Below, in pieces: positions 1 to 64,000 of a stretch of DNA of 64,000 nt (positions are counted from its first letter, which is position 1; each line of letters opens with the position of its first letter). The notes under the pieces are model-generated. The model made no database searches and was not told the DNA's origin. It saw only the letters and a list, made by a program, of their open reading frames with translations. Location of the stretch: positions 1-64,000 of the forward strand of contig NZ_JAJSAP010000006.1 in NCBI RefSeq assembly GCF_021729035.1, given 5' to 3'. The position numbers were made by a program, and so were the translations under genes. This DNA is from Microbulbifer sediminum. Its GTDB lineage: Bacteria > Pseudomonadota > Gammaproteobacteria > Pseudomonadales > Cellvibrionaceae.

Positions 1-8
1 AGCAGAGT

Positions 9-80
9 TTATAACAAGGTGGTCAATGGGACGCCAACTATGCTGTGCTCCGTTGCCGCCCATTACCACTGGCGTTAGGT
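9..80 (+). repeat. attC-like site of the preceding cassette
   Basis: The left arm contains ATAACAAGG near 11-18. The right arm ends in GGCGTTAGGT with GTTAGGT at 74-80, an exact match to the GTTRRRY core. The site is about 72 bp long and lies just upstream of the first gene, so it belongs to a cassette that starts left of the window. Confidence 0.75.
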
Positions 81-112
81 GAATGTCGTAAATCTATACA
101 AAGAGGTTAAAA

Positions 113-829
113 ATGAGAAAAATATTATTGCTTCCTGTAGTTCTCTTTATGGCATCTTGCGCATCCACAGATATGTCAGATGCACTACAAAACGGTAGGG
201 GAGCAATACCTACGCATCAGTTTTCGGATGCAAATACCGTTGAAGAAATTAGAAATTTAAGGCCACAAGCCCAGCCTCCGATTAACGTGGCTGTAATTCC
301 TCCTTACAGATGGAATTCTGTAGGTATTGAAGAAAGGAAAATAATAGAAAAATGGGGTGAAAAATTAAAAGATATTGGTTTTGTTAAATCTTTAGAAATA
401 GTGCCGCAGTCCTTGAGGCCGACTTGCAATTACCGAGCAGACAGTGGGTGCTATTTAAAAGAATCTAGATTAGCGGGTGCGCGCCTTGGGGCGGACGCAA
501 TACTATTTTTGAATGACAGTACCGTAACAGACCAGTACGTTAACCCAGCCAGTATTCTAAATCTAACTATTGTTGCAATGTGGTTTGTGCCTGCCCACCA
601 CAGGGATTCATATTCTATTTATGAAGCGTCCCTTTTTGATATAGATAATGGTTATCTCTACACTGTGGCTGAGGGTTACGGTGAATATAAAACTGTTCGG
701 CCTTACATGTACACCGATTGGAGCACTGGACAAGAAGAAGCTCGAATAGAAGCTCTCGAGAAACTGGGAGAAAAGCTATTTACTGTTGCGCAAGAAGCGG
801 TCAATAAAGACAAATCACCTAACAAGTAA
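113..829 (+). CDS. Cassette-encoded putative lipoprotein
   Basis: A 238-residue protein with a short basic N-terminus, a hydrophobic segment and a lipobox-like MASC at residues 13-16, so it is probably acylated on Cys16 and anchored in the envelope. The centre has a run around GARLGADAILFL and a hydrophobic stretch near residues 145-160. This loosely resembles envelope lipoproteins of the rhombotarget type, but I cannot confirm the family and give no function. The ATG at 113 is preceded by an AAGAGG ribosome site (about 100-105). The gene starts 33 bp after one attC site. Its last codons (Pro-Asn-Lys-stop) lie inside the next attC, so the element supplies the C-terminus. Codon use is AT-rich compared with the chromosomal genes to the right, consistent with lateral acquisition. 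Confidence 0.8.
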   Translation: MRKILLLPVVLFMASCASTDMSDALQNGRGAIPTHQFSDANTVEEIRNLRPQAQPPINVAVIPPYRWNSVGIEERKIIEKWGEKLKDIGFVKSLEIVPQSLRPTCNYRADSGCYLKESRLAGARLGADAILFLNDSTVTDQYVNPASILNLTIVAMWFVPAHHRDSYSIYEASLFDIDNGYLYTVAEGYGEYKTVRPYMYTDWSTGQEEARIEALEKLGEKLFTVAQEAVNKDKSPNK

Positions 830-874
830 AGCAAGCCGACGCTGAAAAGCGCGCGGCTTCTTTAGGCGTTATGG
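817..874 (+). repeat. attC-like site
   Basis: The left core ACCTAAC (817-823) matches RYYYAAC exactly. An imperfect hairpin follows (GCAAGCCG near 831 pairs with CGGCTTC near 854), ending in GGCGTTATGG. It is about 58 bp long, the shortest site in the array, and overlaps the 3' end of the upstream gene. Confidence 0.8.
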
Positions 875-877
875 GTA

Positions 878-1186
878 ATGCGAGATATGCAATTCGAGCG
901 GTCAAAATCCCTTTTAGTTCGGCGAATAGAAACTGTGATCCTGCTGCTATTCGGCGCCCTTGTGATTTTGAGTGTCTCAATGCTCGGAGGTTTCTGGTGG
1001 CTGTTTGAAGGCGGGAGCGAGTTTGAGGGAACCTGGTGTTTACTGATGATTACTGCTTTCGCTTTCAATCGCGTCCCCGTCGAAGGCGCTCGATGGTTTC
1101 ATCGAAATGAGGTGAAGTATCTCTATCTCCCCGTCTGGGGTATAAACGCAATTGCCTACCTCGCAGGGATGCTTATTGACCCATAA
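878..1186 (+). CDS. Cassette-encoded small membrane protein
   Basis: A 102-residue protein starting 4 bp after an attC site. It has a basic N-terminus (residues 7-16), one clear membrane helix (about residues 17-44, rich in Val, Leu, Gly and Trp), a second weaker hydrophobic patch near residues 53-65 and a third near 82-98. An internal ATG at 887 is an alternative start that would shorten it by three residues; no strong ribosome site separates the two. The stop codon sits in the left arm of the next attC. I do not recognise a family. Single-gene cassettes of unknown membrane proteins are common in chromosomal integrons. Confidence 0.65.
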   Translation: MRDMQFERSKSLLVRRIETVILLLFGALVILSVSMLGGFWWLFEGGSEFEGTWCLLMITAFAFNRVPVEGARWFHRNEVKYLYLPVWGINAIAYLAGMLIDP

Positions 1187-1267
1187 CAAATCAATTAAGT
1201 TCGTTCCCGGCCTGGCGGCCGTCCACCGGACGCCCTAGTCGGGCGCCGCTTATCATTGGCGTTAGAG
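1181..1267 (+). repeat. attC-like site
   Basis: An 87-bp site from CCATAAC (1181-1187) to GCGTTAGAG (right core GTT at 1261-1263). The interior has nested palindromes such as CGGCCTGGCGGCCG and GGACGCCCTAGTCGGGCGCC. It is closely similar to the next site at 1645-1729. Confidence 0.85.
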
Positions 1268-1270
1268 GCT

Positions 1271-1663
1271 ATGACTGAATACAGTATTTACGACATCATC
1301 GACCGTATTCGTTCCAGAACTGGAATGTATGTTGGTGAAGTAACGCTAAGCTCCATCAATGTATTTTTGACAGGCTACTGCGTCGCGATGAAAGATTCAG
1401 GTATACCTGATACGACGTCGCCAGCGTTTTTTCCCGATTTTAATATTTGGGTGAAAAATAAGTTGGGGTTTGATAGTTCCTGCATTGGCTGGTGCAGCAT
1501 GATCCTTGCTTTTTCTGTTAACCCGGAAGCGCCAATACTCAGAGATTCAATCGACGAGATTTGCCGAATGGCAAAGAAGCCAGAGCATGACAAATCCGTC
1601 GACCTTTTCTTTTCTCTAGTTGATGAATATAAGCAAAAAAATATCTCTAACAATTTGTTGTAG
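1271..1663 (+). CDS. Cassette protein with GyrB-like N-terminal motif
   Basis: A 130-residue protein from the ATG at 1271, four bases after the attC core. A TTG start inside the attC at 1256 is in frame but unlikely. The N-terminus (about residues 8-20) reads IDRIRSRTGMYVG. This resembles the RKRPGMYIG strand found near the start of type II topoisomerase ATPase domains, but the rest of the GHKL fold (Asn/Asp/Gly boxes) is absent. The remainder has aromatic segments (FFPDFNIWVKNKLGF) and an acidic/basic helical C-terminus. I believe it belongs to a recurrent family of uncharacterised integron cassette proteins, from memory of such sequences rather than a search. Function is unknown. The C-terminal codons run into the next attC. 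Confidence 0.75.
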   Translation: MTEYSIYDIIDRIRSRTGMYVGEVTLSSINVFLTGYCVAMKDSGIPDTTSPAFFPDFNIWVKNKLGFDSSCIGWCSMILAFSVNPEAPILRDSIDEICRMAKKPEHDKSVDLFFSLVDEYKQKNISNNLL

Positions 1664-1729
1664 GTCGTTCCGGCCTGCGGCCTCCACCGGACGCCCCTGG
1701 CGGGGCGCCGCTAAACAACAGCGTTAGAG
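1645..1729 (+). repeat. attC-like site
   Basis: An 85-bp site from TCTAACAA (1646-1653) to GCGTTAGAG (1721-1729). Its interior block CGGCCTGCGGCCTCCACCGGACGCC and the GGCGGGGCGCCGCT block are shared, with a few substitutions, with the site at 1181-1267. Confidence 0.85.
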
Positions 1730-1744
1730 TTTTGAGTGGTAATA

Positions 1745-2075
1745 ATGAAAAATAGTAATTTTCGGCCTATTGGTATTCGCTGGCTGGAAGCTCTACCAAG
1801 AAAAATTCGCTGCTCATGAGGCCCGATGGGGAGACTACGAAGTAGAGAAGGTTGGTCGTTCTGTAGATGGCATGGAAACAATCAAACTTTCTCCATCCAA
1901 GGAGCCAGTGAAATCCAGCCCGGCTTCATATCAAAAATTTAAATGTGATGGCCGGCAGCATTGTAGCCAAATGACATCCAGAGAAGAGGCGGTTTTCTTC
2001 ATAAGAAACTGCCCTAATACAAAAATGGATGGAGACAATGATGGTATTCCCTGTGAGAACGATTCCAGGTTCTGA
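1745..2075 (+). pseudogene. Excalibur-domain protein, frameshifted at its start
   Basis: The frame open to 2075 encodes a protein ending in an Excalibur domain (PF05901-type). It has FKCDGRQHC near the start of the domain and a C-terminal calcium-loop-like DGDNDGIPCE. Upstream, the only well-placed ATG (1745) is out of frame and stops after 24 codons. Between them lies a run of five A's. With four A's the frame would read M-K-I-V-I-F-G-L-L-V-F-A-G-W, an ideal N-terminal membrane anchor joined directly to the Excalibur frame. So either the gene has a one-base insertion or the base call is wrong. A TTG at 1770 could still start a shortened 101-residue product lacking most of the anchor. It lies between two attC sites as a single cassette. 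Confidence 0.7.
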
Positions 2076-2084
2076 GTCCGCCAA

Positions 2085-2170
2085 CTCTAACAATCACAGG
2101 CAGTATGCTACGGCCCTTCGGGCCTCCGCGGGACGTCTTACCTTGTGCGCCCCTGCTGTGGGCGTTAGGG
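2085..2170 (+). repeat. attC-like site
   Basis: An 86-bp site from CTCTAAC (2085-2091) to GCGTTAGGG (right core 2164-2170). The interior includes GCAGTATGCTACGGCCCTTC, GGGCCTCCGCGGGACG and a hairpin around GCCCCTGCTGTGGGC. The first part is nearly identical to the first part of the site at 2516. Confidence 0.85.
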
Positions 2171-2179
2171 CTCTTGGCT

Positions 2180-2521
2180 ATGAATCGATACTTTCTAGCA
2201 TCGATATTGCTCATTTCACATTCTTCTTTATCTGCAGATATAGCTCGAATTGAGTCCTTATTGGCACAAGGGAATGCGGAAATTGGAAAAGGTAAGTATG
2301 AAGTGGCTTACCATATCTGTACGCAAGGCATCGTTGATTTGGGCAACGCGTATGTAAGCCCAAGTGCCATTGACGATACAGGTCAAAAGCTAGTCCTTGC
2401 TGAGGTGAGCGCTGAAGAAGGAAATTATAAAGTGGCTTCAGCTGTAAGCTGTAGCTCACTGAATAGCAGGGTATCCCTACATAAAAGCAACAAAGAACGC
2501 AGCAGTGATATCAAGCCCTAA
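2180..2521 (+). CDS. Cassette-encoded small exported protein
   Basis: A 113-residue protein from the ATG at 2180, ten bases after the attC core. The same frame is open upstream through the attC, but that extension would be translated attC sequence. Residues 1-18 form a classical signal peptide (MNRYFLASILLISHSSLSA, then Asp). The mature part has a helical repeat-like stretch (IARIESLLAQGNAEIGKG, then KYEVAYHICTQGI) with two later Cys-poor segments and a basic tail. The pattern of a helix followed by a YE/YK-containing helix is reminiscent of a single TPR-like unit, but this is not firm. The final codons lie within the next attC. Confidence 0.7.
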   Translation: MNRYFLASILLISHSSLSADIARIESLLAQGNAEIGKGKYEVAYHICTQGIVDLGNAYVSPSAIDDTGQKLVLAEVSAEEGNYKVASAVSCSSLNSRVSLHKSNKERSSDIKP

Positions 2522-2659
2522 CAAGCGCAAGCAGTATGCTACGGCCCTTCGGGCCTCCGCGGGACGCCCAACGCTATGCACGTTTTGTGCGGGTCGCTGC
2601 GCTCCCAGTTTCGCACAAAATGTGCATAGCATTGGTCGCCCCTGTTACGGGCGTTATGT
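2516..2659 (+). repeat. attC-like site, long form
   Basis: A 144-bp site from CCCTAAC (2516-2522) to GCGTTATGT (2651-2659). It combines the left module of the site at 2085 with a long inner hairpin: GCTATGCAC/GTTTTGTGCG pairs with CGCACAAAA/TGTGCATAGC around a GGTCGCTGCGCTCCCA loop. It is the length of long Vibrio-type attC repeats. Confidence 0.85.
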
Positions 2660-2668
2660 ATTCGAGAA

Positions 2669-3028
2669 ATGACTGAACTTCAACGAGCTATTTATGCTTT
2701 GGCTTTAAGCCCAGAAATCCAGCTGGGGCTGTTTCGTGATTTCGTATGTAAAGGAGAAGAGCTGGTTCTGGATTTTGAGGCAGCTTATGCAGAAGGATTG
2801 TCTTTGAGTTTAGCCTCAGCTTCGCAACGCTTAGCATTTGACGAGCTTGATAAATATTTAGAGAGCCACTCTGGCACGCAGTTTCAAGAACTTTACATGG
2901 ATGATAGTCAACTATTTGATAATGTATTTTGGAGGCGAGTCAGGGTTCTGGCTAATCAGTGCATTTCATCAATGGGGTGGGAGTACCAAGCTCCGCCCAA
3001 GAGCGCCGCTATCTATGTCCGTGGGTAA
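2669..3028 (+). CDS. Cassette-encoded hypothetical protein
   Basis: A 119-residue, mainly acidic and predicted helical soluble protein from the ATG at 2669, ten bases after an attC core. There is no signal peptide or membrane helix. It has Leu/Ala/Glu-rich helices (residues 2-60), a short FWRRVRVLANQCI segment (about residues 87-99) and a Tyr/Pro-rich tail. I do not recognise a family and propose no function. The stop lies immediately before the next attC, as expected of a one-gene cassette. Confidence 0.7.
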   Translation: MTELQRAIYALALSPEIQLGLFRDFVCKGEELVLDFEAAYAEGLSLSLASASQRLAFDELDKYLESHSGTQFQELYMDDSQLFDNVFWRRVRVLANQCISSMGWEYQAPPKSAAIYVRG

Positions 3029-3031
3029 CAT

Positions 3032-3175
3032 ACATAACAAGGCGAGGCATTTCGTTCCGGCCCTGCGGGCCTCCACCGGACAGCTTACTTTGTGCACTTT
3101 ATGCGCAGGTCGCTTCGCTCCCATTTTTGCGCATAAAGCGCCCAAAGCAAGCTGCCGCTGCTCGCGGCGTTAATG
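3032..3175 (+). repeat. attC-like site, long form
   Basis: A 144-bp site from ACATAAC (3032-3038) to GGCGTTAATG (right core 3169-3175). It begins with the CGTTCCGGCC...CTCCACCGGAC module seen at 1181 and 1645, then carries an inner hairpin TTTATGCGCA/TGCGCATAAA around GGTCGCTTCGCTCCCA. That loop matches the one in the site at 2516. Confidence 0.85.
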
Positions 3176-3995
3176 TTAAGACTTACCCACGTTTAAAGAT
3201 GATTGACAGAAAACCTGGTGTTCGCCGATTCCTAGCTGAATGCTCAGGGAAGTCGGCAATTGCCGGACAGGTATGCATTCACGAAATTTGATATTGGTGC
3301 GATCCAGTAAGAGTTCCAGGTAGAATCTTAGGATTCAATGTACGATTGTTACGAGATAGAGCCGCCGCACCTTCGCTTTCTGGAGCCATACTTGGTGCAG
3401 GTTCCTGAGCGGGATTTTTAGCCTAGTTCTTATTTTGTGGAATCTCATGCCGGATAACAAGGCCATCGAATTCGTTACGGGCACGTAAGGCGTGGCCTGC
3501 ACTGAACTTCCTGCGCATTGCGTCGGCCGACGTCTATAGCGTCACCATAAGGGTTGGGGGGCAGTGCGTTATTATTAATAACCAGAAGTTAATTCTACTT
3601 GTAATTATTCAGTATATTTTCACCTTGATACACATAGATCTGTGAAAAAATATTGTTAAGGAGATATAGTAACCTTGGCCTCTGGATTCCACGGCTACCG
3701 GGTGCTGGCCCTTTGGGTGCGCTCTATCGCTTCGGTGTAGTCTGTGTAGGGCCGGGCAGGGCAGGGCAGGCTGCCAGAGGTGTCAGCGCCTTTGATATAA
3801 GGCTGCGAGAGAAGAGCTGCAGCAAATGTGGAGCAAGTTTGAGTGTTGAGCCCTATAGCTCTCGCAGGCAGATTGCGCCGGCTCCTTGAGGTGCCTCTCG
3901 GGGGTGCATGTGCTACTCTCGGCGCACAAGAACCGGACGAAAACCCCAAGCAAGCGGCGTTAAAAAATATCTATTCATTAGGCAGAAATTCTTGT
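3176..3995 (+). other. Cassette segment(s) without a convincing gene
   Basis: This is 820 bp between the last clear attC and the methyltransferase start. The only short frames are a 30-codon one at 3199-3291 and a Gly/Arg-rich 78-codon one at 3653-3889; neither looks coding. Two degenerate attC-like traces are present. One runs from CGGATAACAAGG (about 3452) to GTGCGTTATTA (about 3573). The other is a right end AGCGGCGTTAAAA at about 3955-3965, just before the methyltransferase. AT-rich sequence at 3575-3660 could hold a promoter. The stretch may be an ORF-less cassette followed by a second decayed one. Confidence 0.5.
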
Positions 3996-4616
3996 ATGAG
4001 TGAGAAAGGCCATTGGGAACATGTTTATAAGACCAAGGCGAGTGATGAGGTGAGCTGGTTCCAGCCACATGCGAAGACGTCTTTAGATCTTATAAAAAAA
4101 CTTGAGCCTGATCCTGAAGCGCACATTATGGATGTGGGTGGCGGCGCTTCATTGCTCGTGGATGACCTGATCGCTTCGGGATATCGTAATTTAAGTGTTC
4201 TGGATATATCCTCATCCGCTTTGGAGGTCACCCAAAAAAGGTTGGGCGTAGCGGCGAACAAAGTCCGTTGGATAGTGGAAGATGTTATACGGCTGAGTTT
4301 GCCTAAGCATTCTATTGATGTATGGCATGACCGGGCTGTGTTTCATTTTTTGACAACATCGGTGCAAAGGGATCAGTACGTAAAAACCGTATTGAATTCA
4401 GTAAAGCCGGGTGGGCATGTGATTGTGTCAACGTTTGCCACGGATGGCCCCGAAAAGTGCAGTGGATTACCCGTTCAGCGCTATAGCGCTGGATCCTTGC
4501 ACGATCAATTTGGAGAGCCATTTGTGCTGCTGGGCCATGAATACGAAAATCACCGAACGCCTTTCGGCACTGATCAGCATTTTATTTATTGCTACTGCCG
4601 GGTTGTAGATGCCTAA
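3996..4616 (+). CDS. Class I SAM-dependent methyltransferase
   Basis: A 206-residue protein from the ATG at 3996; the frame is open upstream but only through attC-like sequence. It shows the class I Rossmann-type signature: motif I IMDVGGGAS (about residues 44-52), an acidic end of strand 2 at LSVLD (Asp70), motif IV around DVWHDRAVFHF (about residues 109-119) and a post-motif VKPGGHVIVSTF (about residues 138-149). It begins GHWEHVYKTK with EVSWFQPH, typical of a small cytoplasmic methyltransferase family often annotated only as class I SAM-dependent methyltransferase. The substrate cannot be told from sequence. It has lower GC than the chromosome beyond 4.9 kb and lies at the end of the cassette array, so it is probably the terminal cassette. 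Confidence 0.85.
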   Translation: MSEKGHWEHVYKTKASDEVSWFQPHAKTSLDLIKKLEPDPEAHIMDVGGGASLLVDDLIASGYRNLSVLDISSSALEVTQKRLGVAANKVRWIVEDVIRLSLPKHSIDVWHDRAVFHFLTTSVQRDQYVKTVLNSVKPGGHVIVSTFATDGPEKCSGLPVQRYSAGSLHDQFGEPFVLLGHEYENHRTPFGTDQHFIYCYCRVVDA

Positions 4617-4957
4617 CCGCCAGTGTGTCACTGACATAACCGTTGGCGCTCGGTTATTTAACCCAGCTTTATGCTGAGTTCCAGCGCAGGGACGCGCTCG
4701 CGGGCATGTGCTGCCAGGCCGGATAGCACCGCCCGCAGATCTACTATCCAGCGCGCTCGAAATTAGCAAGTGCAGTGGTTTCAGCAAAGCTTGGCCTTAT
4801 GTGTTGTCGTCTTGATACTGGAGGGCGACCCGAGCGGGAGCAGAGAGGCACAGGCGCAATTAGGTGTAAAGGCAGGCCTGGCAGAGAGGCTGCGGGGCAT
4901 TCCGCTTCCCGGGGCGTGATATGCAAGAATTGCCGGGTCCATCAGGGATGATACGCT
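4617..4957. other. Non-coding junction between array and chromosome
   Basis: A 341-bp stretch. The methyltransferase stop overlaps GCCTAAC, an exact RYYYAAC-type left core, but no matching GTTRRRY right core follows at a normal distance; only CCGTTGGCG near 4641 is seen. A small inverted repeat AACCG...CGGTT lies at about 4638-4655. I see no gene. It may be a truncated terminal attC plus native sequence. Confidence 0.4.
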
Positions 4958-5434
4958 ATGTTTGGGACAGCTCATATAATCTTCGCAGTCGCCGCTCTTG
5001 CGATCGGTGCCCTCGTTTTTCTGCAAAAAAAGGGTGGCGAGAACCACCGAATACTGGGTTACCTGTATAGCGCTGCACTGTTATTGGCGAATCTGAGTGC
5101 ATTGCTGGTATACGAGGACTCGAAAGGCCCGGGTCCTTTCCATGTGCTGGCTTTGGTAAGCCTGGCGACTTTAAGCGCAGGGTTTGTTCCCGCGCTTTTG
5201 CGCAGCCCCCGAAATACCTGGATGTTGTATCACGCCTACTTCATGAGCTGGTCTTATGTGGGCCTGGTCGCGGTCGGGGTTGGGCAGTTCGCTACGATGC
5301 TTGCATTGTTTCCCGGTTTCGTTGCGGTTGGCCTGCCGGCTTTAGTAATCGCTGTTGGCGGGGGAGTGTTGATCCACAAGCAGGTGCCGCGTGCCCTGGT
5401 AGACCAAAGCAGACGATCAGTGAAGCCTGAATAG
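4958..5434 (+). CDS. DUF2306-like integral membrane protein
   Basis: A 158-residue protein with four predicted membrane helices (about residues 5-22, 34-53, 61-80 and 96-140, the last possibly two). The N-terminal His in GTAHIIFAVAAL, the KKGGENHRILGYLY loop and HVLALVSL after helix 2 resemble the DUF2306 family of small membrane proteins with conserved histidines. Function of the family is unknown. The ATG at 4958 follows AGGGATGATACGCT with a weak AGGGA ribosome site. It is the first gene of native base composition after the cassette array. Confidence 0.7.
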   Translation: MFGTAHIIFAVAALAIGALVFLQKKGGENHRILGYLYSAALLLANLSALLVYEDSKGPGPFHVLALVSLATLSAGFVPALLRSPRNTWMLYHAYFMSWSYVGLVAVGVGQFATMLALFPGFVAVGLPALVIAVGGGVLIHKQVPRALVDQSRRSVKPE

Positions 5435-5497
5435 CGGCTACAATGTGAACCTCATGGTTACCCAGTGAAGCCATGTTGGCGTAAACGGGGCAGGGCG

Positions 5498-5878
5498 ATG
5501 GCACTCAAAGAAGAAATAATAAGGCGAGAGAAAGCATTACTGCGCTTTGAGGTTAGAAGATCGCCTGGGGAGTTAACAAAACTGCTCTCAGCGGATTTCA
5601 GGGAAGTCGGTGCTGGCGGGGCCTATTTTGGTCTTGATGAAGTCCTGGCCTGCTTACCTGAGGGAAAAGGTTGGTCTGCCATGACCCGGGACTGGGAATG
5701 TCGCCAGCTGGCGGACGACATCGTGCAGACAGTTTATCGGGCTTTTATTGTCAATGACGGGGACGGCTCTGGAACCTTTTCCCGCAGAAGCTCACTGTGG
5801 AGGCTGGAAAACGGGTGCTGGAAAATGGTTTTTCACCAGGGCACCAGGGTTGACCCGTTTGAGCTCCAGCCTTCATGA
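5498..5878 (+). CDS. NTF2-like / DUF4440-type protein
   Basis: A 126-residue protein from the ATG at 5498, preceded by a GGGGCAGGG ribosome site. An in-frame GTG at 5465 would add 11 residues but has no ribosome site. The pattern is that of the small cone-shaped NTF2/SnoaL fold used by DUF4440 proteins: an N-terminal helix (IIRREKALLRFEVR), LLSADFREVGAGGAYFGLDEVL, then antiparallel strands ending in SSLWRLENGCWKMVFHQGT. These proteins are often small hydrolases, isomerases or binding proteins; no specific function can be assigned. It lies 63 bp after the DUF2306-like gene on the same strand. Confidence 0.75.
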   Translation: MALKEEIIRREKALLRFEVRRSPGELTKLLSADFREVGAGGAYFGLDEVLACLPEGKGWSAMTRDWECRQLADDIVQTVYRAFIVNDGDGSGTFSRRSSLWRLENGCWKMVFHQGTRVDPFELQPS

Positions 5879-5996
5879 GGTGGTACCGCACTGAGCTGGC
5901 CGGTAATTGTTCCGGGTGGAAGGCTACTGGCCGGATATGCTTGAATGCCCCTATATCATGATATCGCTGTAATTGTTTCGTGAGGATTTGTACAGG

Positions 5997-6617
5997 ATGC
6001 CAGAATGCGGTTGCGGGGCGGGGCAGGCGGAGAAGCTCGAGAGAAGGACGCTGGTGCTGCTGTTGGTCATTAACGGCGGCATGTTTGTCATTGAGTTGCT
6101 GCTGGGATGGCTGGCGCAATCCACGGGTCTGATTGCCGATTCCCTCGATATGCTGGCGGATGCCGCGGTATACGGCTTGGCGCTTTATGCCGTAGGCAGG
6201 GGGGTGCTTCTGCAGGCAAGGGCGGCACAGGTCAGTGGTGTACTTCAGGTAATTCTCGGGCTGGGTGTATTGTTTGAGGTGTTGCGCAGGCTCCTGTTTG
6301 GCAGTGAGCCGCAAAGCCTGCTGATCATGTCCGTTGGTACCCTTGCCCTGCTGGCCAATATTACCTGCCTGGTGTTGATATCGCGGCACAGGGACGGGGG
6401 CGTACATATGCGCGCATCCTGGATATTTTCCACCAACGACGTCATCGCCAACCTGGGTGTGATTACTTCTGGAATCCTGGTGGCTGTTGTTGGCAACCGT
6501 TTCCCCGACCTGGTTGTGGGCACCATTATTTCACTGGTGGTGGTTCGCGGCGGGATCAAGATCCTGCGGGAAGCGAAAGAGGCACGGGACTCGGCGCTGT
6601 CCGCCCAAGGGGAGTAA
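5997..6617 (+). CDS. Cation diffusion facilitator-like transporter
   Basis: A 206-residue protein from the ATG at 5997, with an N-terminal CGCG motif (residues 4-7) that could bind metal. A TTG at 5973 is in frame. About six membrane helices are predicted. Helix 2 carries ADSLDMLADA (two Asp four positions apart, the usual CDF metal-site spacing) and helix 5 carries STNDVIANLGVI in the place of the second CDF motif. The long cytoplasmic C-terminal domain of typical CDF exporters is missing, so it belongs to the short transporters annotated as cation transporter. It probably exports a divalent metal by proton antiport across the inner membrane; the metal is unknown. Confidence 0.75.
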   Translation: MPECGCGAGQAEKLERRTLVLLLVINGGMFVIELLLGWLAQSTGLIADSLDMLADAAVYGLALYAVGRGVLLQARAAQVSGVLQVILGLGVLFEVLRRLLFGSEPQSLLIMSVGTLALLANITCLVLISRHRDGGVHMRASWIFSTNDVIANLGVITSGILVAVVGNRFPDLVVGTIISLVVVRGGIKILREAKEARDSALSAQGE

Positions 6618-6683
6618 CCGGGTGCAAAGGCCGTTCAAAATCCGCCGGATAGCGGGCAGGTGCCTGCGCGGGCCTGCAGTGCC

Positions 6684-7784
6684 CTAGAAAGCGTAAGTGA
6701 CTGCCCCGAAGCCCTTGATGAGCCGGTCATCATCGACAATGGGGCTGTCGGTAATATCACTGTCCAGGTTTTCCACCGCGATATTGAGTACCACGCGCCA
6801 GTTCTCGGTCAGTTCGTAAAAGCCACCCAGGCCCAGTTCGACGGTCACGGCGCTCCCGACATTGTAGGCGGGGCGGCCGGGCAGGGCGGCAGAGGCCGGT
6901 ACACCGAAATCGTAATTCGCCAACTCGCTGCTGAGCCAGCTGACGCCGAGTTGCGGCGCCAGGCGCAGGTTGCCGAACTGAAAGCCCCGGGATACCCGGG
7001 CCACGGCGGTGCCGCCACCGATCTGGTCGAGCACGTCGTGTTCATAGCCCAGGTCGAACTCGAAGCCACTGGGGCCCTCGTAGACCAGGCCGAGCCCCGC
7101 CATCAATGTGCTGTCGCGGTCGCCAAGGCCCTTGAGAAAGTCACTGTCGTCTTCCTCGTAAGCACCCACCCGGTAGGAGGCGCTCAGCGCCACGCGCAGA
7201 TCGTCACTGCCCAGTATCCCGTAGCGCAGGCTTGGGCCCACCCACTGCAGTCGCTCACCGAAGTAGGTGATGGCGGGTATGGGCTGGATGACGCTGGCAT
7301 CCGACCCCACATAGGGGCTGCCGCGACCGATCACGCCAAGGCCCACGCCCCACTGGCCGGCATCGCCGAGGATGCTGTAAAGCGCGATATTGACGTTGTT
7401 GCTGTCGTTCCGCCGTACGGAGAAGCTTGCCTGCCGGAAGCTGGGCGGTCCCTTGGGCTGGTAGTTGTTGGACAGGCCCACCGGCTCACGGGGAATACCG
7501 ATGAAGTTCCTGTCCAGGGCGCGGTTGTTGTTCTCGTCCAGGTAAGCGAGCACCGCCACTTCCCCGTCAGGGGCGTCCGGTATCACATAGGTTTCGCCGG
7601 GCTGGATGGTGTAGCGTACTTCCCGCGCGGCACCGCGGAATTTGCCGAATGCATCCGGGTCGTCGTAGACCTGCAACACCAGGGTGCCCGCCGGGGGCGG
7701 GTTCTGCAAACGGACCGTGATGTCAGCAGCGGCTGCGGTCCCGCACAGCAATAGCAGTGGCAGGGTGGCGGCAGTTGTTTTCAT
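6684..7784 (-). CDS. DUF2141-MipA/OmpV fusion outer-membrane protein
   Basis: A 366-residue protein with a signal peptide (residues 1-20, ending TAAAA). Residues about 21-135 match a DUF2141 domain: VLQVYDDPDAFGKF, then LAYLDENNNRALDRNFIG with the typical GIPREPVG and GPPSFRQASF. The rest is a MipA/OmpV-type beta-barrel: GVGLGVIGRGSPYVGSD, FGERLQWVGPSLRYGIL, repeated amphipathic strands and a terminal aromatic residue (AVTYAF). MipA/OmpV proteins sit in the outer membrane; in E. coli MipA is linked to murein synthesis scaffolds, in Vibrio OmpV is an antigen. The start is the ATG at 7784. It is transcribed away from the RND efflux operon, sharing a 246-bp intergenic region, so co-regulation is possible. 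The two-domain fusion is unusual to me. Confidence 0.8.
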   Translation of the reverse strand: MKTTAATLPLLLLCGTAAAADITVRLQNPPPAGTLVLQVYDDPDAFGKFRGAAREVRYTIQPGETYVIPDAPDGEVAVLAYLDENNNRALDRNFIGIPREPVGLSNNYQPKGPPSFRQASFSVRRNDSNNVNIALYSILGDAGQWGVGLGVIGRGSPYVGSDASVIQPIPAITYFGERLQWVGPSLRYGILGSDDLRVALSASYRVGAYEEDDSDFLKGLGDRDSTLMAGLGLVYEGPSGFEFDLGYEHDVLDQIGGGTAVARVSRGFQFGNLRLAPQLGVSWLSSELANYDFGVPASAALPGRPAYNVGSAVTVELGLGGFYELTENWRVVLNIAVENLDSDITDSPIVDDDRLIKGFGAVTYAF

Positions 7785-8030
7785 GGGCGTACAACGTCCC
7801 TGGATCAGTGGCCAATGCTTTCCTTTACGAGCATCGTAGATAAACAGATGAACCTGGCAAGGTGTGCCGTGCGGAAAGTTCAGTGACCCGCTGGCATGTT
7901 TCTGCCGTATGCATCCGTTGCCGCACCGGCGGGTGTTGGTCGCATGTATCCGACGGATGCAAAGGTGAACAGGCCGCAGTAAGCTGGGCGTTACGTTCGC
8001 CGATAATGACAAGAGACTACTGGAGATCCC

Positions 8031-9101
8031 TTGAATACAGCTGACGAAGGGCGCAGCCGCCCGTGCCGCGCGGCCATGACCAGCGCCGTACTCCTGGCCC
8101 TGACTAGTTTGTTCGGATGTGAACCGGCCAGCGAGGCAGCCGGGGCGCGGGGAGAGGGCCGGGCCCAGCCGGTGGTGACAGAGGCCGTGCTCTGGCAGCC
8201 ACGACTGGTGCGGATTGAGGCCGTGGGCACCTCCCGCGCCGATAAAAGCGTCACCCTGTACCCGGAAGTGAGCGGTGAGGTGGTCGAGGTCACGCTGAAG
8301 GCCGGGGACCGGGTCGAGGCGGGCCAGGCCATTGTGCGGCTGGACGAGCGCGACCAGCGGCTCGCGGTTGAGCTGGCCCGGGTGGAACTGCAAGACGCAA
8401 AACGCCTCTACAGCCGTTACCGGCGGACGCAGGGGTCGGGTGCCGTCACCGAGAATGCCGTCGACGATGCCCGCAGCGCGGTGGAGCGCGCCAGGCTGAA
8501 CCTGGATCGGGCCGAGGTGGCACTGGACCACCGCTCGATCGAGGCACCCTTTGACGGGTATGTCGGTATTACCAACATTGATCCGGGGGCCCGGGTCGAT
8601 CCCTCTACGGCAATCACCACCATCGATGACCGCAGCACGCTGCTGGTGACGTTCCAGGTGCCGGAGCTGTTCCTGGGCCAGATCGACCAGGGGCAGGACA
8701 TTGCCGTCGCCACCTGGGCCAACGGCGACCCGCAACACCGGGGGGAGGTCATCGATATCGACAGCCGGGTGAGCCCCGACACGCGGACCTTCACGGTCCG
8801 CGCGCGGGTCGATAATCGTGGCGACCGGTTGCGCCCGGGCATGAGTTTCCGGGTCACCATGAAGCTGGCCGCGGGCCGTTACCCGGTGGTGCCGGAGGTG
8901 GCCCTGCAGTGGGGCAACGATGGCGCCTTTGTGTGGGCCGTGGAGGGTGGCAAGGCGCGGCGGGTCCCGGCCACCGTCGTGCAGCGCCTCCAGGGTGCCA
9001 TCCTGGTGGACGCGGACCTGCCCGAGGATATGGCGATTGTGACCGAGGGTACCCAGCGCATGCGTGAGGGAATGCCGGTAGCCAACATGGCGAGGTTGTA
9101 A
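8031..9101 (+). CDS. RND efflux periplasmic adaptor (MFP)
   Basis: A 356-residue membrane-fusion protein of the HlyD/AcrA type. Start chosen as the TTG at 8031 because GGAGA lies six bases upstream; the ATG at 8076 is an alternative. A hydrophobic segment ending LFGC (about residue 30) suggests an N-terminal anchor or lipoprotein signal, though Phe at the -3/-2 region is not ideal. Domains in order: a biotinyl-lipoyl-like half (VSGEVVEVTLKAGDRVEAGQ), a helical hairpin (residues about 105-155), the second lipoyl half (IEAPFDGYVGITNIDPGARV) and a beta-barrel domain (DIDSRVSPDTRTFTVRARV). It links the inner-membrane pump encoded 3 bp downstream to an outer-membrane channel, which is not encoded here. 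Confidence 0.92.
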   Translation: MNTADEGRSRPCRAAMTSAVLLALTSLFGCEPASEAAGARGEGRAQPVVTEAVLWQPRLVRIEAVGTSRADKSVTLYPEVSGEVVEVTLKAGDRVEAGQAIVRLDERDQRLAVELARVELQDAKRLYSRYRRTQGSGAVTENAVDDARSAVERARLNLDRAEVALDHRSIEAPFDGYVGITNIDPGARVDPSTAITTIDDRSTLLVTFQVPELFLGQIDQGQDIAVATWANGDPQHRGEVIDIDSRVSPDTRTFTVRARVDNRGDRLRPGMSFRVTMKLAAGRYPVVPEVALQWGNDGAFVWAVEGGKARRVPATVVQRLQGAILVDADLPEDMAIVTEGTQRMREGMPVANMARL

Positions 9102-9104
9102 GCC

Positions 9105-12100
9105 GTGGGCAGCGACAATACTCCCGGCGTCCATATTCAGCCGCACCGCAGTGACCTGGCCTCCCTGGCAATCCGCCGGCCGGTGTTGGTGCTGGTGCTC
9201 AACCTGCTGATTGCCATTGCCGGTATCGCCGCCTTCAGCGCGGTGGAAGTGCGAGAGCTCCCCGACGTGGATGTGCCGGTGGTGTCGATCCGCGGCGAAA
9301 TGCCCGGCGCCTCCCCGGAAACCATGGATTCCGAGGTTACCAGCATTGTCGAGGGGGCGGTGGCCAGGGTATCCGGGATCAGGAATATCCAGTCTTCCAG
9401 CGAGGAAAACAACTTCCGTATCCACGTGGAGTTCAATGCCAATGTCGACCTGGATACTGCCGCCGCGGATGTGCGCGAGGCGGTGAACCAGGCCCAGCGG
9501 GACCTGCCCGAGGACGTGGAGCGGCTGGTGGTGGTCAAGGCCGCCGACCAGCCGGAGCCGGTGATCAACCTGGCGGTGACCAGTGACCGGCTGCGCGACG
9601 AGGCACTGACCTACATTATCGAGAAGGACATTGTGCCGGAGCTGATCTCGATACCCGGTGTGGCCGACGTGCCCATCTCCGGGCAGCGCCAGCGGGTGTT
9701 GCGGGTGGTGCTGGACCCGCTGCGCCTGACCAGCTTCGGCCTGTCGGTGAGTGATGTGGCGGCGGTGCTGGAGCAGGCGCCACTGGACGTGCCCTCGGGC
9801 AGTTTCCGCTCGGAAGACCAGCAGTTGCTGGTGCGTACCGACGCGTCTGCAGTGACCGAACAGCAGGTGCGGGATATCGTGATCAGCGGCAGTACCCGCA
9901 TCGGCGATGTGGCGCATGTGGCGTTCGGGCCCGAGGATGTGCAGTCGCTGGTGTACCTGAACGACCGGCCGGTGATCGGCCTGGGCATCGTGCGCCAGGC
10001 CCAGAGCAACACCATCGATATCAGCGAACAGGTCCGGCGGGTGGTGGGGAACCTCAACCAGCGCTTCGACAACCTCGAGATCACCGTGACCGAAGACCGG
10101 GCGGTGTTTATCGAGGGTTCGGTGCGTGAGGTGGTCACCAGTCTCTGTTACACGGTTGCCATCGTACTCGCCGCCATCTGGCTGTTCTTCGGTAATATCC
10201 GCACCACCTTGGTACCCAGTACCGCTATTCCCATTGCCCTGGTGGGCACCCTGGCGGGCATCTGGCTGATGGGTTTTTCCATCAATATCCTCACGCTGCT
10301 GGCGATTGTGCTGGCCACGGGCCTGGTGGTGGACGATGCCATCGTGGTACTGGAGAACATCCAGCGGCACCGCGCCCAGGGGCTGGGCGCCCGTGCGGCG
10401 GCGGTGCTGGGCACGCGTCAGGTCATCTTTGCGGTACTGGCCACCACGGCGGTACTGGTCAGTGTGTTTATCCCCATCTCGCTGCTGCCCAGCACCGCCG
10501 GGCGCATGTTCCGGGAATTCGGCCTGGTGCTGGCCACGGCGGTGGCACTGTCCTCGGTGGTGGCTCTGACCCTGGTACCCGTGCTCACGGCGCGCATCGC
10601 CGGCAACCGTGGGGAGCACCCGCTCTACCATCGCCTGGCGGGTATTGGTGGGCGTATCGCGAACGCCTACCAGCGCAGCCTGGCCACCTGCCTGCGCTAC
10701 GCGCGGGTCAGTTTTGGTGTGGCGCTGGCGCTCGCCGTCGGGGCGGGCGGGCTCTACCTGGTGCTGGGCAAGGAACTGCTGCCATCCGAGGACCGCGGGC
10801 TGATCCGCGTGGACGCCACCGGCCCGGACGGCGTGGGGCAAAACTATATCGCGCGTCAGGCCGAACATATCGAGGATGTGGTAAGGCCGCTGGTGGCGCG
10901 GGGCGATGCCACCGATATCATCACCTTGATCGGGCGCTATGACCCCAACCGCGCCCGGGTAACCCTGCCGCTGGCGAACTGGGAAGAGCGGGAGACCTCA
11001 CAGCAGGCCCTGGCCGCAGAGATTGCCGGGCCGCTGGCGCAAATCCCCGGTGCCCGTATCCGCGTCAGCAGCCCCAACAGCCTGTCCCTGCGAGGCGGTG
11101 GGGGCGGCATCGAAGTGGCCCTGGTGGGCAACGATTACGGACGCATTTACCAGGCATCCCGGGAAATGGCCCGGGCCATCGAGGACCGCCTCCCGCACCT
11201 GAGCCAGCCGGATATCAGTTACCGGCCCACCCAGCCACAGCTGTCGATCGAGATCGATCGCCGCCGCGCGGCAGACCTGGGCGTGCCGCTGCAAAATATC
11301 GCCGTTACCCTCAGGGCGGTGGTCGACGGGCTCGATGTGGTGGACCTGAACGTGGGTGACCAGGCCGTGCCGATCATGCTGGAGGCTGCCAACAGTACGG
11401 TCTCGTCGCCGGAAGACCTGGTGAACCTCTACGTGAAAAGTGAGAGTGGCAGCCTGCTGCCGTTGTCCAGCATGGTCAGCCTGCGCGAGGAAAGTGTGGC
11501 CGCCGAGCTGGACCGCCACGGCCAGCGCCGCGCGATCGAGATCGATATGGGCCTGGCCCGGGGTTATCCGCTCGCCAGCGCGGTCGAAGAGCTGCGCGCC
11601 CTTGGCAGCGAGATACTGCCGGACGACGTGGGCATCCTGTTCTTGGGCGAGGCCGATACCCTGGAGGAGAGTTCCCGGGAAGTGGCGATGACCTATGCCA
11701 TTGCCGCGCTGGTGGTGTTCCTGGTGCTGTGCGCCCAGTTTGAAGGGATCAGCAGCGCCCTGATTGTGATGACCACCGTGCCGTTCGGGTTGGCGGCGGC
11801 GGTGTACGCCCTGTTCCTGACCGGCACCACTGTGAATATCTTTTCCCAGATCGGCCTGGTGATGTTGATTGGCCTGATGGCCAAGAACGGCATCCTGCTG
11901 GTGGAGTTTGCAGACCAGCTGCGCGACCGCGGCCACAGCGTATACGACGCGATTACCGAAGCGGCGCGGGTGCGCCTGCGGCCCATTGCCATGACCATGC
12001 TTTCCACGGTGCTCGGTGGGCTGCCGCTGATTCTCAGCAGTGGGCCTGGCGCCGAGGCGCGCAGCGCCATCGGTTGGGTAATGTTCGGCGGCCTGGGCCT

Positions 12101-12224
12101 GGCGGCGTTGTTTACCCTGTACCTGACCCCGGTGGTCTACCTGGGCCTGGGGCGGTTCCACCAGCCGCGTTCCGTGGAGGGCAGCAAGCTGGAGGAGGAG
12201 CTGCAGGCGGCCACCGGCAATTGA
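9105..12224 (+). CDS. RND multidrug efflux pump, AcrB/MexF-like
   Basis: A 1039-residue inner-membrane transporter, normal length for the HAE-1 family, starting at the GTG at 9105 only 3 bp after the adaptor stop (translational coupling). It has twelve membrane helices in the 1+5+1+5 pattern and two large periplasmic loops. The proton-relay residues are present: adjacent Asp-Asp in helix 4 (residues 410-411, in LVVDDAIVVLEN) and the helix-10 Lys in LMAKNGILLVEF. The N-terminus SLAIRRPVLVLVLNLLIAIAG and the VREAVNQAQRDLP pore-domain motif are typical. Substrate is probably hydrophobic or amphiphilic toxic compounds; the precise range cannot be read from sequence. A terminator hairpin follows at 12251. 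Confidence 0.93.
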   Translation: MGSDNTPGVHIQPHRSDLASLAIRRPVLVLVLNLLIAIAGIAAFSAVEVRELPDVDVPVVSIRGEMPGASPETMDSEVTSIVEGAVARVSGIRNIQSSSEENNFRIHVEFNANVDLDTAAADVREAVNQAQRDLPEDVERLVVVKAADQPEPVINLAVTSDRLRDEALTYIIEKDIVPELISIPGVADVPISGQRQRVLRVVLDPLRLTSFGLSVSDVAAVLEQAPLDVPSGSFRSEDQQLLVRTDASAVTEQQVRDIVISGSTRIGDVAHVAFGPEDVQSLVYLNDRPVIGLGIVRQAQSNTIDISEQVRRVVGNLNQRFDNLEITVTEDRAVFIEGSVREVVTSLCYTVAIVLAAIWLFFGNIRTTLVPSTAIPIALVGTLAGIWLMGFSINILTLLAIVLATGLVVDDAIVVLENIQRHRAQGLGARAAAVLGTRQVIFAVLATTAVLVSVFIPISLLPSTAGRMFREFGLVLATAVALSSVVALTLVPVLTARIAGNRGEHPLYHRLAGIGGRIANAYQRSLATCLRYARVSFGVALALAVGAGGLYLVLGKELLPSEDRGLIRVDATGPDGVGQNYIARQAEHIEDVVRPLVARGDATDIITLIGRYDPNRARVTLPLANWEERETSQQALAAEIAGPLAQIPGARIRVSSPNSLSLRGGGGGIEVALVGNDYGRIYQASREMARAIEDRLPHLSQPDISYRPTQPQLSIEIDRRRAADLGVPLQNIAVTLRAVVDGLDVVDLNVGDQAVPIMLEAANSTVSSPEDLVNLYVKSESGSLLPLSSMVSLREESVAAELDRHGQRRAIEIDMGLARGYPLASAVEELRALGSEILPDDVGILFLGEADTLEESSREVAMTYAIAALVVFLVLCAQFEGISSALIVMTTVPFGLAAAVYALFLTGTTVNIFSQIGLVMLIGLMAKNGILLVEFADQLRDRGHSVYDAITEAARVRLRPIAMTMLSTVLGGLPLILSSGPGAEARSAIGWVMFGGLGLAALFTLYLTPVVYLGLGRFHQPRSVEGSKLEEELQAATGN

Positions 12225-12250
12225 GTTGGGCTCGGCATTTTGTTATCCGG

Positions 12251-12282
12251 CCGGCGGTGGTTCTCCTGTCGCCGGATTTTTT
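12251..12282 (+). terminator. Rho-independent terminator after RND pump
   Basis: CCGGCG (12251-12256) pairs with CGCCGG (12270-12275) across a 13-nt loop, followed by ATTTTTT. Outer bases ATCCGGC/GCCGGAT allow an alternative stem. It lies 26 bp after the pump stop codon and before the next gene. Confidence 0.65.
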
Positions 12283-12341
12283 GAGCAGACCTGGATCCGC
12301 CGCCAGGAAAGGAACTGTCAGGATGATACCGGGAGGTGACC

Positions 12342-12812
12342 ATGGCCAGTAAAAGCCCGGCCGGGCTGTCCGCGAATCGCTGGGTGACCTTCCTCGCCCA
12401 TTTCCTGTTTATCCTCGCGGCCTGGACCGTTTTCATAAAATATCTCTTTCCCATCGGCTATGCGCTGGCGATCGGTGAGCCCTGGATGCGCTACATATAC
12501 TGGGATTTCTGGCCGGTAGTCCATGTATGGCTGGGCTGGGCATTACTGGTGCGGCCCACTTACCTGTATCGCCTTGCGCTGGGGATAGCGGTGCTGGAGA
12601 TACTGATTATCAGTATCAAGTTTGCCCACTTCCTGGTGCAGCCTGAGTGGACCATCTGGCGCACCAACTGGTTTGTGAACAAGGTGTTCGTCCTGGCCTG
12701 TTTTATCCTGCTGTTAACAACCGTCGTGCTGCGCCCGGGTCTTCTCAGGCCCGGGCGGCACTTCAATCCGGGAGGCAACACGCATGAAGGGAAACACGAA
12801 AGTGCGCACTGA
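12342..12812 (+). CDS. Uncharacterised inner-membrane protein
   Basis: A 156-residue protein from the ATG at 12342, preceded by a strong CCGGGAGG ribosome site. Four membrane helices are predicted (about residues 14-36, 50-69, 78-98 and 114-132), with aromatic-rich loops (YIYWDFWPVVHVW, WTIWRTNWFVNK) and a hydrophilic, His-containing C-terminus. I recognise no family. The last 29 bases overlap the start of the Tat-exported aldo/keto reductase, so the two are very probably co-translated and may act together in or near the inner membrane. Confidence 0.75.
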   Translation: MASKSPAGLSANRWVTFLAHFLFILAAWTVFIKYLFPIGYALAIGEPWMRYIYWDFWPVVHVWLGWALLVRPTYLYRLALGIAVLEILIISIKFAHFLVQPEWTIWRTNWFVNKVFVLACFILLLTTVVLRPGLLRPGRHFNPGGNTHEGKHESAH

Positions 12813-13728
12813 TCGCCGGCGGTTCCTTAAACTGCTGTCCTCCGCGCTGGCTGCCATGGCAATGTTGCCCGTGCTTTCACGGGCTGCAGCCGAAGGACTG
12901 GTTCGCAAGCCAATCCGCGCGACGGGCGAGAAGCTGCCGGTAATCGGGCTGGGTACCTGGCGGACATTCAACGTGGGCAGCGACCCGGAATTGCTTGATG
13001 CCCGCACGGAAGTCGTGCGGGCATTTTTCCGCCACGGCGGCGGGCTGGTGGATTCCTCCCCCATGTATGGCTCGGCACCGGATGTGATGGGCTACGCGCT
13101 GAAAAAGCTGGGTGTCCCCGAGTCCCTGTTTTCCGCCGAGAAGGTCTGGAGCCCGGCGGGTGGCTCTGCCCGGCAGCAGTTCCAGCAGCTCGCGGCGCGC
13201 TGGGGCCTGCCGGAATTCAACCTGCTGCAGGTGCACAACCTGGTGGACTGGCAACAGCAGCTGGAAGCCCTGCGCGAGCTGAAGGCCGAGGGCAAGATCC
13301 AGTACATCGGCATCACCACCTCCCACGGGCGCCGCCACCGGGAGTTCGAGCGGGTAATGGCATCCGGGGATATCGATTTTGCCCAGCTGACCTACAACAT
13401 TACCCACCGGGAAGTGGAGAGCCGTCTGTTGCCGCTGGCCCGGGAGCGCGGGATCGCGGTCATTGCCAACCGGCCCTACGACGGCGGTCGCCTGATCAAG
13501 GGCCTGAAGCGCAGTGAAAAAGTTCCGGCCTGGGCGAGGGAAGAATGCGGCTGCCGGACCTGGGCTGATTTCCTGCTGAAGTTTATTGTCAGCCACCCAG
13601 CGGTGAACTGTGCCATTCCCGCCACCACCCGGGTCGATCACCTGAACGAGAATATGCAGGCGGGCCACGCCCTAATGCCATCCCCGGGCTGTCGACAGAA
13701 AATGGTCCGGCATATCGAGTCGCTATGA
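12784..13728 (+). CDS. Tat-exported aldo/keto reductase
   Basis: A 314-residue protein. Residues 1-36 form a twin-arginine signal: DRRRFLK followed by LLSSALAAMAMLPVLSRAAA. The rest is an aldo/keto reductase TIM barrel with the catalytic tetrad visible in order: Asp in GGLVDSSPMYG, Tyr of the same motif, Lys in SAEKVW and His in LLQVHNL. NAD(P)H-dependent carbonyl reduction is the family activity, but export to the periplasm, where NADPH is scarce, makes the real electron donor uncertain. It starts inside the upstream membrane-protein gene (29-bp overlap) and ends in an ATGA overlap with the DUF6064-like gene, forming a tightly coupled trio. Confidence 0.88.
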   Translation: MKGNTKVRTDRRRFLKLLSSALAAMAMLPVLSRAAAEGLVRKPIRATGEKLPVIGLGTWRTFNVGSDPELLDARTEVVRAFFRHGGGLVDSSPMYGSAPDVMGYALKKLGVPESLFSAEKVWSPAGGSARQQFQQLAARWGLPEFNLLQVHNLVDWQQQLEALRELKAEGKIQYIGITTSHGRRHREFERVMASGDIDFAQLTYNITHREVESRLLPLARERGIAVIANRPYDGGRLIKGLKRSEKVPAWAREECGCRTWADFLLKFIVSHPAVNCAIPATTRVDHLNENMQAGHALMPSPGCRQKMVRHIESL

Positions 13729-14420
13729 GTGCATGGTCCAGCTATCGGCTGGAGGATTTCATCCCGTTTACGGCGGATGTCTATTATCGCCTGCTGGAAC
13801 GGATGGGAGAGGATTTCTGGCCGCTGCACCTGCTGACATTGTTGCTGGGCGGCACGGTGCTGCTCCTCGCCCTGCGCGGTCGCGCGCGCCTTGCCTGCCT
13901 GCTGCTCGCCCTGCCGTGGCTGTTTGTGGGCGTGGCTTATTTCATGCAGCGCTATGGAGAGCTTAACTGGGCAGGGCGGGATATCGGCTGGGCTTTTGTG
14001 CTCCAGGGAACCCTACTCGCCGCAGCCGGGGCCAGCGGGTTCGGCATTGATCGCCCGGCGCGAGCCATTGCCCCGGCAGTGATGCTCGGCATGTTGCTGG
14101 GGCTGCTGGGGCTGTTAGGGATGCCGTTGATCGCCCCGTTAGTTGGCTTCGACTGGTTCCAGGCGGAAACCTTCGCCATCCACCCTGCGCCCACTGCAAT
14201 AGTGACCCTGGGGGTGGTACTGGTGTTATTCCGCGGCATTTTCCTGTGGGCCGCGGGGATAATTCCGCTGGCCTGGATAAGTGTCTCGGGTCTGACCCTG
14301 CTGGTGCTCGACGCCCCCTGGACCCCGGTCATGTTTGCGGCTCTGGCTGCGGGTGTCCTGGGCCTGGCGGTGAAAAGTGTGGCTGCATATAGGCGGCCGC
14401 CACGGGGTGGAGCCGCCTAG
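13725..14420 (+). CDS. DUF6064-like integral membrane protein
   Basis: A 231-residue protein with six or seven predicted membrane helices. The N-terminal DFIPFTADVYYRLLERMGEDFWPLHLL, the central AYFMQRYGELNWAGRDIGWAFVLQG and the AIHPAPTAIVTLG loop match my recollection of the DUF6064 family, whose function is unknown. Its ATG overlaps the stop of the aldo/keto reductase (ATGA), so it belongs to the same transcription unit. A role in partnering the exported reductase is an inference from coupling only. Confidence 0.75.
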   Translation: MSAWSSYRLEDFIPFTADVYYRLLERMGEDFWPLHLLTLLLGGTVLLLALRGRARLACLLLALPWLFVGVAYFMQRYGELNWAGRDIGWAFVLQGTLLAAAGASGFGIDRPARAIAPAVMLGMLLGLLGLLGMPLIAPLVGFDWFQAETFAIHPAPTAIVTLGVVLVLFRGIFLWAAGIIPLAWISVSGLTLLVLDAPWTPVMFAALAAGVLGLAVKSVAAYRRPPRGGAA

Positions 14421-14645
14421 GACATTTTCCAGGGCACCGTCTGGGTCTCTTTGCCTTACCGGTTGAACGCATTGGTTCCGCTGCTGATGGGCCCGCTTAC
14501 GTTTGAAGCGTCCCGATACCGGGCTTTGCGGGACTGGCGTGAAGAGGTTTTTGCATGCCGTGGCGGGGCGTGCATAATCCGGTACAAGGGATGCGCCGTA
14601 ATGATTGCTGCCGGACGGAAACAGCCGAAGCAAAGGAGGATGCAA

Positions 14646-14798
14646 ATGAAATCAGAGCTAGTGCAATGGTGGGGAGGGGTTCCCGCACCTGAAAAGCGCG
14701 CCTTGATCACCCTGGGCGTGATTGCCGCGGGTATCCTGGTGTTCTGTCTGGGCCTGCAGGCCGGTAAGGCACTTGCTGTCGCCACCTCGCTGTTCTAG
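14646..14798 (+). CDS. Small single-helix membrane protein
   Basis: A 50-residue protein. The ATG at 14646 is supported by an ideal AAAGGAGG ribosome site six bases upstream; an in-frame ATG at 14640 touches the ribosome site and is rejected. It has an amphipathic Trp-containing N-terminus, then one membrane helix (ALITLGVIAAGILVFCLGLQ, about residues 21-40), then a short Ala/Leu tail. It stands alone, 225 bp after the DUF6064-like gene. Function unknown. Confidence 0.6.
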   Translation: MKSELVQWWGGVPAPEKRALITLGVIAAGILVFCLGLQAGKALAVATSLF

Positions 14799-15157
14799 TT
14801 CCCATGTTGCTGCTGTGCGCAGGGGCCGGGCAGCTTCTTATATGCCGACTTACAGGGGCGCGGTTCCTTTTCGATGTGGCTGTCGGGATACTCCACCTTC
14901 GTTGTGACTCCATGCGTAATGTGCGGATGCCCGCTATGATGGCGTGGTGGATTTTTGCAAATTGATTCGCGCGCGGGTCAGGCCCGGCGTGGATGGGGGG
15001 AAGAAGCGGCGTCACTCGCGGGATGGTAATGGCCCGCCCTGTGCCACAGGGGGCGCCGTCATTTTGCCTGAAGATGCGCCAGTGGATCGGGCCGGGCCTG
15101 TCCGCGGTCAGGCGGCCTTCGCCTTTGTCACCTGTTTACAGCATAGGGAGCATTAAA
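14799..15157. other. Intergenic region, no gene seen
   Basis: A 359-bp stretch. The frames that cross it are short, Arg/Pro-rich and lack ribosome sites. An AGGGAG ribosome site at its right end (15145-15150) serves the next gene. No terminator hairpin with a T-run was found. Confidence 0.5.
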
Positions 15158-15484
15158 GTGGAATTTATCATCCTGTTGATCGTGGTGGTTGCCATCCTGG
15201 TGTTGCCCCTGAAGATGGCTGCCGTCATGCTCGGCGCGCGCAACACCGGCGCATTCTATTGCCTGTTCGCGCTCTTGCTGGCCGTGATCATCCAGCGCTT
15301 CGTGGGCGGCATGATCCCCGGGGTGACGGCGGAATGGGGCATGCTGATCACGATCCCGCTCGCCGCCATTGCCTATATGCTGGTACTGGGCACCGGCTTC
15401 CTGAAAGCCATCCTGATTGCCATCGTCCAGGGCCTGATCATGATCGGTGCGGTCATCCTGTTCGGCGGTCTGCTGGCAGCCTAG
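15158..15484 (+). CDS. Small multi-helix membrane protein
   Basis: A 108-residue protein from the GTG at 15158, with AGGGAG seven bases upstream. The frame is open much further upstream, but that sequence is Arg/Pro-rich and does not look coding. It has four predicted membrane helices (about residues 2-22, 30-46, 58-77 and 83-106) joined by very short loops, and almost no soluble part. I recognise no family. It is convergent with the broken - strand frame that follows. Confidence 0.65.
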   Translation: MEFIILLIVVVAILVLPLKMAAVMLGARNTGAFYCLFALLLAVIIQRFVGGMIPGVTAEWGMLITIPLAAIAYMLVLGTGFLKAILIAIVQGLIMIGAVILFGGLLAA

Positions 15485-15504
15485 CGTAACAACCGGGATT
15501 ACGC

Positions 15505-15882
15505 TCATTGTGCTGCTGGCGCCAGTGCCAGCTTGACGATGTCGCTCTCCGCCAGCATTGACCTGACGCCCAGCATCCGTGCCTCCCGCGGGTGCAGGTC
15601 GAAATGCAACCGGAATCGGTTGTGTGCCAGCAGCCGCTCCTCCCGCCTGCCATCGCCCAGCTTGATTCGCAGCACGAAGGCGTCGTTACGCGGTGTTCGG
15701 TGTAATACAACCAGTCCCCTTTGACCTGCCAGCGATTCGGCTGTGGTGATGCCACAGTACCGAGCATCCGGGTTGAAGCGGATTGGAGCGGGCTGTCCGG
15801 TAACCAGGTGGGGATGCCGGTGATCGTGAACAGCCGTCGTATCGCGATGCCTGTGACCATGTTGCCAGCGGGTTTGGTTCCG
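15505..15882 (-). pseudogene. Probable gene remnant or start-less coding frame
   Basis: This - strand frame is open for 125 codons (from just after a stop at 15883-15885 to the TGA at 15505-15507) and has the look of real protein. It includes PIRFNPDARYCGITTAESLA, RGLVVLHRTPRNDAFVLRI, KLGDGRREERLLAHNRFRL and a tail DIVKLALAPAAQ, with GC-rich third positions like neighbouring genes. Yet it has no ATG, GTG or TTG before about codon 82, and upstream continuation is blocked by a stop. The likely explanation is a frameshift or 5' truncation, placing the start in another frame. It lies downstream of, and parallel to, the DUF3833 lipoprotein gene. I do not recognise the family; an intact homologue would settle it. 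Confidence 0.45.
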
Positions 15883-16042
15883 CTATCGGCACGCGGGTGG
15901 CGGACAGGCAGGACGCCTTACCCGCTGGCATGCCACCGCGCTGGTGGTGCTCAATTTGGCGCTGGCGCTTTATGTTCTGAGCTGGGGGTGGTGGGGCCCA
16001 GGCTGTGGGGCTAATCCCTGGCAGCATGGTGCGCGTGGTGGC

Positions 16043-16606
16043 TCAGGGTTGCTGCCCCCGGATGATGGTCAGCACAATCTCGCCCACGTTGAAGCCCCAT
16101 TTACTCAGGCTGGACTCGTTGATCAATACCCGGTCGGATACCAGGTACATGCGATCATCGACATCCACCTCGATGGTGTCACCTTTCCACGGTACCTGCA
16201 GGGTGTAGCGGATAAACATGGCGTTGCCGCTGACGCGCACTGCCGCCGGGCCGACCACATCACCCGCTGAGCCGGTATATGTACGCACGCCAGTACTGTC
16301 GGTTACGGTGGGTACCAGGTGCCAGTCGCGGAACTGTACTTCGCCGTCGTCGAACACAAACCGTTCCTGCAGCAGGCCCTCACCATTGTTCCAGCTGCCC
16401 TTAAGTTCCGCAGTGAACGTGCGCGTGACGCGACCCGAGCGATCCTTGACAATACCGTGCGCAGTCAGAGGGCCGCGAAAGAATTCCTCCGCCACAAGCT
16501 GTGGCTGCCGGTCGCGATATTCGGAGATATCGGTGCTGGAGCAGGCGGCCAGCAGCAGGCTGGCCGCGAGAAGCAGGATTACACGGGGTATTGCGGTTCC
16601 GGGCAT
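16043..16606 (-). CDS. DUF3833 family lipoprotein
   Basis: A 187-residue protein. The ATG at 16606 has GAAAGGA about eight bases upstream; an ATG at 16627 would add seven residues but lacks a ribosome site. The signal peptide ends in the lipobox LLAAC (Cys near residue 19), so it is a lipoprotein. The mature part matches DUF3833: EEFFRGPLTAHGIVKDRSGRV, then LKGSWNNGEGLLQERFVFDDG, followed by WHLVPT and a C-terminal VDVDDRMYLVSDRVLINES. It is probably a lipocalin-like beta-barrel in the envelope. Function is not known. In many gammaproteobacteria such genes lie near cyclopropane-fatty-acid clusters, but none is here. Confidence 0.85.
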   Translation of the reverse strand: MPGTAIPRVILLLAASLLLAACSSTDISEYRDRQPQLVAEEFFRGPLTAHGIVKDRSGRVTRTFTAELKGSWNNGEGLLQERFVFDDGEVQFRDWHLVPTVTDSTGVRTYTGSAGDVVGPAAVRVSGNAMFIRYTLQVPWKGDTIEVDVDDRMYLVSDRVLINESSLSKWGFNVGEIVLTIIRGQQP

Positions 16607-16680
16607 CGGGCTTTTCCTTTCGGCCATTAGTAAAAGCACTCTACGCAGGGCCCGAATACCCGGATCAGGCGGGACCGGGA

Positions 16681-18264
16681 TCAGTCGAGGGAAAGCCCTG
16701 CCTGCTCGAGCTTCTGGCGCAGTGGCGCCAGTTGCCCGGCAAATTTCCGCCAGCGTCCCACAGAGCGGGCGTGGAGGGGCTGGCGCACCTGGGCGGCACT
16801 GGCGGTAGCAGCGGCGGCCGCGGAGCGGTGGAATTGCAGGCATGCTTCCTCGAACGGCAGGCCCAGGTAGTCCAGCAGTTGTTCAGTCTGCCTGTGCTGG
16901 TCCACCACCAGCACATCGTAGTCCACGTTGTACAGGCGATTGCCCAGTAGCGCCTGCCAGTGGTCCATCAGGCGCCGGTACTCCACGTAGTAGTCCGCCA
17001 GCTCATCCAGCCGGTAAGAATAGGGATAGGCATCGGCGAACAGCTGCTTGTAGATGGCGAAGCAGCTGTCCATCGGGTTGCGGTGCACGTGGACGAAGCG
17101 AGCCTGGGGGAAGGCCCTGGCCAGCAGCCCCAGGTAGAGGAAGTTGCCCGGTAACTTGTCGGTGAAGCAGGGTTCATCACCGCGCAGGTGGCGGATGCTC
17201 TCCAGGTAAGTGTCAGCGGCTTCCGCCGGATTGATGCCGGCAGCGGCCGCGGCGATCTCGGCATTGACCAGCCCGGACACCGCGACACCGCAGCTTCTTT
17301 TTACTGCCAGCGGCCACTGGTGCAGTTCTCCCAGGGGCTGAACTTGTGAGTGGCTGCCGAGGATCTGCTCCACCAGGGTACTACCGGAACGTGGCAGGCC
17401 CACGATAAATATCGGGGTCGCATCGTTATCGGCGGTTGTTGCCCGGTCCGTGGAGTCAAGCCAGTCCCGGTCGAATCCCCGCCGCAGGGTTTTGAACAGG
17501 GTCCGGTCGGCGGCCGGGGCGTAGCCGATACGGCGGCGCTGGGCCTCGGCGCCGGCATGGTAGTGGGTCCAGGCGCTGTTCCAGTCTTGCAGGTCCTCGT
17601 ATTCCTTGCCGATGGCATAGTGCAGGAACGGCCGGCCGGGGTGATTGGTGCCGAGCCCGGATACCAGCTTCTCCATGGCCTCGATATGCCCCCGGTCCGT
17701 GGCCCGATGGATTTTCGACAGCTGCCAGTGGCTGCGGTAGTGGCCGGGATCCTGCTGCAGCGCCTGTTCGAGGTAGGCGCGGGCGCGTTCCTTTTCGCCC
17801 AGGAAAACCTCCACCGAGGCGGCATTGGAGAGGATGGCCATATCCGCCGGGGCCAGCGCGGCGGCGCGGCGGAACAAGGGTGCGGCCTTGTCCTGCTTGC
17901 CGATATGGCTGTAAACCGTCGCCACCAGGTCGAGCAGCTTGGCACTGTCGGCCAGCTCGGGAGCGCAGCGGTCCGCTTCCTGTTCTGCCTCCCGGTGCCG
18001 CCCGGCCTGTACCAGGCAGCGGGCGCTCTGGGCGCGTGCGTCGTGGCGCCCGGGATCCAGCTGCAGGACACGGTCGAAGGCCTTGAGGGCCATACCCGGC
18101 TTGCCGCCTTCGGCAGCAGCGAGGCCCAGCACCAGGTGGGCATCCGGCTGGTCCGGGTCGCGCTGCAGCACCTCGATACTCAGGCGGGTGGCGGTGCGCC
18201 AGTCCCGTCTCTGCACGGCGTCACGCACCTGTTGCAGGCGCGCGGCGATATCGGTGTCGGGCAT
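16681..18264 (-). CDS. TPR-sulfotransferase family protein
   Basis: A 527-residue protein. Residues 1-280 are tetratricopeptide repeats: pairs of helices with Ala/Leu/Asp-Pro signatures such as VLQRDPDQPDAHLVLGLA and AFDRVLQLDPGRHDAR. Residues about 285-525 form a sulfotransferase domain with the PAPS 5'-phosphosulfate loop GLPRSGST (289-296) and a 3'-phosphate region around RFVHVHRNPMDSCFAIY. PAPS-dependent transfer of sulfate to an unknown acceptor (lipid, glycan or peptide) is expected, with the repeats probably binding protein. It ends 75 bp upstream of the DUF3833 gene on the same strand. There is no signal peptide, so it is cytoplasmic. Confidence 0.88.
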   Translation of the reverse strand: MPDTDIAARLQQVRDAVQRRDWRTATRLSIEVLQRDPDQPDAHLVLGLAAAEGGKPGMALKAFDRVLQLDPGRHDARAQSARCLVQAGRHREAEQEADRCAPELADSAKLLDLVATVYSHIGKQDKAAPLFRRAAALAPADMAILSNAASVEVFLGEKERARAYLEQALQQDPGHYRSHWQLSKIHRATDRGHIEAMEKLVSGLGTNHPGRPFLHYAIGKEYEDLQDWNSAWTHYHAGAEAQRRRIGYAPAADRTLFKTLRRGFDRDWLDSTDRATTADNDATPIFIVGLPRSGSTLVEQILGSHSQVQPLGELHQWPLAVKRSCGVAVSGLVNAEIAAAAAGINPAEAADTYLESIRHLRGDEPCFTDKLPGNFLYLGLLARAFPQARFVHVHRNPMDSCFAIYKQLFADAYPYSYRLDELADYYVEYRRLMDHWQALLGNRLYNVDYDVLVVDQHRQTEQLLDYLGLPFEEACLQFHRSAAAAATASAAQVRQPLHARSVGRWRKFAGQLAPLRQKLEQAGLSLD

Positions 18265-18364
18265 GGAATCTGTACCTCTGGTCTGGTGGCTGGCACAGGG
18301 CTGCGCATCGCCCGCGCTTCCAGCCGATGTTAGCGGTTTTTACCCGGCGCTGGAAAACGGGCAC

Positions 18365-18388
18365 AAAAAAAACGGGGCCGGGGCCCCG
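18365..18388 (-). terminator. Rho-independent terminator of the TonB receptor gene
   Basis: On the - strand, CGGGGC and GCCCCG (18373-18388) form an all-GC stem around a 4-nt loop, followed directly by eight T's (A's at 18365-18372 on the + strand). It lies 27 bp past the receptor stop codon. Confidence 0.75.
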
Positions 18389-18414
18389 CTGAATCATCCT
18401 GTGAGAGGTGGTTG

Positions 18415-20664
18415 TCAGAATTCGTAAGAGAAATTGACCCCCATGGTGCGCGGCTGGCCGACGTAGTAGAACTGGCCGCGCTCACCGTAGCGCTTGGCAC
18501 TGCGCACACCGGAGAAGTAATACTCGTTGGTGGCATTGTCCAGGAACAGGGACGCGCGCCACTGGTCGAGACGGTAGTCCGCCGACAGGTTGAAGACCCG
18601 GTAGGCATCCAGGGTTTCGTTGTCGAAGTTGTCGCCCAGGCTGTTCAGGCGGCTCTGTACCTCGTCCTTGAAGTAGGCATTGCCGCGCAGGGTGAGCTCA
18701 CCGGTGGGAACGGGAATAAAGTAATCGAACGCGATGTTCGCCTGCAGGTTGGGAACCCCCGGGAAGGCGTCACCATCGAAGCCGTCGATTTCCGGAGCGT
18801 CGCCATTCAGCGCATGGTCGTAGTAGGTCACCCAGCCGCTCAGGGTCAGGTTATCGGTGACGGCCGCCTGGGTGGACAGCTCGATACCATCAATCTGGCC
18901 CTCGCTGGCATTCTTGGTGATATTGATTGCCGCTTCCTGGGACTTGGTGGGAACCTGGAGGTCGGTCCAGTCAATCCGGAAGATGGCCCCGTTGAAGATC
19001 ACCGCGCCGTCGGCCAGGGTGGTGTGCCAGCCCAGTTCGTAGTTCAGGGCCCGGTCGGAACCAAAGGTGCGTTCGCTGTCGAGCAGCTGCGGGCCGGCGT
19101 TGGTGCCGCCGCGACGGAAGCCCTCGGCGACGGTCGCATACAGCATCACGTCTGCGGTGACATCGTAGGCCGCATTGAACTTGAAGACGGTATCGTCGAT
19201 CTCGCCGCTACCGGAGACACACTCGGGTTCTACAGCATCGCGGGTCCAGTACCAGTAAACCGGCAACAGGTTGCAGTCGTAGGCGAAGGTCTCCTCCTGC
19301 TCGAAATAGCGTGCACCCAGGGTCATCTGCAGTTGCTCACTGGCGTGGAAGGTGGCTTCACCGAAGAGCGCGCGTTCCTCGAATGTGCTGTCGGCGAAAC
19401 GCCAGTACTCCAGCTCCCCGTAACCGGTATCGATGCCGGCCCAGTCCTGGTAGCCCGGGGTATATTCGCGGGCGTCCAGCAGGGTGTCGGTCTCCTCGTA
19501 ATAAACGCCGGCGATCCAGTCCAGCCAGTCCGGTGAATTGGCTTCAGTGGACAGGAAACGGGTCTCATGGACCAGCGACTCGGAATTGTTGTCGTCCACG
19601 GTGTAGCCGGAAAACTCCGGGAAATCACAGTAGCCCGGCCAGATATCCACGCACAGCAGGTCGGTCTGGTCGCGGTTGCCGGTGCCCTCGTACTCGGCGA
19701 TGGAGGTGGTGGAGAAGATTTCCACCAGTTCGGTGTTCAGTCCCACCTCGAGGTTGAACAGGTCATCGCGGTTCTCGCGGACTTCCTCGTAGCGCAGCGC
19801 GGAGCTGAAGTCACCGCCGGTAAATTCCGGGTTCACCGCCTGGCGGCCGCCGGCAGCCTGGTCCTGCACGTAGTAGCTGGCCTGGGCAAAGAAAGTGTCA
19901 TTGGGCTCCCAGCGCAGGGCGGCGCGGACGGAGTTGGTTTCCTCGGTGTTGGCGTCCTTGATGGTGCGCTCGGCGTTGCTTACGCCAGGTTCGACCAGCA
20001 CATTCTCGTAGTCGACAAAACCGGCATCGTCGACGCGGGTGCCGGATACGCGCAGGGCCAGGGTATCGGACAGCGGCAGGTTGAAGACACCGCTCATCTC
20101 GGTGGATACACCATCGCTTTCGCTGTTCCGGTAGAACTCGGTGCTCACGGAGCCCTCGACTGCCTCGGTGGTGGGCTTGTTGAGGATGTAGCGCAGGGTG
20201 CCGCCCATGGCGCCGCGTCCGTACAGGGTGCCCTGCGGACCACGCAGTACTTCCACGCGCTCGATGTCTACCAGCTTGAAGTCGATCAGCAGCGGCGTGT
20301 CGTTGACGTAGCGGGAGATAATGTCCTTGCCGCCCTGGTTCTCGGAGGCCTGCAGCCCGCCCACGTTCATGCCGCGCAGGGTCACCAGGCCGGTGCTGCG
20401 AGCGCCCGCATCGATCATCTGCATGCCGGGGATGAACTGCGACATCTTGGTCAGGTCGTCGGCGCCGACATTCTGCAGGTCCTCACCGGTAACGGCAGTG
20501 ATGTTGTAGGGGATTTCCTGGATCGACTCGGAGCGACGACTGGCGGTAACCGTGATTTCCTCCAGTTGTGTAGCGTTGCTGCCGGCCTCCTGGGCCTGCA
20601 GCGCGGCCGGGGCCACATTAGCGGCAATGGCCAGGGCGATCAGTTTCTTGCTGTATCTCTTCAT
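18415..20664 (-). CDS. TonB-dependent outer-membrane receptor
   Basis: A 749-residue protein. It has a signal peptide (residues 1-24, ending ALQAQ) and a TonB box-like segment EEITVTASRR (about residues 34-43). The plug domain (about residues 48-165) contains ITAVTGEDLQNVGADDL and the hallmark RVEVLRGPQGTLYGRGAMGG. A 22-strand barrel ends in a C-terminal Phe (VNFSYEF). The family actively imports siderophores, cobalamin, sugars, nucleosides or other large substrates using TonB/ExbBD energy. The LYGRGAMGGTLRYILNKP pattern is of the iron-complex receptor type common in marine and sphingomonad genomes, but the ligand cannot be assigned. It is monocistronic with its own terminator; no Fur box or regulator is recognisable upstream. 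Confidence 0.92.
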   Translation of the reverse strand: MKRYSKKLIALAIAANVAPAALQAQEAGSNATQLEEITVTASRRSESIQEIPYNITAVTGEDLQNVGADDLTKMSQFIPGMQMIDAGARSTGLVTLRGMNVGGLQASENQGGKDIISRYVNDTPLLIDFKLVDIERVEVLRGPQGTLYGRGAMGGTLRYILNKPTTEAVEGSVSTEFYRNSESDGVSTEMSGVFNLPLSDTLALRVSGTRVDDAGFVDYENVLVEPGVSNAERTIKDANTEETNSVRAALRWEPNDTFFAQASYYVQDQAAGGRQAVNPEFTGGDFSSALRYEEVRENRDDLFNLEVGLNTELVEIFSTTSIAEYEGTGNRDQTDLLCVDIWPGYCDFPEFSGYTVDDNNSESLVHETRFLSTEANSPDWLDWIAGVYYEETDTLLDAREYTPGYQDWAGIDTGYGELEYWRFADSTFEERALFGEATFHASEQLQMTLGARYFEQEETFAYDCNLLPVYWYWTRDAVEPECVSGSGEIDDTVFKFNAAYDVTADVMLYATVAEGFRRGGTNAGPQLLDSERTFGSDRALNYELGWHTTLADGAVIFNGAIFRIDWTDLQVPTKSQEAAINITKNASEGQIDGIELSTQAAVTDNLTLSGWVTYYDHALNGDAPEIDGFDGDAFPGVPNLQANIAFDYFIPVPTGELTLRGNAYFKDEVQSRLNSLGDNFDNETLDAYRVFNLSADYRLDQWRASLFLDNATNEYYFSGVRSAKRYGERGQFYYVGQPRTMGVNFSYEF

Positions 20665-21185
20665 GGGCGCACCTTGGATTGTTGTGTAGTTATGAATTTT
20701 TGTTTTCGCTCACGCGGCTCCGCCGTACGGTTGACGCAGTACACCTGCGGCATTCCTGAAGGGAGGAGTGAGCTTTTCAGTGGGGGTTGGTCCCGCCGGC
20801 TTAAACACCAAATACAACTCGATGATTTTTTGTGGGCAGGTCAAGAGGGAAAATCGTGGGGTTCCGCTACCGTGCCCGATAGCGTCAACTCAATTATCGA
20901 ACCATTCGCTGAGGTGGAAGTCGCTGGAGCGCGCACAGAGGGGGTCGCCCACAGCCGGGTTGTAAATCAGCATAGCCATGTGTTCTTGTTAGCAATGAAA
21001 ACCGTTGTACATAAGTGACCGGGAAGTGGCAAGCGCAAAACAGGCCGGATCTGGTGGCCTGTCCACAATGTGCAAGTTGTGGCGAAAAAAGTCAGGAAAG
21101 GCAGTCTGTCGGTCTCGCTCCGGGCTATTTTGCGAAGCGGGGCCGGTGATGCATGTCATTGTCGTAAAAGAAGGGAGAGAGCAAG
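20665..21185. other. Intergenic region upstream of the receptor
   Basis: A 521-bp stretch between the divergent receptor gene and a small + strand gene. Open frames across it are short and without ribosome sites. It probably holds the receptor promoter (AT-rich sequence at about 20670-20710), but I could not identify convincing -35/-10 hexamers, a Fur box or a riboswitch. Confidence 0.45.
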
Positions 21186-21368
21186 GTGCAGAAAATACTC
21201 GAGTTCCGTCGACGCAGCTTCTGGTCGAGCCAGGTGGACATCGATGCACTAAACGAGAAAGTGTTGGAACTGAACCGCGACAGCTGGCGGGTGACGCAGG
21301 TCTGCCCCAACCGCAGCTTCGGCGGCCTGGTCATGTCCTACACCCTGTTGCTGGAGCGGGATGATTAG
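21186..21368 (+). CDS. DUF4177-like small protein
   Basis: A 60-residue protein from the GTG at 21186, with GGGAGAG upstream. It follows the pattern of small DUF4177-type domains: a first strand (MQKILEFRRR), a helix (IDALNEKVLELNRDSWRV) and two further strands (TQVCPNR, VMSYTLLLERDD), a one-domain alpha/beta fold. Function of the family is unknown. It converges on hemY with 32 bp between stop codons. Confidence 0.65.
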   Translation: MQKILEFRRRSFWSSQVDIDALNEKVLELNRDSWRVTQVCPNRSFGGLVMSYTLLLERDD

Positions 21369-21400
21369 AGTGTAGGAGCCGTCACTGCCCGGCCGGTGTC

Positions 21401-22630
21401 TCAGGTGAGGGAGACCGACTGCCCGGGCAGTGGCAGTTGTGGCAGGTTTGAAACTGCCTGGATCAGGCCTTCCTTGTAGAGCTCCGCCGCCGCCTCCCTT
21501 TCACCCAGGGCGTGCAGCAGTCGCGCCAGCTCCGCGGAAGTGGCCGGGTCTGAGCGCAGGATGAGGCTTTTTTCGAAGTGCTGCCGGGCCTTGCCCCACA
21601 ACTCGTTGCGCAGGCACAGTCGCCCCAGGCAGGTATAGAGGTCGGCATTCTCGCCGTACTCTTTCAGCCAGCCGTCGGCCACTGTCAGCTGGGCGCCGGC
21701 ATCGGCGCCGGTCAGGCAACCGTAGAGGCGGCCCAGGTCCGCGCGCCACTCGTGGTTGAGGATCCAGCGCAGATGCTTTTCCGCCTCTTCGTCCCGGTCG
21801 ACCCGGTGCAGTTGCTCGGCGTAGAGTCCGCGCAGGTCCATATTGCGCTGCCAGCGGCCGCTGAAACTCTGCCAGATATCTGACAGTTTCTCTGCGTTAC
21901 GGCGCGCGCCGGCTTCCAGCAGTTGGTGCTGGTAGACCTCCTGCTCCAGCTGCTGCATTTCCTCTTCGGGCATATTGGCGTGCTTTTCCAGGTCCGGCAG
22001 CAGGTCGCGCAGGTGGTTCCAGTCTTCCAGTTGGTAGTAGGCCTGCTTGAGCATCTGCAGCACCGCCGGGTGCTTGGGTTCCACCTGTTTGGCGCGCTCG
22101 AGGCTGGCGATGCATTGCTCGTAGTGCTTGTCCAGCAGCTGCATCCGCGCCTGGCTCAGGGCCACCGCCAGCCGCGTATCCTCGCCGCTGGCCTCGGCCT
22201 TGGCCAGCAGCTCGTTGGCCTCGTCCCGGTAGCCCAGTTCAAAGGCGCTGCGGGCGGCTGCGAGGTAGTTGATCAGTGGGGCGTCGGAGCGTGGAGCGGA
22301 TTTCAGCAGCTGGCGCCGGGCCCGGGCCCAGTTGCCCTCCATAAATTCCACCAGTCCGTTGGTGAGCCGGCGTCGCGCCACCCGGGTACGGCCAAAACGG
22401 ATGCGGCTGACCCCGCCCTCGACACCCCGGAACAGGCTGCGCAGCAACCAGAACACGAGAAACAGCAGCAGCATCGCCAGGGCGACAGCGCCCACTGCGA
22501 CCCACAGGTTCATTTCAATGCGCTTGCCGCCCACGGCCAGCAGCATATAACCCGGGTAGGTGCGGATCATCTCGGTCAGGAAGGCCCCGAAGAGCAGGAA
22601 TGCCAGCGCGGAGAAGAGAAAGCGCTTCAC
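21401..22630 (-). CDS. hemY: HemY, TPR membrane protein of heme cluster
   Basis: A 409-residue protein, near the usual length. Two N-terminal membrane helices (about residues 4-24 and 41-67) flank a short loop (YPGYMLLAVGGKRIEMNLW) typical of the HemY_N domain; TPR-like helices follow to the end (for example YEQCIASLERAKQVEPKHPAVLQML). It is the enterobacterial/Pseudomonas HemY and not the Bacillus protoporphyrinogen oxidase of the same name. Its role is a scaffold linked to late or mid tetrapyrrole synthesis, not well defined. Its ATG overlaps the 3' end of hemX by four bases, so the pair is translationally coupled at the end of the hemC-D-X-Y cluster. Confidence 0.92.
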   Translation of the reverse strand: MKRFLFSALAFLLFGAFLTEMIRTYPGYMLLAVGGKRIEMNLWVAVGAVALAMLLLFLVFWLLRSLFRGVEGGVSRIRFGRTRVARRRLTNGLVEFMEGNWARARRQLLKSAPRSDAPLINYLAAARSAFELGYRDEANELLAKAEASGEDTRLAVALSQARMQLLDKHYEQCIASLERAKQVEPKHPAVLQMLKQAYYQLEDWNHLRDLLPDLEKHANMPEEEMQQLEQEVYQHQLLEAGARRNAEKLSDIWQSFSGRWQRNMDLRGLYAEQLHRVDRDEEAEKHLRWILNHEWRADLGRLYGCLTGADAGAQLTVADGWLKEYGENADLYTCLGRLCLRNELWGKARQHFEKSLILRSDPATSAELARLLHALGEREAAAELYKEGLIQAVSNLPQLPLPGQSVSLT

Positions 22631-23955
22631 GATGTTGCCCCCCTGTCCTCAGCTGGCCCCGGACTGGTGTTATGCAGTCGCTCGATATAGTCCTGCAGTG
22701 CTTTCTGGGAGGCATTCAGGTCGGGCAGTTGTGCCTCGATGGGCTCCTTGGCCAGTGCCTCGAGTTCGCGCACCAGGGCATCGCGGCGCTGGTTGGCGAT
22801 GCCGTAATCCAGCAGCAGCTGGCGCGCACTCTTCAGGGAGTCGCGGTAGACGGTGCTGTCTGCACGCAATACCGCCAGCTGGGCTTGCTCCATGTTCAGC
22901 CGCAGGCTCTGGCGGAAACGTGCCTCGCTCTGCGGCGATAGCAATACCGGATCGATATCGCCATCGCGAATGCGCACCGAGTCTTTCAGGAAGGAAGTAA
23001 AGTTGTCCCAGCTGCGTTCCCAGGCCGGCTGCGCCGCGTCTGCGGTTTTTTCCTCGGCCTTTTCGGTTGGGCTTCCCATCGCCAGGTCGAATTCAGGCTG
23101 GATGCTGGCTTTGACCATCTGTTCCTGCAGCGCGCCCAGGCGCAGGTACAGACCCTGCTGGTCGATATCTTCCGCCATTTTCAGCGCGGTAATATCCCGT
23201 GCCAGTTGCTGCCGGACGCCATACAGGTCAGGGCGGTCCACGCGGCGCAGGATCTGGTCCACCTCCTCGAGCAATCCCATGGCTGCGCGGCTGTCCCGCT
23301 CGAGCAGCAGGCGCTGGTTGGCCAGTCGCAGCAGGTAATCCGCCTCCGCCAGCTGCCAGTCGGTGCGGCTGACATTGCCCAGCTCGCCCAGGCGGCTGGA
23401 TTGCGCGGACAGTTCCCGCTGCAACTGGGCCAGCTGCTGGCGCATCTGGGCCATGGCCGTGCGCTGCTGGTTTAACTCCTGGATCATATTGGCCATGGCC
23501 TGCTGGGTGGCCTGTGAATCGGTTGGCGAGCCGGACTGGCCCGGTGCTGGCGAGACCTGGCCCCCGGGGCTTACCGGCTGTGGTGGCGCGGTTTGGTCGG
23601 GGGTGGGAAGGCTGGCGTCGGCAGCGGGCGCGTTATCGGCCTTGGGCGCCTCTGCGGTTGCCTCCTGTTCACCGCTGTCGCCCCCGGGCAGCAGTTCCAG
23701 GGCCTGATACACACCCGACTGGAATTGCGGCCAGTTATACCAGGCCCAGGCGCCTACGCCGCCGAGTATCGCGGCGAACAGGAGCAGCCAGAGCCAGCTG
23801 GTGCCGCGACCGGAGCGGTCGGCTTTCTTGCTGCCCCCGTCGCCGTTTTTCTTGTCCGCGGCCGCCTTGGCAAAGTTGCTCTTGGGCTCCGCCTTTTCCG
23901 TGACCACGGGCACATCTTTGTGATCCCCGGACTTTTTTGAGTTGTCGTCAGTCAT
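22627..23955 (-). CDS. hemX: HemX-like membrane protein
   Basis: A 442-residue protein. The cytoplasmic N-terminus is charged and Lys-rich (residues 1-50), one membrane helix follows (about residues 53-72, SWLWLLLFAAILGGVGAWAW), then a Pro/Gly/Ala-rich linker (about residues 85-155) and a periplasmic coiled-coil region (MANMIQELNQQRTAMAQMRQ onward). This is the gammaproteobacterial HemX, historically annotated as uroporphyrinogen-III C-methyltransferase. No SAM-binding motif is visible, so that activity is unlikely for this protein. It lies between hemD and hemY, 118 bp from hemD. Confidence 0.9.
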   Translation of the reverse strand: MTDDNSKKSGDHKDVPVVTEKAEPKSNFAKAAADKKNGDGGSKKADRSGRGTSWLWLLLFAAILGGVGAWAWYNWPQFQSGVYQALELLPGGDSGEQEATAEAPKADNAPAADASLPTPDQTAPPQPVSPGGQVSPAPGQSGSPTDSQATQQAMANMIQELNQQRTAMAQMRQQLAQLQRELSAQSSRLGELGNVSRTDWQLAEADYLLRLANQRLLLERDSRAAMGLLEEVDQILRRVDRPDLYGVRQQLARDITALKMAEDIDQQGLYLRLGALQEQMVKASIQPEFDLAMGSPTEKAEEKTADAAQPAWERSWDNFTSFLKDSVRIRDGDIDPVLLSPQSEARFRQSLRLNMEQAQLAVLRADSTVYRDSLKSARQLLLDYGIANQRRDALVRELEALAKEPIEAQLPDLNASQKALQDYIERLHNTSPGPAEDRGATS

Positions 23956-24073
23956 GAGCTGGCAGGCACTGCAGTGAAAAATGTCGTGAAATTATAGCGA
24001 CTCGCGGCATCGTTTATACGATGTCTGACGCGGATTTGAAATTTTTTACCGCTATCGGGGCGGCGAGCACCGC

Positions 24074-24847
24074 TCAGCGGGAAAAGATCGCTTCCAGGGC
24101 GCCCAGCATGGCGCGGTCGCCGGCGTTGGCAGCGGCTGTGGCGTCGGTAAATCCCAGTTCCCGGGCGTGTCCTGCCACCCGAGCGCTTGGGCAGACCAGG
24201 GCGACCTGGTAGAGCGCTTCGCGCCCGCTGGCGCGGATGCAGTGGGCCAGGTTGTCCAGTGTCTCGCCGCTGTGGACAGTGATGGCGTCGGGCCGGTGAC
24301 GATAGTCCGCCAGTTGTGCTGTAGCCGTCGTCGGGAGCGTGCGGTGGTATAGCTCGCAGTAGTCGACGCGGGCACCGCGCTCGCGCAGGGTGTCGCCGAT
24401 CAGGGTGCGGCCGCCGGCGCCGCGGAATACCAGCACCCGCTGGCCATCCACCTGCTGAAGGGACGGCAGTGCCAGCAGGCTTTCAGAGTCCATGCCGCCA
24501 CCGGCACTGCTGCAGCTGACGCCGTGTTGTTCCAGGTCCCGTGCGGTGGCGGCGCCAATGGCGTAGTAACTGGGCCCGACGGGCAGCTGTGGCCAGTAAC
24601 TGTCGAGCCAGTCGAATGCCAGCCGTACCGCGTTGCGCGAGACGAAAATGGCGTGCTCCACCTGGTCGAAGTCCAGGATCTGGTCCTTGATGCGCTGGTG
24701 CGCCGGGCCGGCTTCGACCGGTTCGATGGCCAGCATGGGAATGGTGTCTACCGTTGCTCCGGCGGCGGAGAGCTGCGCACACCAGTCCCCAGACTGGTGT
24801 GTCGGGCGGGTAGTGAGTACGCGCATACCGCGCAATGCACCGGTCAT
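24074..24847 (-). CDS. hemD: Uroporphyrinogen-III synthase
   Basis: A 257-residue protein from the ATG at 24847, four bases after the hemC stop; the frame is open further upstream only through hemC antisense-frame sequence. It cyclises hydroxymethylbilane with inversion of ring D to make uroporphyrinogen III. Family features: the N-terminal MRVLTTRPTHQSGDWCAQL, IFVSRNAVRLAFDWL (about residues 69-83), YYAIGAATARDLEQHGV, RVLVFRGAGGRTLIGDTLRERGA and the C-terminal VALVCPSARVAGHARELGF. HemD is poorly conserved in general; position after hemC makes the call secure. It acts in the cytoplasm on the HemC product. Confidence 0.93.
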   Translation of the reverse strand: MTGALRGMRVLTTRPTHQSGDWCAQLSAAGATVDTIPMLAIEPVEAGPAHQRIKDQILDFDQVEHAIFVSRNAVRLAFDWLDSYWPQLPVGPSYYAIGAATARDLEQHGVSCSSAGGGMDSESLLALPSLQQVDGQRVLVFRGAGGRTLIGDTLRERGARVDYCELYHRTLPTTATAQLADYRHRPDAITVHSGETLDNLAHCIRASGREALYQVALVCPSARVAGHARELGFTDATAAANAGDRAMLGALEAIFSR

Positions 24848-24851
24848 GGGA

Positions 24852-25769
24852 TCAGAGTGCGGCGAGGATCTTGTCTGCGCCGCCCGCCAGCAGTTCCTCG
24901 GCCAGGGCAGTGCCGAGTACGGCGGCATCGGTGCGCGGGCCGCGGGTTTCTGCACTGACAATTTCGCGGCCGTCCGGATCACCCACCAGGCCGCGCAGCC
25001 ACAGCTGGTCGCCCTCCAGTTCGGCGTAACATCCGATGGGGATCTGGCAGCTGCCATTCAGGCGCGCCACCAGCGCCCGCTCGGCCGCCAGGCGATCGGC
25101 GGTATCCGGGTGATGCAGTGGTGCCAGCAGGCGGTCGAGTTCGGGGTCCAGGCGGGACTCGATGCCCACGGCGCCCTGGCCGCCCGCCGGCAACATGATC
25201 TCGGGAGCGATAAAGTCGCGGATGCGCTCGCGCATCTCCAGGCGCAGGAGGCCGGCGGAGGCGAGGATAATGGCATCGAACTCGCCTGCATCGAGTTTGG
25301 CCAGGCGTGTATTGACGTTGCCGCGGAGGAACTTCACCTGCAGGTCGGGGCGGCGGGCGAGCACCTGGCACTGGCGGCGCAGGCTGGAGGTGCCGACCAC
25401 GGCGCCCGCGGGCAGCTCGTCGATATGGGCGTAGTGATTACTCACATAGGCGTCGCGTGGATCCTCGCGCTCGCAGATTACCGGCAGGTGCAGGCCCTCG
25501 GGAAACTCCATCGGCACGTCTTTCATTGAGTGCACGGCGATATCGGCCCGGTCGTCGAGCATCGCTTTTTCCAGCTCTTTCACGAACAGGCCCTTGCCGC
25601 CCACCTTGGCCAGCGGGATATCCAGCAGCTGGTCGCCGCGGCTGGTCAGTGGCAGCAGTTCCACCGCGAGGCCGGGGTGGTGGAGCTCCAGCTGGTCCTT
25701 GACGAAATTGGCCTGCCACAGGGCAAGGGCGCTCTGCCGGGTGGCGATGCGGATGCGGTCTATAGCCAT
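24852..25769 (-). CDS. hemC: Porphobilinogen deaminase (hydroxymethylbilane synthase)
   Basis: A 305-residue protein, close to the usual 310. It polymerises four porphobilinogen molecules to hydroxymethylbilane using a dipyrromethane cofactor bound to Cys241 ([15 protein letters not shown]). Other signatures: [14 protein letters not shown] at residues 7-20, [10 protein letters not shown] with the catalytic-site Asp region ([14 protein letters not shown], residues 71-84) and [10 protein letters not shown] (126-135) binding substrate carboxylates. Start at the ATG at 25769, as the upstream frame is Arg/Ala-rich antisense. It lies 73 bp downstream of ruvX and heads hemC-hemD-hemX-hemY, although it may be co-transcribed from further upstream. 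Confidence 0.96.
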
Positions 25770-25842
25770 ACTGCCTGGTTCGGTTGGGGAATGGGCCGGC
25801 AATTCTACCAGACGGCGGCGCTGGTGCGGGAAACCACGCGGC

Positions 25843-26283
25843 TCAGTCTGACGCACTCCGGGCGCGCAGCCAGTCCTCGAGGAATATGCGCGCGGCGATG
25901 GAATCCACCGGGTCTTCGGCGTAGTTGCCGCGGTGGCCGCGCTCGAACGCCTCCTCCTTGGCGGCGCGGGTGCTGAGGCGCTCATCCACCAGCTCCACCG
26001 GCAGGCCGGTGCGGCCGTGCAGCCGCTGGGAAAACTTGCGAGCGCGGGCGCAGAATTCGCTCTCGCTGCCATCCATGTTCAGTGGCAGTCCCACCAGCAG
26101 GTAGTGGGGCTGCCATTCGGCGATGACTTCCTGTACCCGGTCCCAGTCCGGCTTGCCGTCCCGGGCCGGCATTGGGGCGAGTTCGCGGGCGCTGCCCGTC
26201 AGGCTCTGGCCAAACGCCAGGCCAATGGAGCGGGTGCCGAAATCGAATGCCAGCGCGGTGACGGTTTTATCCGTACGGCCCAT
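25843..26283 (-). CDS. ruvX: RuvX/YqgF, Holliday-junction-resolvase-like pre-16S processing nuclease
   Basis: A 146-residue RNase H-like protein. Motifs: [17 protein letters not shown] with the first catalytic Asp (about residue 14), [24 protein letters not shown] and [17 protein letters not shown], and a C-terminal [17 protein letters not shown] with the last acidic residue. YqgF is needed for 16S rRNA 5'-end maturation in E. coli. Its ATG overlaps the yqgE stop by one base (TGATG), a conserved yqgE-yqgF coupling in gammaproteobacteria. Confidence 0.94.
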
Positions 26284-26867
26284 CAGGCGTGGCCCGCCTG
26301 CGAGCCGATACCGGAAAGGTCGATGCCGTGCCGGGCGGCGGCGGTTTCCCAGCGCTTGTGCAGTGGGGTCGCGAACAGGATTTCCGGCTCTGCGGGCAGG
26401 GTCAGCCAGGCATTTTCCACCAGTTCCTGCTCCAACTGACCGGGGCCCCAGCCGGCATAGCCCAGGGCCACCAGCACATCGTCCGGGCCGCGCCCGGTGG
26501 CGAGTGACTCGAGGATATCCCGCGAGGCAGTGAGGCTGATATCGGAGCTGACCTCGACAGTGGAGTCGAAGTGGGTGCCGGTGCCGTGCAGCACAAACCC
26601 CTGTTCCGGTGAAACGGGTCCCCCCAGGAGTACGATCTCGTCCCCTCGCAGGCTGGCGTCCTCCAGGGAGAGCTGCTCGAAGACCTCCTTCCAGTGCACC
26701 TTGCTCGGTACATTGACCACGATTGCCATGCTGCCGTCCGGGTTGTGCTCGCAGACGAAGGCGATGGTGTGCCTGAAGCGAGGGTCCTGCATACCGGGCA
26801 TGGCCAGCAGGAACTGGCCCTTCAGGCTGGAGTGGGTCAGGTCGCTGTCGATGTTGTCTCGGGGCAT
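26283..26867 (-). CDS. yqgE: YqgE/AlgH family protein (UPF0301)
   Basis: A 194-residue cytoplasmic protein with the DUF179 pattern: LKGQFLLAMPGMQDPRFRHTI (about residues 15-35), FVCEHNPDGSMAIVVN, LLGGPVSPEQGFVLH and VALGYAGWGPGQLEQEL. AlgH was first described as a transcriptional regulator of alginate genes in Pseudomonas, but the structure is not that of a known DNA-binding protein and the role is open. The conserved partners tonB upstream and ruvX downstream are both present here. The start at the ATG at 26867 lies 44 bp after tonB. Confidence 0.93.
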   Translation of the reverse strand: MPRDNIDSDLTHSSLKGQFLLAMPGMQDPRFRHTIAFVCEHNPDGSMAIVVNVPSKVHWKEVFEQLSLEDASLRGDEIVLLGGPVSPEQGFVLHGTGTHFDSTVEVSSDISLTASRDILESLATGRGPDDVLVALGYAGWGPGQLEQELVENAWLTLPAEPEILFATPLHKRWETAAARHGIDLSGIGSQAGHA

Positions 26868-26911
26868 AACGTCAGTCTAGTCGGAGTGTGCGGTGGCGCC
26901 GAGGCTCAAGC

Positions 26912-27820
26912 CTAGCCCCGTGAGGGCATCTTGCCGGCCGCGGTGGAAAACCCGGTCATTTCGAAGCGCCAGGTGCGGATGATTTCCAGCCGATCTGCTT
27001 CCTTGCGGATTTCCGTGGGGAAAGGGGCAAAGGGCGCGGCCAGCCGCACGATCTGCTGGGCGGCATCATCGAGCACGCGTTCGCCCGAGGATTCGAGGAT
27101 TATCACCTCCTCAACTGCGCCCGTAGGCAGCAGCCGCACCATCATTCGCAGGCTGCCGGTAATCTGTTCCTGCAGCGCCTCCTCGGGAAAGTTGCTGTTG
27201 CCCACGGATTCCACTTTCTCGCGCCAGTCGTGCAGGTAGGCAGCGTCGGCGGACGCCTTGGTGGCTACCGAGGTGAGGCGACGCACCCGCGGCCGCTGGG
27301 CAATGGTCTGCCGGATCTTGTCCAGGCGGGCCTGCAGGCTGGCGATCTCAGGGTTTACCTGCGGCAGGTCGGTGGGTGCGTCGCCGCGCTTTTCGTCAGA
27401 GCGCTTGTCCTCGGCCGGGAGCTCCGGTGCCTCGCGGGGACTGTCGCCGACGGTGGTGATGAGCTGGCGACGCTGATCCGCCGGGCGCGCGGCCTGCTGC
27501 TGTGGCAGGGGGTTAACCTCCTGGATCCGGGTGTCGGCAATGTCCGCACGGCGGTTACTCGACAGTTCCCTGGGCGTGTCGGCAGTACCGCTGGCCTGCT
27601 GGTTGTGCTGGGCCAGGTAATCCGCATCCTCTGGCGCCTGGGCCGTGTGGTGCTGGGCCAGGGTCACTTCCAGTGTCGGCGGGGCCTGGCGACCTTCCGG
27701 TGCAGCAAATGCCACACCAAAGATGACCACGGCGTGAAACGCACAGGCGAGGAACAGGGCGAAGACAAAACGCTCGCCCTGGGGTGCCTGCGGATTGTTG
27801 TTACTGGCGGTCGAGTTCAT
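26912..27820 (-). CDS. tonB: TonB-type energy transducer
   Basis: A 302-residue protein from the ATG at 27820; an ATG further upstream in frame would add a charged, unlikely extension. One membrane helix near residues 18-40 (FVFALFLACAFHAVVIFGVAFA) carries the His expected in TonB anchors. A long Gln/Ala/Arg/Pro-rich periplasmic spacer follows, then a C-terminal TonB domain (about residues 210-290: FPEEALQEQITGSLRMMVRLLPTG and ILESSGERVLDDAAQQIVRL). The spacer lacks the X-Pro/Lys-Pro repeats of E. coli TonB. This gshB-adjacent TonB is conserved in Pseudomonas, where it has been linked to motility and pilus assembly rather than iron uptake. Confidence 0.85.
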   Translation of the reverse strand: MNSTASNNNPQAPQGERFVFALFLACAFHAVVIFGVAFAAPEGRQAPPTLEVTLAQHHTAQAPEDADYLAQHNQQASGTADTPRELSSNRRADIADTRIQEVNPLPQQQAARPADQRRQLITTVGDSPREAPELPAEDKRSDEKRGDAPTDLPQVNPEIASLQARLDKIRQTIAQRPRVRRLTSVATKASADAAYLHDWREKVESVGNSNFPEEALQEQITGSLRMMVRLLPTGAVEEVIILESSGERVLDDAAQQIVRLAAPFAPFPTEIRKEADRLEIIRTWRFEMTGFSTAAGKMPSRG

Positions 27821-27977
27821 ACCGGTGATTGTGTACTGCTTATTATTTGCCCGCTGTTTTTCTCGGGTATCCCGGGTGCGGCGATCGCTGTTGTACAGCA
27901 ATGGTGCCGGCAAGCGTGGCCGTCGGCGCCCAGCGCAAGGGCGATTTTGCCGGGGCGCACTCAGGCCGGCGGCCAGT

Positions 27978-28934
27978 TTATCCCTTTTTCTTCAGCTGGT
28001 CTGTGATCGCGTCCATCAGTAAGCCGCCGATATCGGTGCCGTAAGCCGCATCGATTTCACGGACACAGGTAGGGCTGGTGACATTTATTTCGGTCAGGTA
28101 ATCGCCGATTACGTCCAGGCCAACGAACAGGAGGCCCCTCTCTTTCAGTGCCGGTGCCACCTGTTCGACAATCCAGCGGTCGCGGTCGGTCAGCGGCCGG
28201 GCCTCGCCGCGTCCCCCTGCGGCCAGGTTGCCGCGGGTTTCCCCCGCTTCCGGGATGCGGGCCAGGCAATACGGGACCGCTTCGCCGTTTACCACCAGGA
28301 TGCGCTTGTCGCCGTTCTTTATTTCGGGGATGTAGCGCTGCCCCATGATCTGGCGCCGCCCATCGTCTGTCAGTGTCTCCAGAATCGCGCCGAGGTTGCT
28401 GCCATCCGGCTTGACGTGAAAGATGCCGGCGCCGCCCATGCCATCCAGGGGCTTGAAGATTACATCCCGGTGTGTGGCGTGGAAGTCTCGCAGGCGCTGG
28501 ATGTTGCGGCTGACGATCAGGGGCGGGCAGCACTGGGGAAAGGTGGTGGCAAAAATCTTTTCATTGCAGTCGCGCAGGGATTGCGGGCGATTGACCACCA
28601 GGCATCCCTCACGCGCGGCACCCTCGAGGATGTAGGTGGAGTAGAGGTATTCGTTGTCAAAAGGGGGGTCCAACCGCATCAAGAGGGTATCGAGCTCTCC
28701 CAGCGGCATATCCTCAACGTCGCCAAGCGTGAACCAGTTTTCGGGGTTGTCGAAGACTTCCAGGGGCCTCCCGCGGCCCATGGGGCGGCCGTCCTCCAGG
28801 TAGAGGTCGCCTTGTTCGAAATAGCAAAGCCGGAAGCCGCTACGCTGTGCTGCAAGCAGCAGGGCGAGAGTGGTGTCTTTCTTGAACTGGATTTTGGCGA
28901 TGGGGTCCATCACCACGCCGAGGGTCTGGCTCAT
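27978..28934 (-). CDS. gshB: Glutathione synthetase
   Basis: A 318-residue ATP-grasp enzyme of normal length that joins gamma-glutamylcysteine and glycine. Signatures: the N-terminal VVMDPIAKIQFKKDTTLALLLAAQRSG (residues 8-34), LMRLDPPFDNEYLYSTYILE, NEKIFATTFP, the ATP-grasp glycine loop KPLDGMGGAGIF, then RYIPEIKNGDKRILVVNGE and a C-terminal FVGLDVIGDYLTEINVTSPT with metal-binding residues. It is divergent from pilG across a 330-bp gap; the gshB/pilG pairing is a conserved gammaproteobacterial arrangement. It is 157 bp upstream of tonB on the same strand. Confidence 0.97.
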   Translation of the reverse strand: MSQTLGVVMDPIAKIQFKKDTTLALLLAAQRSGFRLCYFEQGDLYLEDGRPMGRGRPLEVFDNPENWFTLGDVEDMPLGELDTLLMRLDPPFDNEYLYSTYILEGAAREGCLVVNRPQSLRDCNEKIFATTFPQCCPPLIVSRNIQRLRDFHATHRDVIFKPLDGMGGAGIFHVKPDGSNLGAILETLTDDGRRQIMGQRYIPEIKNGDKRILVVNGEAVPYCLARIPEAGETRGNLAAGGRGEARPLTDRDRWIVEQVAPALKERGLLFVGLDVIGDYLTEINVTSPTCVREIDAAYGTDIGGLLMDAITDQLKKKG

Positions 28935-29264
28935 AGATAGGGAGTTCCGTTGCTGGTCATCTGTGCCCGTGGTTAAAGTAAGGTTTGATCAGGGGAGTGG
29001 CAACCGTTTCGCGCGAGAATTGCCCAAAATGGCCCTGGAAGAAGGGTTGGCGATTAAATGTGCAGGCTGTCGGAACCCGCTTTGGACCGGTGGATTGTGC
29101 GTTAGTTCTATGTTAAAAGTTCCCCTTGGCGTGCGACCCTGGCGGTGAATGTGGATACTGCCAGGCCGCCCAGACCCTGCGAGTGGTTCGAAGAAACGGC
29201 GCGGCAGCAAATTAAGAGCGGTTACCAGTGCCGAAAATAAATATTCAGGGGAAACAACAACACT
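28935..29264. other. Divergent promoter region gshB/pilG
   Basis: A 330-bp stretch between divergent genes, expected to hold both promoters. Sequence near 29095-29120 is relatively AT-rich. I could not pick out reliable hexamers, and there is no gene in it. Confidence 0.5.
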
Positions 29265-29660
29265 ATGGAGCTGAACTGGGAAAGCCTGACGGTAATGGTG
29301 ATCGATGACAGCAAGACGATCCGCCGCACCGCAGAAACTCTACTGCAAAAAGCGGGTTGTACCGTCGTCACGGCCACAGATGGCTTCGATGCACTGGCAA
29401 AAATTGCCGATTCCCGTCCGGATATCATCTTCGTCGATATCATGATGCCGCGGCTTGACGGCTATCAGACCTGTGCGCTGATCAAGAACAACAGCGAGTT
29501 CCGCGCTACCCCGGTGGTAATGCTTTCCAGTAAGGATGGATTATTCGACCGGGCGAAAGGACGGGTGGTTGGTTGTGATCAATATTTGACCAAGCCGTTC
29601 AGCAAGAGCGAACTGATGGGGGCCATATCCGCTCATGCGAAACCCCATCATGCGGCGTAA
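29265..29660 (+). CDS. pilG: Twitching-motility response regulator PilG
   Basis: A 131-residue single-domain receiver. The acidic pocket is at VMVIDDSKTIRR (Asp14-Asp15), the phospho-acceptor is Asp58 in IIFVDIMMPRLDG, the Ser/Thr switch lies in VVMLSSKDG and the conserved Lys in YLTKPF. No DNA-binding domain. PilG is phosphorylated by the ChpA kinase and promotes pilus extension and cAMP signalling in Pseudomonas. It is the first gene of the Pil-Chp cluster; the start at the ATG at 29265 is confirmed by alignment of the receiver fold. Confidence 0.95.
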   Translation: MELNWESLTVMVIDDSKTIRRTAETLLQKAGCTVVTATDGFDALAKIADSRPDIIFVDIMMPRLDGYQTCALIKNNSEFRATPVVMLSSKDGLFDRAKGRVVGCDQYLTKPFSKSELMGAISAHAKPHHAA

Positions 29661-29900
29661 GGCTGGCGGGGACTTGTGTCTTCGGATGCTCAGCTGGCGT
29701 AACATAATCGGTTTGCCGGTTGCCCGCTGCGTCGGCGGTAAGTTGAAAGCGGGATAAGACAGCAATAAAAAATTAACGGGATGAGTGGCTGCCGGTCTCC
29801 GGTATCCTGTTCACCCACCAAGACCAGAACGACCGCTGCAGGCACTATGCACTTTTTGGGGAAGGTGACTTGCGCGGCCAGAGAATGTCACGGGGAAGAA

Positions 29901-30263
29901 ATGGCTAAGGTATTGATTGTTGACGACTCTCCCACAGAGACGCACAAGCTGACGACCATCCTGGAGAAGAATGGGCACTCTGTGCTTACCGCGACCAGCG
30001 GTGAAACAGGCGTGGATGTGGCGCGCGAGCAGCGTCCCGACGTGATCCTGATGGATATTGTTATGCCGGGACTCAACGGCTTCCAGGCTACCCGCCAACT
30101 GAGCAAGGACGACCATACCACCGGTATCCCGATCATCATGGTCACCACCAAGGACCAGGACACCGATCGCGTATGGGGCATGCGCCAGGGCGCGCGCGCC
30201 TACCTGACCAAGCCCGTAGCCGAGAGCAAGCTGCTGGGTGTGATCGAGGAGGTGTTGGCTTAA
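29901..30263 (+). CDS. pilH: Twitching-motility response regulator PilH
   Basis: A 120-residue receiver. The ATG at 29901 follows GGGGAAGA; an open extension upstream is not receiver-like. Asp8-Asp9 and phospho-acceptor Asp52 (VILMDIVMPGLNG), Thr of MVTTKD and Lys of YLTKPV are in place. PilH works opposite to PilG: it acts as a phosphate sink and favours retraction in Pseudomonas. It lies 240 bp after pilG (a long gap that may carry an internal promoter) and 15 bp before pilI. Confidence 0.95.
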   Translation: MAKVLIVDDSPTETHKLTTILEKNGHSVLTATSGETGVDVAREQRPDVILMDIVMPGLNGFQATRQLSKDDHTTGIPIIMVTTKDQDTDRVWGMRQGARAYLTKPVAESKLLGVIEEVLA

Positions 30264-30278
30264 GCCAGCGACAATCCG

Positions 30279-30821
30279 GTGCAGTCTGAACAGTCCCCCT
30301 ATCTCGCGCTGGTTGATATTGCCAACCGCGCAAAGGCGCAGGCCGCAGGCCTGCCCGGCCGCCAGGAAGTAAAACCCTACTGGAGTGGTATCGGCTTTTC
30401 CCTGTTGGGGCACCGCTTCGTGGCGCCTATGGATGAGGTGGTGGAATTGCTTGAGGTCCCGCAACACACGTTTATCCCCGGCGCACAGCCGTGGGTGCGC
30501 GGTGTTGCCAATGTGCGCGGGCGACTGCTGCCATTATTTGACCTGGCGATGTTCTTTGGTGGCCACCTGAGCAGTAACCGGCAGCAGCGCCGGGTACTGG
30601 TGGTCGAGCACGGGAAAATTTATGCCGGGCTCATCGTTGATGAGCTGCACGGGATGCAGCATCTGGCGCTGGAGTATGCACGCCGTGCGCCGGGTGACCT
30701 GCTGGAACCTTTCGCACCCATGATCAGCGGGCAGTTCGTGCGACAGCAGGATCGCTGGCTGGTCTTCGATATGCTCGCTTTGATTAATGATTACCAGTTT
30801 ATGGATGCCGCGGCCCACTAG
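30279..30821 (+). CDS. pilI: CheW-like coupling protein PilI
   Basis: A 180-residue protein starting at the GTG at 30279. A short N-terminal extension precedes a CheW domain from about residue 40: GIGFSLLGHRFVAPMDEVVELLEVP, then PGAQPWVRGVANVRGRLLPLFDL with the conserved GxxNxRG motif, and a C-terminal ISGQFVRQQDRWLVFDMLAL. It couples the PilJ receptor to the ChpA histidine kinase. It follows pilH by 15 bp. Confidence 0.94.
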   Translation: MQSEQSPYLALVDIANRAKAQAAGLPGRQEVKPYWSGIGFSLLGHRFVAPMDEVVELLEVPQHTFIPGAQPWVRGVANVRGRLLPLFDLAMFFGGHLSSNRQQRRVLVVEHGKIYAGLIVDELHGMQHLALEYARRAPGDLLEPFAPMISGQFVRQQDRWLVFDMLALINDYQFMDAAAH

Positions 30822-30978
30822 GTGCCGCGGTATTTCTGTTTGTCCCGCAGGGGATTCATTCGCAACAGGTGTCGCCGGCAGGTTTGGCGTTTACTGCCGG
30901 GATACCAATCGATTTTCGGTTCAACAGTGGTGAAAATAAGTCGGTCCCAAGCCTAGCGGGGCCCGCCAGGAGTAAATT

Positions 30979-33123
30979 ATGAAAACAGGCTCCCAGAGTT
31001 CCTTTTCCGCGCTGCGCCGCAACCCGGCAGCGCTGTTCTTGGGTCTACTGGTGCTCGCCGCATTGGCGGGCCTGATCGTCAGTATTTACCTGGTGCAGTC
31101 CCAGGGTGACCGGGACAAAGAGTACCTGCAGCAGGTGGCCGAACTGCGGGCCCTGGCCTACCAGGTGGTGACTTATGCACCCGCCGCCACTGCCGGTGAC
31201 GAACAGGCGTTCGTTGAGCTGGAGAGTGTGATCCAGGATATGTCGAACACCTGGAACCAGCTGCAGGGTGCCGATGAATCCACCCGCGAGGCACTGCGCA
31301 GCGAATTGGCGGAATATGGTGAAATTTGGCGCCAGGTACGGTCCCAGGCGGACACCATTATCGGCAACCGCGACACCATCATCTTCCTGAACGATGTCGC
31401 CAGCACCCTGAACGACTCCCTGCCTGAATTGCAGGCGGAGCACAACAATATCGTGGAGATCCTGCTGGCCAATAACGCCCCTGCCAACCAGGTTGAGCAG
31501 GCCCAGTTGCAGGTCTGGCGCGCCGAGCGTATCGGCCGGAACATCGACAAGATGCTGCAGGGTGGCGAAGACGCCGAATCCGCGGCGGACCAGTTCAACA
31601 CCGATGCCAGCCTGTTCGGTAAGGTGGTTGAAGGCATGAAGGGCGGTGACGTGGTGATGGGGATCTCCCGGGTGACCGATGAAGAGGCCCGGGAATCACT
31701 CAACGAGATTACCGAGCTGTTCGAATTCGTGAGCTCCTCCGTGCGGGAAATCTTCGAGGCTACCCCGGCGCTGTTTGCGGCACGCCAGGCCGCCGATGGT
31801 ATCCTGGCCTCCTCGCCGCAGTTGCTGGAGTCCCTGAACTCGCTTAACGACCGCATCGTCAACCTGTCCGCGGAGCGCCAGCCGAATAACACGACCATCG
31901 CCATCCTCGCCGGTGTCTTCGTGCTGTTGATCTTCGGCATGATGATTACCGCCTTCTCCGGTACCCGCCGTAGCCTGCGTGAGGAATCCGAGACCAATGA
32001 ACGCAACCAGCAGGCAATTATGCAGCTGCTGGACGAGCTCGCTGACCTGGCCGACGGTGACTTGACCACCAGTGCCACAGTAACCGAAGCGTTCACCGGT
32101 GCGATTGCCGACTCCATCAACTATACGATTGACCAGCTGCGGGTCCTTGTATCGCGGATTAATGGCACCGCACAGGAGGTATCCGGCCTGTCCGAGGAGA
32201 CACAGCAGACCGCCCTGCATCTGGCCGAGGCCTCCGAGCACCAGGCCCAGGAAATCGCCGGCGCATCAGCGGCGGTGAACGAGATGGCCGTGACGATTGA
32301 CCAGGTATCGGCTAACGCCGCCGAGTCTGCCCAGGTAGCCGAGCGCTCGGTACAGATCGCCAGCAACGGTGCCAAGGTGGTACAGAACACCATCAAGGGC
32401 ATGGACAACATCCGCGAGCAGATCCAGGACACCTCCAAGCGGATCAAGCGCCTGGGTGAATCCTCCCAGGAGATTGGCGATATCGTAAGCCTGATTAACG
32501 ACATTGCCGACCAGACGAACATCCTCGCCCTTAACGCCGCGATCCAGGCCTCCATGGCCGGTGACGCAGGCCGGGGCTTCGCGGTGGTTGCGGACGAAGT
32601 TCAGCGTCTCGCCGAGCGCTCCGCCGGTGCCACCAAGCAGATCGAGGGCCTGGTAAAGGCGATTCAGTCCGATACCAACGAGGCGGTTACCTCGATGGAG
32701 CAGACCACCACCGAGGTGGTGCGTGGTGCCCGCCTGGCACAGGACGCGGGTGTTGCCCTGGAAGAAATTGAGGGCGTATCCACGAACCTGGCCGCGTTGA
32801 TCCAGAACATCTCCAATGCTGCCCGGCAGCAGGCCTCTTCCGCTGGCCACATCTCCAACACGATGAACGTGATTCAGGAGATCACCTCGCAGACTTCCGC
32901 GGGTACCCAGGCCACCGCACAGTCCATTGGTAACCTGGCGAAAACCGCCACCGCGCTGCGTGAGTCCGTTGCCGGCTTCAAGCTCCCGGCCGAGGATACC
33001 GGCGTGGACACCGGTGACGAGCTTTACGATGTGGACCTGCCGGACATGGGCGAGGATGACTTCCCGATGCTCGACGGTGAGGAAGAGGGCGCGACTGAGC
33101 GTGAGGACCGCGCCCTGGCCTGA
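30979..33123 (+). CDS. pilJ: Type IV pilus methyl-accepting chemoreceptor PilJ
   Basis: A 714-residue receptor. Membrane helix 1 is near residues 13-38 and helix 2 near 305-327, enclosing a periplasmic helical region of the PilJ type (two copies of a four-helix unit). A HAMP-like segment follows, then the long cytoplasmic signalling coiled coil, with the hairpin tip around [16 protein letters not shown] and [20 protein letters not shown] tail rich in Asp/Glu follows. It senses surface contact or pilus retraction in Pseudomonas and controls ChpA. No C-terminal CheR-docking pentapeptide is seen, and no pilK (CheR) gene follows here. Confidence 0.95.
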
Positions 33124-33196
33124 CGCCCGGGGCCGGCGGCCCGGCCGCCGCACACAGCCGGCGCCGGACGAAATACAGAATTACTGAGGACTTGGC

Positions 33197-36100
33197 GTGA
33201 GTCACGACAATCCGAATTTCCAGGCCCTTGACTGGCTGACCGGGGAGATCAACGAGACGCTGGCACAGGCCCGTCATGCCCTGGAAAGTTACGCGGGTGA
33301 GGGCGCTGCTGACCCCTCGCTGCTGCAGAATTGTCTTGAGCTGATTCACCAGGTCCACGGCAGCCTGCACATGGCCGAACTGACCGGTGCAGCCATGCTT
33401 GCCGAGGAAATGGAGCAGCTGATCCAGGCGCTGGCGGCCGATGAGGTGGAAAACAGCGAGGAAACGCGTGAGTTCCTCATGCGTGCCCTGCTGGAGTTAC
33501 CGCTGTACCTGGACAAGGTTGCTTACCAGCGCCGTGACAATGCAGTGCTGTTGCTGCCGCTGCTCAACGACCTGCGCGCCGTCCGGCGCGAGCGCCTGAT
33601 TACCGAGGGGGGGCTCTTCTCCCCTGACCTGTCCGCCCTGGATACGGTCGCCGGCGCACGCCAACCATTGCTGTCGGACAATGCCCGACTCCAGGACCTG
33701 GTTTCCAAGCTGCGGAAGATGTACCACGTCGCGGCCGCAGGCCTGATCCGGGATGTTAACAGCGGTGACAACCTGGCTTACCTGCAGAAAGTCGCCAGCA
33801 AGATGCAATTGCTGTACAGCGGCAGCGTGCGCCAGCCTCTGTGGCAGATCCTCGACGGGTTGCTGGAGGCGATTGGCGAACACCGGGTCAATGTACTGCC
33901 GGCATTGCGACAGTTGCTGCGGCGGATCGATGTGGAGTTCCGCCTGTTGCAGGGACGTGGGGGGCAGGTGTTGGATGCGCCCCTGGACCAGGGCCTGGTA
34001 CGAAACCTCCTGTTCTACGTCTATATGGCCGGACCGAATGGCCCGCGCTGCGAGCAGCTGTACCGCACTTTCTCCCTGGACCGGGCTGTCCCGGGCACGC
34101 CCCGCCCTGATACCGGCGAGGCACTGGCCATGGGCCCCGATGCCATGGGTACCGCGGTAGGCGCCCTGCGGGAAGAGCTACAGAGCGTGTGCGAGGCGCT
34201 GGAGCCGACAGGGGCGGGCGACGAAGCGGCCTCACTGACCGATATCGCCACCATTGCCCAGCGTGTCGCCGATACGCTGGGCGTGTTGGGACTGGAGAAG
34301 CAGCGGCTGCGTGCCCGTGGTATTTACGAGAACCTGCGGGATGCTTCCCGCAGTGAAGACCCGCAGGATTTGCTGCTCCAGGCGGCCGGTGAAGTGGTCC
34401 AGCTGGATTCATCGCTTGGCGCCGTAGTCAGTCGCCAGCACCAGGAACATGCCGAGCAACCCCTGATGGGGGATGCGACGGATTCGGTGTTGCGGGAGGC
34501 CCGCACAGGACTCGAGTCGGTCAAGGAGTCGGTAGTCGAGTTCATTGCGAGTCACTGGGATGTGCGACACCTGGATACCGTCCCGGAGCGTTTGCAGGAA
34601 GTGGGCGGTGGCCTGGAGATGGTGGGTTATCGCCGCGCCGCGGATATCGTCTCCGCCTGCACCCGTTATATCCGCGAACGCCTGATCGATGCAGCCGAAC
34701 AGCCGGAGTGGAAACTGCTGGATACACTGGCGGATGCGATTACCAGTGTCGAGTACTACCTCGAGCGCCGTGCAGATGGAATCGAGGATGCGGACATGCT
34801 CCTGGCGCTGGCCGAGGACAGTGTCACTGCGCTGGGCTTCCAGGTCGCGGGACCTGAAAGTGCCGGTAATGAGACGGGCAAAGTAACCGGCGAAACCGTG
34901 CCGTTCTCCGAGACGGCGGATGTCCCGGCAGCCGGCCTTGATGAATATGAGGCGCCCGCCGCGCCCGTGGCTGAAACGGAAAGTGCCACGGAGATTCCTG
35001 TGGCCGAGGCGACTTTCACGGGAGAGCCCCAGGCCGCCGAGGTCCCGGCCGAGCCTGCCGAAGCGGATGCCCCGACGGCGCCAGCGGCTGCGACCGCTTT
35101 TGCCGACGATGACGACGAAAGTTTCATCGACGACGAAATTATCGAGATCTTTCTCGAGGAGGCTGCCGAGGTTCTTGAAACCATCGGTGAGTACTTCCCG
35201 CGCTGGGCGGCGGACTTTGCCGACCAGGATGCGCTGATCGAGTTCCGTCGTGGCTTCCATACCCTCAAGGGATCAGGCCGAATGGTCGAGGCCCTCGATA
35301 TTGGCGAGCTGGCCTGGTCAGTTGAGAACATGCTCAACCGGGTTATCGATGAAACGATCAAGCCGCAGCGCGCCCATGCCCACCTGATTGAACACGTCTG
35401 CGCCAAGCTGCCCTCAATGATCGAGGGGTTCCGCCGCCAGACCGGGGATCCGGAGCCGGAACGCACCAGCCAGTTGCAGGAGTGGGCGAGCCAGTTGTCA
35501 CGGGGCGAGATCCCCGCGGACCTGCCGGCGCCGGAGCCAGCCGCTGGTGACAGCCCTGCGCAGGATACTGGCGCGGCGGAACTCCTTGATAGCGATTTTG
35601 ACGACAATGCGCAGTTGTGGGAGATCTTTGCCCAGGAAACCGAGACCCATCTCGCTACCCTGGACGAGTATCTCGCAGCAATGCAAGAGGCTGCGCCGGT
35701 CTACGATGTGCCTTCGGATCCACTCCACCGTGCCTTGCATACCATGAAGGGTTCAGCCCACATGGCAGAGGTAACCCCGGTCGCGGAGCTGGTCGCGCCA
35801 CTGGAGCGGTTTGTAAAGGAGCTGCGGACTTACCAGGTTCGTATCGATGAGGATATTTATGAGCTGCTCGAGGACGCTGCGGCCTACGTGCGCACCGTAC
35901 TTATGCAGATTCGCGGGCAGCAGCCGATCCACATAGAGAAGTCTGAGCAGTTTCTCGCCCGTACCGCTGAACTGCAAGAGCGGTCCGTAGGCCACCTGAT
36001 CCGGGAGCGGGAAGCCAGTGAGCCCCGCGAGGTCGATCCGCAGCTGCTGGCCGTGATCATGGCCGACGGCATGAAAGTGCTGCTGGACGCGGACGAGGTG

Positions 36101-39100
36101 TTGAAGGCGTGGCGCGCCGAGCCGGATAACATCACACAGCTTGAACCGGTTGCAGAGGAGCTCAGGATACTCGAGGAGGCAGCTCGCCGTGCACAGTTGC
36201 CCACACTGGCGGAGCTTTCCCAGCTGCTGCTGGAAGTTTATAGCCGCGTCCTGGACCGTCGGCTGGAGGGTGAGCCTGCACTGTGGTCAACCCTTGACCA
36301 GGGGCATAGTGAGCTGCTCGACCTGGTGGACGCAGTGGCCGCGGCCCAGGACCTTCCGGATGTGAGCGATGCAGTTGGTGAGGCGTTGCGCTCACTGGCG
36401 CACGATGCTCAGGCCGAGAGCCCCGCAGAGGACGACGATTTTGACTGGGCAGATCTGGGAATCGACAGCGCCGACCTGCCGATAGGCGGTGACACAGGGA
36501 CCGAGTCTGGTGTCATTAACAGCAGTAACGATGTCGATAAAGAGGCGGTTGCGCGGTTTACAGGGCCCGAAGGCGCTGACAGCGAGCTGGCCGAACTGGG
36601 AATCGACAGTAATGACCTGCCGACTACCGGCGGTGCGGAGCAGGATTACGACCTGGCCGGCCGGGAAGATTTCAGTGACCTTGGGCTCGACCCGGAACTG
36701 CTGGGGGAGAGAGCCAGCGATCCTGCGCCTGATGCCGCCGGTGAGAACCAGCGTCCTGCCCCTGAGGCAGGGCAGCCTGCTGCAGCAACTGCCGATAGCG
36801 GGATTGAAGGCGGGCATTCAACTACCCTCCTGGCCGACATTGATCCCGACGTGGTCGATGTATTTATGGAGGAGGCCGGCGACCTGGTCGACGAACTGGA
36901 AGAGTTGATCCAGGGCTGGGAAGCGGATCCCGCGGACTATGGCCGTGCCGAGGCCCTCAAGCGTGTGCTGCACACGTTCAAGGGGGGTGCCCGTATGGCC
37001 GGCCTGATGGGGCTGGGCGAGGTGGCACACCGCTTCGAGACAGTCATTGAGAGCATGCCACCCCGCGAGCATCCGTCCGCCGGATTCTTTACTGACGCAC
37101 ATGGAATCTACGATCGCATCGCTGCCGGTGTGGATACCGTGCGCGCCTGGATGGGCGGTGACGCTCTGGAAGAGTTTGCCCTGCTGCTGGATACCAGGTG
37201 GGCCGATGACCAGGTGGCCGAGCTGCCGCAGGTTGCGGAAGTCATCGAGGGTGAAAACACCGGTTCACCCGATGCGGGCGAGCCGGAAGAAATGCAGGCC
37301 CCTGTGAGTGAGGGCCCGGAAACTTCAGCACCTGTAGCGGAAGAGGCGCCGGTGCCGGCATTGCTCGGTGCCGTCGAAGGGGGGCCGTCGCCTGCATCGG
37401 TGGCCGAATCGGCCGGCAACGTCCTGCCGTTTGTACGCAAGAAGGACAGCCTGAGGGACAACGACCAGCGATCCGGTAACCGGGGCCAGCCGCAGGAAAT
37501 GGTGCGGGTCGCGGCGGAGTTGCTGGAGGAGCTGGTCAACCTGGCCGGTGAGACCTCGATTTCCCGTAGCCGCCTCGAGGAGCAGGTCAGTGAATTCGGT
37601 TTCGCGCTGGACGAGATGGATTCAACCATCACGCGCCTGAACGAGCAATTACGCCGTCTGGATATGGAAACAGAGGCGCAGATCCTGTTCCGCCAGGAAC
37701 AGCTTGCCGAGCAGGATGACAACTTTGACCCGCTGGAAATGGACCGCTATTCGTCCATCCAGCAATTGTCGCGTTCCCTGCTGGAGTCCACCTCGGACTT
37801 GCTTGAGTTGCGCAATACGCTTGGCAACAAGGCGCGTGATACCGAAACCCTGCTGTTGCAGCAGTCCCGTGTGAACACCGAGCTGCAGGAAGGGCTCATG
37901 CGCAGTCGCATGGTGCCGTTCTCGCGCCTGGTGCCGCGCCTGCGCCGTATTGTGAGACAGGTCAGTGCCGAGCTGGGCAAGCAGGTGGACCTGGTGTTTT
38001 CCAACGTCGAAGGCGAACTGGACCGCTCCATGCTTGAGCGGATGGTCGCGCCGCTGGAGCATATGCTGCGCAACGCCGTCGACCACGGTATCGAATCCCC
38101 TGAATTACGCACCCAGTCGGGCAAGCCCGAGCGAGGCCGCATTACTGTGGCCCTGGAGCGAGAGGGCAGTGAGGTGGTGCTTACCATTTCTGATGACGGC
38201 GCCGGTATCAATCTGATGAAGGTGCGGGAAAAGGCCATTGAGCGTGGCCTGATGCGTGCCGACGCGGAGTTGTCCAACAACGAGATCCTGCAGTTCATCC
38301 TCAAGGCCGGTTTCACCACCGCCGAGCAAGTGACGCAGATTTCCGGCCGTGGCGTGGGTATGGATGTGGTGTCTGCTGAGATCAAGCAGATTGGCGGTAC
38401 CGTCCATATTGAATCGCAGTACGGTAACGGCACCAGTTTTACTGTGAGGCTGCCCTTCACCGTGTCGGTCAACCGTGCACTGATGGTGAGTGTCGGTGAT
38501 GATACTTTTGCCCTGCCGCTGAATACTATTGAAGGTATCGTGCGCCTGAGCCCATACGAGCTGGAGCACTATTACAAATCACCTGATGCGCGTTTCGAGT
38601 ATGCCGGTGAACCCTACCAGGTGAATTACTTTGGCACCCTCCTGCAGTCCGAGGCGCGCCCCAAGCTGGGCCTGGACGAGTCGCAGTTACCGGTACTGCT
38701 GGTGCGCTCTGAGGGCCATGCCATGGCGCTGCAGGTGGATGCGGTGCTCGGCAGCCGTGAGGTCGTGGTGAAGAGCCTGGGACCGCAGTTTGCCACCGTA
38801 CAGGGCGTGTCGGGCGCCACTGTTACTGGTGACGGTACCGTGGTGGTAATCCTGGATGCCCACGCGCTGTTGCGCCAGCAGGCTGCATTGCTGGCACGTC
38901 CGCCGGAGCCGACCCTGGCCCTGGCCCCGCGCGTCCGGCCCGAACAGGAGGAGACCCAGCAGCGGGTCATGGTGGTGGACGACTCGGTGACCGTGCGCAA
39001 GGTAACCACACGCTTCCTGGAGCGCGAGGGGTATCTGGTGAATACAGCCAAGGACGGGCAGGATGCAGTTATCCAGTTGCAGGATATTCTGCCGGACGTC

Positions 39101-39334
39101 ATCCTCCTGGATATCGAGATGCCGCGGATGGATGGCTTTGAAGTGGCGCGGCATATTCGCGGCAACAGTCGCCTGCGGGACATTCCCATCATTATGATCA
39201 CTTCGCGGACCGGGCAGAAGCACCGCGAGCACGCCCTCACCCTGGGCGTAAACCATTACCTCGGCAAGCCTTACCAGGAAGAAGTACTGCTGGACGCGAT
39301 CCGCGAATATACCGCAGAGTCGGCCAGCCAGTGA
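33197..39334 (+). CDS. chpA: Pil-Chp hybrid histidine kinase ChpA
   Basis: A 2045-residue CheA-type kinase from the GTG at 33197 (TGAGGA upstream). Domains in order: an N-terminal Hpt-like segment with a degenerate HGSLHMAE site (His54 and His58); a FimL-like region; three clear Hpt modules with His688 (HTLKGSGRM), His848 (HTMKGSAHM) and His1259 (HTFKGGARM); acidic linkers; a dimerisation domain (about 1435-1555); an ATPase domain (EHMLRNAVDHGIES, then ISDDGAGIN and GRGVGMDVV); a CheW-like domain; and a C-terminal receiver with phospho-acceptor Asp1972 (LLDIEMPRMDG). P. aeruginosa ChpA is longer, with about eight phosphotransfer modules. It phosphorylates PilG and PilH to direct twitching motility. 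Confidence 0.96.
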   Translation: MSHDNPNFQALDWLTGEINETLAQARHALESYAGEGAADPSLLQNCLELIHQVHGSLHMAELTGAAMLAEEMEQLIQALAADEVENSEETREFLMRALLELPLYLDKVAYQRRDNAVLLLPLLNDLRAVRRERLITEGGLFSPDLSALDTVAGARQPLLSDNARLQDLVSKLRKMYHVAAAGLIRDVNSGDNLAYLQKVASKMQLLYSGSVRQPLWQILDGLLEAIGEHRVNVLPALRQLLRRIDVEFRLLQGRGGQVLDAPLDQGLVRNLLFYVYMAGPNGPRCEQLYRTFSLDRAVPGTPRPDTGEALAMGPDAMGTAVGALREELQSVCEALEPTGAGDEAASLTDIATIAQRVADTLGVLGLEKQRLRARGIYENLRDASRSEDPQDLLLQAAGEVVQLDSSLGAVVSRQHQEHAEQPLMGDATDSVLREARTGLESVKESVVEFIASHWDVRHLDTVPERLQEVGGGLEMVGYRRAADIVSACTRYIRERLIDAAEQPEWKLLDTLADAITSVEYYLERRADGIEDADMLLALAEDSVTALGFQVAGPESAGNETGKVTGETVPFSETADVPAAGLDEYEAPAAPVAETESATEIPVAEATFTGEPQAAEVPAEPAEADAPTAPAAATAFADDDDESFIDDEIIEIFLEEAAEVLETIGEYFPRWAADFADQDALIEFRRGFHTLKGSGRMVEALDIGELAWSVENMLNRVIDETIKPQRAHAHLIEHVCAKLPSMIEGFRRQTGDPEPERTSQLQEWASQLSRGEIPADLPAPEPAAGDSPAQDTGAAELLDSDFDDNAQLWEIFAQETETHLATLDEYLAAMQEAAPVYDVPSDPLHRALHTMKGSAHMAEVTPVAELVAPLERFVKELRTYQVRIDEDIYELLEDAAAYVRTVLMQIRGQQPIHIEKSEQFLARTAELQERSVGHLIREREASEPREVDPQLLAVIMADGMKVLLDADEVLKAWRAEPDNITQLEPVAEELRILEEAARRAQLPTLAELSQLLLEVYSRVLDRRLEGEPALWSTLDQGHSELLDLVDAVAAAQDLPDVSDAVGEALRSLAHDAQAESPAEDDDFDWADLGIDSADLPIGGDTGTESGVINSSNDVDKEAVARFTGPEGADSELAELGIDSNDLPTTGGAEQDYDLAGREDFSDLGLDPELLGERASDPAPDAAGENQRPAPEAGQPAAATADSGIEGGHSTTLLADIDPDVVDVFMEEAGDLVDELEELIQGWEADPADYGRAEALKRVLHTFKGGARMAGLMGLGEVAHRFETVIESMPPREHPSAGFFTDAHGIYDRIAAGVDTVRAWMGGDALEEFALLLDTRWADDQVAELPQVAEVIEGENTGSPDAGEPEEMQAPVSEGPETSAPVAEEAPVPALLGAVEGGPSPASVAESAGNVLPFVRKKDSLRDNDQRSGNRGQPQEMVRVAAELLEELVNLAGETSISRSRLEEQVSEFGFALDEMDSTITRLNEQLRRLDMETEAQILFRQEQLAEQDDNFDPLEMDRYSSIQQLSRSLLESTSDLLELRNTLGNKARDTETLLLQQSRVNTELQEGLMRSRMVPFSRLVPRLRRIVRQVSAELGKQVDLVFSNVEGELDRSMLERMVAPLEHMLRNAVDHGIESPELRTQSGKPERGRITVALEREGSEVVLTISDDGAGINLMKVREKAIERGLMRADAELSNNEILQFILKAGFTTAEQVTQISGRGVGMDVVSAEIKQIGGTVHIESQYGNGTSFTVRLPFTVSVNRALMVSVGDDTFALPLNTIEGIVRLSPYELEHYYKSPDARFEYAGEPYQVNYFGTLLQSEARPKLGLDESQLPVLLVRSEGHAMALQVDAVLGSREVVVKSLGPQFATVQGVSGATVTGDGTVVVILDAHALLRQQAALLARPPEPTLALAPRVRPEQEETQQRVMVVDDSVTVRKVTTRFLEREGYLVNTAKDGQDAVIQLQDILPDVILLDIEMPRMDGFEVARHIRGNSRLRDIPIIMITSRTGQKHREHALTLGVNHYLGKPYQEEVLLDAIREYTAESASQ

Positions 39335-39368
39335 CGGGGACAGAGACGATCGTGAGAGAGGTGGGTGT

Positions 39369-39851
39369 ATGAGTGGAACAGAAGCGCTCTCGCTGGAAAT
39401 GCCCCAGGAGGTCAGTAGCCTGTTGTTGCCCCTGGCCGATGGCCAGCTGCTGGTGCCGGTGGATATCCTGTCCGAGGTGATCGCCCTGCAGGCGCCGGTG
39501 TCCGCTTATGATGCGCCAGACTGGTACCTGGGCGAGATTAACTGGCGGGAGCAGCGCTTACCGGTCCTGTCGTTCGAGGTGATGCGTGGCCAATCACTGT
39601 CGTCGATGGACGACAGCGGTCGCATCGCGGTACTGGCCACTGGTAACCCCAGCGGGCGGCTGCCATTCTTTGCCATGGTATTGCGGGGTACGCCGAGATT
39701 GGTGCGTGTGACCCCCGACCAGCTGGCGGGGCGCAACCACCCCTGTGCAATGGGAGAGCTGATGCACGTCTCCGTGGCAGGGGAGGAGGCGGTGATTCCT
39801 GATTTCAGCGCTCTCGAGCGTGCCTGCCTGGAGTACCGCAAGCGGCAGTAG
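39369..39851 (+). CDS. chpC: CheW-like protein ChpC
   Basis: A 160-residue CheW-domain protein with the pattern SSLLLPLADGQLLVPVDILSEVI, then PDWYLGEINWREQRLPVLSFE, followed by IAVLATGN and FFAMVLRGTPRLVRV. It lacks the strong GxxNxRG of PilI, having GEINWREQ instead. In P. aeruginosa ChpC couples auxiliary inputs to ChpA. Here it follows chpA by 34 bp, and no chpB (methylesterase) separates them. It is the last gene of the operon before the shared terminator. Confidence 0.88.
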   Translation: MSGTEALSLEMPQEVSSLLLPLADGQLLVPVDILSEVIALQAPVSAYDAPDWYLGEINWREQRLPVLSFEVMRGQSLSSMDDSGRIAVLATGNPSGRLPFFAMVLRGTPRLVRVTPDQLAGRNHPCAMGELMHVSVAGEEAVIPDFSALERACLEYRKRQ

Positions 39852-39868
39852 AGGCCGTGTTCACGCAT

Positions 39869-39918
39869 CCAGCACAATAAAAAACGGGGCCCGCTGGCCC
39901 CGTTTTTTATTGTGCTGG
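39869..39918. terminator. Bidirectional terminator between chpC and mrcA
   Basis: A 23-bp perfect inverted repeat (39869-39891 with 39896-39918) around a 4-nt CGCT loop. Its core is GGGGCC/GGCCCC flanked by A6 and T6 tracts, so a U-run follows the stem in both directions. It serves the + strand pil-chp operon and the convergent - strand mrcA. Confidence 0.93.
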
Positions 39919-39962
39919 AAAAGCAGGCCCGTGCGAGCCTGCCAGGATTTCAGCACTTCAGG

Positions 39963-42653
39963 TCAGAACAGCTCCTCGGGCAGGGACTCCTCTTCCTCCT
40001 CGCTGTTACCGGAATTGTTCCCGGCAGAGGGGTAGCCTGGCCGGTAGGAGCTATAGGATTCGTGCCCGGGCACGCGATCTTCGCGGAACACCTCAAACAT
40101 ACCGCCCCGCGAGGTACGCAGGCCGGTACGCGGGTTGATCCGCACAGTGACTATGTTGTCGGGCTGCGGCAGGTGCCGTTCCGGCAGTCCCTCGAGAGCC
40201 GTGGACATGAAGTCGATCCAGATCGGGAGTGCCGCCGAGCCACCGTACTCGTTCTTGCCCAGTTCATTGTTGGAGTCGAAGCCCACCCACGCGCTGGTTG
40301 CCAGGTGGGGACTGTAGCCGGAGAACCAGGCGTCCCGGGGGCCATTGGTGGTGCCGGTCTTGCCGGCGATATCCCCGCGCTTCATGGACAGGGCCTTGCG
40401 GCCGGTGCCACGCTTGACTACGTCCTTCAGCATCGAGTCGATGATAAACGCGGTTTCCTCGGACATGGCCCGCGGCGCCCGCGGCAGGGCCTGCGCCGTG
40501 GGGTCGGCGTTGAGCGGATTGACCTGCAGTGTGCGCAGTTCAATCGGTTCCTCGTCAGGCAGGGGCGCTTCCTCCTCTGCCCGCGCATCACTGAGATCGA
40601 TGGGCTCCGCGGCTGTCCCGCCTTCCGCAGGCGCTTCACCGAGGTCGCCCGGCTCGTCGCAATCGCGACAGACGGTCAGGGGCAGTGCCTCGTAGATGGT
40701 TTCCCCGTTGACATCCAGCACCCGGTCAACCAGGTAGGGTTCTACCCGGTAACCGCCGTTGGCGAAGGCGGCGTACCCCCTGACCATCTCCAGCGGGGTC
40801 AGTGCCGAGCTGCCCAGGGCGATGGTGAGGTTGCGGGCCAGCTTGCTGCGCTCAAAACCGAAGCGCTCGGCAAAGTCGAGCGCATAGTCAATACCGAGTG
40901 CCTGAAGAAGCCTGATCGACACCATGTTCCGTGACCGGTACAGGGCCTTGCGCAGGCGGGTGGGGCCCAGGAAAGTGCCGGTATCGTTCTCGGGGCGCCA
41001 GACATCCTGCATGTTGGTCTCTTCGAAGATGATCGGCGCATCGTTGATCATGCTGGCTGCGGTATAGCCCTTTTCGATTGCCGCCGCATAGATGAAGGGC
41101 TTGAAGCTTGAGCCCGGCTGGCGTGCGGCCTGGGTGGCGCGATTGAAATGGCTCTGGCGGAAGTCGTAACCCCCGACCAGCGCGCGGATCGCGCCGTCCT
41201 CCGGCGCCAGGGACACCAGGGTGCCCTGTGCCGCCGGTACCTGTGCCAGGTGCCATTCGACCCGCACCTCCGGTTCGTCCAGGACCGCCGCAGGTTCGCC
41301 GGGATCGGCAAAGGGATCGGCGACAGGCTGGCGCTCACCGCTGCCCGCCAGTTCTTCCTCGGCGTCAACTTCGACTTCCCCCTGTCCCTGCGGGGTGATT
41401 TCCACGCGCCGAAGCCTGATGACGTCTCCGGGTGCAAACATCTCCTCCGCGGACTCGATTCGTGCCCCGCGGGCGTTCTCGGAAATATACGGGCGGATGC
41501 CGCTCAGGCCGTTCTCCCACAGGACCTCCACCACACTGCGGTCCCGAAGTTGCACCTGCAGGCGTTTGGGTTCCACCGTGGTGACCACAGCCGGTTCCAG
41601 CCCGCCCAGTACCGGGATCTCGTTCAGCAGGTCGACCATCTGGTCGCTGTCGTCCAGCAGCTCTTTTTCGAGGCGCTGCTCCGGGCCGCGATAACCATGG
41701 CGGCTGTCATAGGATTCCAGGCCCTTCTGGAGCGAGTCCTGGGCGGCCTCCTGCAGCCGGCTGTTGACTGTGGTGATGACCTGGTAGCCCTCGGTATAGG
41801 CACTGTCCCCGAACAGGTCGACTGCCTCCTTGCGCGCCATCTCGGCAATGTAGGGTGCATTCAGGTCGAGATCGCGGCCATGGTAACGGGCCGTCACCGG
41901 CGCTGTAATGGAGTTCTTGTAATCGGACTGGCTGATGTAGCCGAGGTCCAGCATCCGCTTCAGGATCCAGTTGCGGCGTACCAGGGCGCGGGTGGGGTTG
42001 GCGATAGGGTTATAGGTCGAGGGTGCCTTGGGCAGACCGGCCATCATGGCCCACTGGGCCAGGCTCAGCTCGTTGATGTCGCGCCCGTAATAAACCTGCG
42101 CGGCGGCCTGGAAGCCGTAGGCGCGGTTGCCGAGAAAGATCTTGTTGATATACAGCGCAAGAATCTGGTCCTTGCTGAGCTCCTGCTCGATCTGGAGTGA
42201 GAGCAGGATCTCGTTAAACTTGCGCAGGAAGCGCTGCTCCCGGCTCAGGAAAAAGTTGCGGGCCACCTGCATGGTGAGGGTGCTGCCCCCGGATTGAATG
42301 GAGCCGGTTTGCAGGATTTGTGAGGCAGCTCTCATTAGGCCTTTAATGGAAACGCCCTTATGGGAGTAGAATCCCGCGTCCTCTGCCGCCAGTACCGCCT
42401 TGACGAACATTTCCGGGGTCTGCTCGATAGTGATCGGTGTGCGGCGCTTTTCGCCGAATTCGCCGATCAGCTTCATATCCTGCGAGTAGACGCGCAATGG
42501 GGTCTGCAGGCGAATATCGCGCAGGCTCTCAATGGAAGGCAGGCCAGGCTTCAGGTAGATAAAGATGCTGGAAAACGCCATGCTGGCGGCGGCGATCCCG
42601 GCCAGGGCGAGCCAGAGCAACGAAAGCAGGCGGTTGCGGGCTTTTTCGGTCAT
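39963..42653 (-). CDS. mrcA: Penicillin-binding protein 1A
   Basis: An 896-residue bifunctional peptidoglycan synthase. One N-terminal membrane helix (about residues 11-33); a glycosyltransferase domain with catalytic Glu91 in LAAEDAGFYSHKG; an OB-like region; a transpeptidase domain with Ser515 of the SxxK motif (SSFKPF) and a later AGKTGTTNG. Residues about 650-700 carry an acidic Glu/Asp/Pro-rich insertion (around GEAPAEGGTAAEPIDLSDAR) between transpeptidase motifs, making the protein longer than E. coli PBP1A (850). It is divergent from pilM, the conserved ponA/pilMNOPQ layout of Pseudomonas and relatives. Confidence 0.95.
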   Translation of the reverse strand: MTEKARNRLLSLLWLALAGIAAASMAFSSIFIYLKPGLPSIESLRDIRLQTPLRVYSQDMKLIGEFGEKRRTPITIEQTPEMFVKAVLAAEDAGFYSHKGVSIKGLMRAASQILQTGSIQSGGSTLTMQVARNFFLSREQRFLRKFNEILLSLQIEQELSKDQILALYINKIFLGNRAYGFQAAAQVYYGRDINELSLAQWAMMAGLPKAPSTYNPIANPTRALVRRNWILKRMLDLGYISQSDYKNSITAPVTARYHGRDLDLNAPYIAEMARKEAVDLFGDSAYTEGYQVITTVNSRLQEAAQDSLQKGLESYDSRHGYRGPEQRLEKELLDDSDQMVDLLNEIPVLGGLEPAVVTTVEPKRLQVQLRDRSVVEVLWENGLSGIRPYISENARGARIESAEEMFAPGDVIRLRRVEITPQGQGEVEVDAEEELAGSGERQPVADPFADPGEPAAVLDEPEVRVEWHLAQVPAAQGTLVSLAPEDGAIRALVGGYDFRQSHFNRATQAARQPGSSFKPFIYAAAIEKGYTAASMINDAPIIFEETNMQDVWRPENDTGTFLGPTRLRKALYRSRNMVSIRLLQALGIDYALDFAERFGFERSKLARNLTIALGSSALTPLEMVRGYAAFANGGYRVEPYLVDRVLDVNGETIYEALPLTVCRDCDEPGDLGEAPAEGGTAAEPIDLSDARAEEEAPLPDEEPIELRTLQVNPLNADPTAQALPRAPRAMSEETAFIIDSMLKDVVKRGTGRKALSMKRGDIAGKTGTTNGPRDAWFSGYSPHLATSAWVGFDSNNELGKNEYGGSAALPIWIDFMSTALEGLPERHLPQPDNIVTVRINPRTGLRTSRGGMFEVFREDRVPGHESYSSYRPGYPSAGNNSGNSEEEEESLPEELF

Positions 42654-42744
42654 GAAAGTACTTCTGTTCAGTCTGTTCAGGTCTTAACCGGGTCAGATTA
42701 ACAATTATACGAAGATTGTGCGCTAATACCTATGCAAATCCTGG

Positions 42745-42772
42745 TTGCAGCATTAATTTAAAGTGCTATAAC
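42745..42772 (+). promoter_or_regulatory. Putative sigma-70 promoter of pilMNOPQ
   Basis: TTGCAG (42745-42750), 16-bp spacer, then TATAAC (42767-42772), 37 bp before the pilM start. The -10 matches five of six bases, but the -35 only three. It lies in the 155-bp mrcA/pilM divergent region. Confidence 0.4.
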
Positions 42773-42787
42773 ATCAAACCCTCATAA

Positions 42788-43885
<1,098 letters not shown>

Positions 43886-43887
43886 CC

Positions 43888-44484
43888 ATGGCAAATATCA
43901 ACCTGTTGCCCTGGCGCCAGGAATACCGCGAGCAAAAGCAGAAAGAGTTTACCCAGGTTCTGGTGGCTGTGGTCCTGGCTGCGGGGGCGGCGTCCTTCCT
44001 GTGGATGAAAACCGTCGACGGCCAGATCGCCAACCAGAATGAGCGCAACCAGATACTGCAGGCTGAAATCAACGTGCTCAACAAGCAGGTAAGCGAGATC
44101 AAGGACCTGAAGAAGCGCCGCCAGGAGTTGATTGACCGCATGCGCGTTATCCAGGAGTTGCAGGGCAACCGTCCGCTGTCAGTGCGTTATTTCGATGAGA
44201 TGGTGCGCGCAACACCGGAGGGCCTCTGGCTGGACAGGCTCAAGCGCAGTGGTAAAACCATCGAGGTCGCCGGCGTGGCCGAGTCCAATAACCGTGTGTC
44301 TTCCTTCATGCGCAACCTGGACAGCTCCGACTGGTATGAATCACCCAACCTGACAGGGGTTACTGCCCGTCCTGAATTCGGTGAGCAGGCCAGCGCTTTC
44401 GAGCTGACAGTCGATGTGACCGGGCGCAAAAAAGACGGCGACCAAGAGCCGGAAGAAGAACAGAACGCGCAAGCGGGCAAATAA
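43888..44484 (+). CDS. pilN: Type IV pilus assembly protein PilN
   Basis: A 198-residue bitopic inner-membrane protein. It begins with the conserved PilM-binding tail MANINLLPWRQEYREQKQK, followed by a membrane helix (about residues 22-42), a coiled coil (about residues 45-85: NERNQILQAEINVLNKQVSE) and a ferredoxin-like periplasmic domain. It pairs with PilO. It starts 2 bp after pilM and is 12 bp before pilO. Confidence 0.96.
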   Translation: MANINLLPWRQEYREQKQKEFTQVLVAVVLAAGAASFLWMKTVDGQIANQNERNQILQAEINVLNKQVSEIKDLKKRRQELIDRMRVIQELQGNRPLSVRYFDEMVRATPEGLWLDRLKRSGKTIEVAGVAESNNRVSSFMRNLDSSDWYESPNLTGVTARPEFGEQASAFELTVDVTGRKKDGDQEPEEEQNAQAGK

Positions 44485-44496
44485 AGGAACTGGCTC

Positions 44497-45117
44497 ATGG
44501 CATTGGAGGATACCCTCAAGCAGCTTAACCAGCTCGATATCAACGATATCGACTTTTCCCGCGTTGGCGTCTGGCCTCTGGCGGGTCGTGTGGCGCTACT
44601 GGTGATTGTGTCGGCCCTGATCGTCGGAGCCGGGTACTATTTCCTTATCAGTGACCGCTACCAGCAGCTGGAGTTCGCCCAGAACAAGGAAAAAGAATTA
44701 TTTGTCGAGTTCGAGAAAAAATCTTTTGAGGCTGCCAATCTTGACGCCTACCGGGAGCAGCTGGCCGAAATGGAAGAGACTTTCGGTGCGCTGCTGCAGC
44801 AGTTGCCGAAGGACACCGAGGTCCCGGGGCTGCTCGAGGATATCGATGAATACGGTCGTGGCAGCGGCCTCACTATCCAGGAAATCGCGCTGGAGGAGGA
44901 GCAGGTAGGGGAGTTCTACGTGGAGCTGCCGATCCGCATCGAGGTGCAGGGTGGCTATCACGAGTTTGGCGCCTTTGTAAGCGGTATCGCGGGAATGCCC
45001 CGGATCGTCACCCTGCACGATTTCACCATAGAGACCAGCAAGGATGGCGGTGCCCTGCTTAATATGGCCATCAACGCCAAGACCTACCGCTACAAAGAGC
45101 AGGAGGGCGAAGGATGA
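44497..45117 (+). CDS. pilO: Type IV pilus assembly protein PilO
   Basis: A 206-residue bitopic inner-membrane protein. A short cytoplasmic N-terminus with LKQLNQLDINDIDFSRVG precedes a membrane helix (about residues 28-50), a coiled coil (residues 55-95) and a ferredoxin-like domain. It forms the PilN/PilO heterodimer of the alignment complex. Its stop overlaps the pilP start (ATGA). Confidence 0.95.
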   Translation: MALEDTLKQLNQLDINDIDFSRVGVWPLAGRVALLVIVSALIVGAGYYFLISDRYQQLEFAQNKEKELFVEFEKKSFEAANLDAYREQLAEMEETFGALLQQLPKDTEVPGLLEDIDEYGRGSGLTIQEIALEEEQVGEFYVELPIRIEVQGGYHEFGAFVSGIAGMPRIVTLHDFTIETSKDGGALLNMAINAKTYRYKEQEGEG

Positions 45118-45644
45118 ACAGGCATTGGATCCCCTTGCTGGGATTGATGGCGCTGGCAGGCTGTAGCCTGGATGGCGGCCACAGTGATCTGCGCCAGAAG
45201 ATGACGCAAATCAAGCAGAAACCCAAGGGCCAGATTGAGCCGATTCCGACCTTCACGCCTTATAGCCCCTATGTATACAGTGCGGCAGCGGAGCGTAGTC
45301 CATTTTCTCGCCCGATGCTGGAGTCGGATCAGCGCCTGGTCGGGCGCCGCCTTGATGTGGCGCCGGACACGGACCGGCAGCGGGAGCTGCTGGAGCAGTT
45401 CAATTTCGATGCGCTGACCATGGTGGGAACACTGTCCCGCGGCGGACAACTGTGGGCCCTTATCGACGACGGTGACGGTGGTATCCACCGCATTACCGTG
45501 GGCAACTATGTGGGCAAGAACCACGGCAAGGTGGTCAACGCCTCGCAATCACAGGTGGATGTACTGGAGATCGTGCCCGATGGCACCGGCGGCTGGCTCG
45601 AGCGGCCGCGCGCTCTGACTTTGGAAGAGAAGGACAACAACTAA
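45114..45644 (+). CDS. pilP: Type IV pilus lipoprotein PilP
   Basis: A 176-residue lipoprotein with the lipobox LAGC (Cys18). The disordered N-terminal region contains the PilN/O-contacting stretch RQKMTQIKQKPKGQIEPIP, then a PSPFxRP-like element (AAERSPFSRP), and a C-terminal beta-domain (MVGTLSRGGQLWALID, then GNYVGKNHGKV). It connects the inner-membrane PilNO complex to the PilQ secretin. It shares a one-base overlap (TAATG) with pilQ. Confidence 0.95.
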   Translation: MNRHWIPLLGLMALAGCSLDGGHSDLRQKMTQIKQKPKGQIEPIPTFTPYSPYVYSAAAERSPFSRPMLESDQRLVGRRLDVAPDTDRQRELLEQFNFDALTMVGTLSRGGQLWALIDDGDGGIHRITVGNYVGKNHGKVVNASQSQVDVLEIVPDGTGGWLERPRALTLEEKDNN

Positions 45645-47863
45645 TGAATAACAAGCAGCTCGCCAAGGTATTGGCCCCATTGAAGGCGCTGTTGCTGGGA
45701 CTGGCGCTGTTTCCGATTGCGCTTCACGCTCAGACGAACCAGTTAAACGATATCCAGTTCTCGGAACTGCCGGGCAGCCGCTTGCAGCTACGCCTGTCTT
45801 TCTCTGACACCCCGCCAGAACCCACCGGTTACACCATCGAGGAGCCGGCGCGCATTGTGATGGATTTTGCCGGTGTGGAGAGTGCCCTGCCGCAGAAGAA
45901 GTACTCCCTCGGTGTGGGCGCTGCACGCAGTGCCGTTGTGGTATCCAGTGATGACCGCACGCGACTGATCGTCAATCTCGACGAGCTGCCGGTGTATACC
46001 AGCGAGCGCCAGGGCAACCAGGTGGTTATGGAGATCGGAGCCGACTCCGCCACTACCGCCAGCGTGGCCTCGGCACCGTCCCGCGCCGCCAGCCAGCGCT
46101 CCAGTGCTATCGATCTTGGCGGGCAGGAGCGTTTCCGCGCTGCCTCCAATGTCGCGATCAATAACGTGGATTTCCGTCGCGGTGAAAGTGGCGAGGGCAA
46201 GGTCATCGTCAGCCTGAGCAATCCCGCGGTAAATATCGATGTGGAGCGCACCCGTGGCAAGATCTACCTCACTTTCCTGGGGGCGGACCTGCCGGATTCA
46301 CTCCGCCAGCGGCTCGATGTTACGGATTTCGCAACGCCGGTGAACGCGATTACCGTGGATTACGACGGTCGCAATACTGTCATCACCGTTGACCCGACAG
46401 ATTCCGATTACGATTACCTCGCCTACCAGGCTGACAATGAATATGTTCTCAGCGTGAAACCGCTGACCGTGGCCCAGCAGCGCGAGAAGGCGCAGGAGTT
46501 CCAGTTTACCGGTGAAAAGCTGTCCCTGAACTTCCAGGATATCGAGGTGCGTTCGGTGCTCCAGCTGATTGCCGATTTCACCGACCTCAACCTGGTGGCC
46601 AGTGATACAGTGACCGGCCGTATCACCCTGCGGCTGGACGGGGTGCCCTGGGACCAGGCGCTGGAACTGATACTGCGTGCCAAGGGCCTGGACAAACGCC
46701 AGGAGGGCAATGTGGTCATGGTGGCCCCGGCCGCTGAGATCGCCGAGCGGGAACGCCAGGAGCTGGAGACCCGCAGGCAGCTGCAGGAGCTGGCTCCGCT
46801 GCGGACCGAATACATACAGGTGCGCTACGCCGACGCGAAGGAACTTTTCAGTCTGTTCCGGGGTGAGCGGCGTGGCGGCCAGGGTGGTGGTGCTGGTCAG
46901 GGCAACTTTGCCGGCGGCAGTGACGATGAAGGCGAGCGCAGCATTCTCTCTGCCCGCGGCAGTGCCATCGTCGATGAGCGCACCAACACTATTATCCTGA
47001 CCGATACCGAGGAGAAGATCGCCCAGTTCCGCCAGCTGATCGAGGCGATTGACGTCCCCATTCGCCAGGTGATGATCGAGGCGCGTATCGTCAATGCCAA
47101 TACGGACTTTATGCGCGAGTTCGGTGTCCGCTGGGATTACACCGAAGACCACGACGTCAGCGACGATACCATCGGCATCGGCTCCGGTCGCCAGGCCTCC
47201 GGCTTCCGTACCGGCGACGGCGCAGTCCCGGACGTCAATGCTCCGCAGGCAGCCTTTAACCCCGTCATCTCCGACCTGAGCATAACCAATCCCGCTGGCA
47301 GCGTGGCGTATGCCATCCTGAAGGAAGACTTTTTCCTGGGCCTCGAGCTGTCAGCCCTGGAAGATGTCGGCAAGGCGGAAATCGTTTCCCAGCCCAAGGT
47401 GGTAACCGGGGACAAGCAGCAGGCCAGTATCCAGTCTGGTGTCGAGATCCCATACCTTGAGGCGACTTCTTCCGGTGCGGCCTCGGTAACCTTCCGGGAA
47501 GCGGTACTGGAGCTGAATGTGACACCGCAGATCACTCCGGACAACAACATCATCATGGACCTGGTGATCGACCAGAACAGTGTGGGTGAGTTGTTCCAGG
47601 ACCTGGTCAGCGGCAGCGCAATCCCGGCGATTAATATCAACTCGCTGCAGACGAAGGTGTTGGTTCGCAACGGGGAAACCATCGTCCTGGGCGGTATCTT
47701 TGAGAGCCAGACCATTGAGAGCGAGACCAAGATCCCGCTGCTGGGCGACATCCCTTACCTGGGCAACCTGTTCAAAACCACGCGTCGCAACGAAGACAAG
47801 CGCGAGCTTCTGATGTTCATCACCCCGCGCATCATGGAAGACGACCTCTTTTTCTCGAAGTAG
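45644..47863 (+). CDS. pilQ: Type IV pilus secretin PilQ
   Basis: A 739-residue outer-membrane secretin. It has a signal peptide (residues 1-29, ending ALHAQ), two AMIN domains (about residues 35-110 and 165-265) that bind peptidoglycan, a short secretin N0 domain (FTGEKLSLNFQDIEVRSVLQ onward), one N1 domain with a Gly/Gln-rich loop near residue 420, and the secretin core. Core motifs: EARIVNANTDFMREFGVRW, VTGDKQQASIQSGVEIPY, and a C-terminal VLVRNGETIVLGGIFES with IPLLGDIPYLGNLFK. It forms the gated pore through which the pilus exits. It is followed after 6 bp by aroK, as in Pseudomonas. Confidence 0.96.
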   Translation: MNNKQLAKVLAPLKALLLGLALFPIALHAQTNQLNDIQFSELPGSRLQLRLSFSDTPPEPTGYTIEEPARIVMDFAGVESALPQKKYSLGVGAARSAVVVSSDDRTRLIVNLDELPVYTSERQGNQVVMEIGADSATTASVASAPSRAASQRSSAIDLGGQERFRAASNVAINNVDFRRGESGEGKVIVSLSNPAVNIDVERTRGKIYLTFLGADLPDSLRQRLDVTDFATPVNAITVDYDGRNTVITVDPTDSDYDYLAYQADNEYVLSVKPLTVAQQREKAQEFQFTGEKLSLNFQDIEVRSVLQLIADFTDLNLVASDTVTGRITLRLDGVPWDQALELILRAKGLDKRQEGNVVMVAPAAEIAERERQELETRRQLQELAPLRTEYIQVRYADAKELFSLFRGERRGGQGGGAGQGNFAGGSDDEGERSILSARGSAIVDERTNTIILTDTEEKIAQFRQLIEAIDVPIRQVMIEARIVNANTDFMREFGVRWDYTEDHDVSDDTIGIGSGRQASGFRTGDGAVPDVNAPQAAFNPVISDLSITNPAGSVAYAILKEDFFLGLELSALEDVGKAEIVSQPKVVTGDKQQASIQSGVEIPYLEATSSGAASVTFREAVLELNVTPQITPDNNIIMDLVIDQNSVGELFQDLVSGSAIPAININSLQTKVLVRNGETIVLGGIFESQTIESETKIPLLGDIPYLGNLFKTTRRNEDKRELLMFITPRIMEDDLFFSK

Positions 47864-47869
47864 ACCAAG

Positions 47870-48400
47870 GTGATCAACCGCGCCATCTTCCTTGTCGGCC
47901 CCATGGGGGCCGGCAAGTCCACCATTGGCAAGCTGCTGGCTGCCGAGTTGCAGTTGCCCTTCGCCGATTCTGACCGGGTGCTGGAAGAGCGCACCGGGGC
48001 GGATATCCCCTGGATTTTTGATGTTGAGGGGGAGGAGGGCTTTCGCCGCCGCGAGAGTGATGTGTTGCGGGAACTCGCCAGTGGCCCGGTACAGGTGGTG
48101 GCCACCGGCGGCGGTATTGTCCTGGCGGAAGAGAACCGGCGACAGTTGCGCAAGCACGGGCTGGTGGTTTACCTGCAGGCGAGTGTCGACCAGCTGCTCG
48201 AGCGCACCAGCAAGAACAGCAATCGTCCCCTGTTACAGGTGCCGGATCCCCGTGCGCGGATCGAGGAGCTGCTGCGGGAACGCGACCCCCTGTACAGGGA
48301 GGTCGCCGATATCATCTGCGATACCGATCACTGCACGCCCCGACAGGCGGCGCTGAAGGTTGCTGCCCGCCTGCACGCCGGGCCTTCACTGCGCGACTGA
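47870..48400 (+). CDS. aroK: Shikimate kinase
   Basis: A 176-residue P-loop kinase from the GTG at 47870. Walker A GPMGAGKST (residues 10-18), the shikimate-binding ADSDRVLEERTG (Asp-Arg), substrate residues in EGFRRRE and the GGG of VATGGGIVL, and a lid Arg in SKNSNRPLL. It phosphorylates shikimate at the 3-OH for aromatic amino-acid synthesis. It is linked to pilQ by 6 bp and to aroB by 141 bp. Confidence 0.97.
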   Translation: MINRAIFLVGPMGAGKSTIGKLLAAELQLPFADSDRVLEERTGADIPWIFDVEGEEGFRRRESDVLRELASGPVQVVATGGGIVLAEENRRQLRKHGLVVYLQASVDQLLERTSKNSNRPLLQVPDPRARIEELLRERDPLYREVADIICDTDHCTPRQAALKVAARLHAGPSLRD

Positions 48401-48541
48401 GCCGACAGCACCCCCCGTGCCGGCTCAACCCTTCCCTCCCTGGCGTGCTAAAGTGCCCGTCGCCGCAATCTGCTGATACAGACTGGTAACCCGATTTACG
48501 CCCCGGCCCAGGGGCTTTTCCGTCGCCAACCGGAGGGCGCC

Positions 48542-49627
48542 ATGCACGAATTGAATGTTGAGCTGGGTGAGCGCAGCTACCCCATCGTGATCGGATCAAA
48601 CCTGCTGGGTAAACCCCGGTGTCTTGCCCCCTATATCCGTGGCCGGCAGGTCTGTGTTGTCACCAACGAGACAGTGGCGCCACTTTATCTGGCACAACTG
48701 CTGGAGAGCCTGCCCGAATGCGACCTGCTGGATACGATCGAACTGCCGGACGGTGAGGCATTCAAGACCATGGATACCGTCAACCGTATCTTTGATCGCC
48801 TGCTGGAGCGGCGCCATAACCGCAGTACCACGCTGGTGGCGCTGGGCGGCGGCGTGGTGGGAGATATGACAGGCTTTGCCGCCGCCTGCTACCAGCGGGG
48901 GGTGGATTTTATCCAGGTGCCGACGACCCTGCTGGCGCAGGTAGACTCCTCCGTCGGTGGCAAGACGGGTGTCAACCACGCCCTGGGCAAGAACATGATC
49001 GGGGCCTTTTACCAGCCCCGCCTGGTGTTGGCGGATATGGATACCCTGGCAACCCTGCCAGCGCGGGAGCTGGCCGCCGGGATCGCCGAAGTCATCAAGT
49101 ACGGGATGATCTGCGATGCGCCATTCTTCGAGTGGCTCGAGCAGAATATGGCGCGCATGCTGGCCAGGGATACACAGGCGCTGGCCTATGCTGTCGAGCG
49201 TAGTTGCCGTGCGAAGGCGGCAGTGGTGGCAGAGGATGAGCGGGAGGCCGGGCGCCGGGCGATACTCAATTTTGGCCACACCTTTGGCCACGCGATCGAG
49301 ACGGTGCAGGGGTATGGTCGCTGGCTGCACGGGGAGGCCGTGGCTGCCGGAATGGTAATGGCCGCGGAGCTCTCGTGCCTGCGTGGCGATATCGGGGCGG
49401 ATGCGGTCGAACGGCTGCGCAGATTGCTGGCCGAGGCGAAGCTCCCGCAGCGAGCTCCCAGGGAGATGACAGTGGGTCAATTCCTCGAGGCCATGGCCGT
49501 GGACAAGAAGGTGATCGACGGCCGGTTACGACTGGTACTTTTACGGCGCGTGGGTGACGCGGCTGTGATCGAGGACACCCCCCGTGAACTACTGGTCGAG
49601 TCATTGCGGGCATGCGGAGCGGTATGA
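48542..49627 (+). CDS. aroB: 3-dehydroquinate synthase
   Basis: A 361-residue NAD- and zinc-dependent enzyme for the second step of the shikimate pathway, standard length. Motifs: the NAD-binding [57 protein letters not shown] (substrate and Lys), the metal-binding Glu in GIAEVIKYG and His in [10 protein letters not shown], plus HGEAVAAGM. The ATG at 48542 has GGAGG upstream. A terminator lies between it and gltB. Confidence 0.97.
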
Positions 49628-49808
49628 CAGCACGAGCCCCAAATCCCGGTAGCTGAGGACTGTTTAACAAAAGCGGATTTGAAAAGAAGATAAGTCGGTT
49701 TTTGCCTTTCTGTACAGAAGATAAGACTGCCAATTCTTGCAATTTCAGGAGGGCGCAAGTAATATTGCGCGCCCTTTGGAAAAAGTGGCCGAGAAAAATG
49801 CTAAGAAG

Positions 49809-49836
49809 AAAAAAGCCCCTAGCGAGGGCTTTTTTT
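49809..49836 (+). terminator. Rho-independent terminator between aroB and gltB
   Basis: AAAAAAGCCC (49809-49818) pairs with GGGCTTTTTT across a 7-nt loop, ending in a seven-T run. A second smaller GC-rich hairpin (GGGCGCAA.../...TTGCGCGCCC) lies just upstream at about 49752-49776. It ends the pilM-aroB unit just before the gltB leader. Confidence 0.8.
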
Positions 49837-49872
49837 GTCTGGGCCCGGTCGAAAGATAATGCGAGGAGATCT

Positions 49873-55770
<5,898 letters not shown>

Positions 55771-55903
55771 CGTGTGTCAGCCGGCTGCCGCCGCCAGGAT
55801 TGGCGCGGTGGTCGGTTTTCCGCAGTATCCACCCCCCCACTGTCCTAGTCCTGTAGTCCTCTGTACAATGGCCGCCCATTTTTCGACCGCGGCCTGTGTA
55901 CCC

Positions 55904-56983
55904 ATGTCCGACAGCAAGTTTCCCGAACTGAAGAACGACCGATTCCTGCGCGCCCTGCTGCGCCAGCCGGTGGATCGCACTCCCGTATGGATGATGCGCC
56001 AGGCGGGCCGTTACCTGCCTGAGTACCGCGCAACCCGCGCCGAAGCCGGCAGTTTCATGGATCTGTGCCGCAATACCGAGCTGGCCTGTGAGGTGACCCT
56101 GCAGCCGCTCGAGCGCTATCCCCTGGATGCCGCGATCCTGTTTTCCGACATCCTGACCATTCCCGACGCCATGGGGCTGGGGCTCTACTTCGAGGAGGGC
56201 GAGGGGCCCAAATTCCGCAAGCCGGTGCGTTCCAGGGCAGAAATAGAGGCGCTGGAGGTGGTCAACAGCGCCCGTGACCTCGACTATGTCATGAATGCCG
56301 TGGCCACCATTCGCCGCGAATTGAATGGCCGGGTGCCCCTGATCGGGTTTTCCGGCAGTCCCTGGACCCTGGCCACCTATATGGTGGAGGGCGGCTCCAG
56401 TCGCGATTTTGCCCGCTGTAAGGCAATGCTGTATTCCCAGCCGGAGCTTATGCACCACCTGCTTTCGGTGCTGGCGGATTCCGTGACCGACTACCTCAAT
56501 GCCCAGATCCGTGCCGGTGCCCAGGCTGTACAGATTTTCGATACCTGGGGCGGCGCCCTGAGCCATGGCGCTTACCGCGAATTCTCACTGCAGTATATGG
56601 CGCGTATTCTGCAAGGGCTGATCAAGGAGGCGGACGGGCGTCCTGTCCCGGCAATTCTGTTCACCAAGGGGGGCGGTCAGTGGCTTGAAGCCATGGCAGA
56701 CACCGGTGCCACAGCCCTGGGGCTGGACTGGACCACGGATATTGGTGCTGCGCGCCAGCGGGTCGGCGATCGCGTGGCCCTGCAGGGCAACCTGGACCCG
56801 GCGGTCCTGTATGCGCCTCCGGAGAAAATTCGCGCTGAAGTGACTGAGGTGCTGGAATCGTTCGGGCGTGGTTCCGGGCACGTCTTCAATTTGGGGCACG
56901 GGATTACACCGAAAGTGGACCCCGAGCACGCGCGCGCCATGATTGAAGCAGTCTGCGAGCTCTCACCGCGCTACCACCAGTAG
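55904..56983 (+). CDS. hemE: Uroporphyrinogen decarboxylase
   Basis: A 359-residue enzyme from the ATG at 55904; the frame is open upstream but only through intergenic sequence. Signatures: the N-terminal [19 protein letters not shown] (residues 24-42), the [14 protein letters not shown] loop with the catalytic Asp, [19 protein letters not shown] and [10 protein letters not shown]. It removes four acetate carboxyls of uroporphyrinogen III, downstream of the hemC/hemD products made elsewhere in this window. A near-consensus -10 (TGTACAAT at about 55861-55868) lies 36 bp upstream of the start. A 7-bp tandem repeat covers the stop codon. Confidence 0.97.
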
Positions 56984-56997
56984 CCAGTAGCCAGTAG
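56977..56997 (+). repeat. Three tandem copies of CCAGTAG
   Basis: Three perfect 7-bp units start three codons before the end of hemE; the first contains the hemE stop (TAG at 56981-56983). Copy changes downstream of the first unit would not affect the protein. Confidence 0.8.
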
Positions 56998-57153
56998 CGC
57001 CGGGAACCGTAGATATCCTGGCGGGATAGTGGCTCTATCTGTCGCTATATGTACCCGGACCGTGCACCAAAGTGGATTCTCGTGCTATAAAGACGAACTG
57101 GTACGGCCATCAATGTGCGCCGTATCAATAAAATAATGTGAAACAAATAAAAT

Positions 57154-58548
57154 TTGGCGGAAACCCTCACTAGCGTGGCGATCCAGCAGGTCAAGGTTTA
57201 CACGGAACAGTTACAGCGCGGCATGTTTGTGTCCCGGCTCGACAGGCCTTGGACGCATACACCCTTTGCGTTGCAGGGTTTCTATATCCGTGATCTGGAG
57301 GAAGTGCGCCAGCTGCAGAAGTACTGCCGCTACGTCTATGTGGATATCACCAAGACGGTGGGGGATGTGGGTGCCAACTTGCGCAGGCTCAAGCGCCTGA
57401 ACGCTGGTGAGGGCAGGGAGCCCGCAGCACTCTCATCGCGGAACCGCGCCAAAGCTCCTGCCAACATACCCTGCCGGCCAGTCCGGGTTTCCCACCAGGC
57501 CTATCCGCCACCGGTCTCTGCACGCAAAGTGGCGTCGCAGGCGCAAAAATTGTTCCGCCAGCTCGAAATATGCCTGCACGAAGTCATGGTTCAGGTCAGC
57601 AGTCGGGGGCCTTTGCCGATAACCCAGGTCACCGCGGTCGTGGAGGAACTGGTGGACAACGTGCTCCGCAGTCCCGACGCAGCGGCCTGGCTTGCCCGGA
57701 TTCGGGCCAAAGATGAATTTACCTACAAGCACTCGATGCGTGCTGGCATATGGGCGATTATTTTTGGCCGCCATATCGGCCTCGACCGTCACGAGCTGGT
57801 TTTGCTGGGACTTGCCTGCCTCCTGAAAGACGTGGGGAAGCTGCATCTTGATGACCGGGTCCTGCGGGCAGGGCGACGCAATGCCAAGGTCGAGCGTGAG
57901 TATCGCCGCTTCGTCGACCACAGCGTGAAACTCCTGTCTGCTGAGCCCCGCCTCGACCCGCAGGTGGTAAATATTGTCCACTGTCACTGCGAGCGCCACG
58001 ATGGCAGTGGATACCCGCGCGGCCTGCGCGGCGACAATATCCCGGTGCTGGCCCGCATGTGCGGCATCGTCACTTTTTATGACGAAGCCACCAACCCGCG
58101 GGGTGAGGCTTTCCCGGTCGCCCCGTCCCGCGCGGTTGCACAGCTTTACGACCTGCGCGGAATAGCTTTTCATGAGCAGCTCGTAGTGGAGTTTATCCAG
58201 GCGATCGGCCTGTATCCCACCGGCACGCAAGTGGAGCTGTCCACAGGCGAGGTGGCCGTGGTCGTAGAACAGACTTACCACCATCGCCTGCGGCCGCGGG
58301 TAATGGTGGTACTGGATTGTGATGGACAGAAGCTGCCGAAGCCCCGCCTGGTGGACCTGGCTGTAGATGACGACCGCAAGCAGCGCCTGATTGAGCGTGG
58401 CAAACTGGGCCCGGGGGACAAGATTACCATCTTGCAGGACCTGGAGCCGAGCAAGTACCCCGATGTGGACGTGGCTGCGGTGCGGGATCGCTACCTGTTG
58501 CAAAACCGCGGGATTGGGGCAGCGCTTACCCGGCTGTTCTCACGCTAG
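57154..58548 (+). CDS. DUF3391/HD-GYP protein with altered HD motif
   Basis: A 464-residue protein if started at the TTG at 57154; a GTG at 57175 is the alternative, and neither has a good ribosome site. The N-terminal DUF3391 spans about residues 12-65 (VYTEQLQRGMFVSRLDRPW, then FYIRDLEEVRQL). The HD-GYP domain spans about residues 125-400. In canonical HD-GYP phosphodiesterases the HD dipeptide is His-Asp in LLHDIGK; here it is Lys225-Asp226 (LLKDVGK). Other elements are present: His193, His256, HCHCERHDGSGYP (277-288) and FYDEAT. It may be a c-di-GMP sensor or scaffold rather than an enzyme. Location after hemE suggests no metabolic link. Confidence 0.85.
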   Translation: MAETLTSVAIQQVKVYTEQLQRGMFVSRLDRPWTHTPFALQGFYIRDLEEVRQLQKYCRYVYVDITKTVGDVGANLRRLKRLNAGEGREPAALSSRNRAKAPANIPCRPVRVSHQAYPPPVSARKVASQAQKLFRQLEICLHEVMVQVSSRGPLPITQVTAVVEELVDNVLRSPDAAAWLARIRAKDEFTYKHSMRAGIWAIIFGRHIGLDRHELVLLGLACLLKDVGKLHLDDRVLRAGRRNAKVEREYRRFVDHSVKLLSAEPRLDPQVVNIVHCHCERHDGSGYPRGLRGDNIPVLARMCGIVTFYDEATNPRGEAFPVAPSRAVAQLYDLRGIAFHEQLVVEFIQAIGLYPTGTQVELSTGEVAVVVEQTYHHRLRPRVMVVLDCDGQKLPKPRLVDLAVDDDRKQRLIERGKLGPGDKITILQDLEPSKYPDVDVAAVRDRYLLQNRGIGAALTRLFSR

Positions 58549-58582
58549 GCGAATGCTGGCGGCGGTGTGGGGCAGGCGAGAG

Positions 58583-59782
58583 CTATCGCCGTGCCGCCGG
58601 GGCCAGCATTGCCAGTGCCATTGACCCCGCCACCGCAGTCCCAAGTGCGCCCGCCAGTGGCGCGACCCCGACCCCGGCATCCAGCAATATCCCCACCAGC
58701 AACGGCGAGATGGCAGTGGACAGGATCATTGCGCCCTGTGAAACAGCGCGGATCGCACCCAGGTGCCTGGTTCCATAACGCTCCGGCCACATGGCGCCAG
58801 CGGCGGTACCGGTTCCCGCCTGGGTGATACCGAGCAGTGTCAGGTAAGCCATGGGTACCCAGGATTTCTCGAAAAATGCCAGCAGCGCCAGCCCCGCTAC
58901 CATCGGTAGCAGAGCCAGCGGCAGGCTGCGTTGTGCGCCGAACCGGTCCACGAGGCTGCCCGCCAGGAACAGCATCAGCAGGTGACCGGCAGCGTAACCT
59001 CCAAAGGCGGAGCCCAGCAGGGTCAGTGACCAGCCTCGCGCCTCGCCGATTGCGCCCTGGTGAAACAGCACTGCGGTGACCACCATCGGTGTCATCAAGG
59101 CCGCGGGCAGAAGCAGGTAAAAGCCCGGGTCACGCATCACCTGTCCACGGCTGAATCCCTCACCGGGGTCCCCGTCGCCGGTGCTGTCGCCGGGGGAGCG
59201 GCTTTCGGTCCGGGCCAGCCACAGCAGGGCGGGCAACGCGAGGCAGAGCAGGGCCAGCGCGGACGCGAGCCAGGCGCTGCGCCAGCCAAATGCCTCAATC
59301 AACCAGGCACCGCCAGTGGGCAGCAGGGCCTCGGCGAGCGGGAAGCCCAGCGCCGCCACGGCGATGACCTTGCCGCGGTTGCTGCTGAAGTAGCGCCCCG
59401 CCGTGGTCATGCCCAGGTGCGTCATGAAACCCTGGCCGGCGAAGCGCAGCAGGAAAAAACCCGGCAGCAGCATCAGGGCATGGCTGGCGCTTGCCATCAG
59501 TAGGCAGGCCAGCGCCAGCACGGTCACTACAACTGCCGTGATCCGGCGCAGGGGCCAGCGATCCACCAGGCTGCCGCAGGCCAGGAGGCCAATGGCGGAA
59601 ACCAGGGTGGCAGCGCTGTAGGTGGCACCGTACCAGGCATTGCTGAGGCCGAACTCCTCGCGCAGGGCGCCGCCAAAAATGGAGATAAAGAATGTCTGTC
59701 CGAAGCCCGAAGCGGCCACGGCAAGCAGGGCAAAAAATACCAGGTGGGCGCGTTCGCGCATGAATGCGGGAAGCTGGACCAT
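58583..59782 (-). CDS. Major facilitator superfamily transporter
   Basis: A 399-residue protein with twelve predicted membrane helices. The ATG at 59782 is used; an ATG at 59761 is possible, and no ribosome site discriminates. The early loop GSLVDRWPLRRITAVVV carries the MFS motif A-type Gly-Asp-Arg pattern, and the second half repeats it as GSLVDRFGAQRSL, supporting the internal duplication. The substrate is unknown. It is followed downstream (towards lower coordinates) by the convergent HD-GYP gene, and it starts 64 bp after the psd stop on the same strand. Confidence 0.85.
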   Translation of the reverse strand: MVQLPAFMRERAHLVFFALLAVAASGFGQTFFISIFGGALREEFGLSNAWYGATYSAATLVSAIGLLACGSLVDRWPLRRITAVVVTVLALACLLMASASHALMLLPGFFLLRFAGQGFMTHLGMTTAGRYFSSNRGKVIAVAALGFPLAEALLPTGGAWLIEAFGWRSAWLASALALLCLALPALLWLARTESRSPGDSTGDGDPGEGFSRGQVMRDPGFYLLLPAALMTPMVVTAVLFHQGAIGEARGWSLTLLGSAFGGYAAGHLLMLFLAGSLVDRFGAQRSLPLALLPMVAGLALLAFFEKSWVPMAYLTLLGITQAGTGTAAGAMWPERYGTRHLGAIRAVSQGAMILSTAISPLLVGILLDAGVGVAPLAGALGTAVAGSMALAMLAPAARR

Positions 59783-59846
59783 ATTCAGTCAATTCTTCTG
59801 TGGAGGGATTGGGCCCCGAGTCTGGGCGGGGCCAGTGCGGCAGGTG

Positions 59847-60698
59847 TCAGACAATATTCCCGAAGTGTCCGCCCATGCGGACCTCGTCTTCCGCTGACAG
59901 CGACTCGAGCCAGTTCACCCGATCGGCGCCGAACAGCATGATCACGGTGGAACCCAGCTTGAAGCGCCCCATCTCCTCGCCTTTCTCGAGTTCGACCGGC
60001 TTGCTGTCGCGGTAGCTGATGGTTTGCACCCGGCGCTTCAGGGGGGCCACCAGGCCGGCCCAGGTGGTCTCGATACTGGCGACAATCATCGCTCCGACGA
60101 GAATCATGGCCATCGGTCCCGCCGCGGTGTCGAAAACACATACAACCCGCTCGTTGCGGGCGAACAGCCGCGGCACATTGTCTGCGGTCACGGTGTTCAC
60201 GGAAAACAGCTGGCCCGGGACGTAGGTCATGCTGCGCAAGGTGCCGTCCACCGGCATATGCACGCGGTGATAATCCCTGGGCGACAGGTATACGGTGGCA
60301 AAGTGGCCGCCGGTAAACTCTGCCGCTAGCTGGGCATCGCCGCCCACCAGCTCCATGAGGCTGTAATCGTGACCCTTGGCCTGGAAGACGCGGCCATTAT
60401 GGATTTCGCCCAGCTGGCTGATGGCGCCGTCAGCGGGACAGGCGATGCTGTTCTCCCCCTCGACCACCGGGCGTGCACCCTCTTTCAGTGCGCGGGTGAA
60501 GAAATCGTTGAAATTCGCATAAGCGGTGCAGTCCGGCTCCCGGGCCTCGCTCATATCGACGCCGTATTTCTCGACAAACCAGCGGGTAAACGGATCCTTG
60601 ATTGCCTTGATGCGGGTCTCGGCCAGCCAGCCGGCGGCGCGGGACAGGGCGTGTTGCGGCGTCAGGTACTGCAGTGTGGTAAAAACTTTTGGATGCAT
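59847..60698 (-). CDS. psd: Phosphatidylserine decarboxylase proenzyme
   Basis: A 283-residue inner-membrane-associated enzyme that makes phosphatidylethanolamine. The self-cleavage site LGST is at residues 248-251: cut between Gly249 and Ser250 gives the pyruvoyl alpha chain. Other motifs: [15 protein letters not shown] (about residues 63-77), [13 protein letters not shown] with the catalytic Asp and His regions, [16 protein letters not shown] and FARNERVV. It belongs to the membrane-type Psd of gammaproteobacteria by length. The ATG at 60698 is 71 bp from the sseA-like stop on the same strand. Confidence 0.96.
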
Positions 60699-60769
60699 AC
60701 AAATTGCCTGAAGGCAGGCTCCTAGCTAAAAAACCCTAAAATAAAACCTGGAATGAGCCAGTGCGCTGG

Positions 60770-61576
60770 TCATTGCTCCACCGGTGTATCCGGCAGGTTG
60801 CCCCACTCGCTCCAGGAGCCGGGGTAGGCACGGATGTCCAGGCCCAGTGATTTGCCCACCAGCCAGGTGAAGCCGGAGCGATGATGGCTCTGGCAATGGG
60901 TCACTATCTCCTTGCTGTCATCGATCCCCAGTGCTGCCAGCAGCTCCCGGGCGTCGGTGCGAATCCGCAGGTCGCGCTGTGGGTCCATGAGCCGTGTCCA
61001 TTCACAGTTGATCGCCCCGGGTATGTGCCCGCCTTTCATTGCCACCACTTTCTCACCACTGTATTCCTGCGGCGAGCGCGCATCCCAGATACAGAAAGCG
61101 GGTGAATCGAGATGCCGGAGGATTTCTTCTGCCTCCATGATTGGCGCGGAGTCGATATTGACCGTGACTTCGCTGGGGGTGATTTGCGGGGCATCTGTGG
61201 TGAGGGGCAGGCCGGCGCCACGCCATGCGTGCATGCCGCCATTGAGGTAGCTGTAATGCCGGTGGCCGATGACTTCCAGGGTCCACAGAAAGCGGCCGGC
61301 CCAGCCGCCGCCCTCGTCGTCAAACGCCACGACATGGTGCTCTGGGCGCAGGCCGATGGCGCTCAATACCTGTGCCAGTCGATCGACGCCCGGCAGTTTG
61401 CCCGGTGCCGGCGGCGTGCCCGCCAGCAGGGCCTGGAATGGCAGGTGTACGGCACCGGGAATATGGCCGCTGGCGTAGTTCTGTGGTGAACTCAGGTCCA
61501 CCAGCAGCAGCTCATCGCGCTCGAGCTGGGCCGCGAGCTGCTCCGGTTCGATAATCAGTGGCAGTGTTGCGGACAA
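60770..61576 (-). CDS. Two-domain sulfurtransferase (SseA-like rhodanese)
   Basis: A 268-residue tandem rhodanese. The N-terminal domain (about residues 10-125) has Asp86 (FDDEGGG) where the catalytic Cys would be, so it is structural. The C-terminal domain carries Cys228 in the active loop THCQSHHRSG. The loop is one longer and richer in His than the CGSGVTA-type loop of E. coli SseA, so donor specificity may differ. The activity is transfer of sulfane sulfur from thiosulfate or 3-mercaptopyruvate to a thiol acceptor. It lies between rsgA and psd, all on the - strand, as in Pseudomonas. Confidence 0.9.
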   Translation of the reverse strand: MSATLPLIIEPEQLAAQLERDELLLVDLSSPQNYASGHIPGAVHLPFQALLAGTPPAPGKLPGVDRLAQVLSAIGLRPEHHVVAFDDEGGGWAGRFLWTLEVIGHRHYSYLNGGMHAWRGAGLPLTTDAPQITPSEVTVNIDSAPIMEAEEILRHLDSPAFCIWDARSPQEYSGEKVVAMKGGHIPGAINCEWTRLMDPQRDLRIRTDARELLAALGIDDSKEIVTHCQSHHRSGFTWLVGKSLGLDIRAYPGSWSEWGNLPDTPVEQ

Positions 61577-61643
61577 AGTACGTCTCCTCTCATACGGTTA
61601 CCGGCGAGCCCCTGCCGAGAGGCGCTTCCATAGTGGCTGGCGA

Positions 61644-62675
61644 TCACTCCTCCTGCAGGCTGTTGCGCAGGTGGATAAAGCTGTTCATGCGCCGCTCGCT
61701 GATATCGCCACGGGCCAGGGCGGCGTTGATGGCGCATCCGGGCTCTCCCTGGTGGCGACAGTCGCGAAAGCGACAGTGGCCGATAAAGGGGCGAAACTCG
61801 ATGAAACCCTCGAGCAGGTCCGCCTCGCTCATGTGCCAGAGGCCGAATTCGCGAATGCCGGGGGAGTCTATCAGATCACCGCCGGTGGGCAGGTGAAAGA
61901 GTTCCGCTGCGGTGGTGGTATGGGTGCCTTTCTGGGTCGCCTGCGACAGCTCGCCGGTGCGCGCGCCCGCTTCGGGCAGCAGCGCGTTGACCAGGGACGA
62001 CTTGCCCACGCCCGACTGCCCTACAAATACACTGGTGCCGCGCGCCAGGGTCTGCAGCAGTTCCGGCAGGCCTTCACCGGTCTTGGTGGACAGCCGCAGC
62101 ACCGGATATCCCAGCTCCGGGTAGGGGGCCAGCAGGTCCTCGAGAGCGGCGCGGTTGCTGTCGTCGATCCGGTCAATCTTGTTGAGTACCAGCAGTGGCG
62201 GGATGCCGGTGGTCTCGGCGGCCACCAGGTAGCGGTCGATGGCGTTGGCAAAGGGTTCGGGGTAGGGCGCGACCACGATCAGGATGCGGTCGATATTCGC
62301 AGCCACGGTCTTCAGGTCGCCGTAGCGATCTGGTCGCTGCAGCTCTGACTGCCGTGCCAGGCGTGCACCGACGACACCGGTGCCGCCGCTGCCCTCGCCC
62401 AGGGCCGGGCGCCAGGCCACGCGATCACCGGTCACGAGGGTGTCGATATTGGCGCGCATATGGCAGCGCTGGCGCAACTCCGAGTCGCTGCTGCTTTCCA
62501 CCAGTACCTGGGTGCCGTAGTTGGCGATCACCAGGCCGGTCTGCTCCGGTCCCAGGTCGCCCTCCTCGAGGGCGTGCTCGACACCTTCCGCGCGTCTGCG
62601 GGCGCGCTCTTCGCGTTCCTGCTGGATTTTTTCAACGCGCCACTTCTGGCGCCGGTTCAGTTTGCGTTTGCTCAT
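61644..62675 (-). CDS. rsgA: Small-ribosomal-subunit GTPase RsgA
   Basis: A 343-residue circularly permuted GTPase. A basic N-terminus (MSKRKLNRRQKWRVEKIQQE) precedes an OB fold (about residues 40-115), then the G4 motif NKID (165-168) before G1 GQSGVGKSS (219-227) and G3 DSPGI, and a C-terminal zinc knuckle C-x(n)-C-H-x-x-x-x-x-C (CRFRDCRHQGEPGC). It checks 30S maturation and is stimulated by the ribosome. It is divergent from orn with 132 bp between starts. Confidence 0.97.
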   Translation of the reverse strand: MSKRKLNRRQKWRVEKIQQEREERARRRAEGVEHALEEGDLGPEQTGLVIANYGTQVLVESSSDSELRQRCHMRANIDTLVTGDRVAWRPALGEGSGGTGVVGARLARQSELQRPDRYGDLKTVAANIDRILIVVAPYPEPFANAIDRYLVAAETTGIPPLLVLNKIDRIDDSNRAALEDLLAPYPELGYPVLRLSTKTGEGLPELLQTLARGTSVFVGQSGVGKSSLVNALLPEAGARTGELSQATQKGTHTTTAAELFHLPTGGDLIDSPGIREFGLWHMSEADLLEGFIEFRPFIGHCRFRDCRHQGEPGCAINAALARGDISERRMNSFIHLRNSLQEE

Positions 62676-62807
62676 CGTGGACAGTCGGGGCCATTGGCGA
62701 TTCGTCGCGGATTATAGCCCGACTGTACTCGCCGGCGTGGTTTTCTCTGTATAGTTTGCATCCGTCGAGAGTTGCGGTAACTTTCAGCGAGGCAGAGGAG
62801 ACCCGCA

Positions 62808-63347
62808 TTGGACCAGAACAACCTGATCTGGATCGACCTGGAGATGACCGGACTCGATCCCGAAAAAGAGCGCATCATTGAAATTGCCACCATCGTCACT
62901 GATTCACGGCTGAACATACTGGCCGAGGGGCCGTCCATGGCCGTTCACCAGAGTAATGCGCTGCTGGACGCGATGGACGAATGGAATACAGAGCAACACG
63001 GCGGTTCCGGTCTGGTGAAGCGGGTGCGCGAGTCCTCCATCTCCGAGCGCGATGCGGAGCGGGAGACCATCGCTTTCCTCAGCCAGTGGGTACCCGAGGG
63101 GGCGTCCCCCATGTGCGGCAACTCCATCGGCCAGGACCGCCGCTTCCTGGTGCGCTATATGCCCCGGCTGGAAAGCTATTTTCACTACCGCAACCTGGAT
63201 GTCAGTTCGGTCAAGGAGCTGGCGCGTCGCTGGCGTCCGGACGTGCTGGAGGGAGTGAAGAAGGAGAGCAGCCACCTGGCGCTGGATGATATTCGCGACT
63301 CCATTAACGAGCTGCGCCACTACCGCGATCATTTCTTTCGCATCTAG
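62808..63347 (+). CDS. orn: Oligoribonuclease
   Basis: A 179-residue DEDD-family 3'-5' exonuclease that degrades di- to pentaribonucleotides, including pGpG from c-di-GMP breakdown. The start is the TTG at 62808, supported by GAGGAG eight bases upstream. Asp10 and Glu12 (WIDLEMTG), Asp near [11 protein letters not shown], and the C-terminal [11 protein letters not shown]is/Asp pair are intact. It is divergent from rsgA and convergent with queG, a conserved neighbourhood. Confidence 0.97.
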
Positions 63348-63374
63348 CACGCCAGCGGAGCTGCAGGCTTCTCC

Positions 63375-64000
63375 TCATGGGCCACGCCTGATTTTTCTTT
63401 TGCGCCGCCGGCCGCTGCGCAGCCGGGCCAGGGCCCACTCGATATGCTCTGCCACCAGGGGGGTGGCTGTCGCCAGCCCTTGTTCCAGTGCCGCGATGAC
63501 CTCCGGGGACGGGTCGCCGTTACCCAGCGCCACCGCCAGGTTGCGCTGCCAGCGCTCGTAGCCGATGCGGCGAATGGCCGATCCAGCGGTGCGCTCCAGG
63601 AATTCCTGCTCGGTCCAGCCGAATAAGGTCAGCAGTCCACCGTCGTCGAGGCCGTGGCGCGGGTGGAAATCCGCCTCGGCGGTGGGGCTCGCGAACTTGT
63701 TCCAGGGGCAGATGATCTGGCAGTCGTCGCAGCCGAACACGCGGTTGCCCATGGGCTCGCGGAATTCCTCCGGAATCGATCCCTTGTTCTCGATGGTGAG
63801 ATAGGAGATACAGCGGCGTGCGTCCAGCTGGTAGGGGCCGACAAAGGCATCCGTGGGGCAGACTTTCAGGCAGGCGGTGCATTCCCCGCACTGGTTCGCC
63901 TGGACGCTGTGATCCACCGGCAGGGCCAGGTTGGTGTAAATTTCACCGAGGAAAAACCAGGAGCCGGCACCGCTGTTCAGCACCATGCAATTCTTGCCGA
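63375..64000 (-). CDS. queG: Epoxyqueuosine reductase, 3' part
   Basis: The C-terminal 208 or so residues of a gene whose 5' end lies beyond the right edge; the frame continues upstream of the internal Met at 63986 with Gly-Lys-Asn-Cys. QueG reduces epoxyqueuosine to queuosine in tRNA with cobalamin. Two [4Fe-4S] clusters are visible: CGECTACLKVCPTDAF and CDDCQIICPWN. GAGSWFFLGEIYTNL is the conserved stretch before them. The C-terminal HEAT-like helices (ALGNGDPSPEVIAALEQGL) and a basic tail complete it. Convergent with orn across 27 bp. Confidence 0.95.
   Translation of the reverse strand, partial: GKNCMVLNSGAGSWFFLGEIYTNLALPVDHSVQANQCGECTACLKVCPTDAFVGPYQLDARRCISYLTIENKGSIPEEFREPMGNRVFGCDDCQIICPWNKFASPTAEADFHPRHGLDDGGLLTLFGWTEQEFLERTAGSAIRRIGYERWQRNLAVALGNGDPSPEVIAALEQGLATATPLVAEHIEWALARLRSGRRRKRKIRRGP

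Follow-up and report, generated by a model that had tools for sequence, protein, structure and literature searches.

The cassette genes at the left end of this contig raise the question of where their array begins and which integrase serves it. The initial annotation of the window (the whole 64,000-nt stretch of Microbulbifer sediminum DNA analysed here) had read positions 1 to 4616 as the distal end of a chromosomal integron with at least seven attC sites and a foreign base composition, and had suggested a search for attI and an intI integrase to the left of position 1.

Seven attC sites, all in a single orientation (+), were found between positions 9 and 3175; their coordinates and those of the other features are collected in Table 1. 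The attC covariance-model search proposed in the annotation gave strong matches at every one of them. Model R2 was trained on 21 of the 31 non-window attC sites from an arm-complementarity scan, the other ten being set aside because they were doubtful or redundant or matched the first site of the window exactly. With the window sites held out, it recovered 7/7 at E values of 3e-18 to 6e-6, and its sole further match with E<10 over the 64 kb was at 45069-45143 (E 0.43). The arm-complementarity scan returned eight sites in 1-4800, the eighth (3455-3571) degenerate, and none on either strand in the window beyond 4800. Twenty Markov shuffles of 1-4800 gave one match in total and three shuffles of 5001-64000 gave one; together with R2, these controls rule out chance palindromes as the source of the sites. 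An arms-only model, R1, run on 1-20000, placed one window attC (819-874) at E<0.01, was judged too weak and was superseded by R2, and a first, strict arm scan was dropped as it missed most attC sites. Rfam at gathering scores had no match in the window.

Table 1. Features of the window (positions are those of the 64,000-nt stretch)
Feature	Position	Strand	Remarks
Contig end	1..77	+	Contig C3 (reverse) ends in this 77-mer too; assembly-graph fork within attC
attC site 1	9..80	+	R2 E 7.2e-07; arm scan
Cassette gene, 238-aa lipoprotein-like	113..829	+	Similarity to TIGR04179 (rhombotarget lipoprotein) sub-cutoff only
attC site 2	817..874	+	R2 E 3e-06; R1 E 3.4e-04
Cassette gene, 102 aa	878..1186	+	No family match
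attC site 3	1181..1267	+	R2 E 5.9e-06
Cassette gene, 130 aa	1271..1663	+	No family match
attC site 4	1645..1729	+	R2 E 5.2e-07
Cassette gene, Excalibur domain	1770..2075	+	PF05901 E 9.3e-11
attC site 5	2085..2170	+	R2 E 6.1e-12
Cassette gene, 113 aa	2180..2521	+	75% identical gene in ubiD array of another species (L198)
attC site 6, long form, 144 nt	2516..2659	+	R2 E 3.3e-18
Cassette gene, 119 aa	2669..3028	+	No family match
attC site 7, last recognisable	3032..3175	+	R2 E 1.7e-17
Degenerate attC-like site	3455..3571	+	Found by arm scan; not found by R2; violates cassette rule
Class I SAM methyltransferase, accessory	3996..4616	+	PF08241 E 1e-09; no bounding attC recognised
Three accessory genes: DUF2306, DUF4440, cation efflux	4958..6617	+	Precede conserved flank
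First stretch conserved at the corresponding position of YPW16, to the right of the ubiD array there	6685..8687	.	6685-7731 77%, 8114-8687 83%
HemY-like gene and neighbour	21404..23991	-	TIGR00540

In all six successive pairs among the seven sites, R' is the reverse complement of the next R''; the rule is broken at the pair involving the degenerate site. The attC series in one orientation and this boundary rule place the stretch among integron cassette arrays, and at least two attC with no neighbouring intI make it a CALIN. GC is 0.43-0.50 across 1-4000 and mostly 0.60-0.68 past 6 kb, in agreement with the foreign composition noted earlier. As to extent, an array is present, but its recognisable part ends at 3175, short of 4616; the methyltransferase gene (3996-4613) has no recognised attC alongside, and its match to mad2, the sole match when seven window proteins were scanned for defence systems, was set aside as generic. 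The annotation had held that missing attC matches, together with an unchanged order of these genes in distant species lacking an integrase, would speak against an array. The attC matches are strong, and two of the cassette genes are related to genes found at different loci or in arrays of other species: the 113-aa gene, and the Excalibur gene, of which a 92% identical (aa) copy lies in a different array of the relative YPW16 (L154) and a relative of 64% identity over 64 aa lies in a Pseudoalteromonas intI locus (L121).

Position 1 is the end of a contig (C12), and what adjoins it was approached through the complete genome of YPW16. There, one array is bordered by the counterparts of the window flank and of the start of contig C15, where ubiD, an attI-like junction and attC sites are located. 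The earlier claim that the window holds only the distal end of an array thus stands, while synteny leads to ubiD instead of to an intI integron directly left of position 1. The suggested search for attI and intI gave an attI-like junction on C15 and intI elsewhere, in three copies on C11, C8 and C7, the last with an internal stop. No intI was found on the C15-start locus or at its YPW16 ortholog, nor at any of 39 ubiD loci (tblastn, three IntI queries, E<=1e-15). In 23 of the 39 loci compared, 16 of these 23 being array-free, ubiD is followed downstream by the window's 21.4-23.5 kb stretch. Matches to the DUF2306 gene at E<=1e-10 were present in 5 of the 31 genus genomes searched, own included. 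Because synteny places the C15 start at the array head and intI is absent there in both genomes, the window is probably the distal part of an integrase-less array starting behind ubiD. In the own genome the C15-C12 join is based on synteny; the assembly leaves it undecided, because contig C3 also has the window's first 77 bases.

The head of this array, with the junction GATACAAAT|GTTAAGC, was compared with the attI sites that lie beside intI (attI type labels were assigned by reading alignments). It scored 0.73 over 75 bp against the attI of the C8 intI, the next best intI-attI scoring 0.48. Because of this resemblance a C8-type IntI is the probable partner of the window array, which it would serve from elsewhere in the genome.

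The attI-like motif is not confined to this locus. It occurs 54 times in 14 Microbulbifer genomes (2 in the reversed control), and 45 of the 54 sites are not beside intI. Attachment sites of cassettes follow downstream on the same strand at 42 of these 45 orphan sites, a figure that joins 33/36 orphan sites among 40 that were fetched to 9/9 in the own genome and YPW16, the nine being read from positions and one of them (C7:301294) resting on a single weak attC (E 0.0068). The 40 come from the 42 motif sites outside these two genomes, the remaining two, beside intI, being left out. Among the fetched sites, 37/40 had attC downstream on the same strand (29 at least two and 8 a single one within the fetched 4 kb), none had attC upstream or on the opposite strand, and three had no attC. 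The junction 7-mer equals the R'' of the first attC in 30/37, as against 75 of 1332 mismatched pairs. Genome-wide attC counts are lower bounds, 150 candidates per genome having been scored. The motif is not universal, because two of the 14 genomes (G003 and G010) have intI with no motif match. At L233, L235 and L237 the junction mismatches are accounted for by a gene-less first cassette whose attC was missed by R2; these were not added to the 30/37.

The genes upstream of arrays are often housekeeping genes, e.g. groEL, sucD and nrdB, and orphan platforms often lie 3' of, and in line with, such a gene. NCBIfam matched 18 of 19 selected upstream genes, some weakly or partly, and had no match for that of L237. 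Among these genes are some that are not housekeeping genes, encoding a CusA-type pump, a HipA-like kinase, a flavoprotein and a sigma factor.

At ubiD, the presence of an array coincides with that of a conserved ORF of ~130 aa, found in 19 of 20 loci with an array (that of L203 has an internal stop and was excluded from alignment A3) and in 0 of 18 testable array-free loci, L213 being kept out of the 18 with only 595 bp after ubiD. The association has a Fisher p of 1.1e-9 computed without phylogeny; after phylogenetic correction, 5/6 independent pairs have ORF and array together and none is opposed (p 0.0625). The ORF is followed by 16-bp palindromes ~20 bp apart and then by the attI-like junction. 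These repeats occur 3' of the ORF at 19/19 loci, with a spacing of 18-21 bp in 52/61. Since the repeat type had been assigned by eye and the motif was then trained on it, independent tests are limited to loci not used in training, which are 14/14 at ubiD and those of the other genera.

In other genera the ORF also lies upstream of attC, with attC downstream at 11/20 loci and repeats beside it at 12/20; 37 repeat matches fell in 6,866 bp adjoining the ORF versus 10 in 53,998 bp elsewhere. The ORF family was not found (E<=1e-3) in the searched loci around intI of named genomes, and no usable relative came out of searches by fold and structure. We infer that the ~130-aa protein may bind the repeats, and predict it to be a new DNA-binding protein marking some platforms. 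The ORF and the 16-bp repeats are absent from the window's own genome, whose array head is of a different attI type from the repeat-type heads.

Some cassette sequence is common to more than one array of a genome, which would fit use in trans, though indirectly. At three orphan attI sites of G008 the array opens with one gene-less cassette of ~403 bp, at 99-100% identity, which also lies inside the ubiD array of that genome; in G030, the ubiD and intI arrays have stretches in common that are 97% identical. Among the cross-array matches listed (at least 90% identity and at least 300 bp), 6/28 are an insertion sequence. Ordinary homologous recombination could be an alternative origin of identical cassettes at several loci.

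The explanation that we consider likely is that the window holds the distal seven attC of a ubiD-headed array without intI, one of several satellite platforms filled in trans. Such a platform would be an attI-like site without intI, of which there would be several per chromosome; an IntI whose gene lies at another place in the genome would insert cassettes at G|TTA of the orphan site and exchange them. The head is different in the majority of other Microbulbifer that have a ubiD array: it consists of the ~130-aa ORF and the repeats abutting the attI-like junction, the protein possibly binding the repeats and either marking or activating the site for IntI or controlling cassette transcription. 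The cassettes might be expressed by read-through from the upstream gene. A broader proposal is put forward more tentatively, as one about which we are nearly evenly divided: that this is a new kind of integrase-less platform, in which a small protein on phased 16-bp palindromes makes an attI-like site the target of a distant IntI at several loci per chromosome. As part of that proposal, the module (ORF, repeats, attI-like site and cassettes, with no intI nearby) would occur at different loci in several genera of the order, and one integrase would therefore run many dispersed arrays.

Arrays without intI have previously been proposed to be degraded integrons. The arrays here could be ordinary CALINs formed by decay, in which intI was deleted from formerly complete integrons, the orphan attI is a leftover and nothing acts in trans now. 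That the own C7 intI, whose locus lies behind groEL in YPW16, carries an internal TAG, and that at the place matching C7 the YPW16 array has an attI-like head but no intI, would fit such a history. We nevertheless hold it to be unlikely: three IntI queries found no intI similarity below E 0.03 upstream (up to 1.5 kb) of 44 orphan sites, so that intI remnants there were rejected, a remnant too decayed for tblastn being still conceivable; the orphan junctions are intact, and the near-identical first cassette recurs at three of them in G008; and repeat-type heads never adjoin intI (0 of the 17 sites, out of 56 compared, assigned to the type, and 0 repeat matches at 9 intI-adjacent attI). Still less probable, in our judgement, is that the arrays were seeded at non-classical genomic sites (attG), the conserved junction being a preferred attG sequence. 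Many loci here do have one common crossover position, and the excerpted text of a report on Xanthomonas describes CALINs at seven distinct loci and cites Loot 2024 on attG insertion (PMC12444791). However, orphan and intI-adjacent attI have up to ~75 bp upstream in common (e.g. L254 vs L253, score 0.97), far beyond a short core, and the same gene precedes sites in several species, namely ubiD and, in G008, G049 and G030, sucD (by our own reading; one of these checked by NCBIfam).

The assembly itself offers another route, by which the window array would be the distal end of the C7, C8 or C11 intI integron, joined to it through contigs lost in assembly. Some joins are indeed missing, because at least eight array ends point off contigs and at least five inward (our own reading); the assembly graph forks to C3 over the window's first 77 bases, and none of the ten YPW16 array loci that were fetched matches the C8 flank. 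This origin is nonetheless very improbable, given that a YPW16 array links the window flank to the ubiD end (C15) without intI, that ubiD is near the window's 21.4-23.5 kb stretch in the 23/39 loci mentioned, and that the C7 and C11 flanks match other YPW16 arrays. Misassembly as the sole origin of dispersed arrays was rejected, as the complete YPW16 genome has them too.

The ubiD-headed platform resembles a sedentary chromosomal integron in its attC sites, single cassette orientation and attI-like junction at G|TTA, but differs in having no intI at the locus, nor at 45/54 attI-like sites of the 14 genomes. With the CALINs of IntegronFinder it has in common two or more attC without a neighbouring intI; it differs in its attI-like head, its fixed loci across species and the near-identical cassettes common to other arrays. 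A core integron plus dispersed clusters is also found in Saccharophagus degradans 2-40, where five satellite clusters elsewhere carry the same 140-bp repeat and the authors suggested repeat transposition as the origin of the satellite site; the excerpted account describes these clusters without attI, small ORF or phased repeats, unlike here (PMC2386152). The Xanthomonas CALINs likewise occupy recurrent positions apart from the intI locus, but are described in the excerpt without an attI-like head or associated ORF (PMC12444791). Delta-attI-type cassettes also have attI-like sites not beside intI; as excerpted, they are part of resistance cassettes in mobile integrons, whereas the sites here head chromosomal arrays (PMC12901181).

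Should the proposed explanation hold, many intI-less arrays in the genus would be ordered platforms, each having an entry site of its own and being supplied in trans, and those behind groEL, sucD and nrdB could receive upstream transcription; the counting of integrons and ideas on cassette expression would change, and a testable new protein family would be linked to attI choice. The IntegronFinder authors remark in the excerpted text that descriptions of attI are poor beyond class 1 (PMC9024848); here, exact cassette junctions define dozens of attI-like sites.

At its left end the window holds seven attC sites, with a single short + strand gene between neighbours; the initial annotation had claimed at least seven. 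An arm scan returned eight matches (one degenerate) in window 1-4800 versus one in 20 shuffles, and no attC match in the rest of the window. With R2, a covariance model built from 21 attC sites elsewhere in the M. sediminum genome and with the window's sites held out, all seven were found at E 6e-6 or better, the one other stretch having E 0.43. The end of each site was complementary to the start of the next in all six successive pairs, as is expected for inserted cassettes. One of the six cassette proteins had a Pfam match (Excalibur). Beyond the last recognised site lies lower-GC accessory DNA with methyltransferase, DUF2306, DUF4440 and cation-efflux genes and no clear attC, possibly old cassettes whose attC sites have decayed. 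A cation-efflux gene 63% identical to the window's lies near another array (locus L153) of Microbulbifer sp. YPW16, a relative with a complete chromosome.

In YPW16, orthologs of the window's flank and of the start of M. sediminum contig C15 enclose one attC array. At the C15 start, ubiD (4-hydroxy-3-polyprenylbenzoate decarboxylase) precedes attC sites that read outward, and the window's HemY-like gene and its neighbour are found downstream of ubiD at 23 of the 39 loci compared, 16 of the 23 being array-free. This synteny makes it most likely that the window's attC sites, initially read as the end of a chromosomal integron, form the distal part of the ubiD array. The genome is in 15 contigs, the window being the first 64 kb of C12; since attC matches occur at or near at least 13 contig ends, that of C3 among them, and the window opens with an exact 77-mer common to the C3 end, an assembly fork inside an attC, the cassette arrays probably broke the assembly.

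M. sediminum has three intI matches above the cut-off, one at the start of each of contigs C11, C8 and C7; the C15 and C12 ends have none. The C11 and C8 genes are intact by eye, C11 IntI being 90% identical to that of YPW16; the C7 reading frame has an internal TAG. The YPW16 locus corresponding to that of the C7 intI lies behind groEL and has an array with another attI type but no intI. When all three proteins were used as tblastn queries (E<=1e-15), no intI was found in any of the 39 ubiD loci.

An attC array was present at 20 of these ubiD loci (37 fetched, plus those of M. sediminum and YPW16), and a conserved ORF of ~130 aa precedes the first cassette in 19 of the 20, the exception being M. 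sediminum. At L198 the ORF and the array together lie about 6 kb away from ubiD, and the L203 copy, counted among the 19, is interrupted by a stop codon. No array-free locus (19 in all, L213 being too short to judge) had the ORF; apparent remnants of its start were seen by eye in two (L219, L228). On the ubiD tree the array label requires eight changes, and ORF and array agree in five of six independent pairs, with none opposite (p 0.0625). The first cassette begins 86-107 bp past the ORF stop in 18 of the 19 loci (exact 7-mer); at the nineteenth, L158, reading by eye placed a GTTAGAT junction at the corresponding position, followed about 50 bp later by ATCTAAC. The ORF protein had no Pfam match over the cut-off; its structure model was confident (pLDDT 92.3, pTM 0.61), and fold searches gave no usable match.

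The DNA separating ORF and junction contains 16-bp palindromes with a consensus close to TGNCTAGATMTAGNCA, spaced 18-21 bp apart in 52 of 61 cases. A motif trained on 17 sites of this repeat type matched three to five times beside the ORF end at all 19 ORF-bearing ubiD loci. All 14 of these outside the training set contained it, with 58 matches in 1,820 bp beside the ORF end versus 39 in 165,811 bp of the remaining sequence of those loci. There was no match at nine intI-adjacent attI or at the M. sediminum ubiD locus, a single one in each of three of the 19 array-free loci, and two in all across 39 attI sites outside the repeat type. Repeat-type heads account for 17 of the 56 sites compared, other loci included, and come from eight genomes, all with the ORF at ubiD; three genomes without it there (G000, G014, G043) had no repeat-type site among those compared.

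The search for the ORF family across the order covered 341 genomes from 131 genera; 21 genomes, from 11 genera, contained it. Same-strand attC sites followed at 13 of 22 ORF loci, two of the 22 being from Microbulbifer, with none upstream or on the opposite strand; R2 was trained on Microbulbifer, so distant attC may escape it, and four loci reach a contig border within 900 bp. The junction 7-mer fitted the first attC in 10 of the 13. The fetched flanks of the 22 held no intI at E<=1e-5, and ubiD lay upstream only at the two Microbulbifer loci. At the 20 loci from other genera the repeat motif matched 37 times in 6,866 bp by the ORF end versus 10 times in 53,998 bp elsewhere, with at least one match at 12 loci.

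Attachment-like junctions away from intI are spread over the genus. In YPW16, attC matches occupy at least about ten separate places, two with intI, and all eight further complete genomes searched had such matches, from at least 30 to at least 81 each. Of 18 array heads inspected in M. sediminum and YPW16, 14 had a first-cassette start that could be placed by its 7-mer. Twelve of the 14 read GAATAA(A)ACTG/TTA (slash, junction) or close variants, both beside intI and away from it, and the other two, C8 and C15, read GATACAAAT/GTTA. The former motif occurred 54 times in 14 genomes searched, versus twice for the reversed pattern; G003 and G010 had none, and intI over the cut-off was present in all 14. 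Nine occurrences lie about 350 bp from intI and 45 are not beside it. Forty sites were fetched with 4 kb each and scanned: same-strand attC lay downstream at 37, the others being L242, L244 and L265, and none lay upstream or on the opposite strand. At 30 of the 37 the junction 7-mer and the R'' of the first attC were complementary, versus 75 of 1332 mismatched pairs.

In comparisons over 75 bp, the C15 junction, GATACAAAT/GTTAAGC, is most similar to the attI next to the C8 intI (score 0.73); no other site scores above 0.51. From this likeness, the repeat-type head and ORF of the M. sediminum ubiD platform seem to have been replaced by a C8-type attI, a swap that would make C8 IntI the likeliest partner of the window's array.

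Upstream of 44 orphan sites (attI-like heads with no intI beside them) no intI similarity had E below 0.03. The longest ORF in the upstream 1.5 kb shares the array's strand at 39 of the 44. Among 19 chosen upstream proteins, 18 matched NCBIfam models, some weakly or in part only; among them were succinate-CoA ligase alpha, class I fumarate hydratase, RNR beta, aconitase B, inorganic pyrophosphatase, ParE, ParC, GroEL, PutA, UbiD and RhlE; a CusA-type pump, a HipA-like kinase and a flavoprotein also occur. The shared strand and the kinds of gene suggest that cassettes could be expressed by read-through from the upstream gene.

Several cassettes recur at separate arrays. The first cassette of the C4 array lies within 466 bp that match, at 99.4% identity, part of the YPW16 array behind groEL, and 528 bp at the C14 array end match part of another YPW16 array at 98.1%; array flanks of the two genomes are mostly 82-96% identical. 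In G030, the ubiD and intI arrays share two stretches, 620 and 572 bp long, at 97% identity. In G008 one gene-less cassette opens the arrays at three orphan attI sites and recurs inside the ubiD array (L233, L235, L237, L229), with 99.3-100% identity over about 403 bp and its edge at the junction each time. Homologous recombination could be the source of such stretches; judged by sequence, near-identical cassettes at separate arrays fit exchange in trans. The G008 cassette, which might carry a promoter, has at its end an unusual attC whose core is TTTA, and the YPW16 ubiD platform starts with a similar 5' end.

In the accessible parts of earlier reports, Saccharophagus degradans has five satellite repeat clusters besides a core integron (PMC2386152), Xanthomonas carries CALINs at conserved loci (PMC12444791, which cites Loot 2024 for attG), and delta-attI sites occur in cassettes of mobile integrons (PMC12901181). 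Titles and abstract openings, with few subscription papers covered, described no intI-less attI platforms heading arrays and no such ORF.

In six separate YPW16 arrays, one and the same insertion sequence occupies the GTT core of an attC site, its copies being 99.8-99.9% identical; by eye, the L158 copy has a 518-aa transposase-like ORF. From its insertion points, it is an attC-targeting element.

Positions of features in M. sediminum and YPW16
Feature	Sequence	Position
77-mer common to C3 end	window	1-77
Seven attC sites, + strand; recognised array stops at 3175	window	9-3175
Lower-GC accessory DNA	window	3176 to about 6680
HemY-like gene and neighbour	window	21.4-23.5 kb
intI with internal TAG	C7	1006-1944
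attC array between orthologs of window flank and C15 start	YPW16	2.765-2.770 Mb
Insertion sequence copy	L158 (YPW16)	9348-11157
Further insertion sequence copies	L151, L154, L156, L157, L160 (YPW16)
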